A stretch of DNA of 64,000 nt from Wenyingzhuangia marina. GTDB taxonomy: Bacteria; Bacteroidota; Bacteroidia; Flavobacteriales; Flavobacteriaceae. Position 1 is the stretch's first letter, and every line of letters begins with the position of its first letter. The stretch covers positions 1 to 64,000 of the forward strand of contig NZ_FQXQ01000001.1 of assembly GCF_900130035.1 (NCBI RefSeq), in the 5' to 3' direction. The notes under the pieces are model-generated. The model searched no databases, was not told the DNA's origin, and saw only the letters and a program-made list of their open reading frames with translations. The translations under genes and the position numbers were made by a program. Below, piece by piece: positions 1-64,000 of this stretch.

Positions 1-75
1 ACTTCACGCATCGCGTGTCTTGTTTTCACTAACTCAGTTATGAGTTAACAACCTAGCTGCTTCGCTAAGCGGATG
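1..75 (-). other. Structured leader of a leftward RNA operon (possibly rrn)
   Basis: Read on the minus strand, this stretch is richer in GC than its surroundings. It forms short perfect hairpins: CACGC/GCGTG at 5-17 and TAACTCA/TGAGTTA at 30-47. It starts just downstream of a good -7 box. There is no open frame. A structured, GC-richer leader behind tandem promoters is what a flavobacterial rRNA operon leader looks like, but the 16S gene itself would lie outside the window, so this is inference. Confidence 0.35.
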
Positions 76-108
76 CAAATATAAGAACTTTATTTCTTCT
101 AAAACAAA
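76..108 (-). promoter_or_regulatory. Leftward promoter, Bacteroidota-type
   Basis: The minus strand reads TATATTTG (-7, positions 76-83), matching TAnnTTTG, with TTTG (-33, positions 105-108) 21 bases upstream. This pair fits the Bacteroidota primary sigma consensus better than most sites in the window. It would start a transcript near position 70 that runs left out of the window. Confidence 0.5.
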
Positions 109-233
109 TAAAATTTAAAATTTTTTTTAAATCTTTTTTTGCCTTAAATAGTAAACTTAATTACCAATAAAACCCCTAATGTATCTGAACTTTTTCGCTC
201 CTTTAAACAGTTACCTGATCGCCGTTGCGGGTG

Positions 234-241
234 CAAAGATA
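234..241 (-). promoter_or_regulatory. Second leftward -7 box
   Basis: The minus strand reads TATCTTTG followed by CACCCGC, a perfect TAnnTTTG -7 element inside a small inverted repeat (GGTGC...GCACC). No clear -33 TTG is seen. Together with the site at 76-108 it looks like a tandem promoter for the same leftward RNA operon. Nothing gene-like is seen from 242 to 515, which is very AT-rich. Confidence 0.4.
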
Positions 242-515
242 CGCACCTTTTAACTTTATCTCCTAATATATCTTTAACTATTTTTTGACTTTTTTTAACC
301 AAGCATCTTAACAACCTTATTTATCGATTATTACATCCTAAATTATTTTTATTATTAGCATCATTTTAGGAATTAAAACCCTTTAATAACTCCTATATAT
401 CATACTCAAACTTCTCTTAGTAATCCATAACCTCCTCTGAAGACATTTAATCAGTACCTAAAAACTATATCACTTACTAAATGAAAACTACCATCTTTCT
501 TATAAAAACATCCCT

Positions 516-560
516 AAAACAAAAAAAGAGACCTATTATAGAAGTCTCTTTTTTTGTTTT
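516..560. terminator. Perfect 17-bp hairpin with T-tract
   Basis: Arms at 516-532 and 544-560 are perfectly complementary around an 11-base loop. The core is GAGAC/GTCTC with A-tract and T-tract flanks, so it can terminate in either direction. On the minus strand it lies beyond the ppnP terminator, so it may serve an unrecognised short transcript from 561-634. Confidence 0.6.
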
Positions 561-634
561 AAACCACTGCCTGGCGGATGTAGTCCTCGTATTCATACCA
601 AAATAATTCGAACTCTGGCATCGTACCGTTGAAG
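561..634. other. GC-rich intergenic island, unassigned
   Basis: About 75 bases of near 50% GC sit between two hairpin terminators in otherwise very AT-rich DNA. On the minus strand one frame gives 17 sense codons ending in TAA just before the 516-560 hairpin, but it has no start codon. Another frame has ATG followed by a stop after nine codons. It is not a convincing gene. It could be a decayed gene end or a small RNA. Confidence 0.3.
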
Positions 635-673
635 AAAAAAGCTCTACTAACAAATTGCTAGCAGAGCTTTTTA
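635..673 (-). terminator. Terminator of ppnP
   Basis: The hairpin pairs AAAAAGCTCT with AGAGCTTTTT (arms about 636-650 and 660-673), about 20 bases after the ppnP stop codon. It has a T-tract on the minus strand. Confidence 0.65.
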
Positions 674-693
674 AATATTTTGACTTATTTCAA

Positions 694-975
694 TTATTTA
701 TATTGACATAAATAAGAAGTTTGTCCAGATACTTTTACTTGAAACTTTTGATTAGCTTCAATTTGGTAAGCTTCACCTGCCTTGTATGTAACCCATTCAG
801 AAGATCCTGGTAATAAAACCGTCATCTCTCCTTCTACTACATTCATTGTTTCATGTAAACTTGTTGCGAACTCATAAGTTCCAGCTTCCATTACTCCTAA
901 GGTAGATTTACCTGTAGCTGATTCATATCCTAAAGATTTAACATTACCGTCAAAGTACTCATTTGCTGATATCAT
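694..975 (-). CDS. ppnP: Pyrimidine/purine nucleoside phosphorylase PpnP
   Basis: A 93-residue single-domain cupin of the YaiE/PpnP (DUF1255) family, full length for the family. It closely resembles the E. coli protein along its whole length: NEYFDGNVKSLGY near the start, a GVMEAGTYEF strand, VLLPGSSEW in the middle and TSYLCQY at the end. In E. coli this protein phosphorolyses many nucleosides to the free base and ribose-1-phosphate, so a cytosolic salvage role is expected. It is transcribed alone, with its own -7 box 26 bases upstream and a terminator downstream. Confidence 0.93.
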   Translation of the reverse strand: MISANEYFDGNVKSLGYESATGKSTLGVMEAGTYEFATSLHETMNVVEGEMTVLLPGSSEWVTYKAGEAYQIEANQKFQVKVSGQTSYLCQYK

Positions 976-1000
976 ATATTATGTTTTAATTATTTGAATA

Positions 1001-1008
1001 CAAAAATA
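1001..1008 (-). promoter_or_regulatory. ppnP: -7 box of ppnP
   Basis: The minus strand reads TATTTTTG (TAnnTTTG), 26 bases upstream of the ppnP start codon. No good -33 element is visible. Confidence 0.45.
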
Positions 1009-1088
1009 AGAAATTGTGTAGAGCTGACCATATCAATATATAAGAGCTTTAGAAAAACTGTAAAATAACTTCATTACAGTAAATCCTG

Positions 1089-1138
1089 TATAAAATAAAA
1101 AAGCCTTACTAGTTCTAGTAAGGCTTTTTTATTTTATA
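1089..1138 (-). terminator. Terminator of the act-cta operon
   Basis: A perfect 24-bp inverted repeat with a 2-base loop (arms 1089-1112 and 1115-1138, core GCCTTACTAG/CTAGTAAGGC). It begins 7 bases after the ctaD stop codon and its flanking A- and T-tracts make it bidirectional. Confidence 0.8.
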
Positions 1139-1145
1139 ATATATA

Positions 1146-2921
1146 TTATGATTCTTGTTCTCCTGCTTTTAAAGGAACTGTTTGCATAATATAGTCTTCT
1201 CCAAAAATGTATTCACCATTTTCATCTACTTTACTATAGTCATATGGCCAACGATATACTTCAGGGATTTCTCCTGGCCAGTTACCATGAATGTGCTCTA
1301 CTGGAGTTGTCCACTCTAGAGTGTTTGAACGCCATGGATTTTGAGATGCAACTTTTCCTTTGTAAATACTCATAAAGAAGTTTACTAAGAAAACAATTTG
1401 TGCAGCTCCACCAATTAAAGCAAAAACAGTCATTACTTGGTTTACATTTGCTAAATCATCAAATAATGGGAAGTTTGTGTTTGTATAATATCTACGTGGT
1501 AAACCTGCTAAACCGATAAAGTGCATTGGGAAGAAAACTCCGTAAGCAGCAATCGCTGTAATCCAGAAGTGAATGTAACCTAATGTTTTATTCATCATTC
1601 TTCCATACATTTTAGGGAACCAGTGATAAATACCTGCATACATACCATAGATAGCAGATACCCCCATTACTAAGTGGAAGTGAGCAACTACAAAGTAAGT
1701 ATCATGTACGTTAATATCTAATGCAGAATCTCCAAGAACAATCCCTGTTAATCCTCCTGTAATAAACGTAGAAACCAATCCAATAGAGAATAACATTGCA
1801 GGGTTAAACTGTAAGTTACCTTTCCATAAAGTAGTAATGTAGTTAAATGCTTTTACAGCAGATGGAATTGCAATTAATAAAGTTGTAAATGTAAATACAG
1901 ACCCTAAGAATGGATTCATTCCTGAAATGAACATGTGGTGTCCCCAAACGATTGTAGATAAAAATGCAATTGCCATAATAGATCCAATCATTGCACGGTA
2001 ACCAAAGATAGGTTTACGTGAATTTGTAGAAATAATTTCAGATGTTAATCCTAATGCTGGTAATAATACAATATATACTTCAGGGTGACCCAAGAACCAG
2101 AATAAGTGTTCAAATAAAACTGGAGATCCTCCTTGATAGTTTAATACTTCTCCCCCAATAAAAATATCAGATAAGTAGAAAGAGGTACCAAAACTTCTAT
2201 CAAAGATTAATAACAATGCAGCTGAAAACAATACTGGGAAAGATACAACACCAATAATAGCTGTAATAAATAAAGCCCACATAGTTAATGGCAATCTAGT
2301 CATTGTCATTCCTTTTGTTCTTAAGTTCAAAATTGTAACAATATAGTTTAACGAACCTATTAAAGATTGTGCAATAAATATAGCCATAGAAACTAGCCAT
2401 AATGTCATTCCTGTTCCTGAACCTGGAATTGCTTGTGGTAATGCAGATAATGGAGGGTAAATTGTCCATCCTGCAGAAGCTGGTCCTGCTTGAACAAATA
2501 AAGAAATAACCATAATTACTGATGATATAAAAAACAACCAGTAAGAAAGACAGTTCATAAATCCTGAAGCCATATCACGAGCTCCAATTTGCAATGGAAT
2601 TAATAAGTTAGAGAAAGTACCACTTAAACCTGCTGTTAATACAAAGAATACCATAATAGTACCGTGAATAGTAACCAAGGCTAAGTAAATATCTGGTTTC
2701 ATAACTCCTGCTTCAGATTGAAAACGCTCTGGCAAGAAAGCCTCAATAATAGAGAAAGAATGCTCTGGCCATGCTATTTGTAATCTAAATAACAAAGACA
2801 TTAATACTCCAATAACTCCCATGATCATACCAGTTACTAAAAACTGCTTTGAAATCATTTTATGATCTAAACTAAAAATATATTTAGTTACGAATGTTTC
2901 TTTATGGTGGTGTGCTGACAT
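1146..2921 (-). CDS. ctaD: Cytochrome c oxidase subunit I
   Basis: A 591-residue heme-copper oxidase catalytic subunit with about 12 membrane helices. It carries the signatures of the family: a GHPEVY motif with the CuB His and the cross-linked Tyr, the HHMF histidine pair, and HFHLVMG with the heme a and heme a3 His ligands. It reduces O2 to water with electrons from subunit II and pumps protons. It is the last gene of the alternative complex III operon, 42 bases after subunit II and followed by a strong terminator. Subunits III and IV are not in this window. The GHPEVY motif indicates an A-type (aa3) enzyme rather than cbb3. Confidence 0.97.
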   Translation of the reverse strand: MSAHHHKETFVTKYIFSLDHKMISKQFLVTGMIMGVIGVLMSLLFRLQIAWPEHSFSIIEAFLPERFQSEAGVMKPDIYLALVTIHGTIMVFFVLTAGLSGTFSNLLIPLQIGARDMASGFMNCLSYWLFFISSVIMVISLFVQAGPASAGWTIYPPLSALPQAIPGSGTGMTLWLVSMAIFIAQSLIGSLNYIVTILNLRTKGMTMTRLPLTMWALFITAIIGVVSFPVLFSAALLLIFDRSFGTSFYLSDIFIGGEVLNYQGGSPVLFEHLFWFLGHPEVYIVLLPALGLTSEIISTNSRKPIFGYRAMIGSIMAIAFLSTIVWGHHMFISGMNPFLGSVFTFTTLLIAIPSAVKAFNYITTLWKGNLQFNPAMLFSIGLVSTFITGGLTGIVLGDSALDINVHDTYFVVAHFHLVMGVSAIYGMYAGIYHWFPKMYGRMMNKTLGYIHFWITAIAAYGVFFPMHFIGLAGLPRRYYTNTNFPLFDDLANVNQVMTVFALIGGAAQIVFLVNFFMSIYKGKVASQNPWRSNTLEWTTPVEHIHGNWPGEIPEVYRWPYDYSKVDENGEYIFGEDYIMQTVPLKAGEQES

Positions 2922-2963
2922 AATAAATTTTATCTTTTTATGATTCTAAAACGGTTTTAATAA

Positions 2964-4022
2964 CTAAAATAATTCTTTAGCCGTCTTTTGTTGGTTTAAC
3001 CAAATCAAGTAATCCTTCTCTGATTCAACAACAATTTTCATTTGCATATTATAATGAGATGGTCCACAAATTTTATTACATAATAATAAGTAATCAAATT
3101 CATAAGGTTCTTCTCCATTAGCTTCTCTTGCAGCATTTACACTTGCTACTTTTAGAATTACATCTTCTTGTTGACGCATTTCTTCAGTAGTATATTTTGG
3201 AGTAAATCCAAATTCTGTAACCATTCCTGGTACACAGTTCATTTGTGCTCTAAAGTGAGGCATATATGCTGAGTGTAATACATCTTGAGAACGGAATTTG
3301 AATACTACTTTTTTACCAACTGGTAAGTGTAATTCTCTAACAGGAATATCATCAGCTGCATGTTCATCGCTCATGTCAATTCCCATGGTATTAGCTCCAC
3401 TAATGTTTCTTACGTTTCCACGTCCTAATTCATTATCTCTACCTGCATATCTTGCTTCCCAAGCAAATTGTTTTGCATATACTTCTACAACAATGGCTTC
3501 ATCTCCTTCTAAATCAGTTACATCATTCCATATTGACAATCCATATAAGATTAATACAGCCAAAACAACTGTAGGAATAGTTGTCCAGATTAATTCCAAT
3601 TTATGAGAATCTGCAAAGAAAGTAGCTTTTCTTCCTTTAATTCCTCTGTATTTATATGAGAAAAAGTATAATAATGCTTGAGTGATAAATTGTACGATTC
3701 CAATTAACCAAAAGGTTATAATATATAAGTTATCATAATCTTCACCTTCAATTGATGCCGCATCTGGTAGCATCAAATCATGTAAGTAAATTAAACAATA
3801 TCCCATAAAAAGGTAAAAACCTACTAAGAATATTAAAAATAATTTACCTTGAATATCATTGTCTTTTTCAGTAGCGATAGGGTTATTATCGTTTTCAAAA
3901 GTAATGATCTTTTTTCCATCTTTAATTTCTTTAAAGATTACTCTGTAAGTAAGTAGTTTGTTTACTTGCCAAACTCCAATGGCAAACGCAACAGCTACGA
4001 AAAAATAAAATAATGCTAACAT
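2964..4022 (-). CDS. ctaC: Cytochrome c oxidase subunit II
   Basis: A 352-residue membrane protein: an N-terminal hydrophobic segment, two further helices around residues 58-78 and 100-120, another near 148-166, then the periplasmic CuA domain. The CuA site is visible as HSAYMPHF, followed by CNKICGPSHYNM (Cys-x3-Cys-x3-His-x2-Met). It accepts electrons from the cytochrome c domain of alternative complex III and passes them to subunit I. The extra N-terminal hydrophobic segments are longer than the usual two-helix anchor, as in other Bacteroidota. It is cotranscribed with actF (39 bases) and ctaD. Confidence 0.95.
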   Translation of the reverse strand: MLALFYFFVAVAFAIGVWQVNKLLTYRVIFKEIKDGKKIITFENDNNPIATEKDNDIQGKLFLIFLVGFYLFMGYCLIYLHDLMLPDAASIEGEDYDNLYIITFWLIGIVQFITQALLYFFSYKYRGIKGRKATFFADSHKLELIWTTIPTVVLAVLILYGLSIWNDVTDLEGDEAIVVEVYAKQFAWEARYAGRDNELGRGNVRNISGANTMGIDMSDEHAADDIPVRELHLPVGKKVVFKFRSQDVLHSAYMPHFRAQMNCVPGMVTEFGFTPKYTTEEMRQQEDVILKVASVNAAREANGEEPYEFDYLLLCNKICGPSHYNMQMKIVVESEKDYLIWLNQQKTAKELF

Positions 4023-4061
4023 AATTTTGTTTTAAATTTTTTGCAAATGTAATGATATATA

Positions 4062-5462
4062 TTAATAATGGAAATGTTCACTTTCGTGTAAGAAAGGGTT
4101 TCCTTTTGCAATTAATGGAGCTTTACTAATAGTGGTAAATACTGCATAAATAAACAATCCTAAAAAGAATAAAACACTTCCTATTTCACCCCATCCAAAT
4201 CCCCATTGATCACCAACTGTTGCTGGCATAATCATTACGAAAACATCAATATAGTGACCTATTAAGATAATAGTTCCTGCTCCTAATACAATTTGAGGAA
4301 TACGCTTAAAGTCACTGTTAACTAACATTAAGATTGGTAAAATAAAGTTCAAAGGAATCATTCCTAAGAATAAGAATTTATATTCATCAAAACGCTGTAC
4401 AAAATATGTAGTTTCTTCTGGCATATCTGCATACCAAATTAACATAAACTGTGCGAACCATAAATAAGTCCAAAAAATAGAGAAACCAAACATAAATTTA
4501 GCTAAATCATGTAAATGGCTATTATTTACTATTTCTAAGTATCCTTTAGATTTTAAATAAACAGTTACCATTGCAATTACTGTTAAAGCAGAAACTACTC
4601 CCGTTGCAAATACATACCATCCAAATAAAGTAGAGAACCAGTGCGGATCTAATCCCATAATCCAGTCCCAAACAGACATAGATTCTGTAAAAATAAAGAA
4701 TGCTAAAAAGGCAACTCCTAATTTATAGTTTTTATAGTAGTGTTTTAAATCTGATGCATTGTCTTGTAAAACAGAGTTTTTTCTATTTAAGTAAACAAAA
4801 ACATTCCACCCCACTAAATAGATAATACTACAAATTAACCATCTTGGTACGTTTAACCATCCTGATTTGTTAGCGATGATTGGATCAAAGTTTGGTGATG
4901 AAGGATCTACTGTTCCTTCTGCCATCCATACAAACAAGTGATTTCCATGAAAAGCAGTTATTACGATGAATGCTAAAAATATTACAGATACATATGGTAA
5001 AAATCCTGAGATTCCTTCCATAACTCTAAACAAAACAATTGACCAACCTGCTTGAGCAACTCTTTGAATGTTTAAGAAAGCAAAAACAACAACTGTTACA
5101 AAAGTAAAGAAGAATAATGCAACATAAAATGCCGCCCATGGTCTGTTTTGTAATTGATGAAAAACATGTGCTAAATGACCACTATCATGTCCTTCTTCTG
5201 CATGATGATCTGCATGTTTTTCGTGAGTAGTGTCTACGTGATGAGCGTCTTTATCTGCATGTTCATGAGTTTCATCATGAGCAATTGTTTTTGTTGCGTG
5301 AGCTTCACCATGAGCACCGTGTGCAGCTTCTTGGTGAGCTAATATTTCAGCAGCTTCAGCCTCTGTACTTGGAGCAGATGCAAAACTGATGATAATACCT
5401 ATTAAACCAATTACCATTAAGGCAATAGCTCCTATTTTTAATTTACTTGAAAATTGATACAT
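4062..5462 (-). CDS. actF: Alternative complex III subunit ActF (quinol:cytochrome c oxidoreductase membrane subunit)
   Basis: A 466-residue multi-spanning membrane protein of the ActF family, related to ActC/NrfD, with about ten helices. After an N-terminal anchor, residues about 35-105 form a long Ala/Glu/His-rich extramembrane stretch with many HxxH-like pairs. It is then followed by the helical body (from AFYVALFFFTF on). In known ACIII structures ActF belongs to the integral membrane part with ActC. The His-rich insert is not needed for the fold and may bind metal; that role is inference. It lies between actE and ctaC in the same operon. Confidence 0.9.
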   Translation of the reverse strand: MYQFSSKLKIGAIALMVIGLIGIIISFASAPSTEAEAAEILAHQEAAHGAHGEAHATKTIAHDETHEHADKDAHHVDTTHEKHADHHAEEGHDSGHLAHVFHQLQNRPWAAFYVALFFFTFVTVVVFAFLNIQRVAQAGWSIVLFRVMEGISGFLPYVSVIFLAFIVITAFHGNHLFVWMAEGTVDPSSPNFDPIIANKSGWLNVPRWLICSIIYLVGWNVFVYLNRKNSVLQDNASDLKHYYKNYKLGVAFLAFFIFTESMSVWDWIMGLDPHWFSTLFGWYVFATGVVSALTVIAMVTVYLKSKGYLEIVNNSHLHDLAKFMFGFSIFWTYLWFAQFMLIWYADMPEETTYFVQRFDEYKFLFLGMIPLNFILPILMLVNSDFKRIPQIVLGAGTIILIGHYIDVFVMIMPATVGDQWGFGWGEIGSVLFFLGLFIYAVFTTISKAPLIAKGNPFLHESEHFHY

Positions 5463-5485
5463 AATTTATCTAAGTGTTTTGGTAA

Positions 5486-6037
5486 TTATTTTAACAAGTT
5501 GTTTCTTAATTCCTGAACGTGTTTAGTAATTAACCAACGTTCTTTCTCAGTTAATTGAGAGGCATGAGAACCCATCATGTTTTTACCATACATAATTACA
5601 TGGTAAATACTTCCTTCTGTAATATCTCTATCCTTGTAATTTGGAATTCCTAAAAACTTCTCTCTTTTAACTAACTCACCTTGTCCATCACCTTTTTTAC
5701 CGTGACATACTGCACAATAGATATCAAATAATTGAGCTTCTTTGTTACTATCAAAGTCCTCAGCTGTTAAAGGAGATTTTAAATTCATCTTAGCCTCTTC
5801 ATAACCTTCATTCGTATCAGGATATTCATAAGGAATGTGTCCTCTTGAAATTGATCCTGTTACAGGTTGTTGTGCTTCTATTCCGTTTGGAAATACATTA
5901 CTCTCTTCATAAGGCTCCCCTGAAACTGACTGATACATATCTGGCATGTATTGTAAGTTACGTTTGGTTTTGTCGCATGAAGTAAAGACTAATGTTACTA
6001 TTGCTATAACTGTTGTTATTTTAAATAATCTACTCAT
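5486..6037 (-). CDS. actE: Alternative complex III subunit ActE, monoheme cytochrome c lipoprotein
   Basis: A 183-residue lipoprotein: the signal peptide ends in a lipobox (VFTSC, Cys about 20), and a C-terminal class I cytochrome c domain has one heme site CAVCH near residue 108. A Met-rich segment (YGKNMMGSH, about 150) supplies the probable axial Met. In ACIII the monoheme subunit carries electrons from the multiheme ActA towards the oxidase. It starts 6 bases after actD ends in the operon. Confidence 0.92.
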   Translation of the reverse strand: MSRLFKITTVIAIVTLVFTSCDKTKRNLQYMPDMYQSVSGEPYEESNVFPNGIEAQQPVTGSISRGHIPYEYPDTNEGYEEAKMNLKSPLTAEDFDSNKEAQLFDIYCAVCHGKKGDGQGELVKREKFLGIPNYKDRDITEGSIYHVIMYGKNMMGSHASQLTEKERWLITKHVQELRNNLLK

Positions 6038-6043
6038 GAGTTC

Positions 6044-6571
6044 TTAGTGCTTTTCAATTACTTTAATCTCAACAGCATTAGTTGTATTTAACAAAGCTGT
6101 TAATTCTTCTTCATTATCTTCAACAGGAATTTCCATTAAGAAAATATCATCTGTAGTTCTTGGATCAGGATTTTCTGCTTCTTTAAAAGGCCATAATCTA
6201 CTTCTCATGTAAAAAGTAATTACCATTAAGTGAGCTGCAAAAAATACTGTTAATTCAAACATAATTGGCACAAAGGCTGGCATGTTGTAAATCCAAGCAA
6301 AGTTAGGTTTACCTCCAATATCTTGTGGCCAATCTTCAATCATCATATAGTTAGTCATCCAAATTGCGAATGATAAACCACATAATCCATATATGAAAGC
6401 ACAAATAGCTAAACGCGTATGTGGCAATCCTAATAATTTATCTAAACCGTGAACTGGAAACGGTGTAAAAACTTCTTCAATATGATGATTTGCTTCTTTT
6501 ACTGTTTTAACGGCATCCATTAAAACATCATCATCATTATATAATGCGTGTATAACTTTATTAGTGCTCAT
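6044..6571 (-). CDS. actD: Alternative complex III subunit ActD (DUF3341)
   Basis: A 175-residue DUF3341 protein. A soluble N-terminal domain (ALYNDDDVLMDAVK...) is followed by two hydrophobic helices (about 55-75 and 98-122) and a short acidic tail. ActD packs next to the membrane core of alternative complex III. Its start overlaps the actC stop by 11 bases, so the two are probably translationally coupled. Confidence 0.92.
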   Translation of the reverse strand: MSTNKVIHALYNDDDVLMDAVKTVKEANHHIEEVFTPFPVHGLDKLLGLPHTRLAICAFIYGLCGLSFAIWMTNYMMIEDWPQDIGGKPNFAWIYNMPAFVPIMFELTVFFAAHLMVITFYMRSRLWPFKEAENPDPRTTDDIFLMEIPVEDNEEELTALLNTTNAVEIKVIEKH

Positions 6572-7961
6572 TTTTTCCGTCTCTTAATTGTTTATAATGT
6601 TCTCCTGAAGATTTCAAAATTGTTTTTACTTCTGCCTGAGCAATTACAGGGAAAGTTCTAGCATATAACAAGAACAATACAAAGAAGAATCCTATTGTTC
6701 CAACAAATACACCAACATCAACAAACGTAGGTTCAAAACGAGTCCAAGTTGATGGTAAGTGACCTTTACTTAATACAATAGCAATAATGTCAAAACGCTC
6801 AAACCACATTCCTATGTTAATTGCAATAGAAATAATGAAAGACCAAATAAAACTTCTTCTAACTTTAGTAATCCACAATAATTGAGGTATTGCAATGTTG
6901 AACAAGATTAATGACCAGAATGCCCATCCATAAGGTCCTGTTGCAGCACCTACAGACATATAAGTATAGTTTTCGTAAGGAGAACCTGTGTACCATGCAA
7001 TAAAGAATTCAGAAGCATATGCAACTGCTACAATACCTCCTGTAACAATAATTACAATGTTCATGTATTCAACATGTAAACGAGTGATGTAGTTTTCTAA
7101 ATTTGATACTTTTCTCATAATTCCTAATAACGTTTGTACCATTGCAAATCCTGAGAAGATTGCCCCAGCAACGAAATAAGGGGGGAAAATTGTTGAGTGC
7201 CAACCTGGGTTAATAGAAGTAGCAAAGTCCATAGATACAATTGTGTGTACAGAAAGTACTAATGGAGTAGCCAAACCAGCTAATACTAAAGAAACTTCTT
7301 CAAAACGTTGCCAATCTTTTGCTCTACCAGACCATCCGAAAGATAACAAAGCGTATATCTTTTTTTGGAAAGGCTTTACAGCTCTATCTCTAATCATTGC
7401 AAAGTCAGGTAATAAACCAGTCCACCAGAAAACTAATGATACTGATAAATACGTTGAGATTGCAAATACATCCCATAATAAAGGTGAGTTAAAGTTTACC
7501 CATAAAGATCCAAATTGGTTTGGAATAGGTAAAACCCAGTAACCATTCCAAGGACGTCCCATGTGAATTAATGGAAACAAACCTGCTTGGAAAACAGCAA
7601 AGATTGTCATTGCTTCTGCAGAACGGTTAATCGCCATTCTCCATTTTTGACGGAATAACAATAATACTGCTGAAATTAAGGTACCAGCGTGACCAATACC
7701 TACCCACCATACAAAGTTGGTAATATCCCAAGCCCATCCAATGTTCTTGTTTAATCCCCAAACTCCAATTCCTGTTCCGATGGTATATAGAATACATCCA
7801 ACTCCCCATAAAAAGGCAGTTAATGCAATTCCAAATGCGATATACCAATTTTTATTTGCCTTACCCTCTATTGGTTTTACGATATCCATTGTGATATCGT
7901 GGTAACTCTTTTCCCCTAAAACTAAAGGTTCTCTGATGGGTGCTTCGTAATGAGACGACAT
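6561..7961 (-). CDS. actC: Alternative complex III subunit ActC (NrfD-like)
   Basis: A 466-residue NrfD/PsrC-family integral membrane protein with about ten helices. The N-terminus (YHDITMDIVKP) and IGHAGTLISAVLLLFRQ in the third helix are typical of ActC. This subunit holds the menaquinol oxidation site facing the iron-sulfur subunit ActB. It lies directly after actB in the operon (31 bases). Confidence 0.94.
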   Translation of the reverse strand: MSSHYEAPIREPLVLGEKSYHDITMDIVKPIEGKANKNWYIAFGIALTAFLWGVGCILYTIGTGIGVWGLNKNIGWAWDITNFVWWVGIGHAGTLISAVLLLFRQKWRMAINRSAEAMTIFAVFQAGLFPLIHMGRPWNGYWVLPIPNQFGSLWVNFNSPLLWDVFAISTYLSVSLVFWWTGLLPDFAMIRDRAVKPFQKKIYALLSFGWSGRAKDWQRFEEVSLVLAGLATPLVLSVHTIVSMDFATSINPGWHSTIFPPYFVAGAIFSGFAMVQTLLGIMRKVSNLENYITRLHVEYMNIVIIVTGGIVAVAYASEFFIAWYTGSPYENYTYMSVGAATGPYGWAFWSLILFNIAIPQLLWITKVRRSFIWSFIISIAINIGMWFERFDIIAIVLSKGHLPSTWTRFEPTFVDVGVFVGTIGFFFVLFLLYARTFPVIAQAEVKTILKSSGEHYKQLRDGKNEH

Positions 7962-7992
7962 ATAATCAATTTTAAATTTTAGTTATTCCTTT

Positions 7993-10900
7993 TTAAGCTT
8001 CGTTTGTGTTTCTGATTTTAGTTTGATAAACAACATTGTTATCAGTTCCAATGAACTCTAATAATCTGTATGCACGTTTATCTTTACGTAAAGCAGTTAC
8101 TTCATCTTCTGGGTTATTGATATCTCCAAACTTGATAGAACCTGTAGCACAAGCACTAGAACAAGCAGTAGTGAACTCATTAACATCAACTGGTCTACCC
8201 TCTTTCTTAGCATCAAGAATAGTTTTTTGAGTCATTTGAATACACATAGAACATTTTTCCATAACTCCACGAGAACGTACTACTACATCTGGGTTTAATA
8301 CCATTTTACCAAAGTCATCATTCATATGGAAATCAAACTCATCATTGCTATTGTATTTAAACCAGTTGAAACGACGAACTCTATAAGGACAGTTGTTAGC
8401 ACAGTAACGAGTACCAACACATCTGTTGTAAGCCATTTGGTTTTGACCTTGACGACCATGAGAAGTTGCAGCCACAGGACAAACTGTTTCACAAGGTGCG
8501 TGATTACAGTGTTGACACATAATAGGTTGGAAAGCAACTTGTGGGTTTACTGATTCTACTGTTTCTAAAGATTCGTAGAATCCAGCATTATCATGTGTAG
8601 TTGGAGCTGTGTTAGATTTTTTAGTTTCTAAAGTAGCATCTCCTTCTGATGTATAATATCTATCAATACGCAACCAGTGCATATCTCTACCTACACGAAC
8701 TTCATGTTTACCAACAACAGGAACATTGTTTTCAGAGTGACATGCAATTACACATGATCCACATCCTGTACAAGAAGTTAAATCGATAGATAAGTTAAAG
8801 TGATGTCCTATAGAACGATCTTGATCCTCCCATAAGTCAACAGTTGTAACATCAACTTCTTGGTGTTTTAATGAAACTTCTGGTCTAGCATTCCACTCTT
8901 CTACTTTACCGTGAGTATACTCATGTAAACTAGTTTCTTTTAAAATATCGTGACGACCAGCAATAGTATGTTGTAATTGTTCACAAGCAAATAAATGCTC
9001 ACCTCCAGCGTTAGTTACCGAAGCAATTTGAGAACCTCCAAAAGCAACCGCATAAGCATTTACCCCTACAAGCATTTCTTTTTTCATTGCTTTGGTTTTA
9101 CCATATCCGTAAGATAATGCTAAAGTACCTTGAGCTTGACCTGGTTGAATTAAAACCGGTACATTTTCAATAGTAGCTCCATTAACAGTAATAGTAGCAT
9201 ACTGTCCATTAATAGCTCCGTTATCTTGAACTGGGTTGGTAAATCCTAATGTATTTGCATCTGCTTGAGAGATTAACAAATAGTTATCCCAAGATGCTCT
9301 TGTTAATGGATCTGGTAACTCTTGTAACCATGGGTTATTTGCTTGTTGACCATCACCTAAAGCAACTGAAGAATATAATGTTAATTCAAACTCTCCTGTT
9401 TTTGTATTTCCTTTTAAAGCTTTTGCAGCAGCACTAACATCAATTGAGTTTCCTGTTAATGCAGATGCATTTACTAAAGCAAAACCATCATGTAAAGCTT
9501 TGTTCCAAGAACCTCCATTTAAAATTGTTGATTTAGCAAAAGAAGTTAAATAGTCATAGTAAGAAACTGAAGAACCAGTCCACGCTAACAAACAGTCTTG
9601 AAATTGCTTAGTATCAAATAAAGGTTTGATTGTTGGCTGTGTTAAACTATATTGATTTGCAGTGATTTTAACATCTCCCCAAGCTTCTAAATAACTTGGA
9701 GTTGCTAATGCATATTGCATCTCGCTTAACGTTTCATCTTCTTTAGAAGAGAATCCAACAGTTAATTTTGTTTTAGCCAATCCTGCTTTAAAATCTGCAG
9801 CATTTGCTAAAGTATAAACTGGGTTAGTGTTGTAAGTAATTAAAGCACCTACTTTACCAGCTTTTAATTCTTTAACCAATCCTGCAACCTCAGCATCATT
9901 TCCTCCACGTACATACTTTACGTTTGTAGTATCTAAAATTTCTGAGTTTAAGTAGTTGTTGATTGCTAAAGCAATTAATTGAGCATTTTTATCTTGAATT
10001 CCAGTAACGACAACCGCTTTGCTTCCAGCTTTTTTCAATTGAGCAGCAGCTTGTTTGATAGCAGCATCTCCTGGAGTTTTCTTAGAAGTTAAGTTTTGAC
10101 CAGTAATAGCATTGTATAAATTGATCAAAGCAAAAGCTTGTTCAGATGGTTTTAATACCACACGCTTATCAGCATTTGCTCCTGTTAAAGAGTAATTCGC
10201 TTCAAATTGAATGTGACGAGAAAACTTTCCAGCTTTTACATCTCTACCAGCAGCATAAGCAGCTTCAAAACCACCACCTTGCCAATCACCTAAAAAGTCT
10301 GCACCAATAGATACAATTGTTTTAGCTTCAGATAAATTATAGTTAGGTAAAGCTCTTTCTCCATAAGCCTCTTCAAATGCATCTAATGCAGCAGATTCTG
10401 AAACAGCATCGTAAACTACGTGAGATACATTGTTATATTTTTTTGAGAAATCAGCAATAAGAGCATCCGTAGATGGACTTGCCATAGTTCCTGTTAAGAA
10501 AACTATTTTCTCACCAGCATTAGAAAGTTGTTCTAATTGTGCTGTAATTTTTGAATTTACATCTGACCAAGAAGCTGTATTTCCTTTTACTTTAGGACCT
10601 CTTAATCTTAAACTATCATATAAAGACAACACAGATGCGTTTACACGAGCATTTGTAGTTCCTTTAGCCTCTTTGTTTGGTAAAATAAAAACAGGACGTC
10701 CTTCTTTTGTTTTTACCAATACGTTTGCAAAGTCAAATCCATCTGCAATTGTAGATGCATAATAATTTGCAATACCTGGAGTTACCTCCTCTGGTTTTAC
10801 AACGTAAGGAATCGATTTGATTACCGGACCTTCACATGCCGCTAAAGATGCAGCTGCTGTTGTAAACCCAACATATTTTAAGAAATCACGTCTTGTTGTA

Positions 10901-11046
10901 CTAGACGCTTCTAAAGTTTCTTTATCACCTAAAAACGATTCAGGAGATTGTCCTTCATTGAATTCGTTTTGTTCAAGCGAAGCAACAATAGAACTATTTT
11001 CATTTAGTTCCTCAACACTTTTCCAGTATTTTTTGTTTGATGCCAT
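7993..11046 (-). CDS. actB: Alternative complex III subunit ActB (molybdopterin-fold plus ferredoxin domain)
   Basis: A 1017-residue fusion. A Tat-type signal (TTRRDFLKYVG, about residues 50-60) is followed by a lipobox-like AAC. Residues about 75-720 resemble the molybdopterin oxidoreductase fold, which in ACIII has lost its cofactor. Residues about 765-960 are a ferredoxin-like domain with four Cys clusters (CTGCGSCVIAC, CQHCNHAPCETVCP, CVGTRYCANNCP, CSMC...ACSSAC) for iron-sulfur clusters. It relays electrons in the periplasmic arm of the complex. It lies between actA and actC. Confidence 0.95.
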   Translation of the reverse strand: MASNKKYWKSVEELNENSSIVASLEQNEFNEGQSPESFLGDKETLEASSTTRRDFLKYVGFTTAAASLAACEGPVIKSIPYVVKPEEVTPGIANYYASTIADGFDFANVLVKTKEGRPVFILPNKEAKGTTNARVNASVLSLYDSLRLRGPKVKGNTASWSDVNSKITAQLEQLSNAGEKIVFLTGTMASPSTDALIADFSKKYNNVSHVVYDAVSESAALDAFEEAYGERALPNYNLSEAKTIVSIGADFLGDWQGGGFEAAYAAGRDVKAGKFSRHIQFEANYSLTGANADKRVVLKPSEQAFALINLYNAITGQNLTSKKTPGDAAIKQAAAQLKKAGSKAVVVTGIQDKNAQLIALAINNYLNSEILDTTNVKYVRGGNDAEVAGLVKELKAGKVGALITYNTNPVYTLANAADFKAGLAKTKLTVGFSSKEDETLSEMQYALATPSYLEAWGDVKITANQYSLTQPTIKPLFDTKQFQDCLLAWTGSSVSYYDYLTSFAKSTILNGGSWNKALHDGFALVNASALTGNSIDVSAAAKALKGNTKTGEFELTLYSSVALGDGQQANNPWLQELPDPLTRASWDNYLLISQADANTLGFTNPVQDNGAINGQYATITVNGATIENVPVLIQPGQAQGTLALSYGYGKTKAMKKEMLVGVNAYAVAFGGSQIASVTNAGGEHLFACEQLQHTIAGRHDILKETSLHEYTHGKVEEWNARPEVSLKHQEVDVTTVDLWEDQDRSIGHHFNLSIDLTSCTGCGSCVIACHSENNVPVVGKHEVRVGRDMHWLRIDRYYTSEGDATLETKKSNTAPTTHDNAGFYESLETVESVNPQVAFQPIMCQHCNHAPCETVCPVAATSHGRQGQNQMAYNRCVGTRYCANNCPYRVRRFNWFKYNSNDEFDFHMNDDFGKMVLNPDVVVRSRGVMEKCSMCIQMTQKTILDAKKEGRPVDVNEFTTACSSACATGSIKFGDINNPEDEVTALRKDKRAYRLLEFIGTDNNVVYQTKIRNTNEA

Positions 11047-11107
11047 GGTTAATTTTGTTTTATCTATAATTGATGCTAACTATAACTTAGCTTAAAATCC
11101 TTTACTC

Positions 11108-12313
11108 TTAGTAGTGACACTTACCACACTCTTTACCTCCTAATTGAGCGATGGTAACTTTATCCACCCCGTATTTTTGAGATAATTGTTCGTGTATTTT
11201 TTTGTAGTATCCATTACCTGCAATGTTCACTTCAGTTTCTTTGTGACATTCAATACACCAACCCATTGTTAATGGAGCATATTGATATAACTCATCCATC
11301 TCTTCAACTGGACCATGACATTTTTGACACTTTACTCCTGCAACTGTTACGTGTTGTGAATGATTGAAATAAGCAAAGTCTGGTAAATTATGAATACGAA
11401 CCCATTTTACTGGTTTTGTTTCACCTGTATACTTTAAGTTTTCTGAATCCCATCCAGCAGCCTCGTATACTTTTTGAATTTCTTTATCTAAATATGCTTT
11501 TCCTTTAGTATCTATTTTAGTATCATCAGCAACTTCAGAAATATTTTTATGACAGTTCATACAAACATTTACAGAAGGAATTCCTGATGTTTTAGAATGT
11601 TTAGCTGACGAGTGACAGTATTGACAATCTATCTTATTATCTCCTGCATGTATTTTATGAGAAAAAGCAATAGGCTGTACTGGCTGATAACCTTCATCAA
11701 CCCCCACAGACATTAAAGCTGTAAATCCAAAATAAACACCTAAGAAAACTAAAACAATCGTAGATACTATCTTTAAGAAACCATTGTTACTTTTTAAGAA
11801 AACCCACCCTATTAAGGCTAATAAAACCAACGTTACCACTACTGTAGCAATCATAGGTAATACTTGACTTGGAGTTGATTCTGCCTCTACCGCTTGAACT
11901 GCCGTAGCTGCTCCTGCTTTTTTAACGTCACCAACAGTTGTATAAGCAATAATATCTTCTATCTGCTCATCAGATAAAAACTCAAAAACACTCATCGCAA
12001 CACCACCATATTCTTCATAAATTGCTTTTGCATCAGCATCTCCAGAAGCTCTTAATTTGTTGTTGTTTTTGATCCATGCTTTAAGCCAATCCATATCTCG
12101 GCGTTCTGCTACACCTGACAATGCAGGACCTGTTGATTTTTTGTCTAACTTGTGACAAGAGGCACAATGCATGTTAAACAATGCTTTTCCTGCTTTTACC
12201 TGCTCATCTGACGGCTTATCTTGTGCAGATAAACTTAAAGAAAAAGAGAAGAAAAGCGCTAGACTTAACTTTAAAACACTAGATAATTTTCTGTGTAATT
12301 TCACAATTTTCAT
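11108..12313 (-). CDS. actA: Alternative complex III subunit ActA, multiheme cytochrome c
   Basis: A 401-residue cytochrome with a signal peptide. A class I-type cytochrome c domain comes first (CASCHK, about residue 50), then a transmembrane helix (about 155-175) and a second hydrophobic stretch, then five more heme sites: CQYCH, CMNCH, CQKCH, CIECH and CGKCHY at the very end. That makes six CxxCH motifs. The family core is the pentaheme part; the N-terminal monoheme domain is an additional module here. It is the first gene of the operon, so electron carrier genes precede the membrane subunits and the oxidase. Confidence 0.94.
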   Translation of the reverse strand: MKIVKLHRKLSSVLKLSLALFFSFSLSLSAQDKPSDEQVKAGKALFNMHCASCHKLDKKSTGPALSGVAERRDMDWLKAWIKNNNKLRASGDADAKAIYEEYGGVAMSVFEFLSDEQIEDIIAYTTVGDVKKAGAATAVQAVEAESTPSQVLPMIATVVVTLVLLALIGWVFLKSNNGFLKIVSTIVLVFLGVYFGFTALMSVGVDEGYQPVQPIAFSHKIHAGDNKIDCQYCHSSAKHSKTSGIPSVNVCMNCHKNISEVADDTKIDTKGKAYLDKEIQKVYEAAGWDSENLKYTGETKPVKWVRIHNLPDFAYFNHSQHVTVAGVKCQKCHGPVEEMDELYQYAPLTMGWCIECHKETEVNIAGNGYYKKIHEQLSQKYGVDKVTIAQLGGKECGKCHY

Positions 12314-12394
12314 ACAGTTGTATAATAAGTTTTAAATATATTCTAAACGTGAATTTATAAGACATGATAAAAATCACTTAAATTTCACGTTAGG

Positions 12395-12402
12395 CAAAAG
12401 TA
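12395..12402 (-). promoter_or_regulatory. -7 box of the act-cta operon
   Basis: The minus strand reads TACTTTTG (TAnnTTTG), about 80 bases upstream of actA. This is the only good -7 match in the divergent gap 12314-12522, which otherwise holds only the rightward box at 12492. Confidence 0.4.
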
Positions 12403-12491
12403 ATATTATGCATTCAATTGGAGAACAGATATAGCGTCTAAAAGTTAATTTATAGATATTCTAAATAAGGTTTTTTTAGGATTACTTTTAT

Positions 12492-12499
12492 TATATTTG
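12492..12499 (+). promoter_or_regulatory. -7 box of the SPOR/luxR pair
   Basis: TATATTTG (TAnnTTTG) 23 bases before the ATG at 12523. No clear -33 element. Confidence 0.45.
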
Positions 12500-12522
12500 T
12501 ATCTATTTTAAACAAGTTATTC

Positions 12523-12870
12523 ATGCATAATAAAATATTTTTTATTTTTACCTTAACAATAAGCATGTGCTTTACAAAGTTGATGTATTCACAAGAAAAC
12601 AAAACTTCTTTGGAACATTTTATAGAAAAAAAACGTAACTATAACAAAACCAGTAAAAAAGGTTATAGTGTTTTACTTTACAACGGTAACGAAGAGCAAG
12701 CTTTAAGCATTTATAGTTCATTTGAAGAAGATTATAAAGACATAAAAATTAAGCTAACCTATGTGAGTCCTGACTGGAAAGTGATTACAAAAGCATATGG
12801 TACAAAAATTGAGGCTGAACGTATATATTTAATTCTTAAAGAGAAGCACCCAAACGCAAAAATTTTATAA
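12523..12870 (+). CDS. Small exported SPOR-like protein
   Basis: A 115-residue protein with an N-terminal signal peptide (hydrophobic core 4-20, cleavage near YSQ|EN). The remaining ~90 residues look like a SPOR fold: GYSVLLYNG at the start, then an alternating helix/strand pattern ending in EAERIYLILKEKHPNAKIL. SPOR domains bind denuded peptidoglycan glycan, so a periplasmic cell-wall role is possible, but I assign the domain by pattern only. It is followed after 2 bases by a LuxR-type regulator, so the two form an operon. Confidence 0.7.
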   Translation: MHNKIFFIFTLTISMCFTKLMYSQENKTSLEHFIEKKRNYNKTSKKGYSVLLYNGNEEQALSIYSSFEEDYKDIKIKLTYVSPDWKVITKAYGTKIEAERIYLILKEKHPNAKIL

Positions 12871-12872
12871 AA

Positions 12873-13649
12873 TTGAATGATCAACAAAACATAGACATTT
12901 ATCAAGAAGTATTTAATACGATTAAAGACTACAATAAAGGAATTGTAGATACTCATATCAAAAAACTTAAAGATTTAGATGCTTTTTTGTTACCTACACA
13001 GTCATTTTTTATACTAACAAACACCATTAACAACACTTACGAATTCATTAGTAAAAACTTTGAACAAACACTAGGTCTTAGTATTGATAAAATGATGAGT
13101 GAAGGAGTTCCTTATTGGTTTGATCATCACCATCCTAAAGATTTAGAAATTTGGTTAAATATTTTAAACGAATTGATGTCTTTTACCATGGCTGAAATAC
13201 CAGTTGAAGATAGAAAAAAACTATCATACACCTGGAACCTAAGAATTAAAAACGCTAAAGGAGTTTATGTTAACTTACACAAACATCAAACCCCAATTGC
13301 ATTTGATGAAAGTGGAAAACCTATTGTAGGAATTAGTCACAATACTATCACTTCAGAAAATGTTGAACTTCCAATTATTGCCTCAATAAAAATGTTGAAT
13401 GACAATGATGAATACGAAACATTGTTTTACAAAAACTACAGTCAAAGCTTACTTACAGATGGTTTATCTAATAGAGAAAAAGACGTTCTTCGATTGTTAG
13501 CCTTAAATCATACTAGTAAAGAAATAGGTGAGAAACTTTTTATTAGTCCGCATACTGTTGATGGACACAGAAGAAAAATCATAAAAAAAACTGGCTTAAA
13601 TTCTACTGGAGAAATTATTCAATATTGTAAATCACAACAATTGTTTTAA
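12873..13649 (+). CDS. LuxR-family transcriptional regulator with PAS-like N-terminus
   Basis: 258 residues. The N-terminal ~130 residues look like a PAS-type sensing fold (FFILTNTINNTYEFISKNF, then WFDHHHPKDLEIW). The C-terminal 60 residues are a clear LuxR helix-turn-helix (LSNREKDVLRLLA...HTVDGHRRKI). The frame opens with TTG at 12873, two bases after the upstream stop. The nearby ATG at 12877 is out of frame and soon hits a stop, and the first internal Met comes at residue 73, so TTG is the likely start. There is no receiver domain, so it probably senses a ligand directly. The target genes are unknown. Confidence 0.85.
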   Translation: MNDQQNIDIYQEVFNTIKDYNKGIVDTHIKKLKDLDAFLLPTQSFFILTNTINNTYEFISKNFEQTLGLSIDKMMSEGVPYWFDHHHPKDLEIWLNILNELMSFTMAEIPVEDRKKLSYTWNLRIKNAKGVYVNLHKHQTPIAFDESGKPIVGISHNTITSENVELPIIASIKMLNDNDEYETLFYKNYSQSLLTDGLSNREKDVLRLLALNHTSKEIGEKLFISPHTVDGHRRKIIKKTGLNSTGEIIQYCKSQQLF

Positions 13650-13656
13650 ACATTTT

Positions 13657-13694
13657 AAAAAAGCATATTACACAAAGTTGTAATATGCTTTTTT
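13657..13694 (+). terminator. Terminator after the luxR-type gene
   Basis: Perfect 16-bp arms (AAGCATATTACA/TGTAATATGCTT plus A- and T-tracts) with a 6-base loop, starting 8 bases past the stop. Confidence 0.75.
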
Positions 13695-13713
13695 GCTTTA
13701 TTACAAATCCCAT

Positions 13714-13734
13714 AAACACTCAGATTGAGTGTTT
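13714..13734. repeat. Short palindrome, copy 1
   Basis: Perfect 9-bp arms AAACACTCA/TGAGTGTTT around GAT. The same arms form the core of the larger palindrome at 13840-13884. Confidence 0.6.
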
Positions 13735-13754
13735 CATAAAACACAGAAGTAACC

Positions 13755-13762
13755 TATTTTTG
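13755..13762 (+). promoter_or_regulatory. Orphan rightward -7 box
   Basis: TATTTTTG followed by CAC, a perfect TAnnTTTG element in a gap between two convergent genes. No gene follows it; the next terminator is at 13980. It could drive a small RNA of about 250 bases. The -33 element is not clear. Confidence 0.35.
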
Positions 13763-13839
13763 CACTACATTAAAAACTTCTTCATGTTTTTTTCATGAAA
13801 AAGAAAGTTTCTATTTAATGATAACTAAAAAAAGTAACT

Positions 13840-13884
13840 GAGTGTATTTCAAAACACTCAATTTGAGTGTTTTGAAATACACTC
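13840..13884. repeat. Perfect 22-bp inverted repeat
   Basis: Arms 13840-13861 and 13863-13884 are perfectly complementary around a single base (GAGTGTATTTC... to ...GAAATACACTC). The inner core repeats the palindrome at 13714-13734. There is no T-tract after it, so it is not an ordinary terminator. It could be a hairpin in a small RNA or a protein-binding site. The rest of 13695-13979 shows a weaker hairpin (TTCATG...CATGAA, about 13781-13799) and no open frame. Confidence 0.7.
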
Positions 13885-13979
13885 ATGTTTACTAAATTTA
13901 TGATGCTAAAAATATAAGAATATTAAAAACTTAATATATACAAGAGAGTTTAATCGTTGAAAAGGAAATAGTTGTTAAA

Positions 13980-14013
13980 AAAAAGACGTTACTTGCTATG
14001 GTAACGTCTTTTT
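13980..14013. terminator. Terminator between convergent genes
   Basis: Arms AAAAAGACGTTAC (13980-13992) and GTAACGTCTTTTT (14001-14013), perfect, usable in both directions. On the minus strand it lies 24 bases after the ettA stop. Confidence 0.75.
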
Positions 14014-14037
14014 ATTTTTATTTATAAAATCAATTAT

Positions 14038-15729
14038 TTATCTAATTAACTTTTTATACTTAATTCTCTTAGGCATATTATCTCCTCCAAGTCTTTTAAT
14101 TTTATTTTCTTCATATTCAGAAAAAGATCCCTCAAAGAAATATACTTGACTATCTCCTTCAAATGCTAAGATATGAGTACAAACCCTATCTAAAAACCAT
14201 CTATCGTGAGAAATTACTACTGCACATCCTGCAAAATTATCAAGCCCTTCTTCTAAAGCTCTTAATGTATTTACATCTAAATCGTTAGTAGGTTCATCTA
14301 ATAACAACACGTTTCCTTCTTCACGCAAAGTCATTGCTAAATGTAAACGGTTACGTTCACCACCTGATAAAGTAGATACTTTTTTATTTTGCTCTGATCC
14401 AGAAAAATTAAAACGAGATAAATAAGCTCTTGAATTTACCATTCTCCCTCCCATCATAATCAACTCTTGACCTTCAGAAAAATTTTCCCATATAGATTTA
14501 TCAGCATCAATATTAGAGTGTGTTTGATCTACATATGCAATTTTAGCAGTGTCTCCAACCACAAACTCTCCTCCGTCAGGAGTTTGTTCTCCCATGATCA
14601 TTCTAAAAATAGTTGATTTACCAGCTCCGTTAGGCCCAATAATTCCAACAATTCCATTTTGAGGTAAATTAAATTCTAAATTATCATATAATAATTTATC
14701 TCCAAAAGCTTTTGAAACTCCTTTAGCTTCAATTACATTAGTTCCCAAACGAGGTCCATTAGGAATGTAAATCTCTAATTTTTCTTCAACTTGTTTTTGG
14801 TCTTGGTTCATCAACTTGTCATAGTTCTTTAAACGAGCTTTTGATTTTGCTTGACGACCTTTAGCTCCTTGACGAACCCATTCTAATTCTCTCTCTAACG
14901 TTTTTTGACGTTTAGAAGCGGTCTTTTCTTCTTTTGCCAAACGTTGCCCTTTTTGATCTAACCAAGAAGAATAGTTTCCTTTCCAAGGAATCCCTTCTCC
15001 TCTATCTAACTCTAAAATCCAACCTGCAACATTGTCTAAGAAATACCTATCGTGCGTAATAGCAATTACTGTTCCTTTGTATTGTGCCAAGTGATGTTCT
15101 AACCAATGTACAGATTCAGCATCTAAGTGGTTCGTAGGTTCATCTAATAATAATACATCTGGTTCTTGTAACAACAATCTACACAATGCTACTCTTCTTC
15201 TTTCCCCTCCTGATAAGTTCTTTATTGGCGTATCTCCTTCTGGAGTACGTAAAGCATCCATGGCAATTTCTAACTTGGTATCTAATTCCCATGCATTAGA
15301 TGCATCTATTTGATCTTGTAATTCAGCTTGACGAGCCATTAACTGATCCATTTTATCTGCATCAGAATACACCTCTTCTAAACCAAACATATCGTTAATT
15401 TTGTTGTACTCTTCTAAAATAGCAACTGTTTCTGCAGCACCTTCTTTTACAACATCCATTACCGTTTTATCATCATCTAATTGAGGTTCTTGCTCTAAAT
15501 AACCTACTGAATATCCTGGCAAAAAAGTTATATCCCCTTGATAGTTTTTTTCTACTCCAGCTATAATCTTCATTAAAGTAGATTTACCTGAACCATTTAA
15601 ACCTAAAATTCCAATTTTAGCTCCGTAAAAAAAACTTAAATGAATATTTTTTAATACTTGTTTTCCTGTTGATTGGTAAGTTTTACTCAATCCAGACATG
15701 GAAAAAATTACTTTCTTATCGTCTGACAT
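14038..15729 (-). CDS. ettA: Energy-dependent translational throttle protein EttA (ABC-F ATPase)
   Basis: 563 residues with two ABC ATPase domains: Walker A GLNGSGKST near residue 42 and GPNGAGKST in the second half; signatures LSGGERRR and LSGGERNR; Walker B VLLLDEPTNHLD and VLLLDEPTNDLD. The arm insertion in the first domain and the inter-domain linker rich in Lys/Arg fit EttA. EttA binds the ribosomal E site and gates the first elongation step according to the ATP/ADP ratio. The frame is open for 27 more codons upstream, but the Met before SDDKKVIFSMSGLSK gives the usual family length, so I start there. Confidence 0.92.
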   Translation of the reverse strand: MSDDKKVIFSMSGLSKTYQSTGKQVLKNIHLSFFYGAKIGILGLNGSGKSTLMKIIAGVEKNYQGDITFLPGYSVGYLEQEPQLDDDKTVMDVVKEGAAETVAILEEYNKINDMFGLEEVYSDADKMDQLMARQAELQDQIDASNAWELDTKLEIAMDALRTPEGDTPIKNLSGGERRRVALCRLLLQEPDVLLLDEPTNHLDAESVHWLEHHLAQYKGTVIAITHDRYFLDNVAGWILELDRGEGIPWKGNYSSWLDQKGQRLAKEEKTASKRQKTLERELEWVRQGAKGRQAKSKARLKNYDKLMNQDQKQVEEKLEIYIPNGPRLGTNVIEAKGVSKAFGDKLLYDNLEFNLPQNGIVGIIGPNGAGKSTIFRMIMGEQTPDGGEFVVGDTAKIAYVDQTHSNIDADKSIWENFSEGQELIMMGGRMVNSRAYLSRFNFSGSEQNKKVSTLSGGERNRLHLAMTLREEGNVLLLDEPTNDLDVNTLRALEEGLDNFAGCAVVISHDRWFLDRVCTHILAFEGDSQVYFFEGSFSEYEENKIKRLGGDNMPKRIKYKKLIR

Positions 15730-15789
15730 ATTTTTTTTAATTTTTTGATGATTACAAAAATACTTCTTTTTTAACAAAGCATTACATAA

Positions 15790-15890
15790 AAAAGCCAGTT
15801 GAAATTTCAACTGGCTTTAAACTAACTAAACTTAATATACTAAATTTCAAACTTGTTGAAAAAAGATTCTTAATTTCTAATTATATCTAA
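15790..15890. repeat. Direct repeat, left copy (about 101 bp)
   Basis: Nearly identical to 19195-19299: one base substitution, a 1-base and a 5-base indel. It contains a hairpin (GCCAGTTGAAA/TTTCAACTGGC, 15793-15814) and a copy of the last five codons and stop of the marR gene. Here it lies just after the secreted hydrolase gene and upstream of ettA. The right copy ends marR itself, so the left one looks like a duplicate. It also works as a terminator for the hydrolase gene. Confidence 0.85.
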
Positions 15891-15937
15891 AAAATACTCC
15901 TTATATTTTATTTAAAACACCAACTAATATTCTAAAA

Positions 15938-17968
15938 TTAATTAATAATTAGTATTGCAAAACTGCAACTATAAACCCCATTAATATCAAAAGACATATA
16001 AACAGGCTGTGAATAATTTAAACTTCCTTTGTTAATTATTAACGATTCATTATTTGTATAAGTCTTTGAAATAGTATTATTATTAATATCTACAACAGAC
16101 AGATTTAAGTTTTCATACTCAATATCAACATTAAAATTAATATGTAAGTCACCACCTATAATATCCACATATAAACTATTCTTAAACGCTTCGTCTACAT
16201 CAATTTCTAATACAACTTCTTCATCTTCATCGAAAGTTTTATAACTAACAGATGAGTTTTCTAATTCAGTAACATTATCAGCTATGACATGTGGATTATA
16301 TTCTGATTTTTGTTTAATAAACCCTGTTGATTTTATTTTTGCTGAAAATTCTCCACCTTGAGCTACACTAAATCCGTTTTTAAGAGTAATACTATTACCA
16401 GATGTTACTCTTTTTGCTCCATTTATAATTACATCGCCAATTATTGTGACATTCTCTTTGGCTACAAAAACACTACTGTTTTCAAAATCAATATTACTAA
16501 GTATCAAATTATCATTTACATACCTATCTACAATTACATTATTGTTATTAATATTACTCATTATAAAATCAACTTGTGAATTATAAATATTATTATGCTC
16601 TCCATTAAATTCATTTAATATAAAATCATCAAAAGATGATCTTTCGTGAAATAATTCTCTGGAAACCCCTGTATAAAACTCTGAAGGATCAATTGTATAA
16701 TCTAATGAACTAATTGTTGGAATAAAACAAAAATCTTCACCTATTGTATACTCAAAATCATCTAGTACATTTAATTTGGTTTCTAAATTACTTAAGAGAA
16801 AACTTGTAGACCCTGCAACATTATCATAACTTAAATTTTCATCCGAGAAGAAAACATCCTCACCTCCTTTAATAATACCTTTATACATATTAATACTATA
16901 CGATGATAAAAATTCATCTGAAACAAAGCCCTTATTAACACTCCCTAAAACGGTATCATCAACCCAATAAAACGTCTTGGTGCAGCCTTTAAATTTATAC
17001 CACGCTGGACATCCTGACCATCCCTTACTTACTACCCAAGGAAACCTCTCAGTCGTCGGAGTATTTTCTTTTCTATACTCTATACTAAATACCTCTTCTC
17101 CTTCGCTTCCAACTTTAAGTTGACTAGAACCATTCGATAACGCAATTTTATAAGGTATAGATGGAAAACCATTATTATTTGGGTTTAAATTATACATTTC
17201 TTCAAAAAAATCATGTTTTAATAGTGAAGGCATAGCAACTCCATTAAGAGATGCTTTTTCTGAATAAACAAGCAATTGTTCAAAAGCAGGAAAGGATTTA
17301 TAAACACTTAACAAAGCTAATGACAAAGGAAAACTTGCTAAACCTGATTTTGTACTAACTGAACGAATAAGATGTTGAATTCCTAAAGGAACATTGGCTC
17401 CTTTGTGAGGAGCATCATGAGAAACATATAACCTTGTATGGTGATTTATGTTATTTTTTTCCATCCAAGTCAATCCATATCTAGTAACAAGTCCTCCCAT
17501 ACTGTACCCCATGACTACGGTATTGTTTTCATTAGGATTTTCTTTTAAGTTATTAACTGTAGTTAAAAGTTCTGTAAAAAGTCTTGCATTTTTTTGAATT
17601 TCTATAGTACTTTTATCATAATCTAATATTATGATATCATATCCTAAACTCAATAGTTGATCTATTAAACTATTTTCTTCCCTATCTATACTATTGTTAT
17701 TGTTATATAATCCAATATGAGTTGGAAACTCTTGATCCTCTTCAAAGTCTATTCCTTCAGCAATTATAAATGGCTTTGTTAACTTAGTATTATTGTCTCC
17801 TAAAATCACTAGAAATTCACCTGTTATTAATTCATTTTCATAATTTACTGAAACGGAAAAAACATCACAGGGAGAGCCATTAAAATTAATAGTTCTAATT
17901 GAGTTTTGTGCATTAATATTTTGTGAAATAGTCAAGAAAAAAGCCAATAATATTATTAATTTTCTCAT
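15938..17968 (-). CDS. Secreted lipase-like alpha/beta hydrolase
   Basis: 676 residues with a signal peptide (cleaved near NAQ|NS). Residues about 75-215 form an alpha/beta hydrolase resembling PGAP1/lipase class proteins: IILDYDKS, then the nucleophile elbow GYSMGG (Ser about 157), and SHDAPHKG afterwards, where the catalytic acid/His would be expected further on. Near residue 530 there is a short repeat-rich piece (SGNSITLKNGFSVAQGGEF) of the kind found in many exported Bacteroidota proteins, followed by a beta-rich tail. I see no standard T9SS sorting tail. It follows the fibre-like gene by 2 bases in the same operon. The substrate is unknown. Confidence 0.75.
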   Translation of the reverse strand: MRKLIILLAFFLTISQNINAQNSIRTINFNGSPCDVFSVSVNYENELITGEFLVILGDNNTKLTKPFIIAEGIDFEEDQEFPTHIGLYNNNNSIDREENSLIDQLLSLGYDIIILDYDKSTIEIQKNARLFTELLTTVNNLKENPNENNTVVMGYSMGGLVTRYGLTWMEKNNINHHTRLYVSHDAPHKGANVPLGIQHLIRSVSTKSGLASFPLSLALLSVYKSFPAFEQLLVYSEKASLNGVAMPSLLKHDFFEEMYNLNPNNNGFPSIPYKIALSNGSSQLKVGSEGEEVFSIEYRKENTPTTERFPWVVSKGWSGCPAWYKFKGCTKTFYWVDDTVLGSVNKGFVSDEFLSSYSINMYKGIIKGGEDVFFSDENLSYDNVAGSTSFLLSNLETKLNVLDDFEYTIGEDFCFIPTISSLDYTIDPSEFYTGVSRELFHERSSFDDFILNEFNGEHNNIYNSQVDFIMSNINNNNVIVDRYVNDNLILSNIDFENSSVFVAKENVTIIGDVIINGAKRVTSGNSITLKNGFSVAQGGEFSAKIKSTGFIKQKSEYNPHVIADNVTELENSSVSYKTFDEDEEVVLEIDVDEAFKNSLYVDIIGGDLHINFNVDIEYENLNLSVVDINNNTISKTYTNNESLIINKGSLNYSQPVYMSFDINGVYSCSFAILIIN

Positions 17969-17970
17969 AA

Positions 17971-18873
17971 CTACTCTTTATTTAATTGAGCCTTTAAAGA
18001 CTTAACTTCTTTACTCAACTCTATTAAATACAAAGTCAATTCCTCTATTTTTTCTTGTTGTTTAATGGTTACTTCTTTTAAGTTTACACCTTCTTTTACA
18101 ATTTCTTTTTCAGATTTAAACCCTTCTAGGTGACCATTACTTTTAATATAATCTTCTACCTGGGACAACGGTTTTAAATTGTAATTTTCTTTAAAAACAT
18201 AATCAGCAAAAATATTAGTATCTACCAAAACCTCTGTAGCATGTATTTTACCATTTACTGTTAATAGTGAGTCTGGATTAAGTGTTCCTATTCCTACCTT
18301 CATATTATCTTTAACTATCATTGTAGGTGAAAGAGTCCCTCCTCCAGACCAGCTAGTACCTCCTCCAAAATATAAATTTCCATTTGCTCCATATATAGCT
18401 GCAGGATTATTAACCCCACCTCCATTTTGATTACCTAATAAAATAGCACTAGACCCTGAAGCACCTGTTACAGATAGCCTTGCATTTATTCCATAAACAG
18501 ATAAATTCTCCTTAGGAGTTGTTGTTCCAATACCAACTTTACCACCTTGTGGGTTTATTAAAAAAGTTCTGTTTTGTGAATAATCTATTGGGTTTTTAGC
18601 TTGAATATACCCTGCATAATCGTAGATATAATCATTTATAATTCCTGATAAAATCTCAGTACCACCCCATGATCTTTGGATGTATCCAATTCTTAAAAAT
18701 CCATTTGGCGTGCTTCCAGATGTAGCAGGTAATCCAAAAGAATCAGAAGCTATATCTAATTTAACCGTTGGACTAGTAGTCCCAATACCAACATTACTGC
18801 CCGTATCTGTTATTTGAGCATTAAGGCCAAAAGTTATTCCAATAAAAGCAATTAATAAAATTCTTTTTTTCAT
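17971..18873 (-). CDS. Exported tail-fibre-like protein (peptidase S74-type stalk)
   Basis: 300 residues. The signal peptide (MKKRILLIAFIGITFGLNAQ) marks the start; 12 codons upstream in frame are left out. The body has at least three copies of a VGIGTTxP-type motif (about residues 28, 120 and 200) separated by Gly-rich beta regions, then a short conserved block (ADYVFKENYNL, HLEGFKSE) and a long C-terminal coiled coil rich in Lys/Glu/Leu. This is the pattern of phage tail-fibre and adhesin-like proteins in Bacteroidota that trimerise through the coiled coil. No chaperone Ser-Lys dyad is recognisable. It is paired with the hydrolase gene. Confidence 0.7.
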   Translation of the reverse strand: MKKRILLIAFIGITFGLNAQITDTGSNVGIGTTSPTVKLDIASDSFGLPATSGSTPNGFLRIGYIQRSWGGTEILSGIINDYIYDYAGYIQAKNPIDYSQNRTFLINPQGGKVGIGTTTPKENLSVYGINARLSVTGASGSSAILLGNQNGGGVNNPAAIYGANGNLYFGGGTSWSGGGTLSPTMIVKDNMKVGIGTLNPDSLLTVNGKIHATEVLVDTNIFADYVFKENYNLKPLSQVEDYIKSNGHLEGFKSEKEIVKEGVNLKEVTIKQQEKIEELTLYLIELSKEVKSLKAQLNKE

Positions 18874-18951
18874 AATATTTTTTTGTTTAAAATTTTCAGA
18901 AAAATACAACTCTTTAGTATATGAAAAAAGTAATTATTTATATTTTTAGCC

Positions 18952-18970
18952 TGTTACAATTTTTGTAACA
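18952..18970. repeat. Small inverted repeat upstream of the fibre gene
   Basis: TGTTACAA/TTGTAACA around TTT, about 80 bases before the fibre gene start on the minus strand. It could be an operator. The rest of 18874-19194 is AT-rich and shows no gene and no convincing -7 box near the start codon. Confidence 0.4.
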
Positions 18971-19194
18971 AGCTTTTATTAATTGTAAATATCTTTATCA
19001 GAAAACACTTTTTATTTTCATTAATTCTTAAAGTATTTAATTTTATTTGTTTGGATTGAACACTTTACTTACTATAGAAAGTCCATAAAAAAAATCGCCA
19101 TCAAATTGGATTTGTAGACCCTTTATATTTTCTAGAATTTTTAAATCTTATATAGGTAAATCTCCTAGAGATTACAAAAAGAGTCAACAAAAAT

Positions 19195-19299
19195 AAAAGC
19201 CAGTTGAAATTTCAACTGGCTTTAACTAACTAAACTTAACTTAATATACTAAATTTCAAACTTGTTGAAAAAAGATTCTTAATTTCTAATTTTATCTAA
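19195..19299. repeat. Direct repeat, right copy (about 105 bp)
   Basis: Partner of 15790-15890. It covers the last codons of marR, its stop and its terminator hairpin (GCCAGTTGAAA/TTTCAACTGGC, 19199-19220). The two copies bracket exactly the two-gene secreted module. Confidence 0.85.
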
Positions 19300-19719
19300 C
19301 AGGTAACAAAGTTGACTAGCTTCTTCTTCTGTTAAACGCTCTATTTGCTCCATGGTTTTATTAAAAGATACTTTTTCTAAAAGTTGTAATCCTTTTTCTG
19401 TAATGGAAACGTATACCACTCTTCTATCTTCCTTACATCTAACTCTCTCAATAAGTTCTTTATCTAATAACTTATCTGTTAAACGAGTCGTATTAGGTGA
19501 TTTTTCTATCATTCTCTCTTTGACCAATTTCATTGTAATTGGCTTTTTAGCCCCTCTTAATATTCTAAGAATATTATACTGAGGAGTAGAAATTTGATAA
19601 GGCTCCAATTCCTTATTTCCTAAAGCGCTAAAAAAATTGGCTGTATATTTTAAATTCAAAACAGCTTTTAGGTGTTGTGAATCAAAAACAGTATTTACTT
19701 CTTTAGAAAATTCAGTCAT
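19279..19719 (-). CDS. MarR-family transcriptional regulator
   Basis: 146 residues: a dimerisation helix, then a winged helix (PQYNILRILRGA, MKLVKERMIEKSPNTTRLTDKLLDKELIER, wing RCKEDRRVVYVSIT). This is the usual MarR length and layout. It lies 4 bases after the FMN reductase gene, so it is probably the second gene of that operon. A perfect 18-bp palindrome in their common promoter (20313-20330) is the likely binding site, which gives autoregulation. The inducer is unknown; MarR next to an oxidoreductase often answers quinones or oxidants. Confidence 0.88.
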   Translation of the reverse strand: MTEFSKEVNTVFDSQHLKAVLNLKYTANFFSALGNKELEPYQISTPQYNILRILRGAKKPITMKLVKERMIEKSPNTTRLTDKLLDKELIERVRCKEDRRVVYVSITEKGLQLLEKVSFNKTMEQIERLTEEEASQLCYLLDKIRN

Positions 19720-19723
19720 AGCA

Positions 19724-20263
19724 TTAGGCTTCTAATAATTCTTTATGAAATTTGTTTACCAACTTGGTTAATTCATTATTTAAATCCTCATTCACTATAA
19801 CTCCATCTTTAAAATTATCCCCAAATGAAGCTAAAGAAAAAGTACCTACAACCATTGCTCCATGATATGGCATTCTACCTGCTGCAATTTCTAATACTGT
19901 AATTCCACCTCTTTCTCCAGGAGATGTTGCCATAAAAATTACTGGCTTATCTTTCCAAACATTCCCATCAACTCTAGAAACCCAGTCAAAAATATTTTTA
20001 AAAGCTGTTGAATAAACACCATTGTATTCAGCAAAAGAAACGATGAATCCATCAGCAGTAGCCATTTTCGCATCAAAGTCTTTAGCCAATTGAGGGATTC
20101 CAGATTCACTTTCTCTATCTAAACTATAAATAGGCATTTCGTAATCGTTCAAATCAAGAGTAGTAATTTTAGCATCGCTTAATTTACTAGCTGCATATTC
20201 TGCTAATTGTTGATTGATTGAGTTTTTACTATTACTTGCTCCGAATACTATTACATTTTTCAT
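19724..20263 (-). CDS. NADPH-dependent FMN reductase-like flavoprotein
   Basis: 179 residues, flavodoxin-like fold of the NADPH-dependent FMN reductase/chromate-quinone reductase family. Visible motifs are the phosphate loop VFGASNSKNSINQ at the N-terminus, FAEYNGVYSTAFKNIFDW in the centre and ATSPGERGG. It probably reduces quinones, azo compounds or flavin with NADPH in the cytosol. It is the first gene of a two-gene operon with marR. Confidence 0.88.
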   Translation of the reverse strand: MKNVIVFGASNSKNSINQQLAEYAASKLSDAKITTLDLNDYEMPIYSLDRESESGIPQLAKDFDAKMATADGFIVSFAEYNGVYSTAFKNIFDWVSRVDGNVWKDKPVIFMATSPGERGGITVLEIAAGRMPYHGAMVVGTFSLASFGDNFKDGVIVNEDLNNELTKLVNKFHKELLEA

Positions 20264-20297
20264 TTTACTGTCTATATTTTATTTGTTCTTACTGATA

Positions 20298-20330
20298 CAA
20301 ATGTACAAATAATATTTACCATGGTAAATA
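20298..20330 (-). promoter_or_regulatory. Promoter and MarR operator of the FMN reductase operon
   Basis: The minus strand has TACATTTG (-7, 20298-20305), 35 bases before the start codon. A perfect 18-bp palindrome (20313-20330, core TTTACCATGGTAAA) sits directly upstream, in the -33/-7 spacer. Binding there would block RNA polymerase, as expected for an autorepressing MarR protein. Confidence 0.65.
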
Positions 20331-20385
20331 AAACCATGTTAATTAATTTATTATTATGTAACAATATTTATTTTATTGAAAAGTT

Positions 20386-22383
20386 TTATTCTTTTTCTAA
20401 ATAACTATCTAAAATTGGTTTTAAACTCTCTGGGCTACGTAAATCGCTAGTATTTTGTTTTACAACTTCTCCTTCTTTATTTACCAACAAATAATGAGGA
20501 ATACCAGAAATATTAAACTTACTTTTTAGGTAATTCCATTCATCTTTAGATACCCTGTAATGCTCTCCTTTAATATCAGGAATCATGTTGTTATAAGTAG
20601 CTTCTGGAGATGATGGACTTGAAATATATACAAAAACAACCTCTTCATCTTTATACAATTCTTTAAAAGGTTTCATTTTTTTAATTCCACTTCTACATGG
20701 ACCACACCATGTTGCCCAAAAATCTACAAACACCACTTTGCCTTTATATTTGGAAATAATGGTTTCAAAAATTTTATCAGCTTCTTTATTTGATGTTGTA
20801 TTGAACACCGCACCCGTCTTTGTTTTATTGGCTTCAATTTTTGCCATCAGTTTATCGTTTTCAATATTTATGACATTGGCTACAAAAGCATTTTTTACTT
20901 CTTTTTTTGCCTCTATTAATTCTGATTCTGAAAAAGGAATATAATCATTAATTAATGTTCCTAAAATTTCTTGAGCTATAATAACATCTGTAGAAAAAGT
21001 CTCCCCAAGATTTTCTTTATACTTTTCAATTCCTTGTTTATCTAACTCTTTGTGAATATATTTATCTATATAACTTTTATACTTGTCATTAAAAGCTCTA
21101 TTTTTTTTCTTATTCTCTTCAGAAAAAAATAATTCAGCACGTTTTTTCTCTTCTTTTGTCCATAAATTTTCTGACTCTTTTCGGTATTCTTTTTCAGCTT
21201 CTGTAAAAACAATATCTAAATTGTTTTGTTTTATATATTTAGTAATCTCTTCTAAAGAACGATTTTTACCAAAATATTTTTTACGCTCCTCTTCAGACAT
21301 ATTGGTATATAACTCAGTATATTTTTTATTAATATCACTAGCTACTTCTTTATATTTATCATTAAACTCTTTTGATCTTTTTATAGCCTCTGCATTTTCT
21401 TTATTATAAGTTTTGTACATTTCTATTAAAGTCATTTCATCATCAGTAAATGTAACTCCCTGATTCTTTATTATATTCGCCAATTCCATAAAGTTAGGAT
21501 ACGTTACACTAATTCCTTCTCTAAAATGCTTCAAAAATTTTAAACGGTTTATAAAAGAAGAGTAACTACTAGTTTCAACTGCCGATTTATTATTTAGAAC
21601 CTCTGGGGTAATAAACTTAATATACTTTACTGTTACGTTAGCGCTATCTTTATATGAAGCTCCGTTATACATATCGTAACTAAGTATGTTCTCATAACTT
21701 CTATAAATTAATTCATTACGCATAATTTCATAAGCTTTTCGGCTTAAAAAACGTCTTCTAGAAATACTATCTAATTTTAGCAACTGCTTTTTTTGTATAT
21801 TAAAACAAGTAGCTTTGTATGCTTGCGGTGTGATGTTTTTTATGTTATTCCTATTATCAGAATAATCTTGATGATCAAATAACATTCCGTTTAAACTAAC
21901 AATATCTGTATTTAATTGCTTTAAATCTCCCGCAAAAAAACCTTCACTTCTATTAGAACTATTAACAAAATGCCATGTTGTTTTTCCAGGAGCTACATAC
22001 AAAGCAGAATAGATTTTGGGAAATTCAACATACACTCTCTCTAAATGGTAACAGGGAAAACTTACAGAAAAAGTCCCATCATGGTTAATATTAATTAAAT
22101 GAGAATCTTGATCTCCTGTAAAAATATTGTTAACATGAATCATTCCTGTTTTTTCAGTACTTTTTTCATCAAAATTTTTAATGATACCCGAATAAGTTGC
22201 TATTCCTGCTTTAAATATTGTTGTATCTAAAACAGAATTTGTATCATCTTCTAAATTAACATTTGGTTTATTCTTTTTTTCTAAGCTGTAAGGTAAAAGT
22301 TCTCTTTTTTTAACACCAAAACTAACGGTATTGTCTTTATTTGGTCTTGCAAATATTATCATTTCTTCACCATCTTTCTCCAA
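20386..22383 (-). CDS. Thioredoxin-fold (TlpA-like) protein, 3' part of a split gene
   Basis: 665 residues from a TTG. The C-terminal ~140 residues are a TlpA/AhpC-like thioredoxin domain with WCGPC in VDFWATWCGPCRSG and the cis-Pro loop SGIPHYLLV. The long middle is helical and Lys/Glu-rich. It has no signal peptide of its own. The same frame stays open upstream for 15 more codons to the TGA that ends the preceding gene, so this is probably the C-terminal two thirds of one 951-residue exported protein interrupted by a nonsense codon. Whether it is translated alone is doubtful. Confidence 0.7.
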   Translation of the reverse strand: MEKDGEEMIIFARPNKDNTVSFGVKKRELLPYSLEKKNKPNVNLEDDTNSVLDTTIFKAGIATYSGIIKNFDEKSTEKTGMIHVNNIFTGDQDSHLININHDGTFSVSFPCYHLERVYVEFPKIYSALYVAPGKTTWHFVNSSNRSEGFFAGDLKQLNTDIVSLNGMLFDHQDYSDNRNNIKNITPQAYKATCFNIQKKQLLKLDSISRRRFLSRKAYEIMRNELIYRSYENILSYDMYNGASYKDSANVTVKYIKFITPEVLNNKSAVETSSYSSFINRLKFLKHFREGISVTYPNFMELANIIKNQGVTFTDDEMTLIEMYKTYNKENAEAIKRSKEFNDKYKEVASDINKKYTELYTNMSEEERKKYFGKNRSLEEITKYIKQNNLDIVFTEAEKEYRKESENLWTKEEKKRAELFFSEENKKKNRAFNDKYKSYIDKYIHKELDKQGIEKYKENLGETFSTDVIIAQEILGTLINDYIPFSESELIEAKKEVKNAFVANVINIENDKLMAKIEANKTKTGAVFNTTSNKEADKIFETIISKYKGKVVFVDFWATWCGPCRSGIKKMKPFKELYKDEEVVFVYISSPSSPEATYNNMIPDIKGEHYRVSKDEWNYLKSKFNISGIPHYLLVNKEGEVVKQNTSDLRSPESLKPILDSYLEKE

Positions 22384-22428
22384 ACTAATTTTATATTTCC
22401 CACCTTTCTTTTTAATAGATTTATAGTT

Positions 22429-23241
22429 TCATTTTGTTTTATCTAATACAGCAAAATTATAGTATAAGGTATGAGACCATAAATTACTCCCATCTGTTTT
22501 TAACCAATTTCCTTGTAATTCTTTTGGAACAATAGTGATTAAATAGGCATCTACATTTTCTGTTCTATTATTTGGATAAGCTTTATTGGCTTTATATAAA
22601 TCTCCATACTGTCCATGAAAACCTATCTGTATATATCCATCTGTGTACCAATCCTTAAAATAAAACATTTTATAATCAAGCCCATCTTTAACCGTAAACC
22701 TAAATTGTTTGGAATCTGTGTAATTTACCACTTGTTCTATTTCATATTTTTTACCATTATAAATAAACTCATCATCTGTTAAAGAAAATTCAATTTTATT
22801 ATTTCCATTCGTCGTAAACCATGTTTTCTTTAGGAATTCAGGACAGTCTTTTAAGGTTGTATAACTAGATTTCCTTGGAGTTTTTTGCCTAAAAAAAGTT
22901 TTAAACCCTTCTCCTCTATCAACAGACAAAGTATCCTGACTAATAACTTTAATTTTAAATTCTTTGGTATCATTATTGTCATTTGTAGCTGTAAATGAAT
23001 AAAGATTGTCTATTACTTCAAAATCTTTATTATACACATATGCTTGCCAGTAACTTTCTATAAAATGTTTGTGTAGGGTAAATTCTGTAAATCTATTTTT
23101 ATCGAGAACTGTAGTCCATTCTCCAAAAACAGACTCTGGCAAATCAGTTTTAGTATTACTGATATTTTGTGCAGATATTTGAGTTGCTAAAAGCAACAGA
23201 AATAAATAGAAAGATTTAATAATGTTTTGTTTCATTTTCAT
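22429..23241 (-). CDS. Exported protein, 5' part of the split TlpA-like gene
   Basis: 270 residues with a signal peptide (cleaved near ISAQ|NI). It holds repeated modules that begin with a GEW/KTW/GNW motif: about residues 40 (VFGEWTTVLD), 140 (LKKTWFTTNG) and 245 (LQGNWLKTDG). The third is cut short by TGA, and the frame continues open into the thioredoxin-fold part. Where the first module reads SYWQAY, the third has the stop followed by NYK, so the stop probably replaces a Trp codon (TGG to TGA). If intact, the product would be a periplasmic thiol-disulfide oxidoreductase with an N-terminal repeat region. Confidence 0.65.
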   Translation of the reverse strand: MKMKQNIIKSFYLFLLLLATQISAQNISNTKTDLPESVFGEWTTVLDKNRFTEFTLHKHFIESYWQAYVYNKDFEVIDNLYSFTATNDNNDTKEFKIKVISQDTLSVDRGEGFKTFFRQKTPRKSSYTTLKDCPEFLKKTWFTTNGNNKIEFSLTDDEFIYNGKKYEIEQVVNYTDSKQFRFTVKDGLDYKMFYFKDWYTDGYIQIGFHGQYGDLYKANKAYPNNRTENVDAYLITIVPKELQGNWLKTDGSNLWSHTLYYNFAVLDKTK

Positions 23242-23377
23242 AGTATTTTTTTTTAAAAATTTTATTTTCTAGTTTACAATTTATTATTTAAAACATACTT
23301 ACTGCTAATAATTACGTTTTTACGCAGGTAAACCTAAATTAATTTTATAATGCAGCCACATATTTCTTTTTAATTTT

Positions 23378-24139
23378 TTAAACTCCCATCCATTCTTTTA
23401 TAGCCTCATGATAACTTCTACCAGTTGTAATACTACTTTTTTTAGAGTTATTTAAAGTGATAACAAACCTACTATTAAAGTATTTTTGAACTTCTTTTAT
23501 AAAATCCGTATTAATAATAACTCCCCTGTGCACTCGTAAAAAATTATCTGGTAATTTTTCTTCTAACTGAGTTAAAGTGTCTTCTATTAAATAGTTTTCT
23601 TCTTTTGAATTAACAGAAACATATCTTTCATCTGCATTAAAATGACTAATCTCTTCTAACTTTAGAAAAATAAGCTTGTCTCCTTTTTTAACTGTTAAAG
23701 AAGTCATCTTTTTGATTTCTTTTTTGGATGACAAATCCGTTAACATTTGCATTATATTCTGAGAGGCTTTGTTATCACTAAACAATTTTAATTTATCAAC
23801 TGATTGTTGCAAACGTTCTAAACCCACTGGTTTTAACAAATAATCTACACTATTGGTTTCAAAAGCTTTTAATGAATATTGATCATATGCCGTACAAAAA
23901 ATAACTATCGGAATTGTTTTTAACCGTTTTAGCATGTCAAAACCTGATACTTCTGGCATTTCTATATCTAAAAAAATAAGATCTGGATTTAATGTCTCTA
24001 TTTTTTCTTGTCCTTCCACGCCGTCTTCTGCAACTCCAATGACTTCAAATATATCTGGAAAGTTTCCTAACAACTTCAATAATCTTTCTCTAGCGGGTGG
24101 TTCATCATCAATAACAATAGTTTTGTATACTTTATTCAT
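23378..24139 (-). CDS. LytTR-family response regulator, copy A
   Basis: 253 residues: receiver domain (about 1-120; LIFLDIEMPEVSGF with the phospho-acceptor Asp near 57) and a C-terminal LytTR DNA-binding domain (about 150-250; NFLRVHRGVIINTDFI, FVITLNNSKKSS). It lies 4 bases after the kinase gene 24144-26162, its cognate sensor. It is strongly similar to the regulator at 26281-27042 over its whole length, so the pair arose by tandem duplication. Confidence 0.92.
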   Translation of the reverse strand: MNKVYKTIVIDDEPPARERLLKLLGNFPDIFEVIGVAEDGVEGQEKIETLNPDLIFLDIEMPEVSGFDMLKRLKTIPIVIFCTAYDQYSLKAFETNSVDYLLKPVGLERLQQSVDKLKLFSDNKASQNIMQMLTDLSSKKEIKKMTSLTVKKGDKLIFLKLEEISHFNADERYVSVNSKEENYLIEDTLTQLEEKLPDNFLRVHRGVIINTDFIKEVQKYFNSRFVITLNNSKKSSITTGRSYHEAIKEWMGV

Positions 24140-24143
24140 TATT

Positions 24144-26162
24144 TTAACTTTTTGTAATTAAAATTGAAATCTTCTTCTCCGGAGTATTTTCCCATTTTAA
24201 AGAAGCTTTATCTCCATAGCTTAATCTTAGTAAATCATAAACTGTTTGCAAACCATGTCCGCTTACCAAACCATTTGGAAAATTAGGTCCGTTATCACTC
24301 ACTATTATTAACAGATTAGCTGATTCTTTTTTTATTTCTAAAGTAATCATCCCTTCTCCCCTAACTTCAGAAACACCATGTTTGATAGCATTTTCTACCA
24401 GTGGCTGAATTAAGAACATAGGAATCTCTTCATTTTCTAAAGTTTCATCAACTTGCAAAGTGAATTTTAAACGGTCTCCAAAACGTATTTTTTCAATTTC
24501 TAAATAATTCTCTACCATTAAAACTTCTTCTTTAACAGTACTCATTTTTTGTCCTTTTTTATTGATGGAATACCTAAATAAGTTAGATAAAGACAAAGCC
24601 ATTTTTTCTGTTTTATCTGGATTACTATGTGCCAATCCAGCAATAGAGTTTAAGGCATTATATAAAAAATGTGGATTGATATGCGACTGTAATAACTTCA
24701 ATTCAGATTGTGCATTGGCTTCTTTTAATTTACTTAACTCTACATCTTTTTCTTTTATTAAAGAATCTGAAAAGTGGTTAAGGTATATCAGTATACCTCT
24801 GGCTACTGTAAGTCCAATTGTAATAAACAAAAATTGAAAATCATTTAAAGCCCTATTATAACTATTGCTATGAATGATATTTCCACTTTCATTATAAGTA
24901 ATAATAATATTAGGAAAATATAAAAAGGCAAATGTTAATAATAGTTTGAAGAACAGTTGAAACCCAAAACCACTTTTATTAGGAAGAATTCTTTTTTCTA
25001 TTTGCCAAAAAACAAAAGATGAAACCAAAGCAATTAAAGATGTAAAAACAAAAGATAGTACAATTCCCAATACTGCATTGTTTACATTATCTATACCAAC
25101 TAGGTACACATATATTTTCTTTAAAGATGCAAGACTCGTCATATAAATAACTATAGGTAAAAAGTAATTCCAAAAAGAAAGTTTGAATTTTCTGTTCCAA
25201 AAAAGACTACAACTTAAAATGAGAATCAAAAAACCCATAAAGACTACTACTGCAATTGCATCTTGTTTTGATTTCTCTTTATCTAAAAAAATGTTTGCAT
25301 ATCTCCAAGGATACGTTTGATACATATAATCTTCAAACTGAGTTTTGAAATCTTTTGAAAACATTTTTTCTATCAAGAACTGATGATCTTGAATAACACC
25401 ACGAAAGTCATTATGAATAATAGAAGATGAATGTTTAGAATATTCCACATCCATGGTTAAAACTCTTCTTATGAATGGATCTATAGCTGTTTTCGTTTCA
25501 ATATTCTTATAATAAGATTTCCAAAAAAGTTTAAAAAACCCTTCATTTATATAAACTTGTCTTTTAGCTACAGAAACATCATCTTCAAAATCAAAAACAA
25601 GATTTGTTATGTTATAAAGTATATTCCAGCTATTTTTATTTCGGAGTTGCCCATAATCTTGCGAAAGATCTTTGATATTAAAAGCAACACTTCTATGTTG
25701 GGTATATTGTAGTTTTTCAAATGAAATATGAGTAGTGTAAGACTGAATTTCATCAAAAGACTTATTCACCAATGCAGATGTTGGTTTTCTCTCTTTAGTA
25801 TAAGATGTAAAATCTTTTCCTACATAATCAGAAAAATAAGCTACTTCTTTTAAAGGAAAAATCCTTCTCAATTCTTTTATTAAACCTTCAATAGCTATAC
25901 TATCTTTAGGAGTTGCATTTGTTACATTAATTAAAATAGGCTCTTTAAACTTCTCAGCATAATTAACATTCAAATCAATCTTTCCTTCTTCAAACTCATC
26001 CTTTACAAATTCCCACAAAGAGTCTTTGGGTTGCTTGCTATAGTTTTCATGCTCAACCCTCTTTAACAATGGTTTTTTATTGCTTTCAGAAATAGCCAAA
26101 ACAAATGGAATAAGGATAACAATTACAAGCAGCACAATTTTTAAAACATCTTTTTTCATCAT
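24144..26162 (-). CDS. LytS-type sensor histidine kinase, copy A
   Basis: 672 residues. An N-terminal hydrophobic anchor precedes an extracytoplasmic sensor region of ~290 residues (to about 310). Four membrane segments follow (about 315-335, 345-365, 380-400 and 415-450), then a short linker and a His_kinase domain with the phospho-acceptor NPHFLYNALNSIAGLAH (about residue 510) and an ATPase domain (SDNGPNFPNG, GHGLQTV). It phosphorylates the LytTR regulator downstream. Its N-terminal sensor differs more from copy B than the kinase part does, so the ligands may differ. Confidence 0.9.
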   Translation of the reverse strand: MMKKDVLKIVLLVIVILIPFVLAISESNKKPLLKRVEHENYSKQPKDSLWEFVKDEFEEGKIDLNVNYAEKFKEPILINVTNATPKDSIAIEGLIKELRRIFPLKEVAYFSDYVGKDFTSYTKERKPTSALVNKSFDEIQSYTTHISFEKLQYTQHRSVAFNIKDLSQDYGQLRNKNSWNILYNITNLVFDFEDDVSVAKRQVYINEGFFKLFWKSYYKNIETKTAIDPFIRRVLTMDVEYSKHSSSIIHNDFRGVIQDHQFLIEKMFSKDFKTQFEDYMYQTYPWRYANIFLDKEKSKQDAIAVVVFMGFLILILSCSLFWNRKFKLSFWNYFLPIVIYMTSLASLKKIYVYLVGIDNVNNAVLGIVLSFVFTSLIALVSSFVFWQIEKRILPNKSGFGFQLFFKLLLTFAFLYFPNIIITYNESGNIIHSNSYNRALNDFQFLFITIGLTVARGILIYLNHFSDSLIKEKDVELSKLKEANAQSELKLLQSHINPHFLYNALNSIAGLAHSNPDKTEKMALSLSNLFRYSINKKGQKMSTVKEEVLMVENYLEIEKIRFGDRLKFTLQVDETLENEEIPMFLIQPLVENAIKHGVSEVRGEGMITLEIKKESANLLIIVSDNGPNFPNGLVSGHGLQTVYDLLRLSYGDKASLKWENTPEKKISILITKS

Positions 26163-26220
26163 AGTAAATTTAATTATTTATACCACAAAAGAAGTTTAAA
26201 AGCTATTTAGGTAAAATGAG
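26163..26220 (-). promoter_or_regulatory. Conserved upstream block of kinase A
   Basis: A 31-bp stretch (26163-26193) is identical to 28929-28959 upstream of kinase B. A second matching GGTAAAAT lies at the same distance (26210 and 28976). The likely -7 is a weak TTCTTTTG on the minus strand. The conservation implies shared control of the two paralogous systems. Confidence 0.5.
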
Positions 26221-26280
26221 TTTCGGTTAAACTGCAATATGGATGTAATGAGTTGCATTTTTTTAAATAAAGTCATTTTA

Positions 26281-27042
26281 TTAAATATTCATCCATTCTT
26301 TTATAGCCTGATTATAACTTCTCCCAGTGGTAAGACTACTCTTTTTAGGGTTGTTTAAAGTGATGACAAACCTACTGTTAAAATATTTTTGAACATCGTT
26401 AACAAAATCTGTATTAATAATTACAGCACGATGAACACGCAAAAAGTTATCTGGTAATTTTTGTTCTAATTGGGTTAAAGATTGTTCGCTTAGATGGATT
26501 TCATTATTGGTATGTACATTTACATATTTATCTCCTGCCTCAAAATGTGAAACATCTTCTAATTTTACAAAAACAAGCTTATCCCCTTTTTTAACCGTAA
26601 TAGAGGTCATTTTTTTAGCTTCTTTTTGAAATGACACTTGTTTTAAAAAACTAGAAAAATTTTGAGTTGAAAAATGCCTATCCAGTAATTTTAACTTTCC
26701 AATTGTTTTTTCTAAACGCTCTAAACGGACAGGTTTCACTAAATAATCAATACTATTGGTCTCAAAGGCTTTTAGAGAATATTCGTCATATGCCGTGCAA
26801 AATATTACAATAGGAATCGTTTCCAATGCTTCTAACAGTTCAAAACCAGTAAGCCCTGGCATTTCTATGTCTAAAAAAATGAGATTGGGTTTTAAATCTT
26901 CTATTTTTTGTTTGGCTTCTCGTCCGTTTTTAGCGGTATCTAAAACATTAAAAGTTTCAGGAAAATTCCCTAATAATTTTAACAAACGATCTCTTGCTGG
27001 CGGCTCGTCATCTATAATAATAGTGCTGTATTTTGTACTCAT
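26281..27042 (-). CDS. LytTR-family response regulator, copy B
   Basis: 253 residues, same layout as copy A: receiver with LIFLDIEMPGLTGF, LytTR domain with NFLRVHRAVIINTDF and FVITLNNPKKSS. It begins 2 bases after the kinase gene 27045-28928. Most differences from copy A lie between the receiver and the DNA-binding domain and in the first half of LytTR, so the two may recognise related sites. Confidence 0.92.
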   Translation of the reverse strand: MSTKYSTIIIDDEPPARDRLLKLLGNFPETFNVLDTAKNGREAKQKIEDLKPNLIFLDIEMPGLTGFELLEALETIPIVIFCTAYDEYSLKAFETNSIDYLVKPVRLERLEKTIGKLKLLDRHFSTQNFSSFLKQVSFQKEAKKMTSITVKKGDKLVFVKLEDVSHFEAGDKYVNVHTNNEIHLSEQSLTQLEQKLPDNFLRVHRAVIINTDFVNDVQKYFNSRFVITLNNPKKSSLTTGRSYNQAIKEWMNI

Positions 27043-27044
27043 TT

Positions 27045-28928
27045 TTAAGCTGTTTTATCAATTAAAATACAAATGCTTTTTTGTGGTGTGTTTTGCCATT
27101 TTAAAGCTGCTTTGTCTCCATAACTCAAGCGCAATAAATCATATACTGTTTGCAAACCATGACCACTCACCAAACCTTCAGGAAAATCTGGTCCATTATC
27201 TGTCACTTCAATCTCTAAATTTTTATCCGTTTTTATAATATTAAGTTTTATAACGCCTTTATCTTCAATTTTAGACACACCATGTTTTACCGCATTTTCC
27301 ACCAAAGGTTGTAATAAAAACATAGGAATTTCTTCTTGTAACACCTCGTCTTCAACATCTATGACAAACTCTAAACGATCGCCAAAACGGGTTTGCTCTA
27401 TCTCTAAATAACTACGCACCATTTCTAATTCTTCATTTACGGTACTTATTTTTTTATCTTTTCTGTTGATGGTATATTTAAACAAATCTGATAACGACAA
27501 GGCCATTTTTTCTGTTTTATCGGCATTGGTATGTGCCAAACTTGCAATAGAGTTTAAGGCATTGTATAAAAAATGTGGATTGATTTGTGATTGTAAGGAT
27601 TTTAATTCTGATTGTGCATATGCTTCTTGTAAACGACTTAATTCTACATCTTTTTCTTTTACTAAAGAATCTGAGAAATGATTAAGATAAATAAGTAGTC
27701 CTCTACCTACAGATAGAAATATTGAAATGAGAAACCATGGATGGTAAAAATCTGAAAATCCTGATAGCGAAGAATATATTATAGCCACTACAAAATATGG
27801 CGTGTTAAAAGCTAAAAAAGTAAGAGATGTTTTTGAAACTAATTGAAAACTAAAGTTTTTAATTAGTTTGATAATCATTTTTTCTCCAAAATAAAGAACT
27901 ACTGAAACAACTACTCCTAACAACACACAAACTGTCCAACCAAATTTTATATTTTTTTCCCAATCTATAAAACCACCACTAAAATCTGTTAAATAAATAT
28001 ATATCCATGAAAGATTAAGCCCCTGAAATAAGACGAGTAAAATTGGAAACAAATAATTTAAATAAGTATATCTAAACTTTCTGTTTTGAAAAAAACTAAA
28101 GAGTAAAAGGAATACTAAAACTCCAAGAATACTGATAAAAGAAGTTGCCAAAAATTTCATTTTTTCTTTACTCAAAAAAGAATACGCATAACGCCATGGA
28201 TAATAAGTATATAGGTAATCTTCAAGCTGATCTTCGAAATCTTCAGCATATACTTTTTTTAATAAAAATTTATCTGACTCTTCTAAATAAACAGGATTAA
28301 TAAAAAGCCAAGGTCTGAAATTAAAAATTCCTGAAGGGAATTGATCATCATATTTTTTATTAGTTGATTTTGTAGAAAAAACAGCTCTTAGCAGTTCCTG
28401 TCTTAAATATAACTTTCTATGTTTATCTTCAATGTCTTTTTCAAAATCAAAATATAATCCTGTGTAGCTGTTTTTACCAGAAGCGAATGTGAATTTTTCT
28501 TTATTTCTATAAATCATTGCCCTGAATAAGCCATCTCTTGTTTCTGTATGTTCTTTAAATAAGGATGGATTTTTACCAAAACTTAGATTCACATAATGAA
28601 ATGGAGTTTTTGTTTTTTCATCAAATTCAAAACCAATCTTAATTGATGGTACTATATTTTTAATTTTCTTTATAATATCAACAACAATTAAGCTGTCTTT
28701 TAAAGAGCTATTTTCTAATGTAATTAAAACAGGTTTGTTATATCCTTTAACTAAAACCTCATTTTTATCAAATGCTCTGGCTTTTACATATTCCCAATTG
28801 GCAGTTTTTGGGTTTTTTGAGTTCGCTTCCTCTATTTTAGTAACCTTTTCTGTTATAGGTTCGTTAGAAACCACAAAAAATGGTGTAATTATTAAAATTA
28901 GAATAAGTACTATTAGTTTTTTCATCAC
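27045..28928 (-). CDS. LytS-type sensor histidine kinase, copy B
   Basis: 627 residues: a signal-anchor at the N-terminus, ~250-residue extracytoplasmic region, four membrane segments (about 265-285, 295-315, 330-350 and 365-400), then the histidine kinase domain with NPHFLYNALNSIASLAH (about 467) and SGHGLQTVYDLLRLSYGDKAA near the end. The last ~200 residues are very close to copy A; the sensor halves are clearly related but diverged. It forms an operon with its LytTR partner. Confidence 0.9.
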   Translation of the reverse strand: MMKKLIVLILILIITPFFVVSNEPITEKVTKIEEANSKNPKTANWEYVKARAFDKNEVLVKGYNKPVLITLENSSLKDSLIVVDIIKKIKNIVPSIKIGFEFDEKTKTPFHYVNLSFGKNPSLFKEHTETRDGLFRAMIYRNKEKFTFASGKNSYTGLYFDFEKDIEDKHRKLYLRQELLRAVFSTKSTNKKYDDQFPSGIFNFRPWLFINPVYLEESDKFLLKKVYAEDFEDQLEDYLYTYYPWRYAYSFLSKEKMKFLATSFISILGVLVFLLLFSFFQNRKFRYTYLNYLFPILLVLFQGLNLSWIYIYLTDFSGGFIDWEKNIKFGWTVCVLLGVVVSVVLYFGEKMIIKLIKNFSFQLVSKTSLTFLAFNTPYFVVAIIYSSLSGFSDFYHPWFLISIFLSVGRGLLIYLNHFSDSLVKEKDVELSRLQEAYAQSELKSLQSQINPHFLYNALNSIASLAHTNADKTEKMALSLSDLFKYTINRKDKKISTVNEELEMVRSYLEIEQTRFGDRLEFVIDVEDEVLQEEIPMFLLQPLVENAVKHGVSKIEDKGVIKLNIIKTDKNLEIEVTDNGPDFPEGLVSGHGLQTVYDLLRLSYGDKAALKWQNTPQKSICILIDKTA

Positions 28929-28986
28929 AGTAAATTTAATTATTTATACCACAAAAGAACTTTATTAGTCTCTTTGGTAAAATACT
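28929..28986 (-). promoter_or_regulatory. Conserved upstream block of kinase B
   Basis: Copy of the block at 26163-26220, immediately before the start of kinase B. The remainder of the divergent gap to 29124 is AT-rich with no gene. Confidence 0.5.
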
Positions 28987-29124
28987 TTTCTGACAAACGG
29001 CACTATAAACAATTAAACTGCTTTTATTCTTTTCAAAAAATACATTCTTATAAACAAAAACAACAAAACGAATTCCTAAAATCATCTTAGCTCTTTATTA
29101 AACAAAAAAATGTGATCGTTTTTG

Positions 29125-29132
29125 TACATTTG
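29125..29132 (+). promoter_or_regulatory. -7 box of the carboxylase gene
   Basis: TACATTTG (TAnnTTTG) followed by ACA, 19 bases before the ATG at 29152. Confidence 0.5.
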
Positions 29133-29151
29133 ACACTGCAAAAAATAGACT

Positions 29152-30780
29152 ATGAACATCAATTTTAATAAAAACGAAGACCATAACAAATTAGCTTTAT
29201 CAGACTTAAGATCTAGATTTACTAAAGTTGCTTTGGGTGGTGGTTTAAAAAGAATAGAAAAGCTACACCAAAAAGGCAAATTGACTGCTAGGGAACGAAT
29301 TGATTACTTATTTGATGAAAACAAAAAATCAATTGAAATAGGGGCTTTTGTTGGTGATGAAATGTATCAGGAACATGGTAGATGTCCTTCTGGTGGTGTG
29401 ATTGTTAAAATAGGATATGTTAGCGGAAAACAATGTATTGTAGTTGCTAATGATGCTACAGTAAAAGCAGGAGCTTGGTTTCCTATTACCGCTAAAAAAA
29501 ATTTAAGAGCACAAGAAATTGCCATGGAAAACAGAATTCCAATTATCTACTTGGTAGATAGTGCTGGGGTTTATTTGCCTATGCAAGATGAGATTTTTCC
29601 TGACAAAGAACATTTTGGTAGAATATTTAGAAACAATGCCCAAATGAGTAGTATGGGAATTACTCAAATTTCTGCTGTGATGGGAAGTTGTGTTGCTGGT
29701 GGTGCTTACTTGCCTATTATGAGCGATGAAGCCTTAATTGTAGACAAAACAGGAAGTATTTTCTTAGCAGGTAGTTATTTAGTTAAAGCAGCTATTGGAG
29801 AAAGTATTGATAATGAAACTTTAGGAGGAGCTACCACTCATTGTGAAATTTCTGGAGTCACAGATTATAAGTCTAAAGATGATAAAGATTGTTTAGACAC
29901 TATTAAAAACATCATGGATAAAATTGGTGATTTTGACAAAGCTGGTTACAGTAAAAAAGAAGCCTTACCACCAAAAGAAAACCCTAAAGAAATTTTTGGA
30001 ATTTTACCTAAATCTCGTTCGGATCAATATGACATGAACGAAATCATCAAACGTTTGGTTGACAATTCTGATTTTGAAGCTTATAAAGATGGCTACGGAG
30101 AAAGCATTATTTGTGGCTATGCTCGCATAGAAGGTTGGGCAGTAGGTATTGTAGCCAATCAACGTAAAGTCATCAAAAACAAAAAAGGAGAAATGCAATT
30201 TGGTGGAGTGATTTATTCAGACTCTGCTGACAAAGCTACTCGTTTTATTGCCAATTGTAATCAAAAGAAAATTCCTTTGGTCTTTTTACAAGATGTAACC
30301 GGATTTATGGTAGGAAGTAAAAGTGAACATGGTGGAATTATAAAAGATGGTGCCAAATTGGTAAACGCTGTTTCCAATTCTGTCGTTCCTAAATTTACCG
30401 TTATCGTAGGAAACTCTTACGGAGCAGGAAACTATGCCATGTGTGGAAAAGCATTTGATCCTAGATTGATTTTTGCGTGGCCATCAGCAAGATTAGCGGT
30501 CATGGGTGGTGCTCAAGCAGCAAAAGTATTGGCACAAATAGAAGAAGCTACTTTACAACGTAAAGGAGAAGAAATTACGCCAGAAAGACATGCCGAAATT
30601 TTAAAAAATATTGAAGAACGTTACGACAAACAAACCTCTCCATACTATGCAGCGGCAAGATTATGGACAGATGCAGTGATAGACCCTTTAGAAACACGTA
30701 CTTGGATTGGCATGGGAATAGAAGCTGCTAACCACGCTCCTATCGAAAAACCTTTTAATTTAGGAGTCATTCAAGTTTGA
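29152..30780 (+). CDS. Acyl-CoA carboxylase beta (carboxyltransferase) subunit
   Basis: 542 residues, full-length carboxyltransferase of the propionyl-/methylcrotonyl-CoA carboxylase type. It has the two crotonase-like halves: GKLTARERIDYLFDE at the N-terminus, oxyanion loop GSCVAGGAYLPIMSDEAL in the first half, and NSYGAGNYAMCGKAFDPRL in the second. GxxTHCEISGV and the FLQDVTGFMVG segment resemble methylcrotonyl-CoA carboxylase beta (leucine breakdown) more than PccB, but I cannot separate these without comparison. No biotin carboxylase alpha subunit is adjacent. Confidence 0.9.
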   Translation: MNINFNKNEDHNKLALSDLRSRFTKVALGGGLKRIEKLHQKGKLTARERIDYLFDENKKSIEIGAFVGDEMYQEHGRCPSGGVIVKIGYVSGKQCIVVANDATVKAGAWFPITAKKNLRAQEIAMENRIPIIYLVDSAGVYLPMQDEIFPDKEHFGRIFRNNAQMSSMGITQISAVMGSCVAGGAYLPIMSDEALIVDKTGSIFLAGSYLVKAAIGESIDNETLGGATTHCEISGVTDYKSKDDKDCLDTIKNIMDKIGDFDKAGYSKKEALPPKENPKEIFGILPKSRSDQYDMNEIIKRLVDNSDFEAYKDGYGESIICGYARIEGWAVGIVANQRKVIKNKKGEMQFGGVIYSDSADKATRFIANCNQKKIPLVFLQDVTGFMVGSKSEHGGIIKDGAKLVNAVSNSVVPKFTVIVGNSYGAGNYAMCGKAFDPRLIFAWPSARLAVMGGAQAAKVLAQIEEATLQRKGEEITPERHAEILKNIEERYDKQTSPYYAAARLWTDAVIDPLETRTWIGMGIEAANHAPIEKPFNLGVIQV

Positions 30781-30845
30781 TAAAAACACTTGGAGCAGAA
30801 TATAAAAAATAATAATTTTACGGCAATTTAATAATATACATAGAA

Positions 30846-31559
30846 ATGGGTAGAGCATTTGAATTTAGAAAAGCTAGAAAGATGAAACGTTGGTCTGCAA
30901 TGGCAAAGACGTTTACAAGAATCGGTAAAGACATTGTCATGGCGGTGAAAGAAGGAGGACCAAATCCTGATGCTAATGCTAGACTTCGTGCTGTTATTCA
31001 AAACGCCAAGGCAGCTAACATGCCTAAAGACAATGTAGAAAGAGCCATTAAAAAAGCAACTGATAAAGACACTGCTAACTATAAAGAAACTTTGTTTGAA
31101 GGATATGCTCCACATGGTATTGCTGTGGTGGTAGAAACAGCTACAGACAACAATAACAGAACGGTAGCCAATGTTCGTGCTGCTTTTAACAAGTGTAATG
31201 GAAACTTAGGAACTTCTGGTTCAGTAGTTTTTATGTTTGATCATACTTGTAATTTCCGCATCAATGCAGAAGGAAAAGAAGTTGATTTAGAAGAATTAGA
31301 ACTTGATTTAATGGACTTTGAAGTGGAAGAAGTTTTTAAAGATGAAGACGGAATTTTAATCTACGGTCCTTTTAATCAATTTGGAGCGATTCAATCTTAT
31401 TTAGAAGAAAATGAATTTGAAATTTTATCTTCTGGGTTTGAAAGAATTCCAACAACTACGACAGAGTTAACTGAAGAACAACAAGCAGATGTTGAAAAAT
31501 TATTAGAAAAATTAGAAGATGACGATGATGTACAAAACGTATATCACTCAATGGCATAA
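30846..31559 (+). CDS. YebC/PmpR-family protein (TACO1-like)
   Basis: 237 residues, full-length YebC family: N-terminal GRAFEFRKARKMKRWSAMAK, then NARLRAVIQNAKAANMPKDNVERAI, then the EGYAPHGIAVVVE block. Family members were first described as transcription regulators; several promote translation of proline-rich stretches on the ribosome. It is transcribed in the same direction as the carboxylase gene, 65 bases later, and is followed by a terminator. Confidence 0.93.
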   Translation: MGRAFEFRKARKMKRWSAMAKTFTRIGKDIVMAVKEGGPNPDANARLRAVIQNAKAANMPKDNVERAIKKATDKDTANYKETLFEGYAPHGIAVVVETATDNNNRTVANVRAAFNKCNGNLGTSGSVVFMFDHTCNFRINAEGKEVDLEELELDLMDFEVEEVFKDEDGILIYGPFNQFGAIQSYLEENEFEILSSGFERIPTTTTELTEEQQADVEKLLEKLEDDDDVQNVYHSMA

Positions 31560-31580
31560 TTTTAATTACTAACATAATTT

Positions 31581-31613
31581 ACAAACCCTCTGCAATTTTT
31601 GTAGAGGGTTTTT
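31581..31613 (+). terminator. Terminator of yebC
   Basis: AAACCCTCT (31583-31591) pairs with AGAGGGTTT (31603-31611), followed by a T-tract. Confidence 0.75.
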
Positions 31614-31643
31614 ATTTATCATTATCTATCTAACTCAATAGCT

Positions 31644-32432
31644 ATGAAAAAAAATCAAAAAATAATTTTACTACTATTTTTAGCAATTTGTGTCATTATT
31701 GCTTGTAGTACCCTTATTCAAAAAAATCAATCTGTCCCAAAAGTTGATCCTGTAAATCAAACAAATAAAACTTATAACTTTCAGAAGTTTTTACCGACTG
31801 CAAACAATAAAATCTACCATCATACTTATTATTCATTGTCTTATAATGAAAAACACGAACAAGCAGATTGGGTATATTACCTATTAACCAAAGATTTTGT
31901 TAATGGAACAGCTAAAAGAAAAGATAATTTTAGAGAAGATGATATAATTACTACCAAATCTGCTTCTTTAAAGGATTACAAAAACAGCGGATATGATAGA
32001 GGTCATTTATGTGCTGCTGCCGACATGAAATTAAATGAAATCGCTATGTCCGAAACCTTTTTCATGTCTAATATGTCACCTCAACTTCCTGGTTTTAACA
32101 GAGGAGAATGGAAAAAATTAGAAGCCAAAGTAAGAGATTGGGTCATTCAGGAAGATTCTATTATAGTGGTAACGGGACCTATTTTTAAAAACAACATCGA
32201 AAACATTGGAGAAAATAAGGTTACCGTTCCTGGATATTATTACAAAGTAATTTACGATGTAACCAAACCACAAAAAATGATAGCTTTTATTTTGCCTCAT
32301 CTATCAAAACCGGAACCTTTTACAGATTATCAAACTTCTGTTAACGAAGTAGAAAAACAAACGGGTATTGATTTTTTCTCCATTTTAGATGATGAATTTG
32401 AAGAGCAACTAGAAGCAAATCAAAATTGGTAA
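31644..32432 (+). CDS. DNA/RNA non-specific endonuclease lipoprotein (NUC1 family)
   Basis: 262 residues. A lipoprotein signal (IIACS, Cys about 21) is followed by a betabetaalpha-metal nuclease domain. The DRGHLCAAADM motif (His about 127) carries the general base, and NMSPQLPGFNRGEWKKLE carries the metal-binding Asn. It degrades DNA or RNA outside the cytoplasm, probably for nutrition. The nuclease core is of normal length. Confidence 0.9.
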   Translation: MKKNQKIILLLFLAICVIIACSTLIQKNQSVPKVDPVNQTNKTYNFQKFLPTANNKIYHHTYYSLSYNEKHEQADWVYYLLTKDFVNGTAKRKDNFREDDIITTKSASLKDYKNSGYDRGHLCAAADMKLNEIAMSETFFMSNMSPQLPGFNRGEWKKLEAKVRDWVIQEDSIIVVTGPIFKNNIENIGENKVTVPGYYYKVIYDVTKPQKMIAFILPHLSKPEPFTDYQTSVNEVEKQTGIDFFSILDDEFEEQLEANQNW

Positions 32433-32436
32433 TTAG

Positions 32437-32444
32437 TATCTTTG
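32437..32444 (+). promoter_or_regulatory. -7 box of the small-protein cluster
   Basis: TATCTTTG followed by CA, a perfect TAnnTTTG, just after the nuclease stop codon. It places the transcription start near 32450 and so supports ATG 32463, not the TTG at 32442, as the start of the next gene. Confidence 0.55.
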
Positions 32445-32462
32445 CAAAAACAAATAGTATAC

Positions 32463-32750
32463 ATGACTGTACAACAATTTAGAGAACAATACATTTTAGG
32501 TTTTGGTTATGAAAAAGGAGCCAAAAGCAAAAGATTCCGATTAATGGTTTTAGATCGCAACAGCATGCAAGTAATGAATGAAGTTTTAGAAAATGAAAAC
32601 AATACTTGCTTTAAACAATTTTTGGAAGGAAAAGACCTTAACAAAGCCATTTTAAAATTTAAGATTGATGCTTTAGAAGAAGTATTACAAGTTCACAATG
32701 TAACAGACATAAATTTATCAGAAAACGAAATCAACAAATATTTTGAGTAA
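32463..32750 (+). CDS. Small uncharacterised protein, member 1 of a three-gene family cluster
   Basis: 95 residues, no signal peptide, no recognised domain. The pattern is FREQYILGFGYE, LMVLDRNSMQVM, then a helix ending in I...LSENEINKYFE. The two following genes share this layout (start block, a strand with xDR/IDR, a long helix, and a final D/N-x-x-x-x-FLF or KYF end). The frame could start at TTG 32442, but that overlaps the -7 box. The function is unknown. Confidence 0.75.
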   Translation: MTVQQFREQYILGFGYEKGAKSKRFRLMVLDRNSMQVMNEVLENENNTCFKQFLEGKDLNKAILKFKIDALEEVLQVHNVTDINLSENEINKYFE

Positions 32751-33108
32751 TCACGAACATCACCACCACGATCACGATCATGACCACAAACATGACGAGC
32801 ATCATCACCATCATCACGATGATGAAGGAATTATGACTATTGAAGAATATCATAAAGCCAATATGATGTTATTCAACATTAAAGATTTAAGGACTACCGA
32901 TACTGTACTTTGTACTTTAACATCAATTGATAGAATGAGTTTTTTACCCAATGGCATTGAACATCATGAATGCAAAAGATCAGAATTAACAGAACATTTT
33001 ACCGAAGTGATCAAAAGAAACCTTATTTTGGCCTTCTTTGAAAAAATAGAAATAGAAGAATTTGATGTTTTAGATATAAATACCAACATCGACTTTTTAT
33101 TTGAATAA
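32743..33108 (+). CDS. His-rich small protein, member 2 of the cluster
   Basis: 121 residues from a TTG that overlaps the previous gene by 8 bases. Residues 4-27 are almost only His and Asp, a likely metal-binding tail (Ni, Zn or Cu). The rest (from MTIEEYHKANMMLF) matches its neighbours: TLTSIDRMSFLP, then a helix ending in IEEFDVLDINTNIDFLFE. An ATG at 32833 would drop the His-rich part. I favour the TTG because of the overlap with the preceding stop. The function is unknown. Confidence 0.65.
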   Translation: MSNHEHHHHDHDHDHKHDEHHHHHHDDEGIMTIEEYHKANMMLFNIKDLRTTDTVLCTLTSIDRMSFLPNGIEHHECKRSELTEHFTEVIKRNLILAFFEKIEIEEFDVLDINTNIDFLFE

Positions 33109-33125
33109 CCTAAAAAACAACATAC

Positions 33126-33458
33126 ATGGATATTAAAGAGTTTAACAAAAAATTTATCTTAAATTTTAACGTAAACGAATCTCACCCAGAGAATATAGAA
33201 TTTACTTTAGAAACTATAGATAGAACTACTTTACAACCTACTTTAGACTTTAAAAGATTAAAAAATGAAACGCCTGTAGAGTGGTTATCTGACAAAATTG
33301 GAGAAGAAATTTTAGCCGGTAGAAGTCCTGCTCAGTTTCAAACTAGTTTTTACGAAAATGTAAAGCGTAAGTTGATTAACACCTTAATTATTAAAAATAA
33401 TATTAAAGGATTTAATGCTTTAGATACTGAAGCTTCTGTTGATTTTTTATTTAGATAA
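33126..33458 (+). CDS. Small uncharacterised protein, member 3 of the cluster
   Basis: 110 residues: MDIKEFNKKFILNFNV at the start, FTLETIDRTTLQP in the middle and FNALDTEASVDFLFR at the end. The end block clearly resembles member 2 (FDVLDINTNIDFLF) and more weakly member 1. It has no signal peptide or known motif. It lies 17 bases after member 2. Confidence 0.75.
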   Translation: MDIKEFNKKFILNFNVNESHPENIEFTLETIDRTTLQPTLDFKRLKNETPVEWLSDKIGEEILAGRSPAQFQTSFYENVKRKLINTLIIKNNIKGFNALDTEASVDFLFR

Positions 33459-33469
33459 AACATCATGTT

Positions 33470-33847
33470 ATGACAATGATTATCTCAAATCCCAATTGTG
33501 GAAATTCTCCAAAAATGGCCTTTTTAAAAGATTTTAATATTGCATTCGCTAAGAACGATATTCCATTTCTTCTTAAAAGTGTAACAGATGATATTGTTTG
33601 GAATATGATAGGTAAACAAAAAATTACTGGAAAAGAAAATTTTGCTACGGCCTTGGAACAAATGAAAGATTCTAAAGCCAAAGAATTAGTTCTTGAGCAA
33701 ATATTATCGCACGGAAAAGAAGGAGCTGCTAACGGAATTTTTAAAATGACTGATGGAAAAAACTATGCTTTTTCTGATTTTTATCTTTTTAAAAGTGCAA
33801 AAGGAAATCAAATAAAACAAATTACCTCTTATCTTATTGAAGTTTAA
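33470..33847 (+). CDS. NTF2-like/SnoaL-fold protein
   Basis: 125 residues with a cone-shaped NTF2-like pattern: N-terminal helix FNIAFAKNDIPFLLKSVTDDIVWNMIG, then GKENFATALEQM, and paired strands to the end (FYLFKSAKGNQIKQITSYLI). The pattern fits nuclear transport factor 2 family proteins, which bind or convert small molecules. No specific role can be read from it. Its 3' end overlaps the convergent menE end by 14 bases. Confidence 0.75.
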   Translation: MTMIISNPNCGNSPKMAFLKDFNIAFAKNDIPFLLKSVTDDIVWNMIGKQKITGKENFATALEQMKDSKAKELVLEQILSHGKEGAANGIFKMTDGKNYAFSDFYLFKSAKGNQIKQITSYLIEV

Positions 33848-34946
33848 CATCTATCAAATCCAACGTTTTTTTTCGTTGGATTTTTTTTGTTTCCGTTTCT
33901 ACAAACTGTTCAACAAAATAAGTTTGCTTAGGAGTTTGATATTTTGATAATGCTAAAGAACTAAAATCATATGCTCTATTTTCTCCCTCAATTAGCAATA
34001 TTAATTTTTCACCTAAAATTTCATCAGGGATTCCTGCTACAAAAAAACGTTCTGAAATAATTTTTGAAAGCTCTTTTTCTATGGCTTCGGGGTGTAATTT
34101 TACTCCTCCTGAATTGATCACATTATCAACACGACCTAACCATTCAAACTCGTTATCAGAAAGAATGGAAACCACATCGTTTGTCACCACTTTTTCTTCA
34201 GACAACAAAGGAGCGTCAATTACCAAACAATCTCTATCATCTTTAGAAATGGAAATGTTAGGCAACAGCTTGTAATAACTTCTCGACTCCACTTCGACTC
34301 CGCTCAGTGACCACGCTCTAAGACTTTTTTTCTCATCACTACTCGTAACTACATCTTGACTATGCTCGGTTACCGAGTTTAATTTTTTAACCGCAATATG
34401 ACTCACGGTTTCCGTCATTCCATAAGAGGCATAACATTCCGTAGACAAGTCTTGTAAGCTCTCTTGTAAATTTTGCGACACCACACCTCCACCAATCAAT
34501 AACTTTTTTACCAAATACAAATTCAATAAACTAGCCTGTACTTGCATAGGTACCATGGCACAAAAATCATATTCTTTAAAAGTATTTTCTAACGGATTGC
34601 TAACTGGTTCTGACACATCCAATTCCCATCCCAAAGTTAAGGCACGAATCACCATCATTTTACCAGCAATGTAGTTTATAGACAAACAACACAAAGCTTT
34701 GGTTCCCGCTCCTAAATCAAAAAAAGCACCGGTAGCTTTTGCTGAGTTTTGCATCAGCTCTTTTTTTATTGATATTAATTTTGGAACTCCTGTAGAGCCT
34801 GATGTTTGTACTATTAAGGTTTCTGCATCAGAAAACCATTCTTGTAAAAACCAATACAATTCATCTGACACCGTTTTAGAAAACGAAATTAACGCTAACG
34901 GATCTTGGAATGATTGTCCTTGAAGTTTAAAACTTTTATGCATCAA
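33834..34946 (-). CDS. menE: o-Succinylbenzoate-CoA ligase-like AMP-binding enzyme
   Basis: 370 residues, adenylate-forming fold. The P-loop-like VQTSGSTGVPK (about 45-55), YASYGMTETVSHIA (about 173) and the GRVDNVINSGGVKLHPEAIE hinge region (about 265-285) are present. It is shorter than most acyl-CoA ligases (~500), as is usual for Bacteroidota MenE. It would activate o-succinylbenzoate in menaquinone synthesis, which fits a menaquinol-oxidising respiratory chain, but no other men gene is here. It overlaps the GSCFA gene by 11 bases. Confidence 0.82.
   Translation of the reverse strand: MMHKSFKLQGQSFQDPLALISFSKTVSDELYWFLQEWFSDAETLIVQTSGSTGVPKLISIKKELMQNSAKATGAFFDLGAGTKALCCLSINYIAGKMMVIRALTLGWELDVSEPVSNPLENTFKEYDFCAMVPMQVQASLLNLYLVKKLLIGGGVVSQNLQESLQDLSTECYASYGMTETVSHIAVKKLNSVTEHSQDVVTSSDEKKSLRAWSLSGVEVESRSYYKLLPNISISKDDRDCLVIDAPLLSEEKVVTNDVVSILSDNEFEWLGRVDNVINSGGVKLHPEAIEKELSKIISERFFVAGIPDEILGEKLILLIEGENRAYDFSSLALSKYQTPKQTYFVEQFVETETKKIQRKKTLDLIDVKLQ
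33856..33888 (+). terminator. Terminator inside the 3' end of menE
   Basis: AAATCCAACG (33856-33865) pairs with CGTTGGATTT (33874-33883), followed by a T-tract on the plus strand. It ends the rightward NTF2-like transcript although the bases also encode the last residues of the leftward menE. Confidence 0.6.
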
Positions 34947-35886
34947 AACGGATGTTTAATTCTTGCTCTAACTGTGCTTGTTTTAGCTTTAATTTTTCTA
35001 AAAAATCTTGATGTGATTCTGAATCAGGCTGAAATGGTTTGTGCAATTTACTTTGCTGTACAGAAGCTATTCTTTTAAAATAACTTTGTGAGTTTTCACT
35101 AACCCAAACCTTGGAGAATTGTTCCCAAATATAATCGATAGCAACTTGATTTGGATGAATCATGTCCGATTCATAAAATCGATAATCACGTAAATCATCC
35201 ATCATCATTTCATAACTTCCAAAATAGGTGGTATCGCCACCATTAGTTATTTTTCCAACAGCACTCAATAACTGTGCTTTGCTTAGAGAATTTTCTATCA
35301 TGCCATCTTTAAGATGTCTTACAGGACTTACCGTAAAAATAATTTGAGCAGATGAATTTACTTTTCTAATATTTTTAATAATTTCTTCTAAAGCAACTTC
35401 AATTTCTTGAATAGTCAACATTCTTTTATCAAATTCTGTTTGTGGAATTTTATGACAATTAGCCACCAACTGATTGGTTAAAACATGTCCATACACCCAA
35501 GAAGTTCCTAAAGTTATAATTACATGAGTAGCTGATACTAATTGGTTCAAACACTTTTGCTGAGCTTGATGAATATTTTCGATAACTTCAGCTGTTTCAA
35601 TTCCCGATAAATCAGAATGATGATGTAAAGAATGAAAAAACTCTCCTTGTTTTACCAAGTCACTAGCTGAATGTTTTTTTTCATACACAGTATCTTCTAA
35701 AACTTTAGCAATGGCAGTTGGACTAAACAGAGTCCCAAAAGGATTTATCAAAGTATCAAATTGATAGAAAGAAAGTTTATTTCCAATATTTCCAGAAAAA
35801 CAAGATCCCAACAACAAAATCTTAGACTTGTAATCTATTTGATTTTGTTGTTGGGATCCTAATTTTATTTCTGTTCTAAATTTCAA
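34936..35886 (-). CDS. GSCFA family protein
   Basis: 316 residues, named for the LLGSCFSGNIG motif near residue 25; NPFGTLFSPTAIAKVLE and the later ITLGTSWVYG and HPNQVAIDYIWEQF are also typical. The last of these resembles the block V of SGNH hydrolases, so an esterase/acyl transferase activity is possible. The role in Bacteroidota is not known. It is upstream of and overlaps menE. Confidence 0.88.
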   Translation of the reverse strand: MKFRTEIKLGSQQQNQIDYKSKILLLGSCFSGNIGNKLSFYQFDTLINPFGTLFSPTAIAKVLEDTVYEKKHSASDLVKQGEFFHSLHHHSDLSGIETAEVIENIHQAQQKCLNQLVSATHVIITLGTSWVYGHVLTNQLVANCHKIPQTEFDKRMLTIQEIEVALEEIIKNIRKVNSSAQIIFTVSPVRHLKDGMIENSLSKAQLLSAVGKITNGGDTTYFGSYEMMMDDLRDYRFYESDMIHPNQVAIDYIWEQFSKVWVSENSQSYFKRIASVQQSKLHKPFQPDSESHQDFLEKLKLKQAQLEQELNIRFDA

Positions 35887-35979
35887 ATTATTGGTTTTTG
35901 GTTCATGGTTTTTAGTTTTTGGTCACTCTATACTGTTAAAAAAACAACCAATAACTAAGCACTAAAAACCAACAACTAA
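35887..35979. repeat. Imperfect palindromic TTGGTTTTTAG-type repeat
   Basis: GGTTTTTGGTT-like units at about 35890-35921 face the complementary AAAAACCAACAAC-like units at about 35943-35972. It lies between alaS and the GSCFA gene. It looks like a small dispersed repeat that can fold into a long weak hairpin. Confidence 0.4.
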
Positions 35980-38589
35980 CTATAAATATTCTTTTACTTT
36001 TTCAATAGCTTCAGATAAACCTGCTGGATTTTTACCTCCTGCAGTAGCAAAGAACTTTTGTCCACCACCACCTCCTTGGATGTATTTTCCTAACTCCCGA
36101 ACAATTTTACCAGCATCATATCCTTTTTCTTCTACCAAGTTTTTAGCAATGTATGAAGTTAAAGTTGCTTTACCCTCATTTTCAGCTCCTGCAAAAAAGA
36201 ATAAATTTTCTACCTCACCTCCTAATTCGTGAGCAATATCTTTAATAGCACCAGCATTCATATCAATTCTAGTCGCTAAGAAATTGATTCCATTTACTTC
36301 TTTGATACTTGCTTTTAAATCACCCTTAATATTTTTGGCTTTTTCTTTTAATAAAGATTCTATTTCTTTCTTTAAAGCTGCATTTTCATCTTGTAAACTT
36401 ACAATAGCTTTCAAAGGATCTTTTGCGTTTTTTAAAGCTTGCTTAACTTCAACCAAAGCTTTGTCTTGTTTGGTAAAGAAGTCTTTAGCTACATCCCCTG
36501 TAATCGCTTCAATTCTTCTTACTCCAGCCGCTACTGCACTTTCGCTAGTAATTTTTAAATGCCAAATGTTTCCTGTATTGGCAACGTGTGTACCACCACA
36601 TAATTCTTTTGAGTTTCCAAACTGAATTAAACGAACGGTATCTCCATATTTTTCTCCAAACAAAGCCATTGCTCCTTTATCAATAGCTTCTTGCATTGGA
36701 ATATTTCTAAACTCTTGCAAGTCTAATTTTTCACGAATACGAGCATTTACAAAAGCTTCTATTTCTTCTATTTCTTCATTAGTTACCTTTGCAAAGTGAG
36801 AAAAGTCAAAACGTAAATGTTTCGCATTCACCAAAGATCCTTTTTGCTCAACATGCGTTCCTAAAACAGCTCTTAATGCTTGATGCAATAAATGCGTTGC
36901 TGAGTGATTATTGTTAGATAACTCTCTGTTTTTAGCATCTACCACCGCTTTAAAACTATCAGAAGGATTGGTTGGTAAATCTTTAGCAATGTGCATTACT
37001 AAATTATTTTCCTTTTTAGTATCTATAATATGTAACACATCACCATTACTAGCTTCTAAAAATCCTCTATCTCCAACTTGACCTCCTCCTTCAGGATAAA
37101 ACGGCGTTAAGTTAAATACCAATTGATATAACTCCCCATCTTTTTTAGAAGTCACTTTACGATATCTTGTAATTTTCACGTTGGTTTCCAAATAATCATA
37201 ACCTACAAACTCTTGTTGATTATCATCTTTTAAAATTACCCAATCATCCATATCCATTTCTGCAGCAGCTCTAGATCTATTTTTTTGTTTTTCTAAAGCA
37301 GCTTCAAATTCAGCTTCATTTAAAGAAAATCCTTTTTCACTTAAAATTAATGCTGTTAAATCGATAGGAAAACCAAAAGTATCATACAATTCAAAAGCTT
37401 TGTCTCCAGAAACTTCTTCCCCTTTGGTTTCAGCAATCACATTGTCTAACAATCCTAATCCTTGTCCTAAAGTTCTTAAAAATGACGATTCCTCTTCTTT
37501 AATTACATTCATCACCAATTGTTTCTGAGCAGTAATTTCTGGGAAAAATGCTCCCATTTGATTACTCAACACTTCTACTAATTGATAAATAAATGCTTCT
37601 TTTTGATTTAAAAACGTAAACCCATAACGAATAGCACGTCTTAAAATTCTACGAATTACATATCCTGCTCCTGTGCTAGATGGCAGCTGACCATCAGCAA
37701 TAGCAAATGCAACAGCTCTTACGTGATCTGAAATAACACGAATAGCAATATCTATTTCTTCTTTTTTTCCGTATTCAAATCCTGTCTTAGATTCTAACTC
37801 ATGGATTAACGGTGTAAATACGTCAGTATCATAATTAGATTGAACTCCTTGTAAAACCATACAAAGACGCTCAAATCCCATTCCCGTATCAATGTGTTGG
37901 TTTGGTAAATTCTCTAAAGAACCATCTGCCTTTCTATTGAACTGCATAAATACCAAGTTCCAGATTTCTACTACCTGAGGGTGATCCATATTCACCAACT
38001 CTGCTCCAGGGGTTTTTGCCTTTTCTGCTGCTGAACGAATATCTACATGAATTTCTGAACAAGGTCCACAAGGTCCTTGCGCTCCCATTTCCCAGAAATT
38101 ATCTTTTTTATTTCCCAATAAAATTCTGTCTTCAGGTACGTGTTTCTTCCACATATCATATGCTTCCATATCTTTTGCTAAGCCTTCAGAATCATCACCT
38201 TCAAAAATAGTCACATATAAAATGTCTTTGTCTATTTTAAAAACTTCAGTTAACAATTCCCATGACCAATCAATCGCCTCTTGCTTAAAGTAATCTCCAA
38301 AAGACCAGTTTCCTAACATTTCAAATAAAGTATGGTGATAAGTATCAATTCCTACCTCTTCTAAATCATTGTGTTTTCCTGAAACTCTTAAACATTTTTG
38401 TGAATCTGCTACTCTAGTATTTACAACTTTACGTTGACCTAAAAAGAATTCTTTAAAAGGAACCATACCTGCATTTACAAACATCAGCGTAGGATCATCC
38501 TTTAAAACCATGGGTGCAGATGGTACCGCTTTATGTTGCTTAGATTCAAAAAATTCTAAAAATGTCTTTCTAATATCCTGAGATTTCAT
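35980..38589 (-). CDS. alaS: Alanyl-tRNA synthetase
   Basis: 869 residues, full length. The aminoacylation domain opens with [22 protein letters not shown] and contains [14 protein letters not shown] and NTGMGFERL-type class II motifs (here DTGMGFERL). The editing domain has [12 protein letters not shown] and the [10 protein letters not shown] zinc/editing motif (Cys about 656). The C-Ala domain ends with [20 protein letters not shown]. It charges tRNA-Ala. Confidence 0.98.
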
Positions 38590-38641
38590 ATAATAAATTG
38601 GGTTAAGTAATCATCAATAGTTACGTTAGTAAAACATTTTG

Positions 38642-38660
38642 TAATTTTGTACGTTAGTAA
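38642..38660 (+). promoter_or_regulatory. -7 box of the M23 peptidase gene with repeat
   Basis: TAATTTTG (38642-38649) matches TAnnTTTG, 65 bases before the ATG. The 10-mer ACGTTAGTAA occurs on both sides, at 38623-38632 and 38651-38660, and may be a regulator-binding pair. Confidence 0.4.
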
Positions 38661-38692
38661 CATCAATTAAATTACTTTATTTAATTAGGTCA

Positions 38693-38700
38693 CAAAAATA
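38693..38700 (-). promoter_or_regulatory. -7 box, candidate promoter of alaS
   Basis: The minus strand reads TATTTTTG (TAnnTTTG), about 104 bases before the alaS start, so the leader would be long. This is the only match in this divergent gap. Confidence 0.3.
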
Positions 38701-38714
38701 GTTATTTTAGATTC

Positions 38715-39686
38715 ATGGCGAAAGCAAAATTTTATTACGATTCTGACACTCTTTCTTATCAACCGATAGAGAAGAATACTAAAATAGTTTTAAGAAACAC
38801 CATTCTATATACTTTTGCTATTTTTTTAGTGGGACTAATTGGTTTTGTGGCGTTTAGTGCTATTTTAAAATCCCCTTCTGAAAGAGCTACTTTAAAAGAA
38901 TTAAACAATTTAAAGTTTAATTATGAACTGTTAGAAAAAAGAATGGAAGAGTCTGATGCTATTCTACAAGAAATTCAACAAAGAGATAATAACGTATATA
39001 GAGTCATTTTTGAAGCCAAACCTATTTCTGATGATGAACGTAGTGCAGGTTTTGGTGGAGTGAACAGATACAAAAACTTGGATGGATTTAAAAATAGTGA
39101 ACTTGTAAAAGAAGCTACTAAAAAAATGGATGTTTTAGCAAAACGTTTGGTAATTCAATCTAAATCTTTAGATGAAATTGTAAAACTGGCAAAAAACAAA
39201 TCAGAAATGCTGGCTTCTATTCCTGCCATTCAGCCCGTAGCGAATAAAGATTTAAAAAGAATGGCTTCTGGGTACGGAATTAGAATTCACCCTATTTATA
39301 AAACCAGAAGAATGCACTGGGGAATGGATTTTTCTGCTCCGCAAGGAACTAATATTTATGCGACTGGTGATGGAGTGGTTAAAACAGCTAAAAAATCTAG
39401 AAAAGGTTTTGGAAATCATGTAGTCATTAATCATGGGTTTGGATACGAAACTACCTACGGACATATGAGTACTTTTTATGTACGTGTAGGTCAAAAAGTT
39501 AAACGTGGAGATTTAATTGGTTTGGTAGGTTCTACAGGATCTTCTACAGCTCCTCACTTACATTATGAAGTTAAAAAAGGAAATCAAAAATTAAATCCTG
39601 TTTATTTTTATCATAATGATTTAACTCCAGAAGAATACGAAGCTATGTTGGTATTATCTTCACAAGAAAATCAATCATTAGACTAA
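38715..39686 (+). CDS. M23-family peptidoglycan endopeptidase, membrane-anchored
   Basis: 323 residues. An N-terminal transmembrane anchor (about 27-49) is followed by a coiled coil (about 55-95) and a C-terminal LytM/M23 domain with HWGMDFSAPQGT (zinc His and Asp), HGFGYETTYGHM and APHLHYEV. The HxH and HxxxD zinc ligands are intact, so it is probably active on peptide cross-links. It overlaps the MerR gene by one base (TAATG). Confidence 0.92.
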   Translation: MAKAKFYYDSDTLSYQPIEKNTKIVLRNTILYTFAIFLVGLIGFVAFSAILKSPSERATLKELNNLKFNYELLEKRMEESDAILQEIQQRDNNVYRVIFEAKPISDDERSAGFGGVNRYKNLDGFKNSELVKEATKKMDVLAKRLVIQSKSLDEIVKLAKNKSEMLASIPAIQPVANKDLKRMASGYGIRIHPIYKTRRMHWGMDFSAPQGTNIYATGDGVVKTAKKSRKGFGNHVVINHGFGYETTYGHMSTFYVRVGQKVKRGDLIGLVGSTGSSTAPHLHYEVKKGNQKLNPVYFYHNDLTPEEYEAMLVLSSQENQSLD

Positions 39687-40015
39687 TGCATGTAGAACTT
39701 CCTAAAAAAAGGTATTATAAAATAGGTGAAGTAGCCAATGCTTTTGGTGTTACTTCTTCTATGATACGTTATTGGGAGCAGGAATTTGATATGATTAAGC
39801 CTAAAAAAAACAGTAAAGGTGATAGAATGTTTACCCAAACTGATATTGAAAATTTTAAGCTTATTTATCACCTGGCCAAAGAACAAGGGTATTCTTTAGA
39901 AGGAGTTCGTAAAAAATTGCGAGAAAAACCCAAGGAAACCATTACCAATGCTAAAATTATTAGTAGGTTAGAAAGTATCAAAACCGAATTAATTAAAATT
40001 AAAAATCAACTATAA
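39686..40015 (+). CDS. MerR-family transcriptional regulator
   Basis: 109 residues: MerR winged helix YYKIGEVANAFGVTSSMIRYWEQEFDMIKPKKNSKGDRMFTQ, followed by a short helix region. This short type lacks a sensing domain beyond ~40 residues. The gene starts on the stop codon of the M23 peptidase, so both are cotranscribed, as is usual in Flavobacteriia. Confidence 0.92.
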   Translation: MHVELPKKRYYKIGEVANAFGVTSSMIRYWEQEFDMIKPKKNSKGDRMFTQTDIENFKLIYHLAKEQGYSLEGVRKKLREKPKETITNAKIISRLESIKTELIKIKNQL

Positions 40016-40087
40016 AAGACATTCTGTCATATTAGGATATTGGTATAATTTATGCTTCATTTTAAACTATAATTCATAAATTAGAGC

Positions 40088-40666
40088 ATGAAAAAAATTG
40101 TAAAATATTTAGTGATCTGTGTCGCTGCAATCTCTTTGAGTTCTTGCGGATACAATAGTATGGTTAGCGCTCAAGAAGCAGCTACAGGACAATGGGCAAA
40201 CGTAGAAAGTTCTTACCAACGTAGAGCTGATTTAATTCCAAATTTAGTGGCAACAGTTAAAGGATATGCAAGTCATGAGGAAGAGACCTTGACCAGTGTT
40301 ATTGAAGCAAGAGCCAAAGCAACATCTGTAACCATTGATGCTAATAACTTATCGGCTGCAAACATTGCAAAATACCAAGAAGCACAACAAGGATTAAGTG
40401 GTGCTTTAAATAAATTAATGGTTGTCTCGGAAAGATATCCAGATTTAAAAGCAAGTCAACAATTTATTGGTTTGCAATCTCAGTTAGAAGGAACTGAAAA
40501 CAGAATTAACGTAGAGCGTAACCGTTTTAACAACATGGTGATTAGCTACAATACTATGATTAGAAAGTTTCCTAAAAACATTACCGCAAATCTTTTTGGA
40601 TTTGACAAAATGGAATACTTTAAAGCAGATCCAGCAGCTAGTAAAGCTCCTGAAGTAAAATTTTAA
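40088..40666 (+). CDS. lemA: LemA family lipoprotein
   Basis: 192 residues with a lipobox (LSSCGY, Cys about 20). The LemA core is clear: WANVESSYQRRADLIPNLVATVKGYA, then the four-helix body with NVERNRFNNMVISYNTMIRKFP. It is the first gene of a set with two TPM proteins. LemA is usually found next to TPM-domain proteins; its role is not settled. Confidence 0.95.
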   Translation: MKKIVKYLVICVAAISLSSCGYNSMVSAQEAATGQWANVESSYQRRADLIPNLVATVKGYASHEEETLTSVIEARAKATSVTIDANNLSAANIAKYQEAQQGLSGALNKLMVVSERYPDLKASQQFIGLQSQLEGTENRINVERNRFNNMVISYNTMIRKFPKNITANLFGFDKMEYFKADPAASKAPEVKF

Positions 40667-40668
40667 AA

Positions 40669-41106
40669 ATGAGTAAAACCAAACCGTTTTTTACCGAAAC
40701 CGAAGAACAACAAATTGTCACTGCCATTCAGAAAGCAGAAAAAAACACCTCTGGTGAAATTAGAGTTCATATAGAACCTACTTTTGAAGGAGATGCTATG
40801 GATAGAGCTATTGCTGTTTTTAACGATCTAAAAATGTTTGAAACAGAAGCTAGAAATGGTGTTTTGTTTTATGTAGCTACAGAGGCCAAACAATTTGTAA
40901 TTTTAGGAGATGATGGTATAAACGAAGTTGTACCCGATTTATTTTGGGAAACCACCAAAGACAAAGTTATTAATCAATTTAAACAAGGACAATTTGCTCA
41001 AGGACTAATCGATGGTATTGAAGAGGCGGGTAATCAATTAAAAACCTACTTTAAATACCAAAGTGACGACACCAACGAATTGTCAGACGAAATATCAAAA
41101 GGATAA
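40669..41106 (+). CDS. TPM-domain protein, soluble form
   Basis: 145 residues, one TPM domain (PFFTETEEQQIVTAIQKAEKNTSGEIRVHIEPTF at the N-terminus, GVLFYVATEAKQFVILGDDGI in the centre). It has no signal peptide or membrane helix. It starts 2 bases after lemA. It probably works with LemA and with the larger TPM protein downstream. Confidence 0.9.
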   Translation: MSKTKPFFTETEEQQIVTAIQKAEKNTSGEIRVHIEPTFEGDAMDRAIAVFNDLKMFETEARNGVLFYVATEAKQFVILGDDGINEVVPDLFWETTKDKVINQFKQGQFAQGLIDGIEEAGNQLKTYFKYQSDDTNELSDEISKG

Positions 41107-41111
41107 TTATT

Positions 41112-41822
41112 ATGAACCCATTTTCTATTGACAGCAGCTCGGTTAAAGAAGCTGCATTTATGAACAAAGTATATGCTTGGATGAGTGGAGCTTTGTTAAT
41201 TACTGCATTTGTATCGTGGTGGGCAGCCACTACTCCTGCATTTTTTCAACTTTTTTACGGTATTACCCCTGAAGGAAGAATGTCTCCCAATATGTTATTT
41301 TTTGGAATAATAATAGCAGAGTTAGGTTTGGTAGTATGGCTGTCTGCTAGAATTCAACAAATGACAGCAGAAAGAGCTAGTTTATTATTTGTATTGTATT
41401 CAATTTTGAATGGTATAACCATGTCGTTTATTTTTATGATTTACACCTCTAGCTCAATTGCCTCTACATTTTTTATTACGGCAGGTACTTTTGGAGCCAT
41501 GAGTTTATATGGATACACTACTAAAAAAGATTTAACAAGCTGGGGAAATCTACTATTTATGGCTTTAATAGGTGTTATTATTGCCACAGTAGTTAATATG
41601 TTTTTACAATCTGCAGCTTTATACTGGATTTTAAACTATGTAGGAGTTGCGGTATTTGTAGGCTTAACCGCTTATGATACTCAAAAAATTAAAAAAATGG
41701 CCAACCATTTAGATTCTGAAGAGAATGCTAAAAAAGGAGCTGTTATGGGAGCTTTAACGCTTTATTTAGATTTCATCAACCTATTTTTATACTTACTACG
41801 TTTGTTTGGAGATAGAAAATAA
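41112..41822 (+). CDS. Bax inhibitor-1/YccA family membrane protein
   Basis: 236 residues with seven membrane helices. AFMNKVYAWMSGALLITA near the start and GLTAYDTQKIKKMA near the end are the family signatures; the Asp in the last loop is part of the pH/Ca-sensing pair in structurally studied homologues. YccA interacts with the FtsH protease in E. coli. It is placed between the two TPM genes with 5 to 6 base gaps, so it is part of that operon here. Confidence 0.92.
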   Translation: MNPFSIDSSSVKEAAFMNKVYAWMSGALLITAFVSWWAATTPAFFQLFYGITPEGRMSPNMLFFGIIIAELGLVVWLSARIQQMTAERASLLFVLYSILNGITMSFIFMIYTSSSIASTFFITAGTFGAMSLYGYTTKKDLTSWGNLLFMALIGVIIATVVNMFLQSAALYWILNYVGVAVFVGLTAYDTQKIKKMANHLDSEENAKKGAVMGALTLYLDFINLFLYLLRLFGDRK

Positions 41823-41828
41823 AATTAT

Positions 41829-42635
41829 ATGTTAAAACACATCACAAAGCTAGTCCTGGGACTGGCTTTTTTTTCAACAGTACTTACGCAAGCACAAGAA
41901 CCTTTAGCGAAAAAAGAAACTACTTTTAAAGGAGTTTATGATTATGCTAAGATTTTATCAAGTCAAGAGGCACAGGCATTATCACAAAAATTAATTCGTT
42001 ACAGCGATACTACTTCTACACAAATAGTAATTGCTACCATTGAAAGTTTAAACGGAAATGATATTGCCATGCTGGCAACAGAAAAAGCCCATGACTGGGG
42101 AGTTGGTCAAAAAGGTAAAGACAATGGTGTTTTTATTTTAATTGCTCCCAACGAAAGAAAAATTCATATTGCTACTGGTTATGGTGTTGAGCATTTACTT
42201 ACAGACTATTTAAGTAAGCAAATTATAGATGATATTATTACGCCTAATTTTAAAAAACAACAATATTACAATGGCTTAAACCAAGCTACGGATGTTATTA
42301 TTAAAATATTGGCTGGAGAATACAAAGCGGATAAACAAAAATCTACAAAAAACAGAAAAGGGAGCATTATTGTCCTAATTCTTATTGTAGGAGCTGTACT
42401 CTTTTTTATGAGTAGAGGAAATAATTCTGGCAAAGGAAACGGAGGTTCTAATAACCGAGGTGGTGGATTAGATTCTTCTGACATTTTTACTGCTATCTTA
42501 TTAGGTAGTTTAGGAAGCAGTAGAGGTTACCGAGGAGGATCTTCTGGTGGCTTTGGAGGCGGTGGAGGTTTTTCTGGCGGTGGTGGCTTCGGAGGCGGAG
42601 GCTTCGGAGGTGGTGGAGCCAGCGGAGGTTGGTAA
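41829..42635 (+). CDS. TPM-domain exported membrane protein
   Basis: 268 residues. The signal peptide (cleaved near TQAQ|EP) is followed by a TPM domain (GVYDYAKILSSQEAQALSQKL, AHDWGVGQKGKDNGVFILIAP, ATGYGVEHLLTD), one transmembrane helix (about 180-196) and a Gly/Ser-rich C-terminal tail. This is the typical architecture of YgcG-like proteins. It ends the lemA operon and is followed by a terminator. Confidence 0.92.
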   Translation: MLKHITKLVLGLAFFSTVLTQAQEPLAKKETTFKGVYDYAKILSSQEAQALSQKLIRYSDTTSTQIVIATIESLNGNDIAMLATEKAHDWGVGQKGKDNGVFILIAPNERKIHIATGYGVEHLLTDYLSKQIIDDIITPNFKKQQYYNGLNQATDVIIKILAGEYKADKQKSTKNRKGSIIVLILIVGAVLFFMSRGNNSGKGNGGSNNRGGGLDSSDIFTAILLGSLGSSRGYRGGSSGGFGGGGGFSGGGGFGGGGFGGGGASGGW

Positions 42636-42660
42636 TATCAAACATCAAAAAAGCATTAAT

Positions 42661-42700
42661 TTAAAAGCTCTTTAACCTAAAAGTTAAAGAGCCTTTTAAA
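42661..42700 (+). terminator. Terminator of the lemA operon
   Basis: AAAAGCTCTTTAAC (42663-42676) pairs with GTTAAAGAGCCTTTT on the far side, one mismatch, followed by a T-rich run. Confidence 0.7.
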
Positions 42701-42753
42701 TTATACAACACATTTTAACTTGTAAAATTCCTAAGTTTTGAACAAAGGGATTC

Positions 42754-42787
42754 TTTGGTAAATATTAAATTTACGTACATTCGTAAA
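42754..42787 (+). promoter_or_regulatory. Promoter with operator-like inverted repeat before the NarX-like kinase
   Basis: TTTG (42754-42757) and TACATTCG (42776-42783, one base off TAnnTTTG) are 18 bases apart. The inverted repeat TTTACG-N6-CGTAAA (42770-42787) covers the -7 element, so a regulator could control it there. Confidence 0.45.
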
Positions 42788-42818
42788 GTTGTTTATTTAC
42801 CTTACAATACATTCAATA

Positions 42819-44483
42819 ATGAACATTAGAACTTGGATTATCATCATTATAAATTCACTACTTTTTGTAGTTGTAATTTCTTTATCCACATCATTTTACA
42901 ATCAGTTTGAAAAGACTTTAGATGAGAAAATTTTATCTCAACTTAGTTCTATTGAACGATTAAAAAGAGTTCAAATTGAAAAATATTTAGATTCTGAATG
43001 GTATCATTTTACTGAAATACAAGAGGATTCCTTACATAATATTGACCTTAGTGATTTAAAAAAACTTCCTTTTTCTATAGACAAAACAGGGATGTATGAT
43101 TTTACATCTATTTCTAAAAACGGAACTTTAACCATTGGATTTGTAAAAATAAAAAATGGTGCTATTACTAGTTTAAAAATCATTCCTGGTGATAATATTC
43201 AACAAATTTTATTAGAAAGAACTGGAATGGGTAAAAGTGGTGAAACCTATTTAGTTGGACCTGATTCTAAATTAAGATCTGCTTCTAGATTTTTTCCAAA
43301 CAAAGCTCCTTATCATATTGAAGCGAATACTAAAAGTGTTAAAAATGCCTTTAATAATATTTTAAAAAATGGAATTTACAAAGATTATAGAAATATTCCT
43401 GTTTATAGCGCTTATCATCGCATTGATATTTCTAATATCCACTGGGCTATTTTATCCGAAATGGATGTGGCAGAAGTAATGTTACCATTACAAGATATGA
43501 AAATGAAATTGTTATTTATTGCATGTTCTATTCTTATTATTGCGCTATTACTTGGAATTTATTTCACTCAATTTATATCAAGACCTTTAAAAACCATGGA
43601 AACTCAATTGTTGGCCATGACAGAAGGAAATTACAATGTTAGTATTGGTAAAAAAACTCACTTTAAAGAAATCAATGATATTTTAAAAGCCTTAAATTCT
43701 TTAAAAGAATCTTTAACCAGAGCCATTACTTTTTCTCAAGAAGTTGGTGAAATGAAATTGGACAGCACGTATAAGCCAAAATCTGATGCAGATGTCCTTG
43801 GTAATTCACTAGTTAAAATGAAAGATAAATTAGTAGAGTATCAAACCAAAGTAGCACAAGCAAATACCAATAAAAAGAGAATTTTAATTGAAGGACAAGA
43901 AACAGAAAGAAAAAGATTGGCTCAAGAGTTACATGATGGTATTGGTCCATTATTAACCAGTCTTAGGTTTTTTGTAGAGAACATGAAGATTGATGTTGAG
44001 GAAAAAGAAAAAATGAAATCTTTAATTGATCATACGATTGCTGAAATTAGAAGAATGACCTATGCTTTAATGCCTCCTTCTTTGATTGATTTTGGGGTTG
44101 GAGAAACTCTAAAAACATTTGTAAAACTAATTAAGAACACAACCAATATTGATATAGATTTTAACAATTCTATTAAAACAAAACACTCTAAGATAAACAC
44201 CAATATTGCTATTTCTATTTTTAGAATTAGTCAAGAATTAATCAATAACAGTGTAAAACATGCAAATGCAGAAAAAATTAGAATTTCTATCACTGAATTT
44301 GATGATTACCTATCTATTTTCTATTTTGATGACGGTATTGGTTACAATACAGAAACCGTTAACTTAGGCTCTGGTATTATAAATATAAAAGAAAGAGTAG
44401 AAATTCTAAATGGTTCTATAAGTTTTGAATGCGAACCACAAAATTCTAATGTAGAAATTGAAATTCCGTTGACTCATGAATAA
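42819..44483 (+). CDS. NarX-type sensor histidine kinase
   Basis: 554 residues: an N-terminal transmembrane helix, a periplasmic sensor region (about 30-225, dCache-like to judge by GMGKSGETYLVGP), a second helix (about 230-250), a HAMP domain (FISRPLKTMETQLLAMTEGNY), a linker helix, then HisKA_3 with ETERKRLAQELHDGIGP (phospho-acceptor His) and the ATPase domain (FDDGIGYN, NIKERVE). The ATG at 42819 is preferred over TTG 42789. It overlaps its regulator by 8 bases. Confidence 0.92.
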   Translation: MNIRTWIIIIINSLLFVVVISLSTSFYNQFEKTLDEKILSQLSSIERLKRVQIEKYLDSEWYHFTEIQEDSLHNIDLSDLKKLPFSIDKTGMYDFTSISKNGTLTIGFVKIKNGAITSLKIIPGDNIQQILLERTGMGKSGETYLVGPDSKLRSASRFFPNKAPYHIEANTKSVKNAFNNILKNGIYKDYRNIPVYSAYHRIDISNIHWAILSEMDVAEVMLPLQDMKMKLLFIACSILIIALLLGIYFTQFISRPLKTMETQLLAMTEGNYNVSIGKKTHFKEINDILKALNSLKESLTRAITFSQEVGEMKLDSTYKPKSDADVLGNSLVKMKDKLVEYQTKVAQANTNKKRILIEGQETERKRLAQELHDGIGPLLTSLRFFVENMKIDVEEKEKMKSLIDHTIAEIRRMTYALMPPSLIDFGVGETLKTFVKLIKNTTNIDIDFNNSIKTKHSKINTNIAISIFRISQELINNSVKHANAEKIRISITEFDDYLSIFYFDDGIGYNTETVNLGSGIINIKERVEILNGSISFECEPQNSNVEIEIPLTHE

Positions 44484-45105
44484 AATCAATCTTATTGTTG
44501 CAGACGATCATCAATTGTTTAGAGATGGATTAACTGCTTTGTTAAACAAACACGACTTTTTAAATGTATTAACCAATGTAGAAGATGGTTTAGAATTGAT
44601 TAATGTATTAAAAGAAGGAATGATTCCTGATATTATTCTGTTAGATCTTTCTATGCCAAACATGAATGGATTTGAAGTTTTAAAAACATTAAGAAAGAAA
44701 TATAAAGACATTAAAGCCATCGCTATTTCTATGCATGATGACGGTAATTACATTGCCAAATGTGCACAAAATGGTGCCTATGGTTATTTACTAAAAAACA
44801 CCGATGAAGAAGAAGTTTTAGACGCTATAAAACAAGTATACAACGGGCATAAATACTACAATCAAGAATTGTCTAAAAAAATGATTGACAGTATGGCTGA
44901 AGTAAAAAGCATTAAAAAACTGACTAAAAAAGAGTCCGAAATTTTAGAATTATTATCAAAAGGATTAACAACCAAAGAAATAGCATCAAAATTATACATC
45001 AGTACAAGAACAGTAGAAACTCATAGATCTAATATGCTTAAAAAACTAGAAGTTAAAAACACTGTTGAATTAATTAACAAGGCCAGTAGTTTAAACCTTA
45101 TATAA
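44476..45105 (+). CDS. NarL/LuxR-family response regulator
   Basis: 209 residues: receiver (about 1-120; VADDHQLFRDGL, IILLDLSMPNMNGF with the phospho-Asp near 56) and a LuxR-type helix-turn-helix (KLTKKESEILELLSKGLTTKEIASKL, STRTVETHRSNM). It is the partner of the kinase just upstream. The small exported repeat protein that follows 130 bases later is a plausible target. Confidence 0.94.
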   Translation: MNKINLIVADDHQLFRDGLTALLNKHDFLNVLTNVEDGLELINVLKEGMIPDIILLDLSMPNMNGFEVLKTLRKKYKDIKAIAISMHDDGNYIAKCAQNGAYGYLLKNTDEEEVLDAIKQVYNGHKYYNQELSKKMIDSMAEVKSIKKLTKKESEILELLSKGLTTKEIASKLYISTRTVETHRSNMLKKLEVKNTVELINKASSLNLI

Positions 45106-45139
45106 CAAAAAGTAAGTATAAACACGTATATATTTACAC

Positions 45140-45152
45140 GTATAAACACCAT
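45140..45152 (+). repeat. 13-mer repeat GTATAAACACCAT, copy 1
   Basis: The 13-mer recurs exactly at 45964-45976, and its first ten bases also at 45116-45125. Two copies lie upstream of the repeat-peptide gene and one upstream of the rhodanese gene (reverse side), so this may be a binding site shared by the two genes. Confidence 0.4.
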
Positions 45153-45237
45153 AAAAAAATACCGCTTTTCTCATATTTCAAAATCCTTAATTTGCTTGTA
45201 TTTTTATCATAGATAAATCATTAAAATGATAGTGTTT

Positions 45238-45531
45238 ATGAAGAATTTAGTATGGATTTTAGCAGTTATGATTGGTAGTAGTGTATACGCTCAAAAACAA
45301 AATGAATTGAAAGGACCAGAGGCTAAAAACTACAAGCCTTGGAAGTACGAAACTGAAGCTACAGTTGTTGTAAATAAAAGTTCTAAAAAAGATTTAAAAG
45401 GACCTGAAGCTAAAAACTTTAAGCCTTGGAAAAATGAAAAAAGTTCCGAGACAATAGCAATTGTTACAGATAACAAAAGAAGAAAACTTCAAGGACCAGA
45501 GGCAAAAAATTACAAACCTTGGAGAGATTAG
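45238..45531 (+). CDS. Small exported protein with three GPEAKNYKPWK repeats
   Basis: 97 residues: signal peptide (cleaved near VYA|QK) and then three copies of an LKGPEAKNYKPWK-type motif at residues 24-36, 53-65 and 84-96, joined by spacers of 16 and 18 residues that are Lys/Glu/Ser/Thr-rich and variable. Apart from one Asp, the last copy ends the protein. The ATG at 45238 is chosen over ATG 45226 because it starts right at the signal peptide. It is small, basic and exported; it could be a cell-wall or surface-binding peptide or a precursor cut into units. The function is unknown. It follows a NarL-type pair. Confidence 0.75.
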   Translation: MKNLVWILAVMIGSSVYAQKQNELKGPEAKNYKPWKYETEATVVVNKSSKKDLKGPEAKNFKPWKNEKSSETIAIVTDNKRRKLQGPEAKNYKPWRD

Positions 45532-45570
45532 TATTTTTTTTTATAATTAGTAAACGTTAGTTTAGTTCGC

Positions 45571-45608
45571 TAAAAAGCTCTTTGATTTTATGTCAAAGAG
45601 CTTTTTTT
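45571..45608. terminator. Bidirectional terminator
   Basis: TAAAAAGCTCTTTGA (45571-45585) pairs with TCAAAGAGCTTTTTTTA, 40 bases past the repeat-protein stop and just before the convergent rhodanese stop. Confidence 0.75.
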
Positions 45609-45626
45609 ATATATAACCGTTATTTT

Positions 45627-45917
45627 TTATTTAACATATTGATCTACGTTTTCCCAAGGACCTCCATTAATAATATCTATACCGTGTTGCTTTAAAAAAT
45701 CTGTAGCTTGTTGGCTTCTTGCCCCACTCCTACACACAGCAATTACAGGTTTTGCATAATCTTTAACAATATTTACTTTTCCTGGTAAAGTTTGTAATAC
45801 AATGTGTTCTGAACCTGGCACATGTCCTTCTGCATACTCCTCATCAGTTCTTACATCTAACACTACTGCTCCTCCTTTTAAATATTCTTGAATTTTTTCG
45901 TTATCAAATTGGCTCAT
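45627..45917 (-). CDS. Rhodanese-like domain protein
   Basis: 96 residues, a single rhodanese domain. The active-site loop is CRSGAR (VIAVCRSGARSQQA), and LDVRTDEEYAEGHVPGSEHI is the CH2A-type motif. It probably moves sulfane sulfur in the cytosol. The start at MSQFDNEKI gives the usual length; 23 more upstream codons would cover the -7 box and the repeat, so they are left out. Confidence 0.9.
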   Translation of the reverse strand: MSQFDNEKIQEYLKGGAVVLDVRTDEEYAEGHVPGSEHIVLQTLPGKVNIVKDYAKPVIAVCRSGARSQQATDFLKQHGIDIINGGPWENVDQYVK

Positions 45918-45943
45918 TTTCTTATTATTTTTAATTCTATAAA

Positions 45944-45976
45944 CAAATTTAACAATTGTTTTAGTATAAACACCAT
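45944..45976 (-). promoter_or_regulatory. Promoter of the rhodanese gene with 13-mer repeat copy 2
   Basis: The minus strand reads TAAATTTG (-7, 45944-45951), 26 bases before the start codon. The repeated 13-mer GTATAAACACCAT lies at 45964-45976 on the plus strand, where the -33 region would be. Confidence 0.45.
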
Positions 45977-46130
45977 GTAATTCCATACATTACAAGTAGA
46001 TTTGCACATCATACATATATATAACGATCAATCTTATCAAAATAATTAGTAACTTATGTTATTATTTATTCATACATAAAAAAATATCTTTTTGTGTATA
46101 AATTGTTTCAGTAATTAATATTTACCATGA

Positions 46131-47234
46131 ATGGATAGTAGTCAAGACATATCTTTATTCAAATTAAAATCTAAACAAGATTTTAATCTTGAACGCTTTT
46201 TCAACATCACTCCAGATATTCTCTGCATTGCAACTTATGATGGATACTTAAAGAAAGTGAATCCTGCTTTTTCTAATTTATTAGGCTATAGCACGGAAGA
46301 AATGATGCAACATCCTGTAACTAATTTTGTACATCCTGAAGACAGAAAAAAAACTTTAAAATTCAGAAAAAGTCTTAGTGAAAAAGATCCTATACTAAAC
46401 TTTGAAAATAGATATTTAACTAAAAATGGAAATGTTGTATGGCTGTCTTGGACATCTATATCAGAACCTGAAGACGAATTGATATATGCTGTAGCAAAAG
46501 ACATTACACATATTAAAGAATTAGAAGAAAAAAGAAATTCTTTACTGATAGAACTTACGAGATTAAATACTGAGTTGAAACAATTTGCTTACACAACTTC
46601 ACATGATTTAAGATCTCCCATAGACAATATTATTTCTTTGTTTGGCTTGATGAACTTTCCTAAAATTGAAGACAAACAAACTCTTAAATACATTGAAGTT
46701 TTTTACACTTCTGTTTTGAATTTAAAACAGACTTTAAACAAGCATATAGAAACTTTAAATACAGAGAAAAAAATTAACATAGATTTACAAAAACTAAACC
46801 TAAACAACACCTTAAATATTGTTAAAGAATCTATTAGTGAATCTATAAAAAACTCGAAAGCAAAATTACTTGTTGATTTTTCAGAAGTTCCTAGCATTAC
46901 TTTTAGTTCATTTTATTTACAAAGCATCTTTTTAAATCTCCTCTCAAATGCTATTAAATATGCCGATATTGAGAGAAAACCTATCATATCTATTACTTCT
47001 AAAAAAGTAAAAGGTAGAACACAAATTATTTTTTCTGATAACGGTATTGGTTTTGACATGGACAAAGTAAAGGGAGATATTTTTAAATTACATCAAACCT
47101 TTCATAACCATCATGATAGTAAAGGAATTGGATTATTTTTAGTCAAAAGTCACATAGAAAGTTTAGGTGGTACAATTGAAGTAGAAAGTAAAGTAAATAT
47201 AGGAACTACTTTTATCTTAACTTTTAAAGAATAA
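46131..47234 (+). CDS. PAS-domain sensor histidine kinase
   Basis: 367 residues, no membrane helix. The PAS domain (about 18-130; GYLKKVNPAFSNLLGYSTEEMMQHP...FVHPEDRKK, then a PAC-type end) is followed by a HisKA-type helix with FAYTTSHDLRSPIDNI (phospho-acceptor His) and a HATPase_c domain (NLLSNAIKYAD, FSDNGIGFDMD, GIGLFLVKSHIESLGG). It is a cytosolic kinase without an adjacent response regulator; its partner is elsewhere, or it acts with the AraC regulator next to it. Confidence 0.92.
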   Translation: MDSSQDISLFKLKSKQDFNLERFFNITPDILCIATYDGYLKKVNPAFSNLLGYSTEEMMQHPVTNFVHPEDRKKTLKFRKSLSEKDPILNFENRYLTKNGNVVWLSWTSISEPEDELIYAVAKDITHIKELEEKRNSLLIELTRLNTELKQFAYTTSHDLRSPIDNIISLFGLMNFPKIEDKQTLKYIEVFYTSVLNLKQTLNKHIETLNTEKKINIDLQKLNLNNTLNIVKESISESIKNSKAKLLVDFSEVPSITFSSFYLQSIFLNLLSNAIKYADIERKPIISITSKKVKGRTQIIFSDNGIGFDMDKVKGDIFKLHQTFHNHHDSKGIGLFLVKSHIESLGGTIEVESKVNIGTTFILTFKE

Positions 47235-47278
47235 AATGCTACGCTTTTCCATATATTTATACAACTAATTGTTCTCAT

Positions 47279-48136
47279 TTGGATCACGTAAAAACATATA
47301 AACAAGTAAATAAAGAAGATGAACACTTAAGTTTTGGGATTTCCAAAATGGAAGATATTTACATCAAAAGAAACGGAGAACCAGACACACCACACAGACA
47401 TAATTATTATACAGTCATTATAACCAACAAAGCTAGTGGTAAACATTACATAGATTTTAACGAGTTTTCCTTAGAGTCCAACCAAGTTTATTTTGTTGCT
47501 CCAGGCCAGGTTCATCAAATTATAGAAACTTCACAATCTTATGGCTATGCTTTGGTTTTTTCAAATCAATTTTTAATAGAGAATAATATTCCACTTTCTT
47601 TCATAGAAGATTTAAATCTTTTTAACGACTTTGGATCAAGTCCTCCTTTGATTTTAACTGATGACATTCATCAAAAAATAAATATTTATTTAGAGGAAAT
47701 TTTCAACAAATACAATTCGCAATTAGATTATAAAAATGAGGCCATTGGTTCTTTGCTAAAGTTAATTTTAATAGAGTGTAATAATACCTGTTCTTTACCA
47801 CCTCATTTTTACGAAAGTATAGATTCTACTATGCGTAAGTTTAAAAACTTAATCAATCAGCATTACAAAAAATGGCATGCTACTACAGATTATGCCAATC
47901 AGCTAAATATTACTCCAGATCATTTAAACAGATTGGTAAAAACACAAACAGGAAAAACAGCAAAAGAACACATTCAAAGTAGAATTATAGTAGCTGCAAA
48001 ACGTTTGATCTATTTTACGGATCTATCTAACAAAGAAATCGGTTTTGAATTGGGTTTCTCTGAACCAGCTCATTTCAGTGCATTTTTTAAACATCAAGTA
48101 GGTATTTCTCCTTCAAAATTCAAGGAAAATCATTAA
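47279..48136 (+). CDS. AraC-family transcriptional regulator
   Basis: 285 residues from a TTG. N-terminal cupin-like sensor (HRHNYYTVIITNKASGKHYIDF, VYFVAPGQVHQI) and C-terminal AraC helix-turn-helix pair (TTDYANQLNITPDHLNRLVKTQTGKTAKEHI, LSNKEIGFELGFSEPAHFSAFFKHQVGISPSKF). The next Met is residue 24 and would trim the start of the sensor domain, so TTG is likely right. It may regulate the pirin and yceI genes downstream, where a 14-bp palindrome lies in the promoter. Confidence 0.88.
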   Translation: MDHVKTYKQVNKEDEHLSFGISKMEDIYIKRNGEPDTPHRHNYYTVIITNKASGKHYIDFNEFSLESNQVYFVAPGQVHQIIETSQSYGYALVFSNQFLIENNIPLSFIEDLNLFNDFGSSPPLILTDDIHQKINIYLEEIFNKYNSQLDYKNEAIGSLLKLILIECNNTCSLPPHFYESIDSTMRKFKNLINQHYKKWHATTDYANQLNITPDHLNRLVKTQTGKTAKEHIQSRIIVAAKRLIYFTDLSNKEIGFELGFSEPAHFSAFFKHQVGISPSKFKENH

Positions 48137-48179
48137 ATATCGGATTTTCATAAGTCCTTCCCGTTTTTTTACATCTCTT

Positions 48180-48193
48180 AAACTATATAGTTT
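48180..48193. promoter_or_regulatory. 14-bp palindrome in the pirin promoter
   Basis: AAACTATATAGTTT, perfect. A near-consensus -7 (GATCTTTG) follows at 48197-48204, so a regulator bound here would touch the spacer. Confidence 0.4.
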
Positions 48194-48239
48194 CTAGATC
48201 TTTGTGATATCAAATTACAAGAGTTAAAAACATATAGTT

Positions 48240-48953
48240 ATGAATACTATCTTACATAAATCTGGTACAAGAGGACATGCCAACCATGGTTGGTTAAACT
48301 CATACCATACTTTCAGTTTTGCAAATTATCGCAATCCAGAAAGAATGAATTTTGGAGTGCTCAGGGTCTTAAATGATGATCATGTAGCCAAAGGAATGGG
48401 ATTTGGAACACATCCACATGACAATATGGAAATTATTTCTATTCCTTTAGAAGGTGACTTAGAACACAAAGATAGCATTGGAAACACTACTGTTATTAAA
48501 GAAGGTGATGTACAAGTAATGAGTGCTGGAACTGGGGTTTTTCATAGCGAATACAACAAAAGCAAAGAAAAAGATGTCAAGTTTTTACAAATATGGGTTT
48601 TCCCAAACAAACAACAAGTAACGCCACGTTACGATCAAATATCTACCAAAGATTTAGAAAAAGTAAATGAATTTTATCAAATACTTTCTCCAAATAAAAA
48701 CGATAAAGGAGTTTGGTTGCATCAAGATGCTTGGTTTAGTATTGGAAAATTTAATAAACACACGAGTACCGAATATACAATACACAAACAAAAAAATGGT
48801 GTTTATTTTTTTGTGTTAGAAGGAACTGCCAATATTGAAGGACAAGAACTTGAAACAAGAGATGGTTTTGGAATATGGAATACCAAGGTCATTAAAATAA
48901 AGGCTGCAAAAAGTGCCAAAATATTATTAATGGAAGTACCAATGAATATTTAA
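48240..48953 (+). CDS. Pirin family protein
   Basis: 237 residues, two cupin halves of the YhhW/pirin type: NTFSFANYRNPERMNFGVLRVLNDD-like N-terminus, FGTHPHDNMEI (His ligands), GTGVFHSEYN, and a shorter second half. Pirins hold one iron; YhhW is a quercetinase. The gene precedes yceI by 18 bases. Confidence 0.9.
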   Translation: MNTILHKSGTRGHANHGWLNSYHTFSFANYRNPERMNFGVLRVLNDDHVAKGMGFGTHPHDNMEIISIPLEGDLEHKDSIGNTTVIKEGDVQVMSAGTGVFHSEYNKSKEKDVKFLQIWVFPNKQQVTPRYDQISTKDLEKVNEFYQILSPNKNDKGVWLHQDAWFSIGKFNKHTSTEYTIHKQKNGVYFFVLEGTANIEGQELETRDGFGIWNTKVIKIKAAKSAKILLMEVPMNI

Positions 48954-48971
48954 TCATAAAAAAAAAGTAAA

Positions 48972-49490
48972 ATGGAAAAATTAACAAAATGGGCTATTGA
49001 CCCAACACATTCAGAAGTTGCATTTAAAGTAAAACACATGATGATCTCAACAGTTACAGGTCATTTTGAAAATTTTAGTGCTAATTTAGAAACAGAAAAT
49101 GAAGATTTTAAAGGAGCTAGTTTTGATTTTACAGCTCAAATAGATTCTATCAATACAAAAAATAAAGACAGAGATGCTCACTTAAAATCTGATGATTTTT
49201 TTAACGCAGAATCATATCCTGAAATGACTTTTAAATCTAAATCTTTTGACGGAGAAACATTAATTGGTGACTTAACTATTAGAGACATTACCAAAGAAAT
49301 TTCTCTAGCTGTAGAGCTTAACGGAGTTGCTGTAGACCCTTATGGACAAACTAAAGCTGGTTTTGAAATTGTTGGAGAAATTAATAGAAAAGATTTTAAC
49401 CTTACATGGAGTGCAGTTACAGAAGCTGGAAGTGTGGTGGTTTCTGACAAAGTAAAACTTGTAATTGATGCCCAATTTATTAAACAATAA
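48972..49490 (+). CDS. YceI family protein
   Basis: 172 residues, lipocalin-like YceI fold: WAIDPTHSEVAFKVKHMMISTVTGHF at the start, SDDFFNAESYPEMTFKSKS and the FEIVGEINRKDFNLTW strand. It lacks a signal peptide, so it is probably cytosolic, unlike E. coli YceI. These proteins bind polyisoprenoids. It forms a pirin-yceI operon. Confidence 0.92.
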   Translation: MEKLTKWAIDPTHSEVAFKVKHMMISTVTGHFENFSANLETENEDFKGASFDFTAQIDSINTKNKDRDAHLKSDDFFNAESYPEMTFKSKSFDGETLIGDLTIRDITKEISLAVELNGVAVDPYGQTKAGFEIVGEINRKDFNLTWSAVTEAGSVVVSDKVKLVIDAQFIKQ

Positions 49491-49504
49491 TTGGCATACA
49501 AACA

Positions 49505-49544
49505 TAAAAAACGGTGTTAGCAAAAATGTTATCACCGTTTTTTA
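49505..49544. terminator. Terminator between yceI and the convergent gene
   Basis: AAAAAACGGTG (49506-49516) pairs with CACCGTTTTTT (49533-49543), with a longer pairing possible inside. Usable in both directions. Confidence 0.75.
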
Positions 49545-49562
49545 TTTAAATAATATTTTAGT

Positions 49563-50066
49563 CTAAATTCTTTCGGTTCTTACAGGCACCCCCGCAAAGA
49601 ATCTAAAAATTTGTTTTTTTTCTCCATCTACGTAAAAATGTAAAATATTTGATTGCTTATCAAAAGAAGAAAACAACAATGTGTTCTTAACAGTAACAAT
49701 ATCAATTTTTTGATTCTTATCTAATTCTCCATTAAAAACCACTTGACAAACATTATCTTCAGTTTTATGAATTGAAATTAAAGTTAAGTTTACCAACATC
49801 TCATTAAGTTCAATATTTAAATTACTTAAAACATAACTTTCAATGGTTTCTTGCATTTGACTATTTGGAGTTTTATAGTCAAATGGAGGTTGCGGATACA
49901 TTTTGATTAATTCACTTTCAAAATCATCAATAAAAAAATTCAGAGTGAGTTCACAGATATTTTCTTTAGTATTTATATTCAGTTTACCCGTCGTCATTTT
50001 TATGGCATGAGCCCATAAACTACAAGTGGTAAAAAAAAACAAAAATGTAATAAGAATCTTTTTCAA
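49563..50066 (-). CDS. Exported DUF6702-like protein
   Basis: 167 residues with a signal peptide ending before HAIKMTTGKLNI. The first mature residues are His-containing and the rest is beta-rich (strands such as NICELTLNFFIDDFE, DKNQKIDIVTVKNTLL). This pattern fits DUF6702, exported proteins found mainly in Bacteroidota, often beside a HupE-like membrane protein, as here (5 bases away). A metal-related role is suggested by that neighbour only. Confidence 0.7.
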   Translation of the reverse strand: MKKILITFLFFFTTCSLWAHAIKMTTGKLNINTKENICELTLNFFIDDFESELIKMYPQPPFDYKTPNSQMQETIESYVLSNLNIELNEMLVNLTLISIHKTEDNVCQVVFNGELDKNQKIDIVTVKNTLLFSSFDKQSNILHFYVDGEKKQIFRFFAGVPVRTERI

Positions 50067-50071
50067 AACTT

Positions 50072-50656
50072 TTATATAAAATGTTTAAGAATCATGGTAA
50101 GTGCAATCCCTCCTCCTGCTCCAGAAATAACTAAATTCCAATCTCTGTGCTTCACAGAAAAGATAGTGGTTAAAATAACATTAATTAACAACAAACAAGC
50201 CACAATAACCAATTGCCCAAATTCTATTCCAACATTAAAAGAAAACAAAGGAAAAATAATAGATTCATCATCTATTCCCATCATCATAGATCGAAAAAAA
50301 TTTGAAAACCCCATTCCATGTATAAATCCAAAAAACAGAGCTAATAAATAATTGAACTGAATTCCTCCTTTAGCAGTATCAGTCTTTTTTACAATATTGT
50401 AAATAGCCGTTAATAATATGGTTACTGGTATTAAAGTTTCTACCAATTGTTGGTTCACAGAAATAAGTTTCAATCCAGAAAGCGCTAAAGTTACCGTATG
50501 CCCAATGGTAAATGCAGTTACCAAAACAAGAATTTGTTTCCATTGCTTTATTTTATACACAGCACAAAGTGTAATAATAAAGGCCATGTGGTCTATTCCT
50601 TCTAAATCTGTAATATGATTTACTCCTTGTTTTAAATAAAAGACAAATCCATCCAT
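50072..50656 (-). CDS. HupE/UreJ-type membrane protein
   Basis: 194 residues, six membrane helices. GIDHMAFIITLCAVY (helix 1-2 His), FTIGHTVTLALS and GFIHGMGFSNFF are the family's His-containing motifs, which are thought to bind nickel in HupE/UreJ permeases. In this compact flavobacterial form the substrate is not known. It forms an operon with the exported DUF6702-like protein. Confidence 0.85.
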   Translation of the reverse strand: MDGFVFYLKQGVNHITDLEGIDHMAFIITLCAVYKIKQWKQILVLVTAFTIGHTVTLALSGLKLISVNQQLVETLIPVTILLTAIYNIVKKTDTAKGGIQFNYLLALFFGFIHGMGFSNFFRSMMMGIDDESIIFPLFSFNVGIEFGQLVIVACLLLINVILTTIFSVKHRDWNLVISGAGGGIALTMILKHFI

Positions 50657-50757
50657 TTAATTACGAATATTTTAATTAATTTGGCGGGCAAATTACTCTT
50701 TTTTTACCCCAAAAAAAACTCTATTTCAATTTATAAATCTAAACGATTATATCAAAA

Positions 50758-51897
50758 ATGAAAAACGCCATTATTGGAATCATGTTTTTTCTATGCATTA
50801 ACAATATTTATGCTCACCGAGAAAAAACATATTATTTACTAGGAAAAGTTGGGGAAACAGAACTTGCCATTAAAATAGATGAATACGGAAATGACTGCAT
50901 TGCAAGTTACTTTACACAAAGCGATTTATACAATCATTTACTAGAAGGAATTATTCTAGAAAACGGCCAAATTAATTTGATATCAAAATATTGGGATCCT
51001 ATATCAAAACAAAATATTACCAAAGACTCTGTACAATTAATTGAAAAAGAAAAAAACTTTTGGACAGGAACATGGACTTATGAAAATAAAGAAAAAGTTA
51101 CTTTTACCTTAAAACCAATTGATATTAAAGAACTAGATCACCCTTTTACAGAAGTGATTAACCAGTACGAAATAGATCCTTTTACTGCATACAGAACAAA
51201 AGACGTTAAGTTTAAAAAAGATAAAAAAGAAAAAATATCAAAAGGAGCTCGTATTCGAAAAATGACAGACCCCGTAACTGGAATTTCTTTTTTTAGAATT
51301 ATAAATAGTCGTAAATATAAAATTCAGGCTGATAGTATTAATAACAAATTAATTGCCATCCACTTAAGAATGATTGATGCAAAGTATTCTTGTGTATATG
51401 CCGGAAACAAAGGTGAGTATTCGGTTGATTATAAAGTTACTTTTTTAAACCCCAACTTTATTAGTTTTACAACCAATACAAATAGATCTTGCTATGGCTC
51501 TAAAGGAAGTAACGCTGTAGAGTACCATACATTTAAATTGATTGATGGAATAGCACCAAAACTAGAAGATTTATTTTGGTTTGGTGAACAACCTCAACCT
51601 AAATTGTCTACTGGAGAATACAAATGGATGCAATACCGATATAAAGTTTTTGGACCTAAGATATTAGAAATTTTAACAAGTCTTTATCCTGAAAAAATAA
51701 ACGATATAGAAACTAAACAATGTAATTACAACAGCATTAAAGCTTGGCAATTTCCTCTATGGAAACTAACTAGTAAAGGGCTTTATTTAGAAAGTAAAAC
51801 GCTAACTAATAAAAAATGTAATGAAACTCCTTGGTCAATTATTCCATTTGAAGCATTAAAAGATTTTACAAACCCTAGCTACAATTTTTCTAAATAA
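50758..51897 (+). CDS. Exported protein of unknown function
   Basis: 379 residues with a signal peptide (cleaved near NIYA|HR). Residues 25-120 are beta-rich with a short-repeat look (LLGKVGETELAIKID, LENGQINLISKYW, WTGTWTYENKEKVTFTL). Residues about 150-375 form a second domain with two Cys-containing hairpins (KYSCVYAGNKGEYSVDYKV, NRSCYGSKGSN) and end in CNETPWSIIPFEALKDF. I do not recognise the family. It is transcribed alone; a terminator follows. The window to its left is the divergent HupE gene. Confidence 0.75.
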   Translation: MKNAIIGIMFFLCINNIYAHREKTYYLLGKVGETELAIKIDEYGNDCIASYFTQSDLYNHLLEGIILENGQINLISKYWDPISKQNITKDSVQLIEKEKNFWTGTWTYENKEKVTFTLKPIDIKELDHPFTEVINQYEIDPFTAYRTKDVKFKKDKKEKISKGARIRKMTDPVTGISFFRIINSRKYKIQADSINNKLIAIHLRMIDAKYSCVYAGNKGEYSVDYKVTFLNPNFISFTTNTNRSCYGSKGSNAVEYHTFKLIDGIAPKLEDLFWFGEQPQPKLSTGEYKWMQYRYKVFGPKILEILTSLYPEKINDIETKQCNYNSIKAWQFPLWKLTSKGLYLESKTLTNKKCNETPWSIIPFEALKDFTNPSYNFSK

Positions 51898-51930
51898 ACT
51901 ATTTAGTTTTACGATATAAAGATTGAAATG

Positions 51931-51968
51931 GTAATAAAAACAGGAGTCTTATGTTCCTGTTTTATTAC
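51931..51968 (+). terminator. Terminator of the unknown exported protein gene
   Basis: GTAATAAAAACAGGA (51931-51945) pairs with TCCTGTTTTATTAC (51955-51968) with one bulge. The rest of 51969-52068 is AT-rich with no gene. Confidence 0.6.
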
Positions 51969-52068
51969 TATATTTAACATAAGATTCTGGTAAAAAAGAC
52001 TTTAAAATAGCATCATAGTACAGGATAGATTTTTACAACATTAACACTAGTTTGCTAAAAAAACTTTA

Positions 52069-53373
52069 ATGAAATATTTTAAACATCTTTTTAGTGCCTT
52101 TTTATGTTTTTTTCTATTGAATGCTAACGCACAACAAAAAGATCAAAGCCAAGAATTCTATTTTGGTAAAAAAATCAAATCAAATTCTGGAACAATAATT
52201 AGTAAACCTATTACCTACAATGAGAAAAAAGGTTATGGATTCGATTATCAATCTTCTGAAAAAGTTAAGTTTGAAAAACAAAACATCTCAGGAAACACCT
52301 CTATTTACTTTTCTGTAAAACTCCCTGAAGGAAACTACACTATTGACGTGGTTTTAGGAGGAAAAAAAAGTGCTACTACTTCTGTAAAAGCAGAATCTAG
52401 GAGACTGATGCTAAAAGAAGTTAAAACAGATAAAAAAGAATCTATTCGTAAATCATTTACTGTAAATGTTAGAACTCCTAAAATAGACAAACATTCTAAT
52501 ATTTCCATTAAAGCTCGTAACAAAGGCCAATTAAATTGGGACAATAAATTAACCTTAGAGTTTTCTGGACAACCTGCTATTCAAAGCATAAAAATTACTC
52601 CAGCTTCTAATGTTATCAATGTGTTTTTAGCTGGAGATTCAACAGTTACAGACCAAGATATGGAGCCATGGGCTTCTTGGGGACAGTTTATTACCAATTA
52701 TTTTACGTCTGATGTAGTATTTGCTAATTATGCAGAATCTGGAGCTTCTTTACCTTCATTTAAAGGAGGTAGAAGATTAAAGAAAATTCTTGGTTTAATG
52801 CAACCTGGTGATTATATCTTTATTGAATTTGGTCACAATGATGAAAAAATAAAAGGAGAAGGGAATGGTGCTTGGGGACTTTACACCAATTTATTAAAAG
52901 AATATATTACCCAAGCTAGAGAAAAAGGTGGAATACCTATATTGTGTACTCCAACACAAAGAAGAGCGTTTAACAGTGATGGTACTTTAAAACCTACGCA
53001 TGGAGATTATCCAGCTGCGATGAGAAAAGTAGCTGATAAATTAAAAGTTCCTTTGATTGACATTACCAAAATGACTACCAAAATGTACGAAGCTTGGGGA
53101 GATGAACCTTCTAGAAAAGCGTTTGTACAATATCCTGCAAATACTTTTCCTAGACAAACAAAAGCTTTAGAAGACAATACTCATTTTAACAGTTTTGGAG
53201 CCAATGAAATTGCAAAATCTGTAGTCTTAGGCATTCAAGAATTAAATTTAGGACTTGTTAAATACATCAAGCCCAATACACCTAAATACAACCCTGAATA
53301 TCCAAATCAATTAAATGATTGGACCGTACCAATGAGCACAAGATTTGAAATAGAAACACCTGATGGTAATTAA
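52069..53373 (+). CDS. Rhamnogalacturonan acetylesterase-like SGNH hydrolase (CE12-like)
   Basis: 434 residues with a signal peptide (cleaved near NANA|QQ). Residues about 25-175 form a beta-rich N-terminal domain (FYFGKKIKSNSGT...; carbohydrate-binding-like). The SGNH catalytic domain follows: block I FLAGDSTVT (Ser about 190), GASLPSF, block III FIEFGHND, block V DNTHFN (Asp/His). This is the CE12 pattern of pectin deacetylases that remove acetyl from galacturonic acid in rhamnogalacturonan-I. It starts the rightward half of the polysaccharide locus and is close to the GH2 gene, so it is likely cotranscribed. Confidence 0.88.
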   Translation: MKYFKHLFSAFLCFFLLNANAQQKDQSQEFYFGKKIKSNSGTIISKPITYNEKKGYGFDYQSSEKVKFEKQNISGNTSIYFSVKLPEGNYTIDVVLGGKKSATTSVKAESRRLMLKEVKTDKKESIRKSFTVNVRTPKIDKHSNISIKARNKGQLNWDNKLTLEFSGQPAIQSIKITPASNVINVFLAGDSTVTDQDMEPWASWGQFITNYFTSDVVFANYAESGASLPSFKGGRRLKKILGLMQPGDYIFIEFGHNDEKIKGEGNGAWGLYTNLLKEYITQAREKGGIPILCTPTQRRAFNSDGTLKPTHGDYPAAMRKVADKLKVPLIDITKMTTKMYEAWGDEPSRKAFVQYPANTFPRQTKALEDNTHFNSFGANEIAKSVVLGIQELNLGLVKYIKPNTPKYNPEYPNQLNDWTVPMSTRFEIETPDGN

Positions 53374-53380
53374 TAATTAT

Positions 53381-56248
53381 ATGACTTTTAATAAAACAAA
53401 AACAAAGCAGATAGCTATGCTATTTACTTTTGCATTACTTTATTGTATCAATGCTGTAGCCCAAAAATCAGAAAAAATATATTTATCTGGTAAAGATTTT
53501 AAAAACCCTGTAAAATGGGAGTTTATGTGTACTGATGGACACAATAGTAACAAGTGGACAACGATTGATGTTCCTTCAAACTGGGAATTACAAGGTTTTG
53601 GAACTTATACTTATGGTAGATGGTACAAAGAGTTAAATCAAAAAGAGCCAAGTAAAGAAGAAGGTTTTTATAAATATAAATTCAATATTCCTGCAAATTA
53701 CAAAGGTAAAAATGTAACCATTGTTTTTGCGGGTGCTATGACCGATACCGAAGTAAAAATCAACGGAAAATCTGCTGGTGATATTCATCAAGGAGGTTTT
53801 TATGAATTTAAATATGACATTACATCTTTGTTAAACTACGGTGCTGAAAATCTTTTAGAAGTACATGTTTCTAAACACTCTAACAACAACACTGTAAACA
53901 ATGCAGAACGTAAAACAGACTGGTGGTTATTTGGTGGAATTTACAGACCAGTTTGGTTAACAGTTTCTCCAAATTCACACATCAAACACGTAGCGGTTGA
54001 TGCTCAAATGGATGGTTCCTTAACTGCTGATTTAGAATTAGTAAACATTCCTAAAAATAGTACTATTGAAGCAACTATCAATCCTATAGGAGGTGATGAA
54101 AAATTCCCTGCTATTACGTTACCTATCAACAGTAAAGAAGATTTACAAACCATTAAAGCTAAATGGGACAATGTAAAAACATGGGATCCTGAATCTCCTA
54201 ATTTATACACGTTAAGTTTATCTCTTAAAAACAACGGAAAAACACTTCATACTTCTAAAACCAAAATCGGATTTAGAACCATAAAATTCCTTAAAAAGGA
54301 TGGTATTTACGTAAACGGTAAAAAAATCATTATGAAAGGAATTAACAGACACACCATTTGGCCAGAATCTGGAAGAAGTACCGATAAAATCATTAGTGTT
54401 TTAGATGTAAACTTAATTAAAGACATGAATATGAATGCCGTTAGAGGTCACTACCCTCCTGACACACATTTTTTAGAAGCTTGTGACTCTTTAGGTTTAT
54501 TTGTGCTAAATGAAGTTGCGGGTTGGCAAAACGGATATGATACCAAAACGGGAACTAAAATTATTAAAGAAACGGTTCAGAGAGATGTCAATCATCCATC
54601 TGTAATTATTTGGGATCACGGAAATGAAGGAGGATGGAACTACGAAATTGATCACGTTTTCCACCAATACGATCCACAAAATAGAATTGTAATTCACCCA
54701 TGGTCTGATTTTGATGGTTGGGACACACACCACTATCCTACTTATTTAACAGGAATGCACAGATTTAACAATGGTGAAAATGTGTTTTTCCCTACTGAAT
54801 TTATGCACGGAACCTATGACAACGGTATTGGAGCTGGTTTAGAAGATTTTTGGAATAGATACAAACAAAGTCCATTATTTGCTGGTGGATTTATGTGGGC
54901 TATGTTAGATGAAGCTGTTTTACGTACAGATTGGACTGGAGAACAAAAATTTGATTCAAAAGGAAACCTTGCTGCCGATGGTGTTTTAGGGCCACATAGG
55001 GAAAAAGAAGGTAGTTTCTTTACCGTAAAAGAAGTTTGGTCTCCAATTCAGTTTCAACCAAAACAAGTAACCTCTATGTTTGACGGTTCTTTTATGGTGA
55101 GTAACGAATACATTTATACAAACCTTGATGAGTGCAAACTTGAATATCGTGTGTTAAAAACTAGTGATGATGTTATTTATAATAATGATAAAGCTGTGAT
55201 TACTGCTTCTAACACTATTAATTCAGGAAGCATTGAACCAGGAGAAACTAGAAAAATTAAGTTTGATTTACCTGATGATTTTTTTGAAGGAGATTGGTTA
55301 GAAATTACTGCAAATGATAAATTTGGTAGAGAAATTTATACATGGTCATGGCCAATACACAAAGCTCCTTATTTTGCTAATAAATTCATCAAAACAGAAA
55401 AAGAAAGAAAAAAGGTAAAAGTATCTCAATCTGAAAATGAAGTTACTTTAACTAGTAAAAAAGTGACATTGAAATTAGATACCAAAACTGGTAAAATCAT
55501 CAGTATTAAAAATGAAAAAGGAGATGTTCCTTTTAACAATGGACCTCGTCCTGTAGGAATGAAATTTAAAGTTGATAAAGTAACTACTAAACAATACAAA
55601 GATTCTGCGGTTTGTTATATTAAATATGCTGGAGGTTTAGACAATATTACTTGGACCATGTACAACGATGGTAGAATTAAAATGGATGCTTTAATGTTAA
55701 AATACGCTGGTAGAAGTAGTGGTTTCGACGATGCTTTTATTCAAGGATCTATTAGTGAATTTGGACTTACTTTTGATTTTCCAGAAGAAGGTGTAACATC
55801 TATAAAATGGATTGGAAACGGACCTTACCATGTTTGGAAAAACAGAATTAAAGGAACCACTATGGGACTTTGGGAAAAAGACTACAATCAAACAATTACT
55901 GGAGAAAGTTTTGAGAACTTAGTATATCCTGAGTTTAAAGGATATCATGCCAATATGATTGCTGCAAATCTTAAAACAAAAAACGGAGATGTTCAATTTT
56001 TTAGCGAATCTGATAAATTATTTTTAAGATTATTTACGCCAGATTTACCTAAAAAAGCCATTTCAAAAGTATTCCCACAACCTAGATTTCCAGAAGGAAA
56101 CATTTCTTTTATGTATGAAATTCCTGGAATGAGAGCTTTTAAAAATTTAAGTGATCAAGGTCCAGAAAGTCAACCAACAAATATCAGAATCAAGAGTGGT
56201 GATCATGGTATTCCAATGACTTTATGGTTTGATTTTAGAAATAATTAA
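53381..56248 (+). CDS. GH2 family glycoside hydrolase (beta-galactosidase-like)
   Basis: 955 residues, signal peptide (cleaved near AVAQ|KS) when started at ATG 53381; the ATG at 53363 overlaps the upstream stop by 11 bases and would hide the signal. Sugar-binding jelly roll (VPSNWELQGFGTYTYGRWY), immunoglobulin-like domain, then the TIM barrel with acid/base Glu in WDHGNEGGW (about 415) and nucleophile Glu in FPTEFMHG (about 472), then C-terminal beta domains. Substrate not fixed by the sequence: galactoside is most usual for this shape, beta-glucuronide is possible. It lies between the esterases of the locus. Confidence 0.9.
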   Translation: MTFNKTKTKQIAMLFTFALLYCINAVAQKSEKIYLSGKDFKNPVKWEFMCTDGHNSNKWTTIDVPSNWELQGFGTYTYGRWYKELNQKEPSKEEGFYKYKFNIPANYKGKNVTIVFAGAMTDTEVKINGKSAGDIHQGGFYEFKYDITSLLNYGAENLLEVHVSKHSNNNTVNNAERKTDWWLFGGIYRPVWLTVSPNSHIKHVAVDAQMDGSLTADLELVNIPKNSTIEATINPIGGDEKFPAITLPINSKEDLQTIKAKWDNVKTWDPESPNLYTLSLSLKNNGKTLHTSKTKIGFRTIKFLKKDGIYVNGKKIIMKGINRHTIWPESGRSTDKIISVLDVNLIKDMNMNAVRGHYPPDTHFLEACDSLGLFVLNEVAGWQNGYDTKTGTKIIKETVQRDVNHPSVIIWDHGNEGGWNYEIDHVFHQYDPQNRIVIHPWSDFDGWDTHHYPTYLTGMHRFNNGENVFFPTEFMHGTYDNGIGAGLEDFWNRYKQSPLFAGGFMWAMLDEAVLRTDWTGEQKFDSKGNLAADGVLGPHREKEGSFFTVKEVWSPIQFQPKQVTSMFDGSFMVSNEYIYTNLDECKLEYRVLKTSDDVIYNNDKAVITASNTINSGSIEPGETRKIKFDLPDDFFEGDWLEITANDKFGREIYTWSWPIHKAPYFANKFIKTEKERKKVKVSQSENEVTLTSKKVTLKLDTKTGKIISIKNEKGDVPFNNGPRPVGMKFKVDKVTTKQYKDSAVCYIKYAGGLDNITWTMYNDGRIKMDALMLKYAGRSSGFDDAFIQGSISEFGLTFDFPEEGVTSIKWIGNGPYHVWKNRIKGTTMGLWEKDYNQTITGESFENLVYPEFKGYHANMIAANLKTKNGDVQFFSESDKLFLRLFTPDLPKKAISKVFPQPRFPEGNISFMYEIPGMRAFKNLSDQGPESQPTNIRIKSGDHGIPMTLWFDFRNN

Positions 56249-56263
56249 CGATATAAATACAAC

Positions 56264-57784
56264 ATGAAAAAATTATTAACAATACTTTGTTTATCAGCTT
56301 TATTTACAAATTGTAAATCAACAGAAAAAACAACAGAAATAAAAAACAGTAAACCCACTGTTTATACTGTAGGAGACTCTACCGTAAAAAACGGCAAAGG
56401 AGATGGATATAACGGTCTTTGGGGATGGGGTGATTTTATTGGTCAATACCTAGATAAAACCAAAGTTAATGTTGAAAATCATGCCTTAGGAGGAACCAGT
56501 AGTAGAACTTTTCAAGCTTTAGGTTTGTGGGATGCTGTAGAATCAAAACTCAAAAAAGGAGATTATGTTTTAATTCAATTTGGACACAATGACAATGGTC
56601 CTCTAAACGACAATAAAAGAGCAAGAGGAACCATTAAAGGAATTGCTGATGAGTCTGAAAAGATTGTGAACATGATTACTGGTAAACACGAAACTGTTCA
56701 CTCATATGGATGGTACATTACCAAAGTAGTTGAAGAGACCAAAGCAAAAGGAGCCATTCCAATTATTATGTCTCCAATTCCAAGAAACGATTGGAAAGAT
56801 GGTAAAATGCCAAGAAATAATGAATCTTACGGTTTATGGGCAAAACAAGTAGCTGAAAAAACTGGAACTCAATTTATTGAATTGAACGACAATATGGCTT
56901 CTCAACTAGAAAAACTGGGAGAAAGTAATGTAACAGGAACTTATTTTTACAAAAGAGATCATACGCATACTTCTGCGAAAGGAGCAGCATTAGCAGCTTC
57001 TATTATTGTAGATCAATTAAAAAAGACTGATAATTCTATCAAACAATATTTTCTTGAAAACCCAATCATCAAACTTCCTGAAAAAACGGACATTTATTTA
57101 ATTGGAGACTCTACAATGGCATCTAGCAGTAATCCTAACACCATTGGTTGGGGAGTTGCTTTTCCTAGTTTGTTAGACACTACCAGAGTAAATGTTTACA
57201 ACAAAGCAAGAGGTGGTAGAAGTACAAGAACTTTTGAATACGAAGGTTTGTGGGAAGCAGCCAAAAAGCAATTTAAAGCTGGTGATTATGTTTTTATTCA
57301 ATTTGGACATAATGATGCCGGTAACATTAATAAAAAGAAATACAGAGGTTCTTTAAAAGGAATGGGTAATGAAACTCAAGAAGTAAATAGAGATAGTCTT
57401 GTAGAAGTTGTACACACTTATGGTTGGTATCTAAAACACATGATTCGTGAGGTAAAAGCAAAAGGAGCTATTCCAATTGTATTGAGCCTAACACCAAGAA
57501 ACGAATGGCCTAACGGAAAGGTAGAAAGAAGAAATGATAGCTATGTAGGATGGGCTAAACAAGCTGCTGAAGCTGAAGGTGCTTATTACATTGATTTACA
57601 CAATTTGGTTGCTGAAGGCTATGAGGATTTAGGAAAAGAAAAAGTTAAAGAATTCTTCCCTCAAGACCATACTCATACCAATATCAAAGGAGCTACTTTT
57701 ATTGCTACTACTGTAGCCAACTACCTTAAAAACAATAAAGAAATTGGATTACGATTTTTTATCAATAGTTTTTATGAGAAATAA
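56264..57784 (+). CDS. Lipoprotein with two tandem CE12-like SGNH esterase domains
   Basis: 506 residues. Lipobox LFTNCKS (Cys about 17). Domain 1 (about 30-260): VGDSTVKNG, QFGHNDNG, RDHTH. Domain 2 (about 275-500): IGDSTMASSS, QFGHNDAG, QDHTH. Both carry the Ser, the Asn and the Asp/His pair, so both look active. The two halves are related but not closely, for example in the loop before GHND. It is surface or periplasm-facing and lies last in the rightward unit. A double-domain CE12 suggests a substrate with two acetyl positions, which is inference. Confidence 0.88.
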   Translation: MKKLLTILCLSALFTNCKSTEKTTEIKNSKPTVYTVGDSTVKNGKGDGYNGLWGWGDFIGQYLDKTKVNVENHALGGTSSRTFQALGLWDAVESKLKKGDYVLIQFGHNDNGPLNDNKRARGTIKGIADESEKIVNMITGKHETVHSYGWYITKVVEETKAKGAIPIIMSPIPRNDWKDGKMPRNNESYGLWAKQVAEKTGTQFIELNDNMASQLEKLGESNVTGTYFYKRDHTHTSAKGAALAASIIVDQLKKTDNSIKQYFLENPIIKLPEKTDIYLIGDSTMASSSNPNTIGWGVAFPSLLDTTRVNVYNKARGGRSTRTFEYEGLWEAAKKQFKAGDYVFIQFGHNDAGNINKKKYRGSLKGMGNETQEVNRDSLVEVVHTYGWYLKHMIREVKAKGAIPIVLSLTPRNEWPNGKVERRNDSYVGWAKQAAEAEGAYYIDLHNLVAEGYEDLGKEKVKEFFPQDHTHTNIKGATFIATTVANYLKNNKEIGLRFFINSFYEK

Positions 57785-57798
57785 CAACTGCTAAATAT

Positions 57799-57840
57799 TA
57801 TAAAAAAAGCTCTAACCTTTTGGTTAGAGCTTTTTTTATA
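57799..57840. terminator. Bidirectional terminator in the locus
   Basis: Perfect 19-bp arms (57799-57817, 57822-57840) around TTTT, core AGCTCTAACC/GGTTAGAGCT. It closes both the double-esterase gene and the convergent SGNH gene. Confidence 0.85.
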
Positions 57841-57854
57841 TAAATATTGAAAAT

Positions 57855-58538
57855 CTATTGATGAATATAAGTTGCTACTTGTTTATTAATTTGTTCCATT
57901 CCTTTTATGGAAGGATGTCCTGATTTTTTATCGATATCTTTCAATTCAATACAATCAACATCATAATGTTTACAAATGGTTTTCACGGATTCATTGATTT
58001 CTTCTTTTAATTCTGTGTTTAAAATAAAATAAACTTCAACATTTGGATATCTATTTGTAATATAATCTAACATATAAGCCATCGCTGGGCGGAAACTATA
58101 TAAATCTTTAGTATCCCAATTATTATATTGATATTCTCCTATTGGAGCACCAGCCCAAGCATCATTTGTAGCTCCAAAAATTAATATCATATCAGGCGAA
58201 CCCAAATTTTTCATACGAGTAATAAAAGAACAAAAAGTATAATCTTCTTTATTATAACCTGTATTACAAATAGTAGAACCAGAAAAAGAATTATTCATTT
58301 CTAGTTTATAATTATTCTCCGACACAAATTTATGCCACCATGTTTGGTTTACACTAATTACATCTGTATTATTTGATGGGTTCTCGAAGTACCAAACCCT
58401 ATTCTCACTAGGTTGTACATGTTCATCAAAAGTTGAGTAAGAATCTCCTAAAATAGAAACAGATTTTAAGCTTTGAGCAAAACAAAAATTACCAATCCCA
58501 ATGGTAATTAATAAAAGGGTTTTAAATTGTAACTTCAT
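57855..58538 (-). CDS. Secreted SGNH/GDSL hydrolase
   Basis: 227 residues with a signal peptide (cleaved near CFAQ|SL). Block I SILGDSYSTF (Ser about 32), a GSTICNTGY segment, block III IFGATNDAWAG and block V HPSIKGM. The catalytic His is present; the block III motif is GATND rather than GHND. It is a separate subfamily from the CE12-like enzymes nearby and could remove a different acyl group. It lies downstream of susD on the same strand but behind a terminator, so it probably has its own promoter. Confidence 0.82.
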   Translation of the reverse strand: MKLQFKTLLLITIGIGNFCFAQSLKSVSILGDSYSTFDEHVQPSENRVWYFENPSNNTDVISVNQTWWHKFVSENNYKLEMNNSFSGSTICNTGYNKEDYTFCSFITRMKNLGSPDMILIFGATNDAWAGAPIGEYQYNNWDTKDLYSFRPAMAYMLDYITNRYPNVEVYFILNTELKEEINESVKTICKHYDVDCIELKDIDKKSGHPSIKGMEQINKQVATYIHQ

Positions 58539-58724
58539 TATTTTCGTGTGGTTTCATTATAGATTCTAAAGTTAATGTTTTACTTCAAAACATCCTAAGC
58601 TGAAGTTACTCTGGGAAAAGTAATTGTAGCAAAATACGAATAGAACAAATAAATGTTTATTGAACATACTTGTTATTTATATATAAAGTTAGACAGGCAT
58701 ATAGTAACTAAAGTTTAATACCAC

Positions 58725-58772
58725 TCAAAAAAAAGGTTTTAAAAGTAGACACTTTTAAAACCTTTTTTTTGA
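58725..58772 (-). terminator. Terminator of the susCD unit
   Basis: Perfect 22-bp arms (58725-58746, 58751-58772) around a 4-base loop, starting 13 bases after the susD stop. The rest of 58539-58724 is AT-rich and shows no gene. Confidence 0.85.
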
Positions 58773-58785
58773 ATAGTTTAAATTA

Positions 58786-60528
58786 TTATTTCCAATTAAA
58801 AGGTAAATACCAATTATCTGGATTCATAAGTTTTGTACGGACTGAACCTGCATTAGGGTTTCCATCTTTAGATAACTTATTATAAATTTTATCTGCTAAA
58901 AAAGTAGGATCATTACGTCTTAAGGCGATACGTAATAAATCTTCCCAACGGTTTCCTTCGTATGCTAATTCTAAAGCAGACTCCATAATAATATTGTCTT
59001 CTAAAGAAATTAAAGGATCACCTATGATTGGTGCTCTTTCAACATAAGCCCTACGACGAATACCATCATTTCTATGCCAATCACCTCTATAATATGGAAA
59101 ATCTCCTTGTCTAGCATCAAAATCATAAGGAAATGGTAAATCTGTTTTTTCTTCATTCGTTACATCTACTGCTCCTGTTGTATATTCAGACTGAATACCA
59201 ACATTTAATAAAGCATCAGCTATTCTTTGTTGACCATCTCTGTTTGCTGCTTCAGCAAAACGTAAATGTAATTTTGCTGCACGATACAAAAACCAATTTC
59301 CACCTGTTTCAAACATATCTATAGGTAACTGGTTTTCACCAAGGTAATTATATAAATATTTCATAATTACTGGTTGATCGTTAATCATGTTATATGTAAA
59401 TTTTTTTCCTCTTGCATCATAACTAAATCCATTTAATTGCTTTTGATCATCCCAATAATCAATAGCCGCCTGAGAAGGCTTTATTAAATAACTACCACTA
59501 GGTGAAAAAATATCTATAAAAGGATTTCTAGGAGCAAAACTTGCATCAAAAGGTAAAGACCAAATCCATTCGGTATTCCATAATTCATCTCTTTCTCTAG
59601 AAAACATTGAACGCCAACCATCATCATTACTATTAATTAGCGAATTAATATCTTGCTCTCTATACCTTAAATATCCTACGGCCAAAGTTACCTGATTAGG
59701 GAAATTAGCTCTAATTCTATATATATCATAACGATCATTTATATCTGCAGCCCCATCCGCAGTTGACATTACTTCCTTATAATTAGAAGCTGCCTTTAGA
59801 TAATTTCCTTGCCACAAATATAAATCTCCTAATAAACATTTTTTGTTAATAAAGAACTTTGCTGTATTATAACCATCAACATCAATTACTAGACTACTAG
59901 AGTTGCTATAGGGATCTGTATAAGGCAATTCTTCTTCTACAAACTCTATTAAATCACTTAATAAATCATTAAAAGACAACTTAGCATCTTCTTTAAGATC
60001 CTTAATATCATCAACATTTTCAATTGGCTCTGTTACATAAGGAACATTCCCATAATGAATTCCTAATTGTAAGTATAACCAACTACGTAAACAACCAATA
60101 TCTGAATAACGTTCATTGTACTCACCTGAAGACATTGTCTTCTCATTTTTCATGATTTCAAAATTCTTAAGAGCATCATTACATAAATTAATAAGCTCAT
60201 AAAACTCTCTAGGATTTGCATAAGGATTATCATCACTAACTGAGTGTTCACTTAATTCTTTTATAAACCTAGTTGCATTTTCTGTTGGACTAGCCAAATC
60301 GGCTCTTAGTTCATTTAATAACACATGTTTTTCAGCAAGTTGCATGAACTTACCGTATATCCCCACAATTGCAGCATCAGCATCATATATATTGTTATAT
60401 ACTTGCTTATTATTTAATTTATCTTGTGGATCAATATTAATAGAGTCACTGCAAGAACTCAAACAAAGAGCAGCAGTCAAAACTCCTATAATATATTTTC
60501 TTCTAGTATTTTTGATCATTGTTTTCAT
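58786..60528 (-). CDS. SusD/RagB-family outer membrane lipoprotein
   Basis: 580 residues from ATG 60528; the ATG at 60549 overlaps the susC stop and lengthens the signal without need. Lipobox LCLSSCSDS (Cys about 26). The SusD-like helical body includes NVDDIKDLKEDAKLSFNDLLSDL and RFAEAANRDGQ, and the C-terminus has EDNIIMESALELAYEGNRWEDLLRIALRRNDPTF. It binds glycan at the cell surface as lid of the SusC transporter. It is directly after susC. Which glycan it binds cannot be seen. Confidence 0.93.
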   Translation of the reverse strand: MKTMIKNTRRKYIIGVLTAALCLSSCSDSINIDPQDKLNNKQVYNNIYDADAAIVGIYGKFMQLAEKHVLLNELRADLASPTENATRFIKELSEHSVSDDNPYANPREFYELINLCNDALKNFEIMKNEKTMSSGEYNERYSDIGCLRSWLYLQLGIHYGNVPYVTEPIENVDDIKDLKEDAKLSFNDLLSDLIEFVEEELPYTDPYSNSSSLVIDVDGYNTAKFFINKKCLLGDLYLWQGNYLKAASNYKEVMSTADGAADINDRYDIYRIRANFPNQVTLAVGYLRYREQDINSLINSNDDGWRSMFSRERDELWNTEWIWSLPFDASFAPRNPFIDIFSPSGSYLIKPSQAAIDYWDDQKQLNGFSYDARGKKFTYNMINDQPVIMKYLYNYLGENQLPIDMFETGGNWFLYRAAKLHLRFAEAANRDGQQRIADALLNVGIQSEYTTGAVDVTNEEKTDLPFPYDFDARQGDFPYYRGDWHRNDGIRRRAYVERAPIIGDPLISLEDNIIMESALELAYEGNRWEDLLRIALRRNDPTFLADKIYNKLSKDGNPNAGSVRTKLMNPDNWYLPFNWK

Positions 60529-60548
60529 TTTTGTAAAATTTAAAATCA

Positions 60549-63500
60549 TTATAGTCCTATACGCAATCCTAATTGGACAGTTCTAAACTGAGGCATCAAA
60601 CCAACATCAGTACCTTGACCATAAATAGAGGATGTAGCACTAAACTCAGGATCAAAACCTAAATAATCAGTTATTGTAAATAAATTATTTGCACTTGCAT
60701 ATAATTTTAAGTATCTCAGAAGACTAGATTTTACATTAAAGTCGTATGAAACCATAACAGTCTTAAGTCTTAAATAAGACCCATCTTCAATCCATCTACT
60801 AGAAAATTCTGAATTTCCTAAAGGATCTCCCCAAGTAGCCTTAGGAATAGATGTTTCTTGACCTTCAGCCATCCATCTATTTTGAACAGCTAAACTTTGA
60901 TTTTCATAACCACTCATTTTCTCTAAATTATTACGAACACTATTATAAATATCGTTTCCTAAAGAAAAATTCAACAATCCTGATACAGTAATTCTTTTGT
61001 ATGTAAAGTTTGCACTCACACTTCCTGTTAAATCTGGGTTAGGGTTACCAATTACTCTACGATCTTTATCATCAATTATTTTATCACCATTTAAATCTTC
61101 AAATATAACATCTCCTCCTCCAAAAGGGATTAATGTACCATCTGCAGTCCTTCTAGATAATCCTGCACCTGAAGCTTCAGACGTAGAGCTATATACTCCA
61201 TTTGCTTTTAAACCATAGAATAAGTTAGCATCTTGTCCTTCTGCAGTAATATAGGTAGCCCCACCAAATTCATTAAGAATATTATCACCTGGAAGACTCA
61301 ATACTTTATTTTTATATCTAGCTAAATTTAAACCTACATCAAACTTAATATCTTTTGACTGTATCAATCTAGTATTTAAACTTAATTCATAACCATTGGT
61401 TTTCATACTTCCTCCATTTGCAACAATATAATCTAAACCTGTAATTGTATTTGTTGATTGATATGTAATCATGTCAGTTGTTTTATTCTCATAAAAATCC
61501 AATGAAGCATTTACTCTTTCATTAAACAAAGACATATCAAGACCTACATTAAACTTACGAACTTGTTCCCATTTTAAATCTGGATTTCCAATATTACTTA
61601 GTACCAAACCTTGAACTCCTAGTAAATTTTGAGAAACATATAATTCTTGAGATGTATAGTTTCCAATATCATCATTACCACTTAGACCATAGCTTGAACG
61701 AATTTTTAATAAGTTAATGGTACTCATATCTTTCATAAAATTCTCAGATGAAATCAACCATCCAGCTCCAATAGTACCTAGTAATGACGAGTTAGTATTG
61801 TTACCAAAACGACTAGATTTATCAATTGAAGAATTTAAAGTAAAGTAATATTTGTTAGCAATGTTATAATTAAAAACACCATATAAATTATACCAATTCC
61901 ATTCTCCGATTCCTCCTCCAATTACTCTTAAAGAATTATCACCCGCACCAATAGTGGTAAAATCATCTGTAGCAGAATTGTAACCCAATCCTAAATCATT
62001 TTCTGATTTGTTTATTTGACTTCTAAAACCTGCACGTAAATGAATGTTATTAACTCCTCCTAATGTTTCTTTAAAATTCAAGTATATATCCGTATAACTT
62101 GACTTGTATTCTTGTACTTCACTACCACTTCTATTGGTTCCAATAGCTGTTGGTAAAATTACATTTGCTGTACCAAAGTTGGGTACAAAGAATTTTTCTC
62201 TCTCTTTACTATAAGTCATCCCTAATAAGATGTTCGCTGTAAGAGAATTGCTAATTTTATATTTAGCATCTAAATTTCCATAAAAACGGTAATTCTTATT
62301 AAATGCATATCCATATTTATTAATTGCATTTGGGTTACCACTGTCAAAAATATCTGTATCTGTTAAATTTGGAGACTCTTTACCGTTCTCATCATATTCA
62401 TAAATTCCAATTAAAGGAGATTTTGTTAAAGCCAAATACATCGGGCTTAATTTATATGCTTGTCCTTGATGGTTTTGAGTTTCTTCATTGTATGCAAATG
62501 AAATATTTGATAGAATACTTAATTTTTCAGTCAAACGTAAATCTGCATTTAACCTTGTATTATATCTACTTAAATCAGTCCCTTGAGTAATTCCTTGATT
62601 TTTTAAATATCCAACAGACAATCCATATTTAGCAATATTATCTCCTCCTTTTATCTTTAAAAAATAACTAGTATTTTCTGTTGATTTAAAAACTTGATCT
62701 TGCCAATTTGTATTATTATGATATCTATAATATGATAACGATTGAGGATCGTCATTCATCCAAGGTAATTGAGAAATTTGTTGTTGACTATCACCTCTAG
62801 TCGCAACTAATTGAGACATATAAGTTCTATAGGCGTTTGAATCCATTACAGGTAATATAGATGGGGCTTGATTTACCCCTCCTTGAATTGCAAAATCAAT
62901 TTTTGTAGTTGATTCTGTAGCTCTAGTTGTAGTAATAAGAATAACTCCATTAGCTCCTTTGGTACCATATAAAGATGATCCATCTTTTATTACAGTTACA
63001 TCTTCAATGTCTTTTACATCTAACATCGTTAAAGGAGATGAAGTATTATTTTGGATAATCCCAGAACCATAATCATCATCTTCATAAATCATTCCATCAA
63101 TAATAATTAATGGTTTGTTAGTAGCGTATAAAGAATTGAATCCTCTAATTGTTAAATATGATCCAGCTCCAGGAACACCCGAGTTACCAACGCTGTTTAA
63201 ACCAGCAACTCTACCTTGAATAAAATTCTCAACAGACTGATTTGTTGTTATCCCCCATTGATCTTTCTCAAAATCTACGACAGTTGCTGATTGTATATTT
63301 TCATATTGTAAAACTTTTTTACCAGGTGTATTGGCTTCTTGGAAATTTTGAGAATAATTTTCTTCATAAAGACTAATTTCAAGTCCTTCATTTCTCGAAT
63401 TTACTGGGTAAACTTTTGCTTGGTATCCTTCTCCTTTTACAGATAGTAAACTATTTAAGTTAGGAACTTTAATTGTGAAAGTTCCATCTTCATTAGATAT

Positions 63501-63704
63501 AGCTGATGAAAAATTCTCTACAGATATACTTATCCCTGCAAGTCCATTTCCTGTAGCAGCATCTTTAACCAATCCTTTAATTAAAGTACCGTTTTTGGTT
63601 TCTGAATTAACAGTGTTATTGTCTACTTGTGCATATAAATTAGTGTTGATCCCTCCGAAAAACAATGCACATGCTAGACTTGTTAGTTTAAATATTTTGA
63701 GCAT
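60549..63704 (-). CDS. SusC/RagA-family TonB-dependent transporter
   Basis: 1051 residues from ATG 63704, where the signal peptide (LKIFKLTSLACALFFGG) begins. A carboxypeptidase-like regulatory domain (about 45-115; GLVKDAATGNGLAGISISVENF) is followed by a plug domain with the SusC motif VSxxV-like region (PLIIIDGMIYEDDDYG, DVTVIKDGSSLYGTKGANGVILITT) and a C-terminal 22-strand barrel. It imports oligosaccharides together with the SusD partner. It is upstream of susD and preceded on the same strand by a secreted protein gene. Confidence 0.94.
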   Translation of the reverse strand: MLKIFKLTSLACALFFGGINTNLYAQVDNNTVNSETKNGTLIKGLVKDAATGNGLAGISISVENFSSAISNEDGTFTIKVPNLNSLLSVKGEGYQAKVYPVNSRNEGLEISLYEENYSQNFQEANTPGKKVLQYENIQSATVVDFEKDQWGITTNQSVENFIQGRVAGLNSVGNSGVPGAGSYLTIRGFNSLYATNKPLIIIDGMIYEDDDYGSGIIQNNTSSPLTMLDVKDIEDVTVIKDGSSLYGTKGANGVILITTTRATESTTKIDFAIQGGVNQAPSILPVMDSNAYRTYMSQLVATRGDSQQQISQLPWMNDDPQSLSYYRYHNNTNWQDQVFKSTENTSYFLKIKGGDNIAKYGLSVGYLKNQGITQGTDLSRYNTRLNADLRLTEKLSILSNISFAYNEETQNHQGQAYKLSPMYLALTKSPLIGIYEYDENGKESPNLTDTDIFDSGNPNAINKYGYAFNKNYRFYGNLDAKYKISNSLTANILLGMTYSKEREKFFVPNFGTANVILPTAIGTNRSGSEVQEYKSSYTDIYLNFKETLGGVNNIHLRAGFRSQINKSENDLGLGYNSATDDFTTIGAGDNSLRVIGGGIGEWNWYNLYGVFNYNIANKYYFTLNSSIDKSSRFGNNTNSSLLGTIGAGWLISSENFMKDMSTINLLKIRSSYGLSGNDDIGNYTSQELYVSQNLLGVQGLVLSNIGNPDLKWEQVRKFNVGLDMSLFNERVNASLDFYENKTTDMITYQSTNTITGLDYIVANGGSMKTNGYELSLNTRLIQSKDIKFDVGLNLARYKNKVLSLPGDNILNEFGGATYITAEGQDANLFYGLKANGVYSSTSEASGAGLSRRTADGTLIPFGGGDVIFEDLNGDKIIDDKDRRVIGNPNPDLTGSVSANFTYKRITVSGLLNFSLGNDIYNSVRNNLEKMSGYENQSLAVQNRWMAEGQETSIPKATWGDPLGNSEFSSRWIEDGSYLRLKTVMVSYDFNVKSSLLRYLKLYASANNLFTITDYLGFDPEFSATSSIYGQGTDVGLMPQFRTVQLGLRIGL

Positions 63705-63724
63705 AATAGTTAGTTTATAAGACA

Positions 63725-64000
63725 TTATTTAATTACTGGAACTAATTTTAGATAATCTAATGTTATAGTATTATTACCATTAGTTCCATTGTTTGCAGCT
63801 ATTAATGATACTAAAGTTTGGCCACCTGGAGCTATAAAAAGTTCAAAACCACCAACTTCAACCTCATTATAAATATTAGGAGCTACATCAACATAAGGTG
63901 TTTCTGCCCATTCATCAACGATAGATCTCTCACCTTGATCATTAACCGCTAAAGCTCCTCCAAAACTTAATTTTTGCTGAAAAGTATTTGTTTGAATATC
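63725..64000 (-). CDS. Secreted protein, 3' end only (beta-sandwich C-terminus)
   Basis: The reading frame is open from the window edge to a TAA at 63725-63727, giving the last 91 residues of a protein. The end reads GGFELFIAPGGQTLVSLIAANNG and then TITLDYLKLVPVIK, a beta-sandwich pattern seen at the end of carbohydrate-binding-type domains. The start is outside the window. It precedes susC on the same strand with a few bases between them, so it is likely part of the same locus. Confidence 0.6.
   Translation of the reverse strand, partial: DIQTNTFQQKLSFGGALAVNDQGERSIVDEWAETPYVDVAPNIYNEVEVGGFELFIAPGGQTLVSLIAANNGTNGNNTITLDYLKLVPVIK

Follow-up and report, generated by a model that had tools for sequence, protein, structure and literature searches.

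A putative lineage-specific insertion of a hydrolase–fibre gene pair, edged by a terminator copy, between marR and ettA in Wenyingzhuangia marina

The interval between marR and ettA in Wenyingzhuangia (Flavobacteriaceae) is probably a place of gene turnover, of which a hydrolase–fibre gene pair would be the latest state in one lineage; this judgement covers the full scenario, with the insertion known from one genome. We analysed the first 64,000 nucleotides of contig NZ_FQXQ01000001.1 of W. marina (the window). The features at and around the gene pair (the module) are as follows, G003 being the closest genome, W. gilva.

14038-15729, minus strand: ettA, EttA-type ABC-F ATPase, left neighbour (NCBIfam TIGR03719, 916 bits, cutoff 807)
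15730-15789, unstranded: native leader of ettA, which stays colinear with G003 as far as the left junction (blastn block and alignment)
15790-18947, unstranded: putative inserted segment of ∼3.16 kb, left terminator copy plus hydrolase–fibre module; its flanks are contiguous in G003 (reverse complement 4108 and 4113)
15790-15890, minus strand: left repeat (101 nt), copy of the marR/AraC terminator carrying the final six codons of marR and its stop codon
15938-17968, minus strand: lipase-like alpha/beta hydrolase, 676 aa; signal-peptide-like start (by eye), 3-coathanger domain at 517-546
17971-18873 (from its ATG), minus strand: fibre-like protein, 300 aa; signal-peptide-like start (by eye), VGIGT-type repeats, C-terminal coil-like part
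18948-18977, unstranded: T1, decayed ettA-side terminator hairpin (14-bp perfect stem in G003)
about 18979-19069, minus strand: candidate 3′-end remnant of a gene of the GH2 family (GH2b in G003), interrupted by stops and a frameshift (blastn, tblastn)
19087-19196, plus strand: 3′-end remnant of an AraC-family regulator gene, frameshifted (tblastn, two frames)
19195-19299, minus strand: right repeat (105 nt), original bidirectional terminator T2 plus the last marR codons; in G003 it occupies the corresponding position, with identical last codons
19279-19719, minus strand: marR-family regulator, right neighbour (Pfam MarR 40.3 bits, cutoff 24.6)

Results

Both marR and ettA are present in all seven genus genomes, and the module lies between them in the window's genome only; the six others, one of which (G006) is an assembly only 85% complete, lack both genes there. 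In G003 the interval holds AraC-GH2-GH2. A pirin gene occupies it in five of the seven genomes, alone in G001 and G006 and with other genes in G002, G004 and G005. Searches of the six other genomes gave no hydrolase match at E≤1e-10, apart from a partial one (36%) at another place in G004, and no fibre match at E≤1e-8; within the genus the fibre is confined to the window's genome, in three copies. G003 has a single full repeat copy, at marR. The original prediction, that the module entered between marR and ettA and that relatives would show the interval without it and with one repeat copy, agrees with these comparisons, which show the pair to be a lineage-specific insertion. That the module and its terminator copy are old and were lost by the relatives is very improbable: interval contents do differ among most genus genomes, but both genes are absent from the locus in all six relatives, and the left repeat has derived bases in common with the resident T2 against G003.

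Sequence alignment confirmed a single substitution between the two repeats, which falls in the marR K143 codon, together with two indels of 1 nt and 5 nt, the gaps having been placed by eye (MAFFT placed the 1-nt gap differently, with one more mismatch). They are ∼100 bp long, 94% identical and in direct orientation, and each contains a perfect 28-nt palindrome. The right copy had been taken for the true end of marR with its terminator, which its identical place and last codons in G003 bear out. It encodes LDKIRN before the stop, with the K codon as in G003, whereas the changed left copy reads LDIIRN. Homology in the left copy ends at 15890; as predicted, it carries the last marR codons and nothing of marR before them. 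Both window copies have AAATTTCAAACTTG where G003 has AAAATTCAACATTG; such shared differences show that the left repeat was copied from the T2 of this lineage once it had separated from G003.

The prediction would have been undermined by repeats belonging to a common terminator family of the genome. We rejected this possibility since the repeat matched at full length at only two genomic places (E≤0.01; 40 of 42 initial candidates scored). The five matches at this threshold were the two copies, two palindrome self-matches and one 34-nt partial match on C5.

Comparison with G003 located both junctions. A blastn block matches window positions 12003-15793 to 303-4108 of the G003 reverse complement, and the DNA flanking the insert is 88-89% identical to G003. 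The left edge of the insert is the left repeat. Its right edge lies at ∼18947, 247 bp before the right repeat, and these 247 bp are older sequence common to the window and G003, with decayed GH2-AraC scraps. Because scraps of the G003-type cluster sit between the module and the right copy, we place the insert at about 15790-18947. The AraC scrap is supported by tblastn in two frames (88% over 25 aa, E 2e-13; 67% over 15 aa, E 7e-5). The GH2b scrap is more tentatively named, mainly from a DNA match of 63.5 bits, where none of 60 mononucleotide shuffles exceeded 33.7, its protein-level matches being weak (12 residues, E 0.002; a second piece of 8 residues, E 0.79). Thus the hydrolase and fibre are indeed the sole ORFs of ≥80 aa between the repeats, but the region is not theirs only, as had been thought, since decayed remnants of two other genes lie at ∼18979-19196.

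This arrangement bears directly on how the second repeat arose. The original prediction proposed, as one option, that the module duplicated its site on entry. Two direct copies flank the genes and the module is absent from relatives, as expected of an insertion that duplicates a ∼100-bp target site in a transposon-like or cassette-like manner. However, the right copy stands apart from the insert, the duplicated piece contains coding sequence of the neighbour, and the interval has no transposase or recombinase ORF. Colinearity with G003 led us to reject both target-site duplication and the cassette reading, and we regard such an origin as scarcely credible. The other option, entry with a terminator copy or by recombination at one, fits better.

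The predicted lack of an integrase or transposase held: there is no third ORF of ≥80 aa in the interval, and neither the hydrolase nor the fibre has a Pfam recombinase match. No tRNA gene lies within the window. An integron-like cassette array was observed elsewhere in the same genome. PMC8352920 contains neither "bacteroid-" nor "flavobacter-".

Both edges of the insert fall within the AAAAGCC arm of T1, the hairpin between ettA and the GH2 gene in G003, and this same word begins the arms of both T1 and T2. The window has one more AAAAGCC...GGCTTTT hairpin, at 1099-1128. Read in the direction of the module, the left repeat, which lies downstream of the hydrolase gene, is predicted to form a 12-bp stem of -17.3 kcal/mol with a T run after it. 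It is now placed where it may end module transcription, its terminator function being a prediction from this fold.

The module has a GC content of 0.28 and 0.32 and a GC3 of 0.16-0.17, near that of its neighbours (GC3 0.18-0.21), and composition thus gives no support for a distant donor. Searches for a donor of the hydrolase in samples of the family (397 genomes) and phylum (395 genomes, up to three candidates scored per genome) returned distant matches only, and a scan of genome contigs with the single hydrolase query confirmed none. No phage record matched the hydrolase and two matched the fibre weakly, so a phage origin of the module was rejected. A plasmid origin of the fibre was rejected likewise: all eight records found were <60% identical, six of them covering ≤38% of the query, at its C-terminal end. 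Single-protein queries against viral contigs, which detect close relatives only, confirmed no match.

The hydrolase scored above cutoff for Pfam LCAT (26.2 bits, cutoff 21) and NCBIfam GCX_COOH (26.7, cutoff 26). Its GYSMGG motif includes Ser156 in a GxSxG nucleophile elbow (GYSMG, 154-158), and with the conserved His458 this warrants the lipase-like assignment. Both residues are invariant in 13/13 aligned sequences (the window protein and 12 of 24 relatives) and are probably catalytic. Matches at E≤1e-20 occur in at least 77 of the 397 family genomes, a lower bound with up to two candidates scored per genome. Exported Flavobacteriaceae alpha/beta hydrolases (LCAT/PGAP1-like) have the same N-terminal domain, Ser156 and His458, but differ in being 28-43% identical among the matches listed and up to 47% identical in a further search, over part of the length and at another locus.

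The fibre matched PHROG tail-fibre families (best 2.4e-9) and had no Pfam match above cutoff. It had been described as an S74-like stalk. Two phage proteins annotated as chaperone of endosialidase do match its residues 7-230 at 27-28% identity, but not its C-terminal end, and the Pfam scan found no Peptidase_S74 domain up to E 0.1; the tail-fibre likeness was retained and the S74/endosialidase chaperone class, defined by a C-terminal S74 domain, was rejected. At least 61 of the 397 family genomes contain fibre matches (E≤1e-20; up to five candidates scored per genome), with neighbouring copies in several. These exported, multicopy fibre-like proteins of Flavobacteriaceae share the phage tail-fibre-like repeats and the conserved C-terminal part, the difference being that in Wenyingzhuangia they are limited to the three copies of the window's genome. 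Neither the hydrolase nor the fibre matched a solved structure (E≤0.1) or a PADLOC entry (E≤0.001).

As had been noted, the two genes lie on the same minus strand with 2 bases between them, and a surface attachment/lysis pair had been suggested. In related loci, with flanks extending ∼1.5 kb beyond the match, tblastn (E≤1e-3) found the fibre in 0/32 hydrolase loci, in a few of which (e.g., L050 and L060) most of the locus is taken up by a long ORF and a neighbour would escape notice, and the hydrolase in 0/29 fibre loci. The pairing therein appears not to be conserved, and on this count a phage-derived attachment/lysis pair was rejected. Both proteins are probably exported, one a lipase/esterase-like alpha/beta hydrolase and the other a fibre-like surface protein, and they need not act jointly.

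Discussion

Comparison with W. gilva (G003) shows a common ancestor with the order ettA–T1–GH2b–GH2a–AraC–T2–marR. The window lineage has lost ∼6.6 kb comprising most of GH2b-GH2a-AraC by deletion, and the two 3′ ends persist only as decaying scraps. The 3.16-kb segment with the gene pair lies in the AAAAGCC arm of T1, its left edge formed by the 101-nt T2 copy with its marR codons. This copy may have been joined at module uptake, when the look-alike hairpins T1 and T2 would have undergone illegitimate recombination or template switching through their shared AAAAGCC, a step that depends on a common word of 7 nt in a genome that is AT-rich and has such hairpins elsewhere (as at 1099-1128 of the window). 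We infer that the copy was kept because it would terminate module transcription, which runs towards ettA, and so insulate ettA.

Illegitimate (microhomology) insertion is a known mode of bacterial genome evolution. The locus resembles it in its short junction word, lack of a mobile-element gene, non-symmetric ends and adjoining old scraps, and differs from plain microhomology insertion in that a copied terminator of a neighbour gene, with six codons and a stop of that gene, forms the added end. Variable intervals between conserved genes are likewise known as insertion hotspots, and the contents of the marR-ettA interval vary accordingly within the genus (pirin, pirin plus others, AraC-GH2-GH2, module). 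In contrast to a classical island site, which nothing marks here, the interval has no integrase and the window no tRNA.

A close strain with a different layout of the locus might instead have supplied the whole segment, terminator copy included, in a single homologous transfer, an origin that we consider unlikely though worth keeping in mind. The 88-89% identity of both flanks to G003 makes homologous transfer among close strains plausible, and the near identity of the T2 copy to the resident T2, including its lineage-specific bases, is also expected from a same-species donor. Such a layout, however, occurs in none of the seven genus genomes examined, and the transfer merely shifts the joining event to another strain.

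Compatible with the preferred history of deletion, insertion and terminator copying, and not exclusive of it, is the rather doubtful idea that RecA could recombine the direct repeats and thereby remove or exchange the module, making it an unstable, population-variable cassette. Direct homology of ∼100 bp at 94% identity can support deletion, and the repeats provide just this; against it, the deleted form (ettA-T2-marR) is present in none of the seven genomes, and the assembly contains the module form only.

Overall, the locus would represent ordinary but well-resolved gene turnover, next to what is left of a deleted cluster for sugar degradation. It offers a clean example of a gene pair that appears to have entered a chromosome without a visible mobile-element gene, in which a single comparison is enough to read the two junctions, the traces left by the earlier genes and the origin of the terminator copy. 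Most speculatively, and with small likelihood, look-alike intrinsic-terminator hairpins could serve as module exchange points in this group, modules entering via a terminator arm and arriving or being joined with their own terminator copy, insulated from the start. Several such terminator-hairpin events, if found, would suggest that modules preferentially enter at terminators and are insulated by them as well.

Repeats and gene content of the marR-ettA interval

The module, a hydrolase gene and a fibre gene, lies between marR and ettA and is accompanied by two copies of a short repeat:

15790-15890, left repeat: last six codons and stop of marR and a perfect 28-nt palindrome; a copy of T2 (the marR/AraC terminator) with the marR end
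15938-17968, minus strand: hydrolase gene
17971-18873, minus strand: fibre gene
19195-19299, right repeat: last six codons and stop of marR and a perfect 28-nt palindrome; the resident T2 and marR end

The repeats were as the original prediction had described them: at these coordinates, with the marR end in both, and differing by one substitution and two short indels. Between them lie two ORFs in the same orientation, 2 bases apart. A search of the organism's own genome (3.24 Mb, 11 contigs; E<=0.01, 40 of 42 candidates scored) gave five matches: each of the two copies, the self-hit of each palindrome and a partial match of 34 nt. There was no third full copy.

We compared the interval across seven genomes of the genus Wenyingzhuangia, including the window's own; one, G006, is only 85% complete. 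All seven carry marR and ettA, in each case on the same contig. Pirin separates them in five (G001, G002, G004, G005 and G006; Pirin domains were checked for the G001 copy), and in G002, G004 and G005 there are further genes beside it. Pirin relatives in the own genome and in G003 (W. gilva, the nearest relative) share only 27-39% identity and occur at other places. G003, whose MarR (strain chi5) is 93% identical, has AraC and two GH2-family genes (GH2a and GH2b) in the interval. The module is absent from the interval in all relatives. Within the genus the hydrolase was limited to the own genome (E<=1e-10), save one match in G004 outside the interval (36% over 128 residues), and the fibre likewise (E<=1e-8), with three copies there. 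The further interval genes differ among three other species (L016:3233-4378, L019:2576-6987, L017:3642-4837); the 381-aa interval protein of G002 had no Pfam match at E<=0.001.

Remnants of an older cluster and limits of the insert

The window is colinear with G003 in three blocks. Positions 12003-15793 match as far as G003 reversed coordinate 4108; 18948-19050 resume at 4113, covering T1 (the ettA-side terminator hairpin) and the GH2b end; and from 19086 onward the match resumes at 10836 with the AraC end, T2 and marR. The middle block scored 63.5 bits, and none of 60 mononucleotide shuffles exceeded 33.7. As translated sequence, the AraC-end remnant is clear (E 2e-13 and 7e-5, two frames) and the GH2b-end remnant weak: a 12-residue piece interrupted by a stop has E 0.002, and an 8-residue piece E 0.79. 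At another place, the own genome has a GH2b relative of only 38% identity. This colinearity and both end remnants show that the ancestor carried a GH2-AraC cluster, deleted in the window's lineage save for its two ends.

The insert itself runs from 15790 to about 18947. The left repeat forms its left edge; the right repeat is part of the resident DNA, 247 bp past the insert's right edge, so the module is not bracketed by the repeats as had been proposed. At the left junction the ettA leader passes through AAAAGCC into T2, which in the window reads AAAAGCCAGTTGAAATTTCAACTGGCTTT. At the right junction the window picks up again with AGCCTGTTAC of T1, which in G003 reads AAAAGCCTGTTACAGTTTTTGTAACAGGCTTTT. 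G002 also has AAAAGCCT, at about the same distance from ettA, and in G004 AAAAGCC occurs farther out, in a different hairpin; the motif was not seen in G001, G005 or G006 in the stretch compared beside ettA. The last marR codons of the right copy are the same as in G003, and one is changed in the left copy. Bases that differ from G003 are common to both copies, which shows that the T2 copy was made in the window's lineage or in a close strain.

Joining is inferred to have occurred by recombination or template switching between the look-alike hairpins T1 and T2 via AAAAGCC. At least two events, cluster deletion and insertion, are needed, because the scraps adjoin the insert rather than surround it. 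Read in the module's direction, the left copy has a predicted 12-bp stem (-17.3 kcal/mol) followed by a T run; its position, direction and predicted fold suggest that it serves as the module's terminator. By sequence comparison, the module is a real insertion specific to this lineage, with a terminator copy and scars that can still be read: an ordinary kind of event, neat in its details.

Relatives of the hydrolase and the fibre

The hydrolase has a weak LCAT match, yet above the Pfam cutoff, and a 3-coathanger domain just over its cutoff. Its motif is GYSMGG, and Ser156 and His458 are invariant in 13/13 aligned sequences (12 of 24 fetched relatives were included). At least 77 of the 397 family genomes sampled, own included, carry relatives of it (E<=1e-20), several of which adjoin genes that we take to be pruA and rsmG. 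VGIGT-type repeats of the fibre match tail-fibre PHROGs; the S74-like stalk originally suggested found no S74 domain match in Pfam. At least 61 of the 397 genomes, own included, have relatives of the fibre (E<=1e-20).

Among the best-scoring fetched loci, extending about 1.5 kb past the match, the fibre was found in 0/32 hydrolase loci and the hydrolase in 0/29 fibre loci. A fixed attachment/lysis pair, as once envisaged, is for this reason not supported, although absence from a short-flank sample is no proof.

In other Flavobacteriaceae, fibre relatives often adjoin further copies, and a large exported-looking ORF sometimes follows directly (loci L180, L182, L185, L191, L193). For five of these ORFs, each truncated where the locus ends, Pfam showed SpvB once, below its cutoff, and nothing else at E<=0.01. 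The third fibre paralog in the own genome (L067:6058-8391, G000:C4) adjoins a tyrosine recombinase (Phage_int_SAM_5) near a tRNA-Asp gene, in surroundings that look like the remains of an island.

An integron-like array outside the window

The second fibre paralog, 39% identical (L066:7399-8349, G000:C3), is a cassette gene of an integron-like array outside the window (G000:C3:217162-245276; L171 7162-8385; L066). Downstream of a 407-aa tyrosine recombinase lie 21 repeats on one strand, 20 of 185-207 bp and a partial last one, mostly with one gene per interval. The bases that immediately precede ACACCGGC, where a repeat begins, complement those that follow the CCGTT/ACGTT end motif of the preceding repeat: complementarity at >=6 positions (GTT included) was found in 15/19 adjacent pairs (19 of 20 scored) versus 52/380 non-adjacent pairings. 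The R''/R' boxes of attC sites in integron cassettes show such complementarity.

The recombinase reaches 188 of the 265 bits required for integrase_gron and, with 212.5 of 220, narrowly misses the XerA cutoff. Since 14/14 control genomes also give integrase_gron matches below cutoff, such a match by itself indicates a tyrosine recombinase and no more. Both integrase_gron matches of the array recombinase skip profile positions 180-239, presumably about where the IntI-specific patch lies. Passages in two published reports place integrons on record for Bacteroidota (PMC8618304, PMC9668308). By eye, apparently the same 266-aa protein is encoded at two places in the array (L171:10469-11269 and 13291-14091), and one copy looks recently duplicated. 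This integron-like cassette array may be of greater interest than the module insertion.
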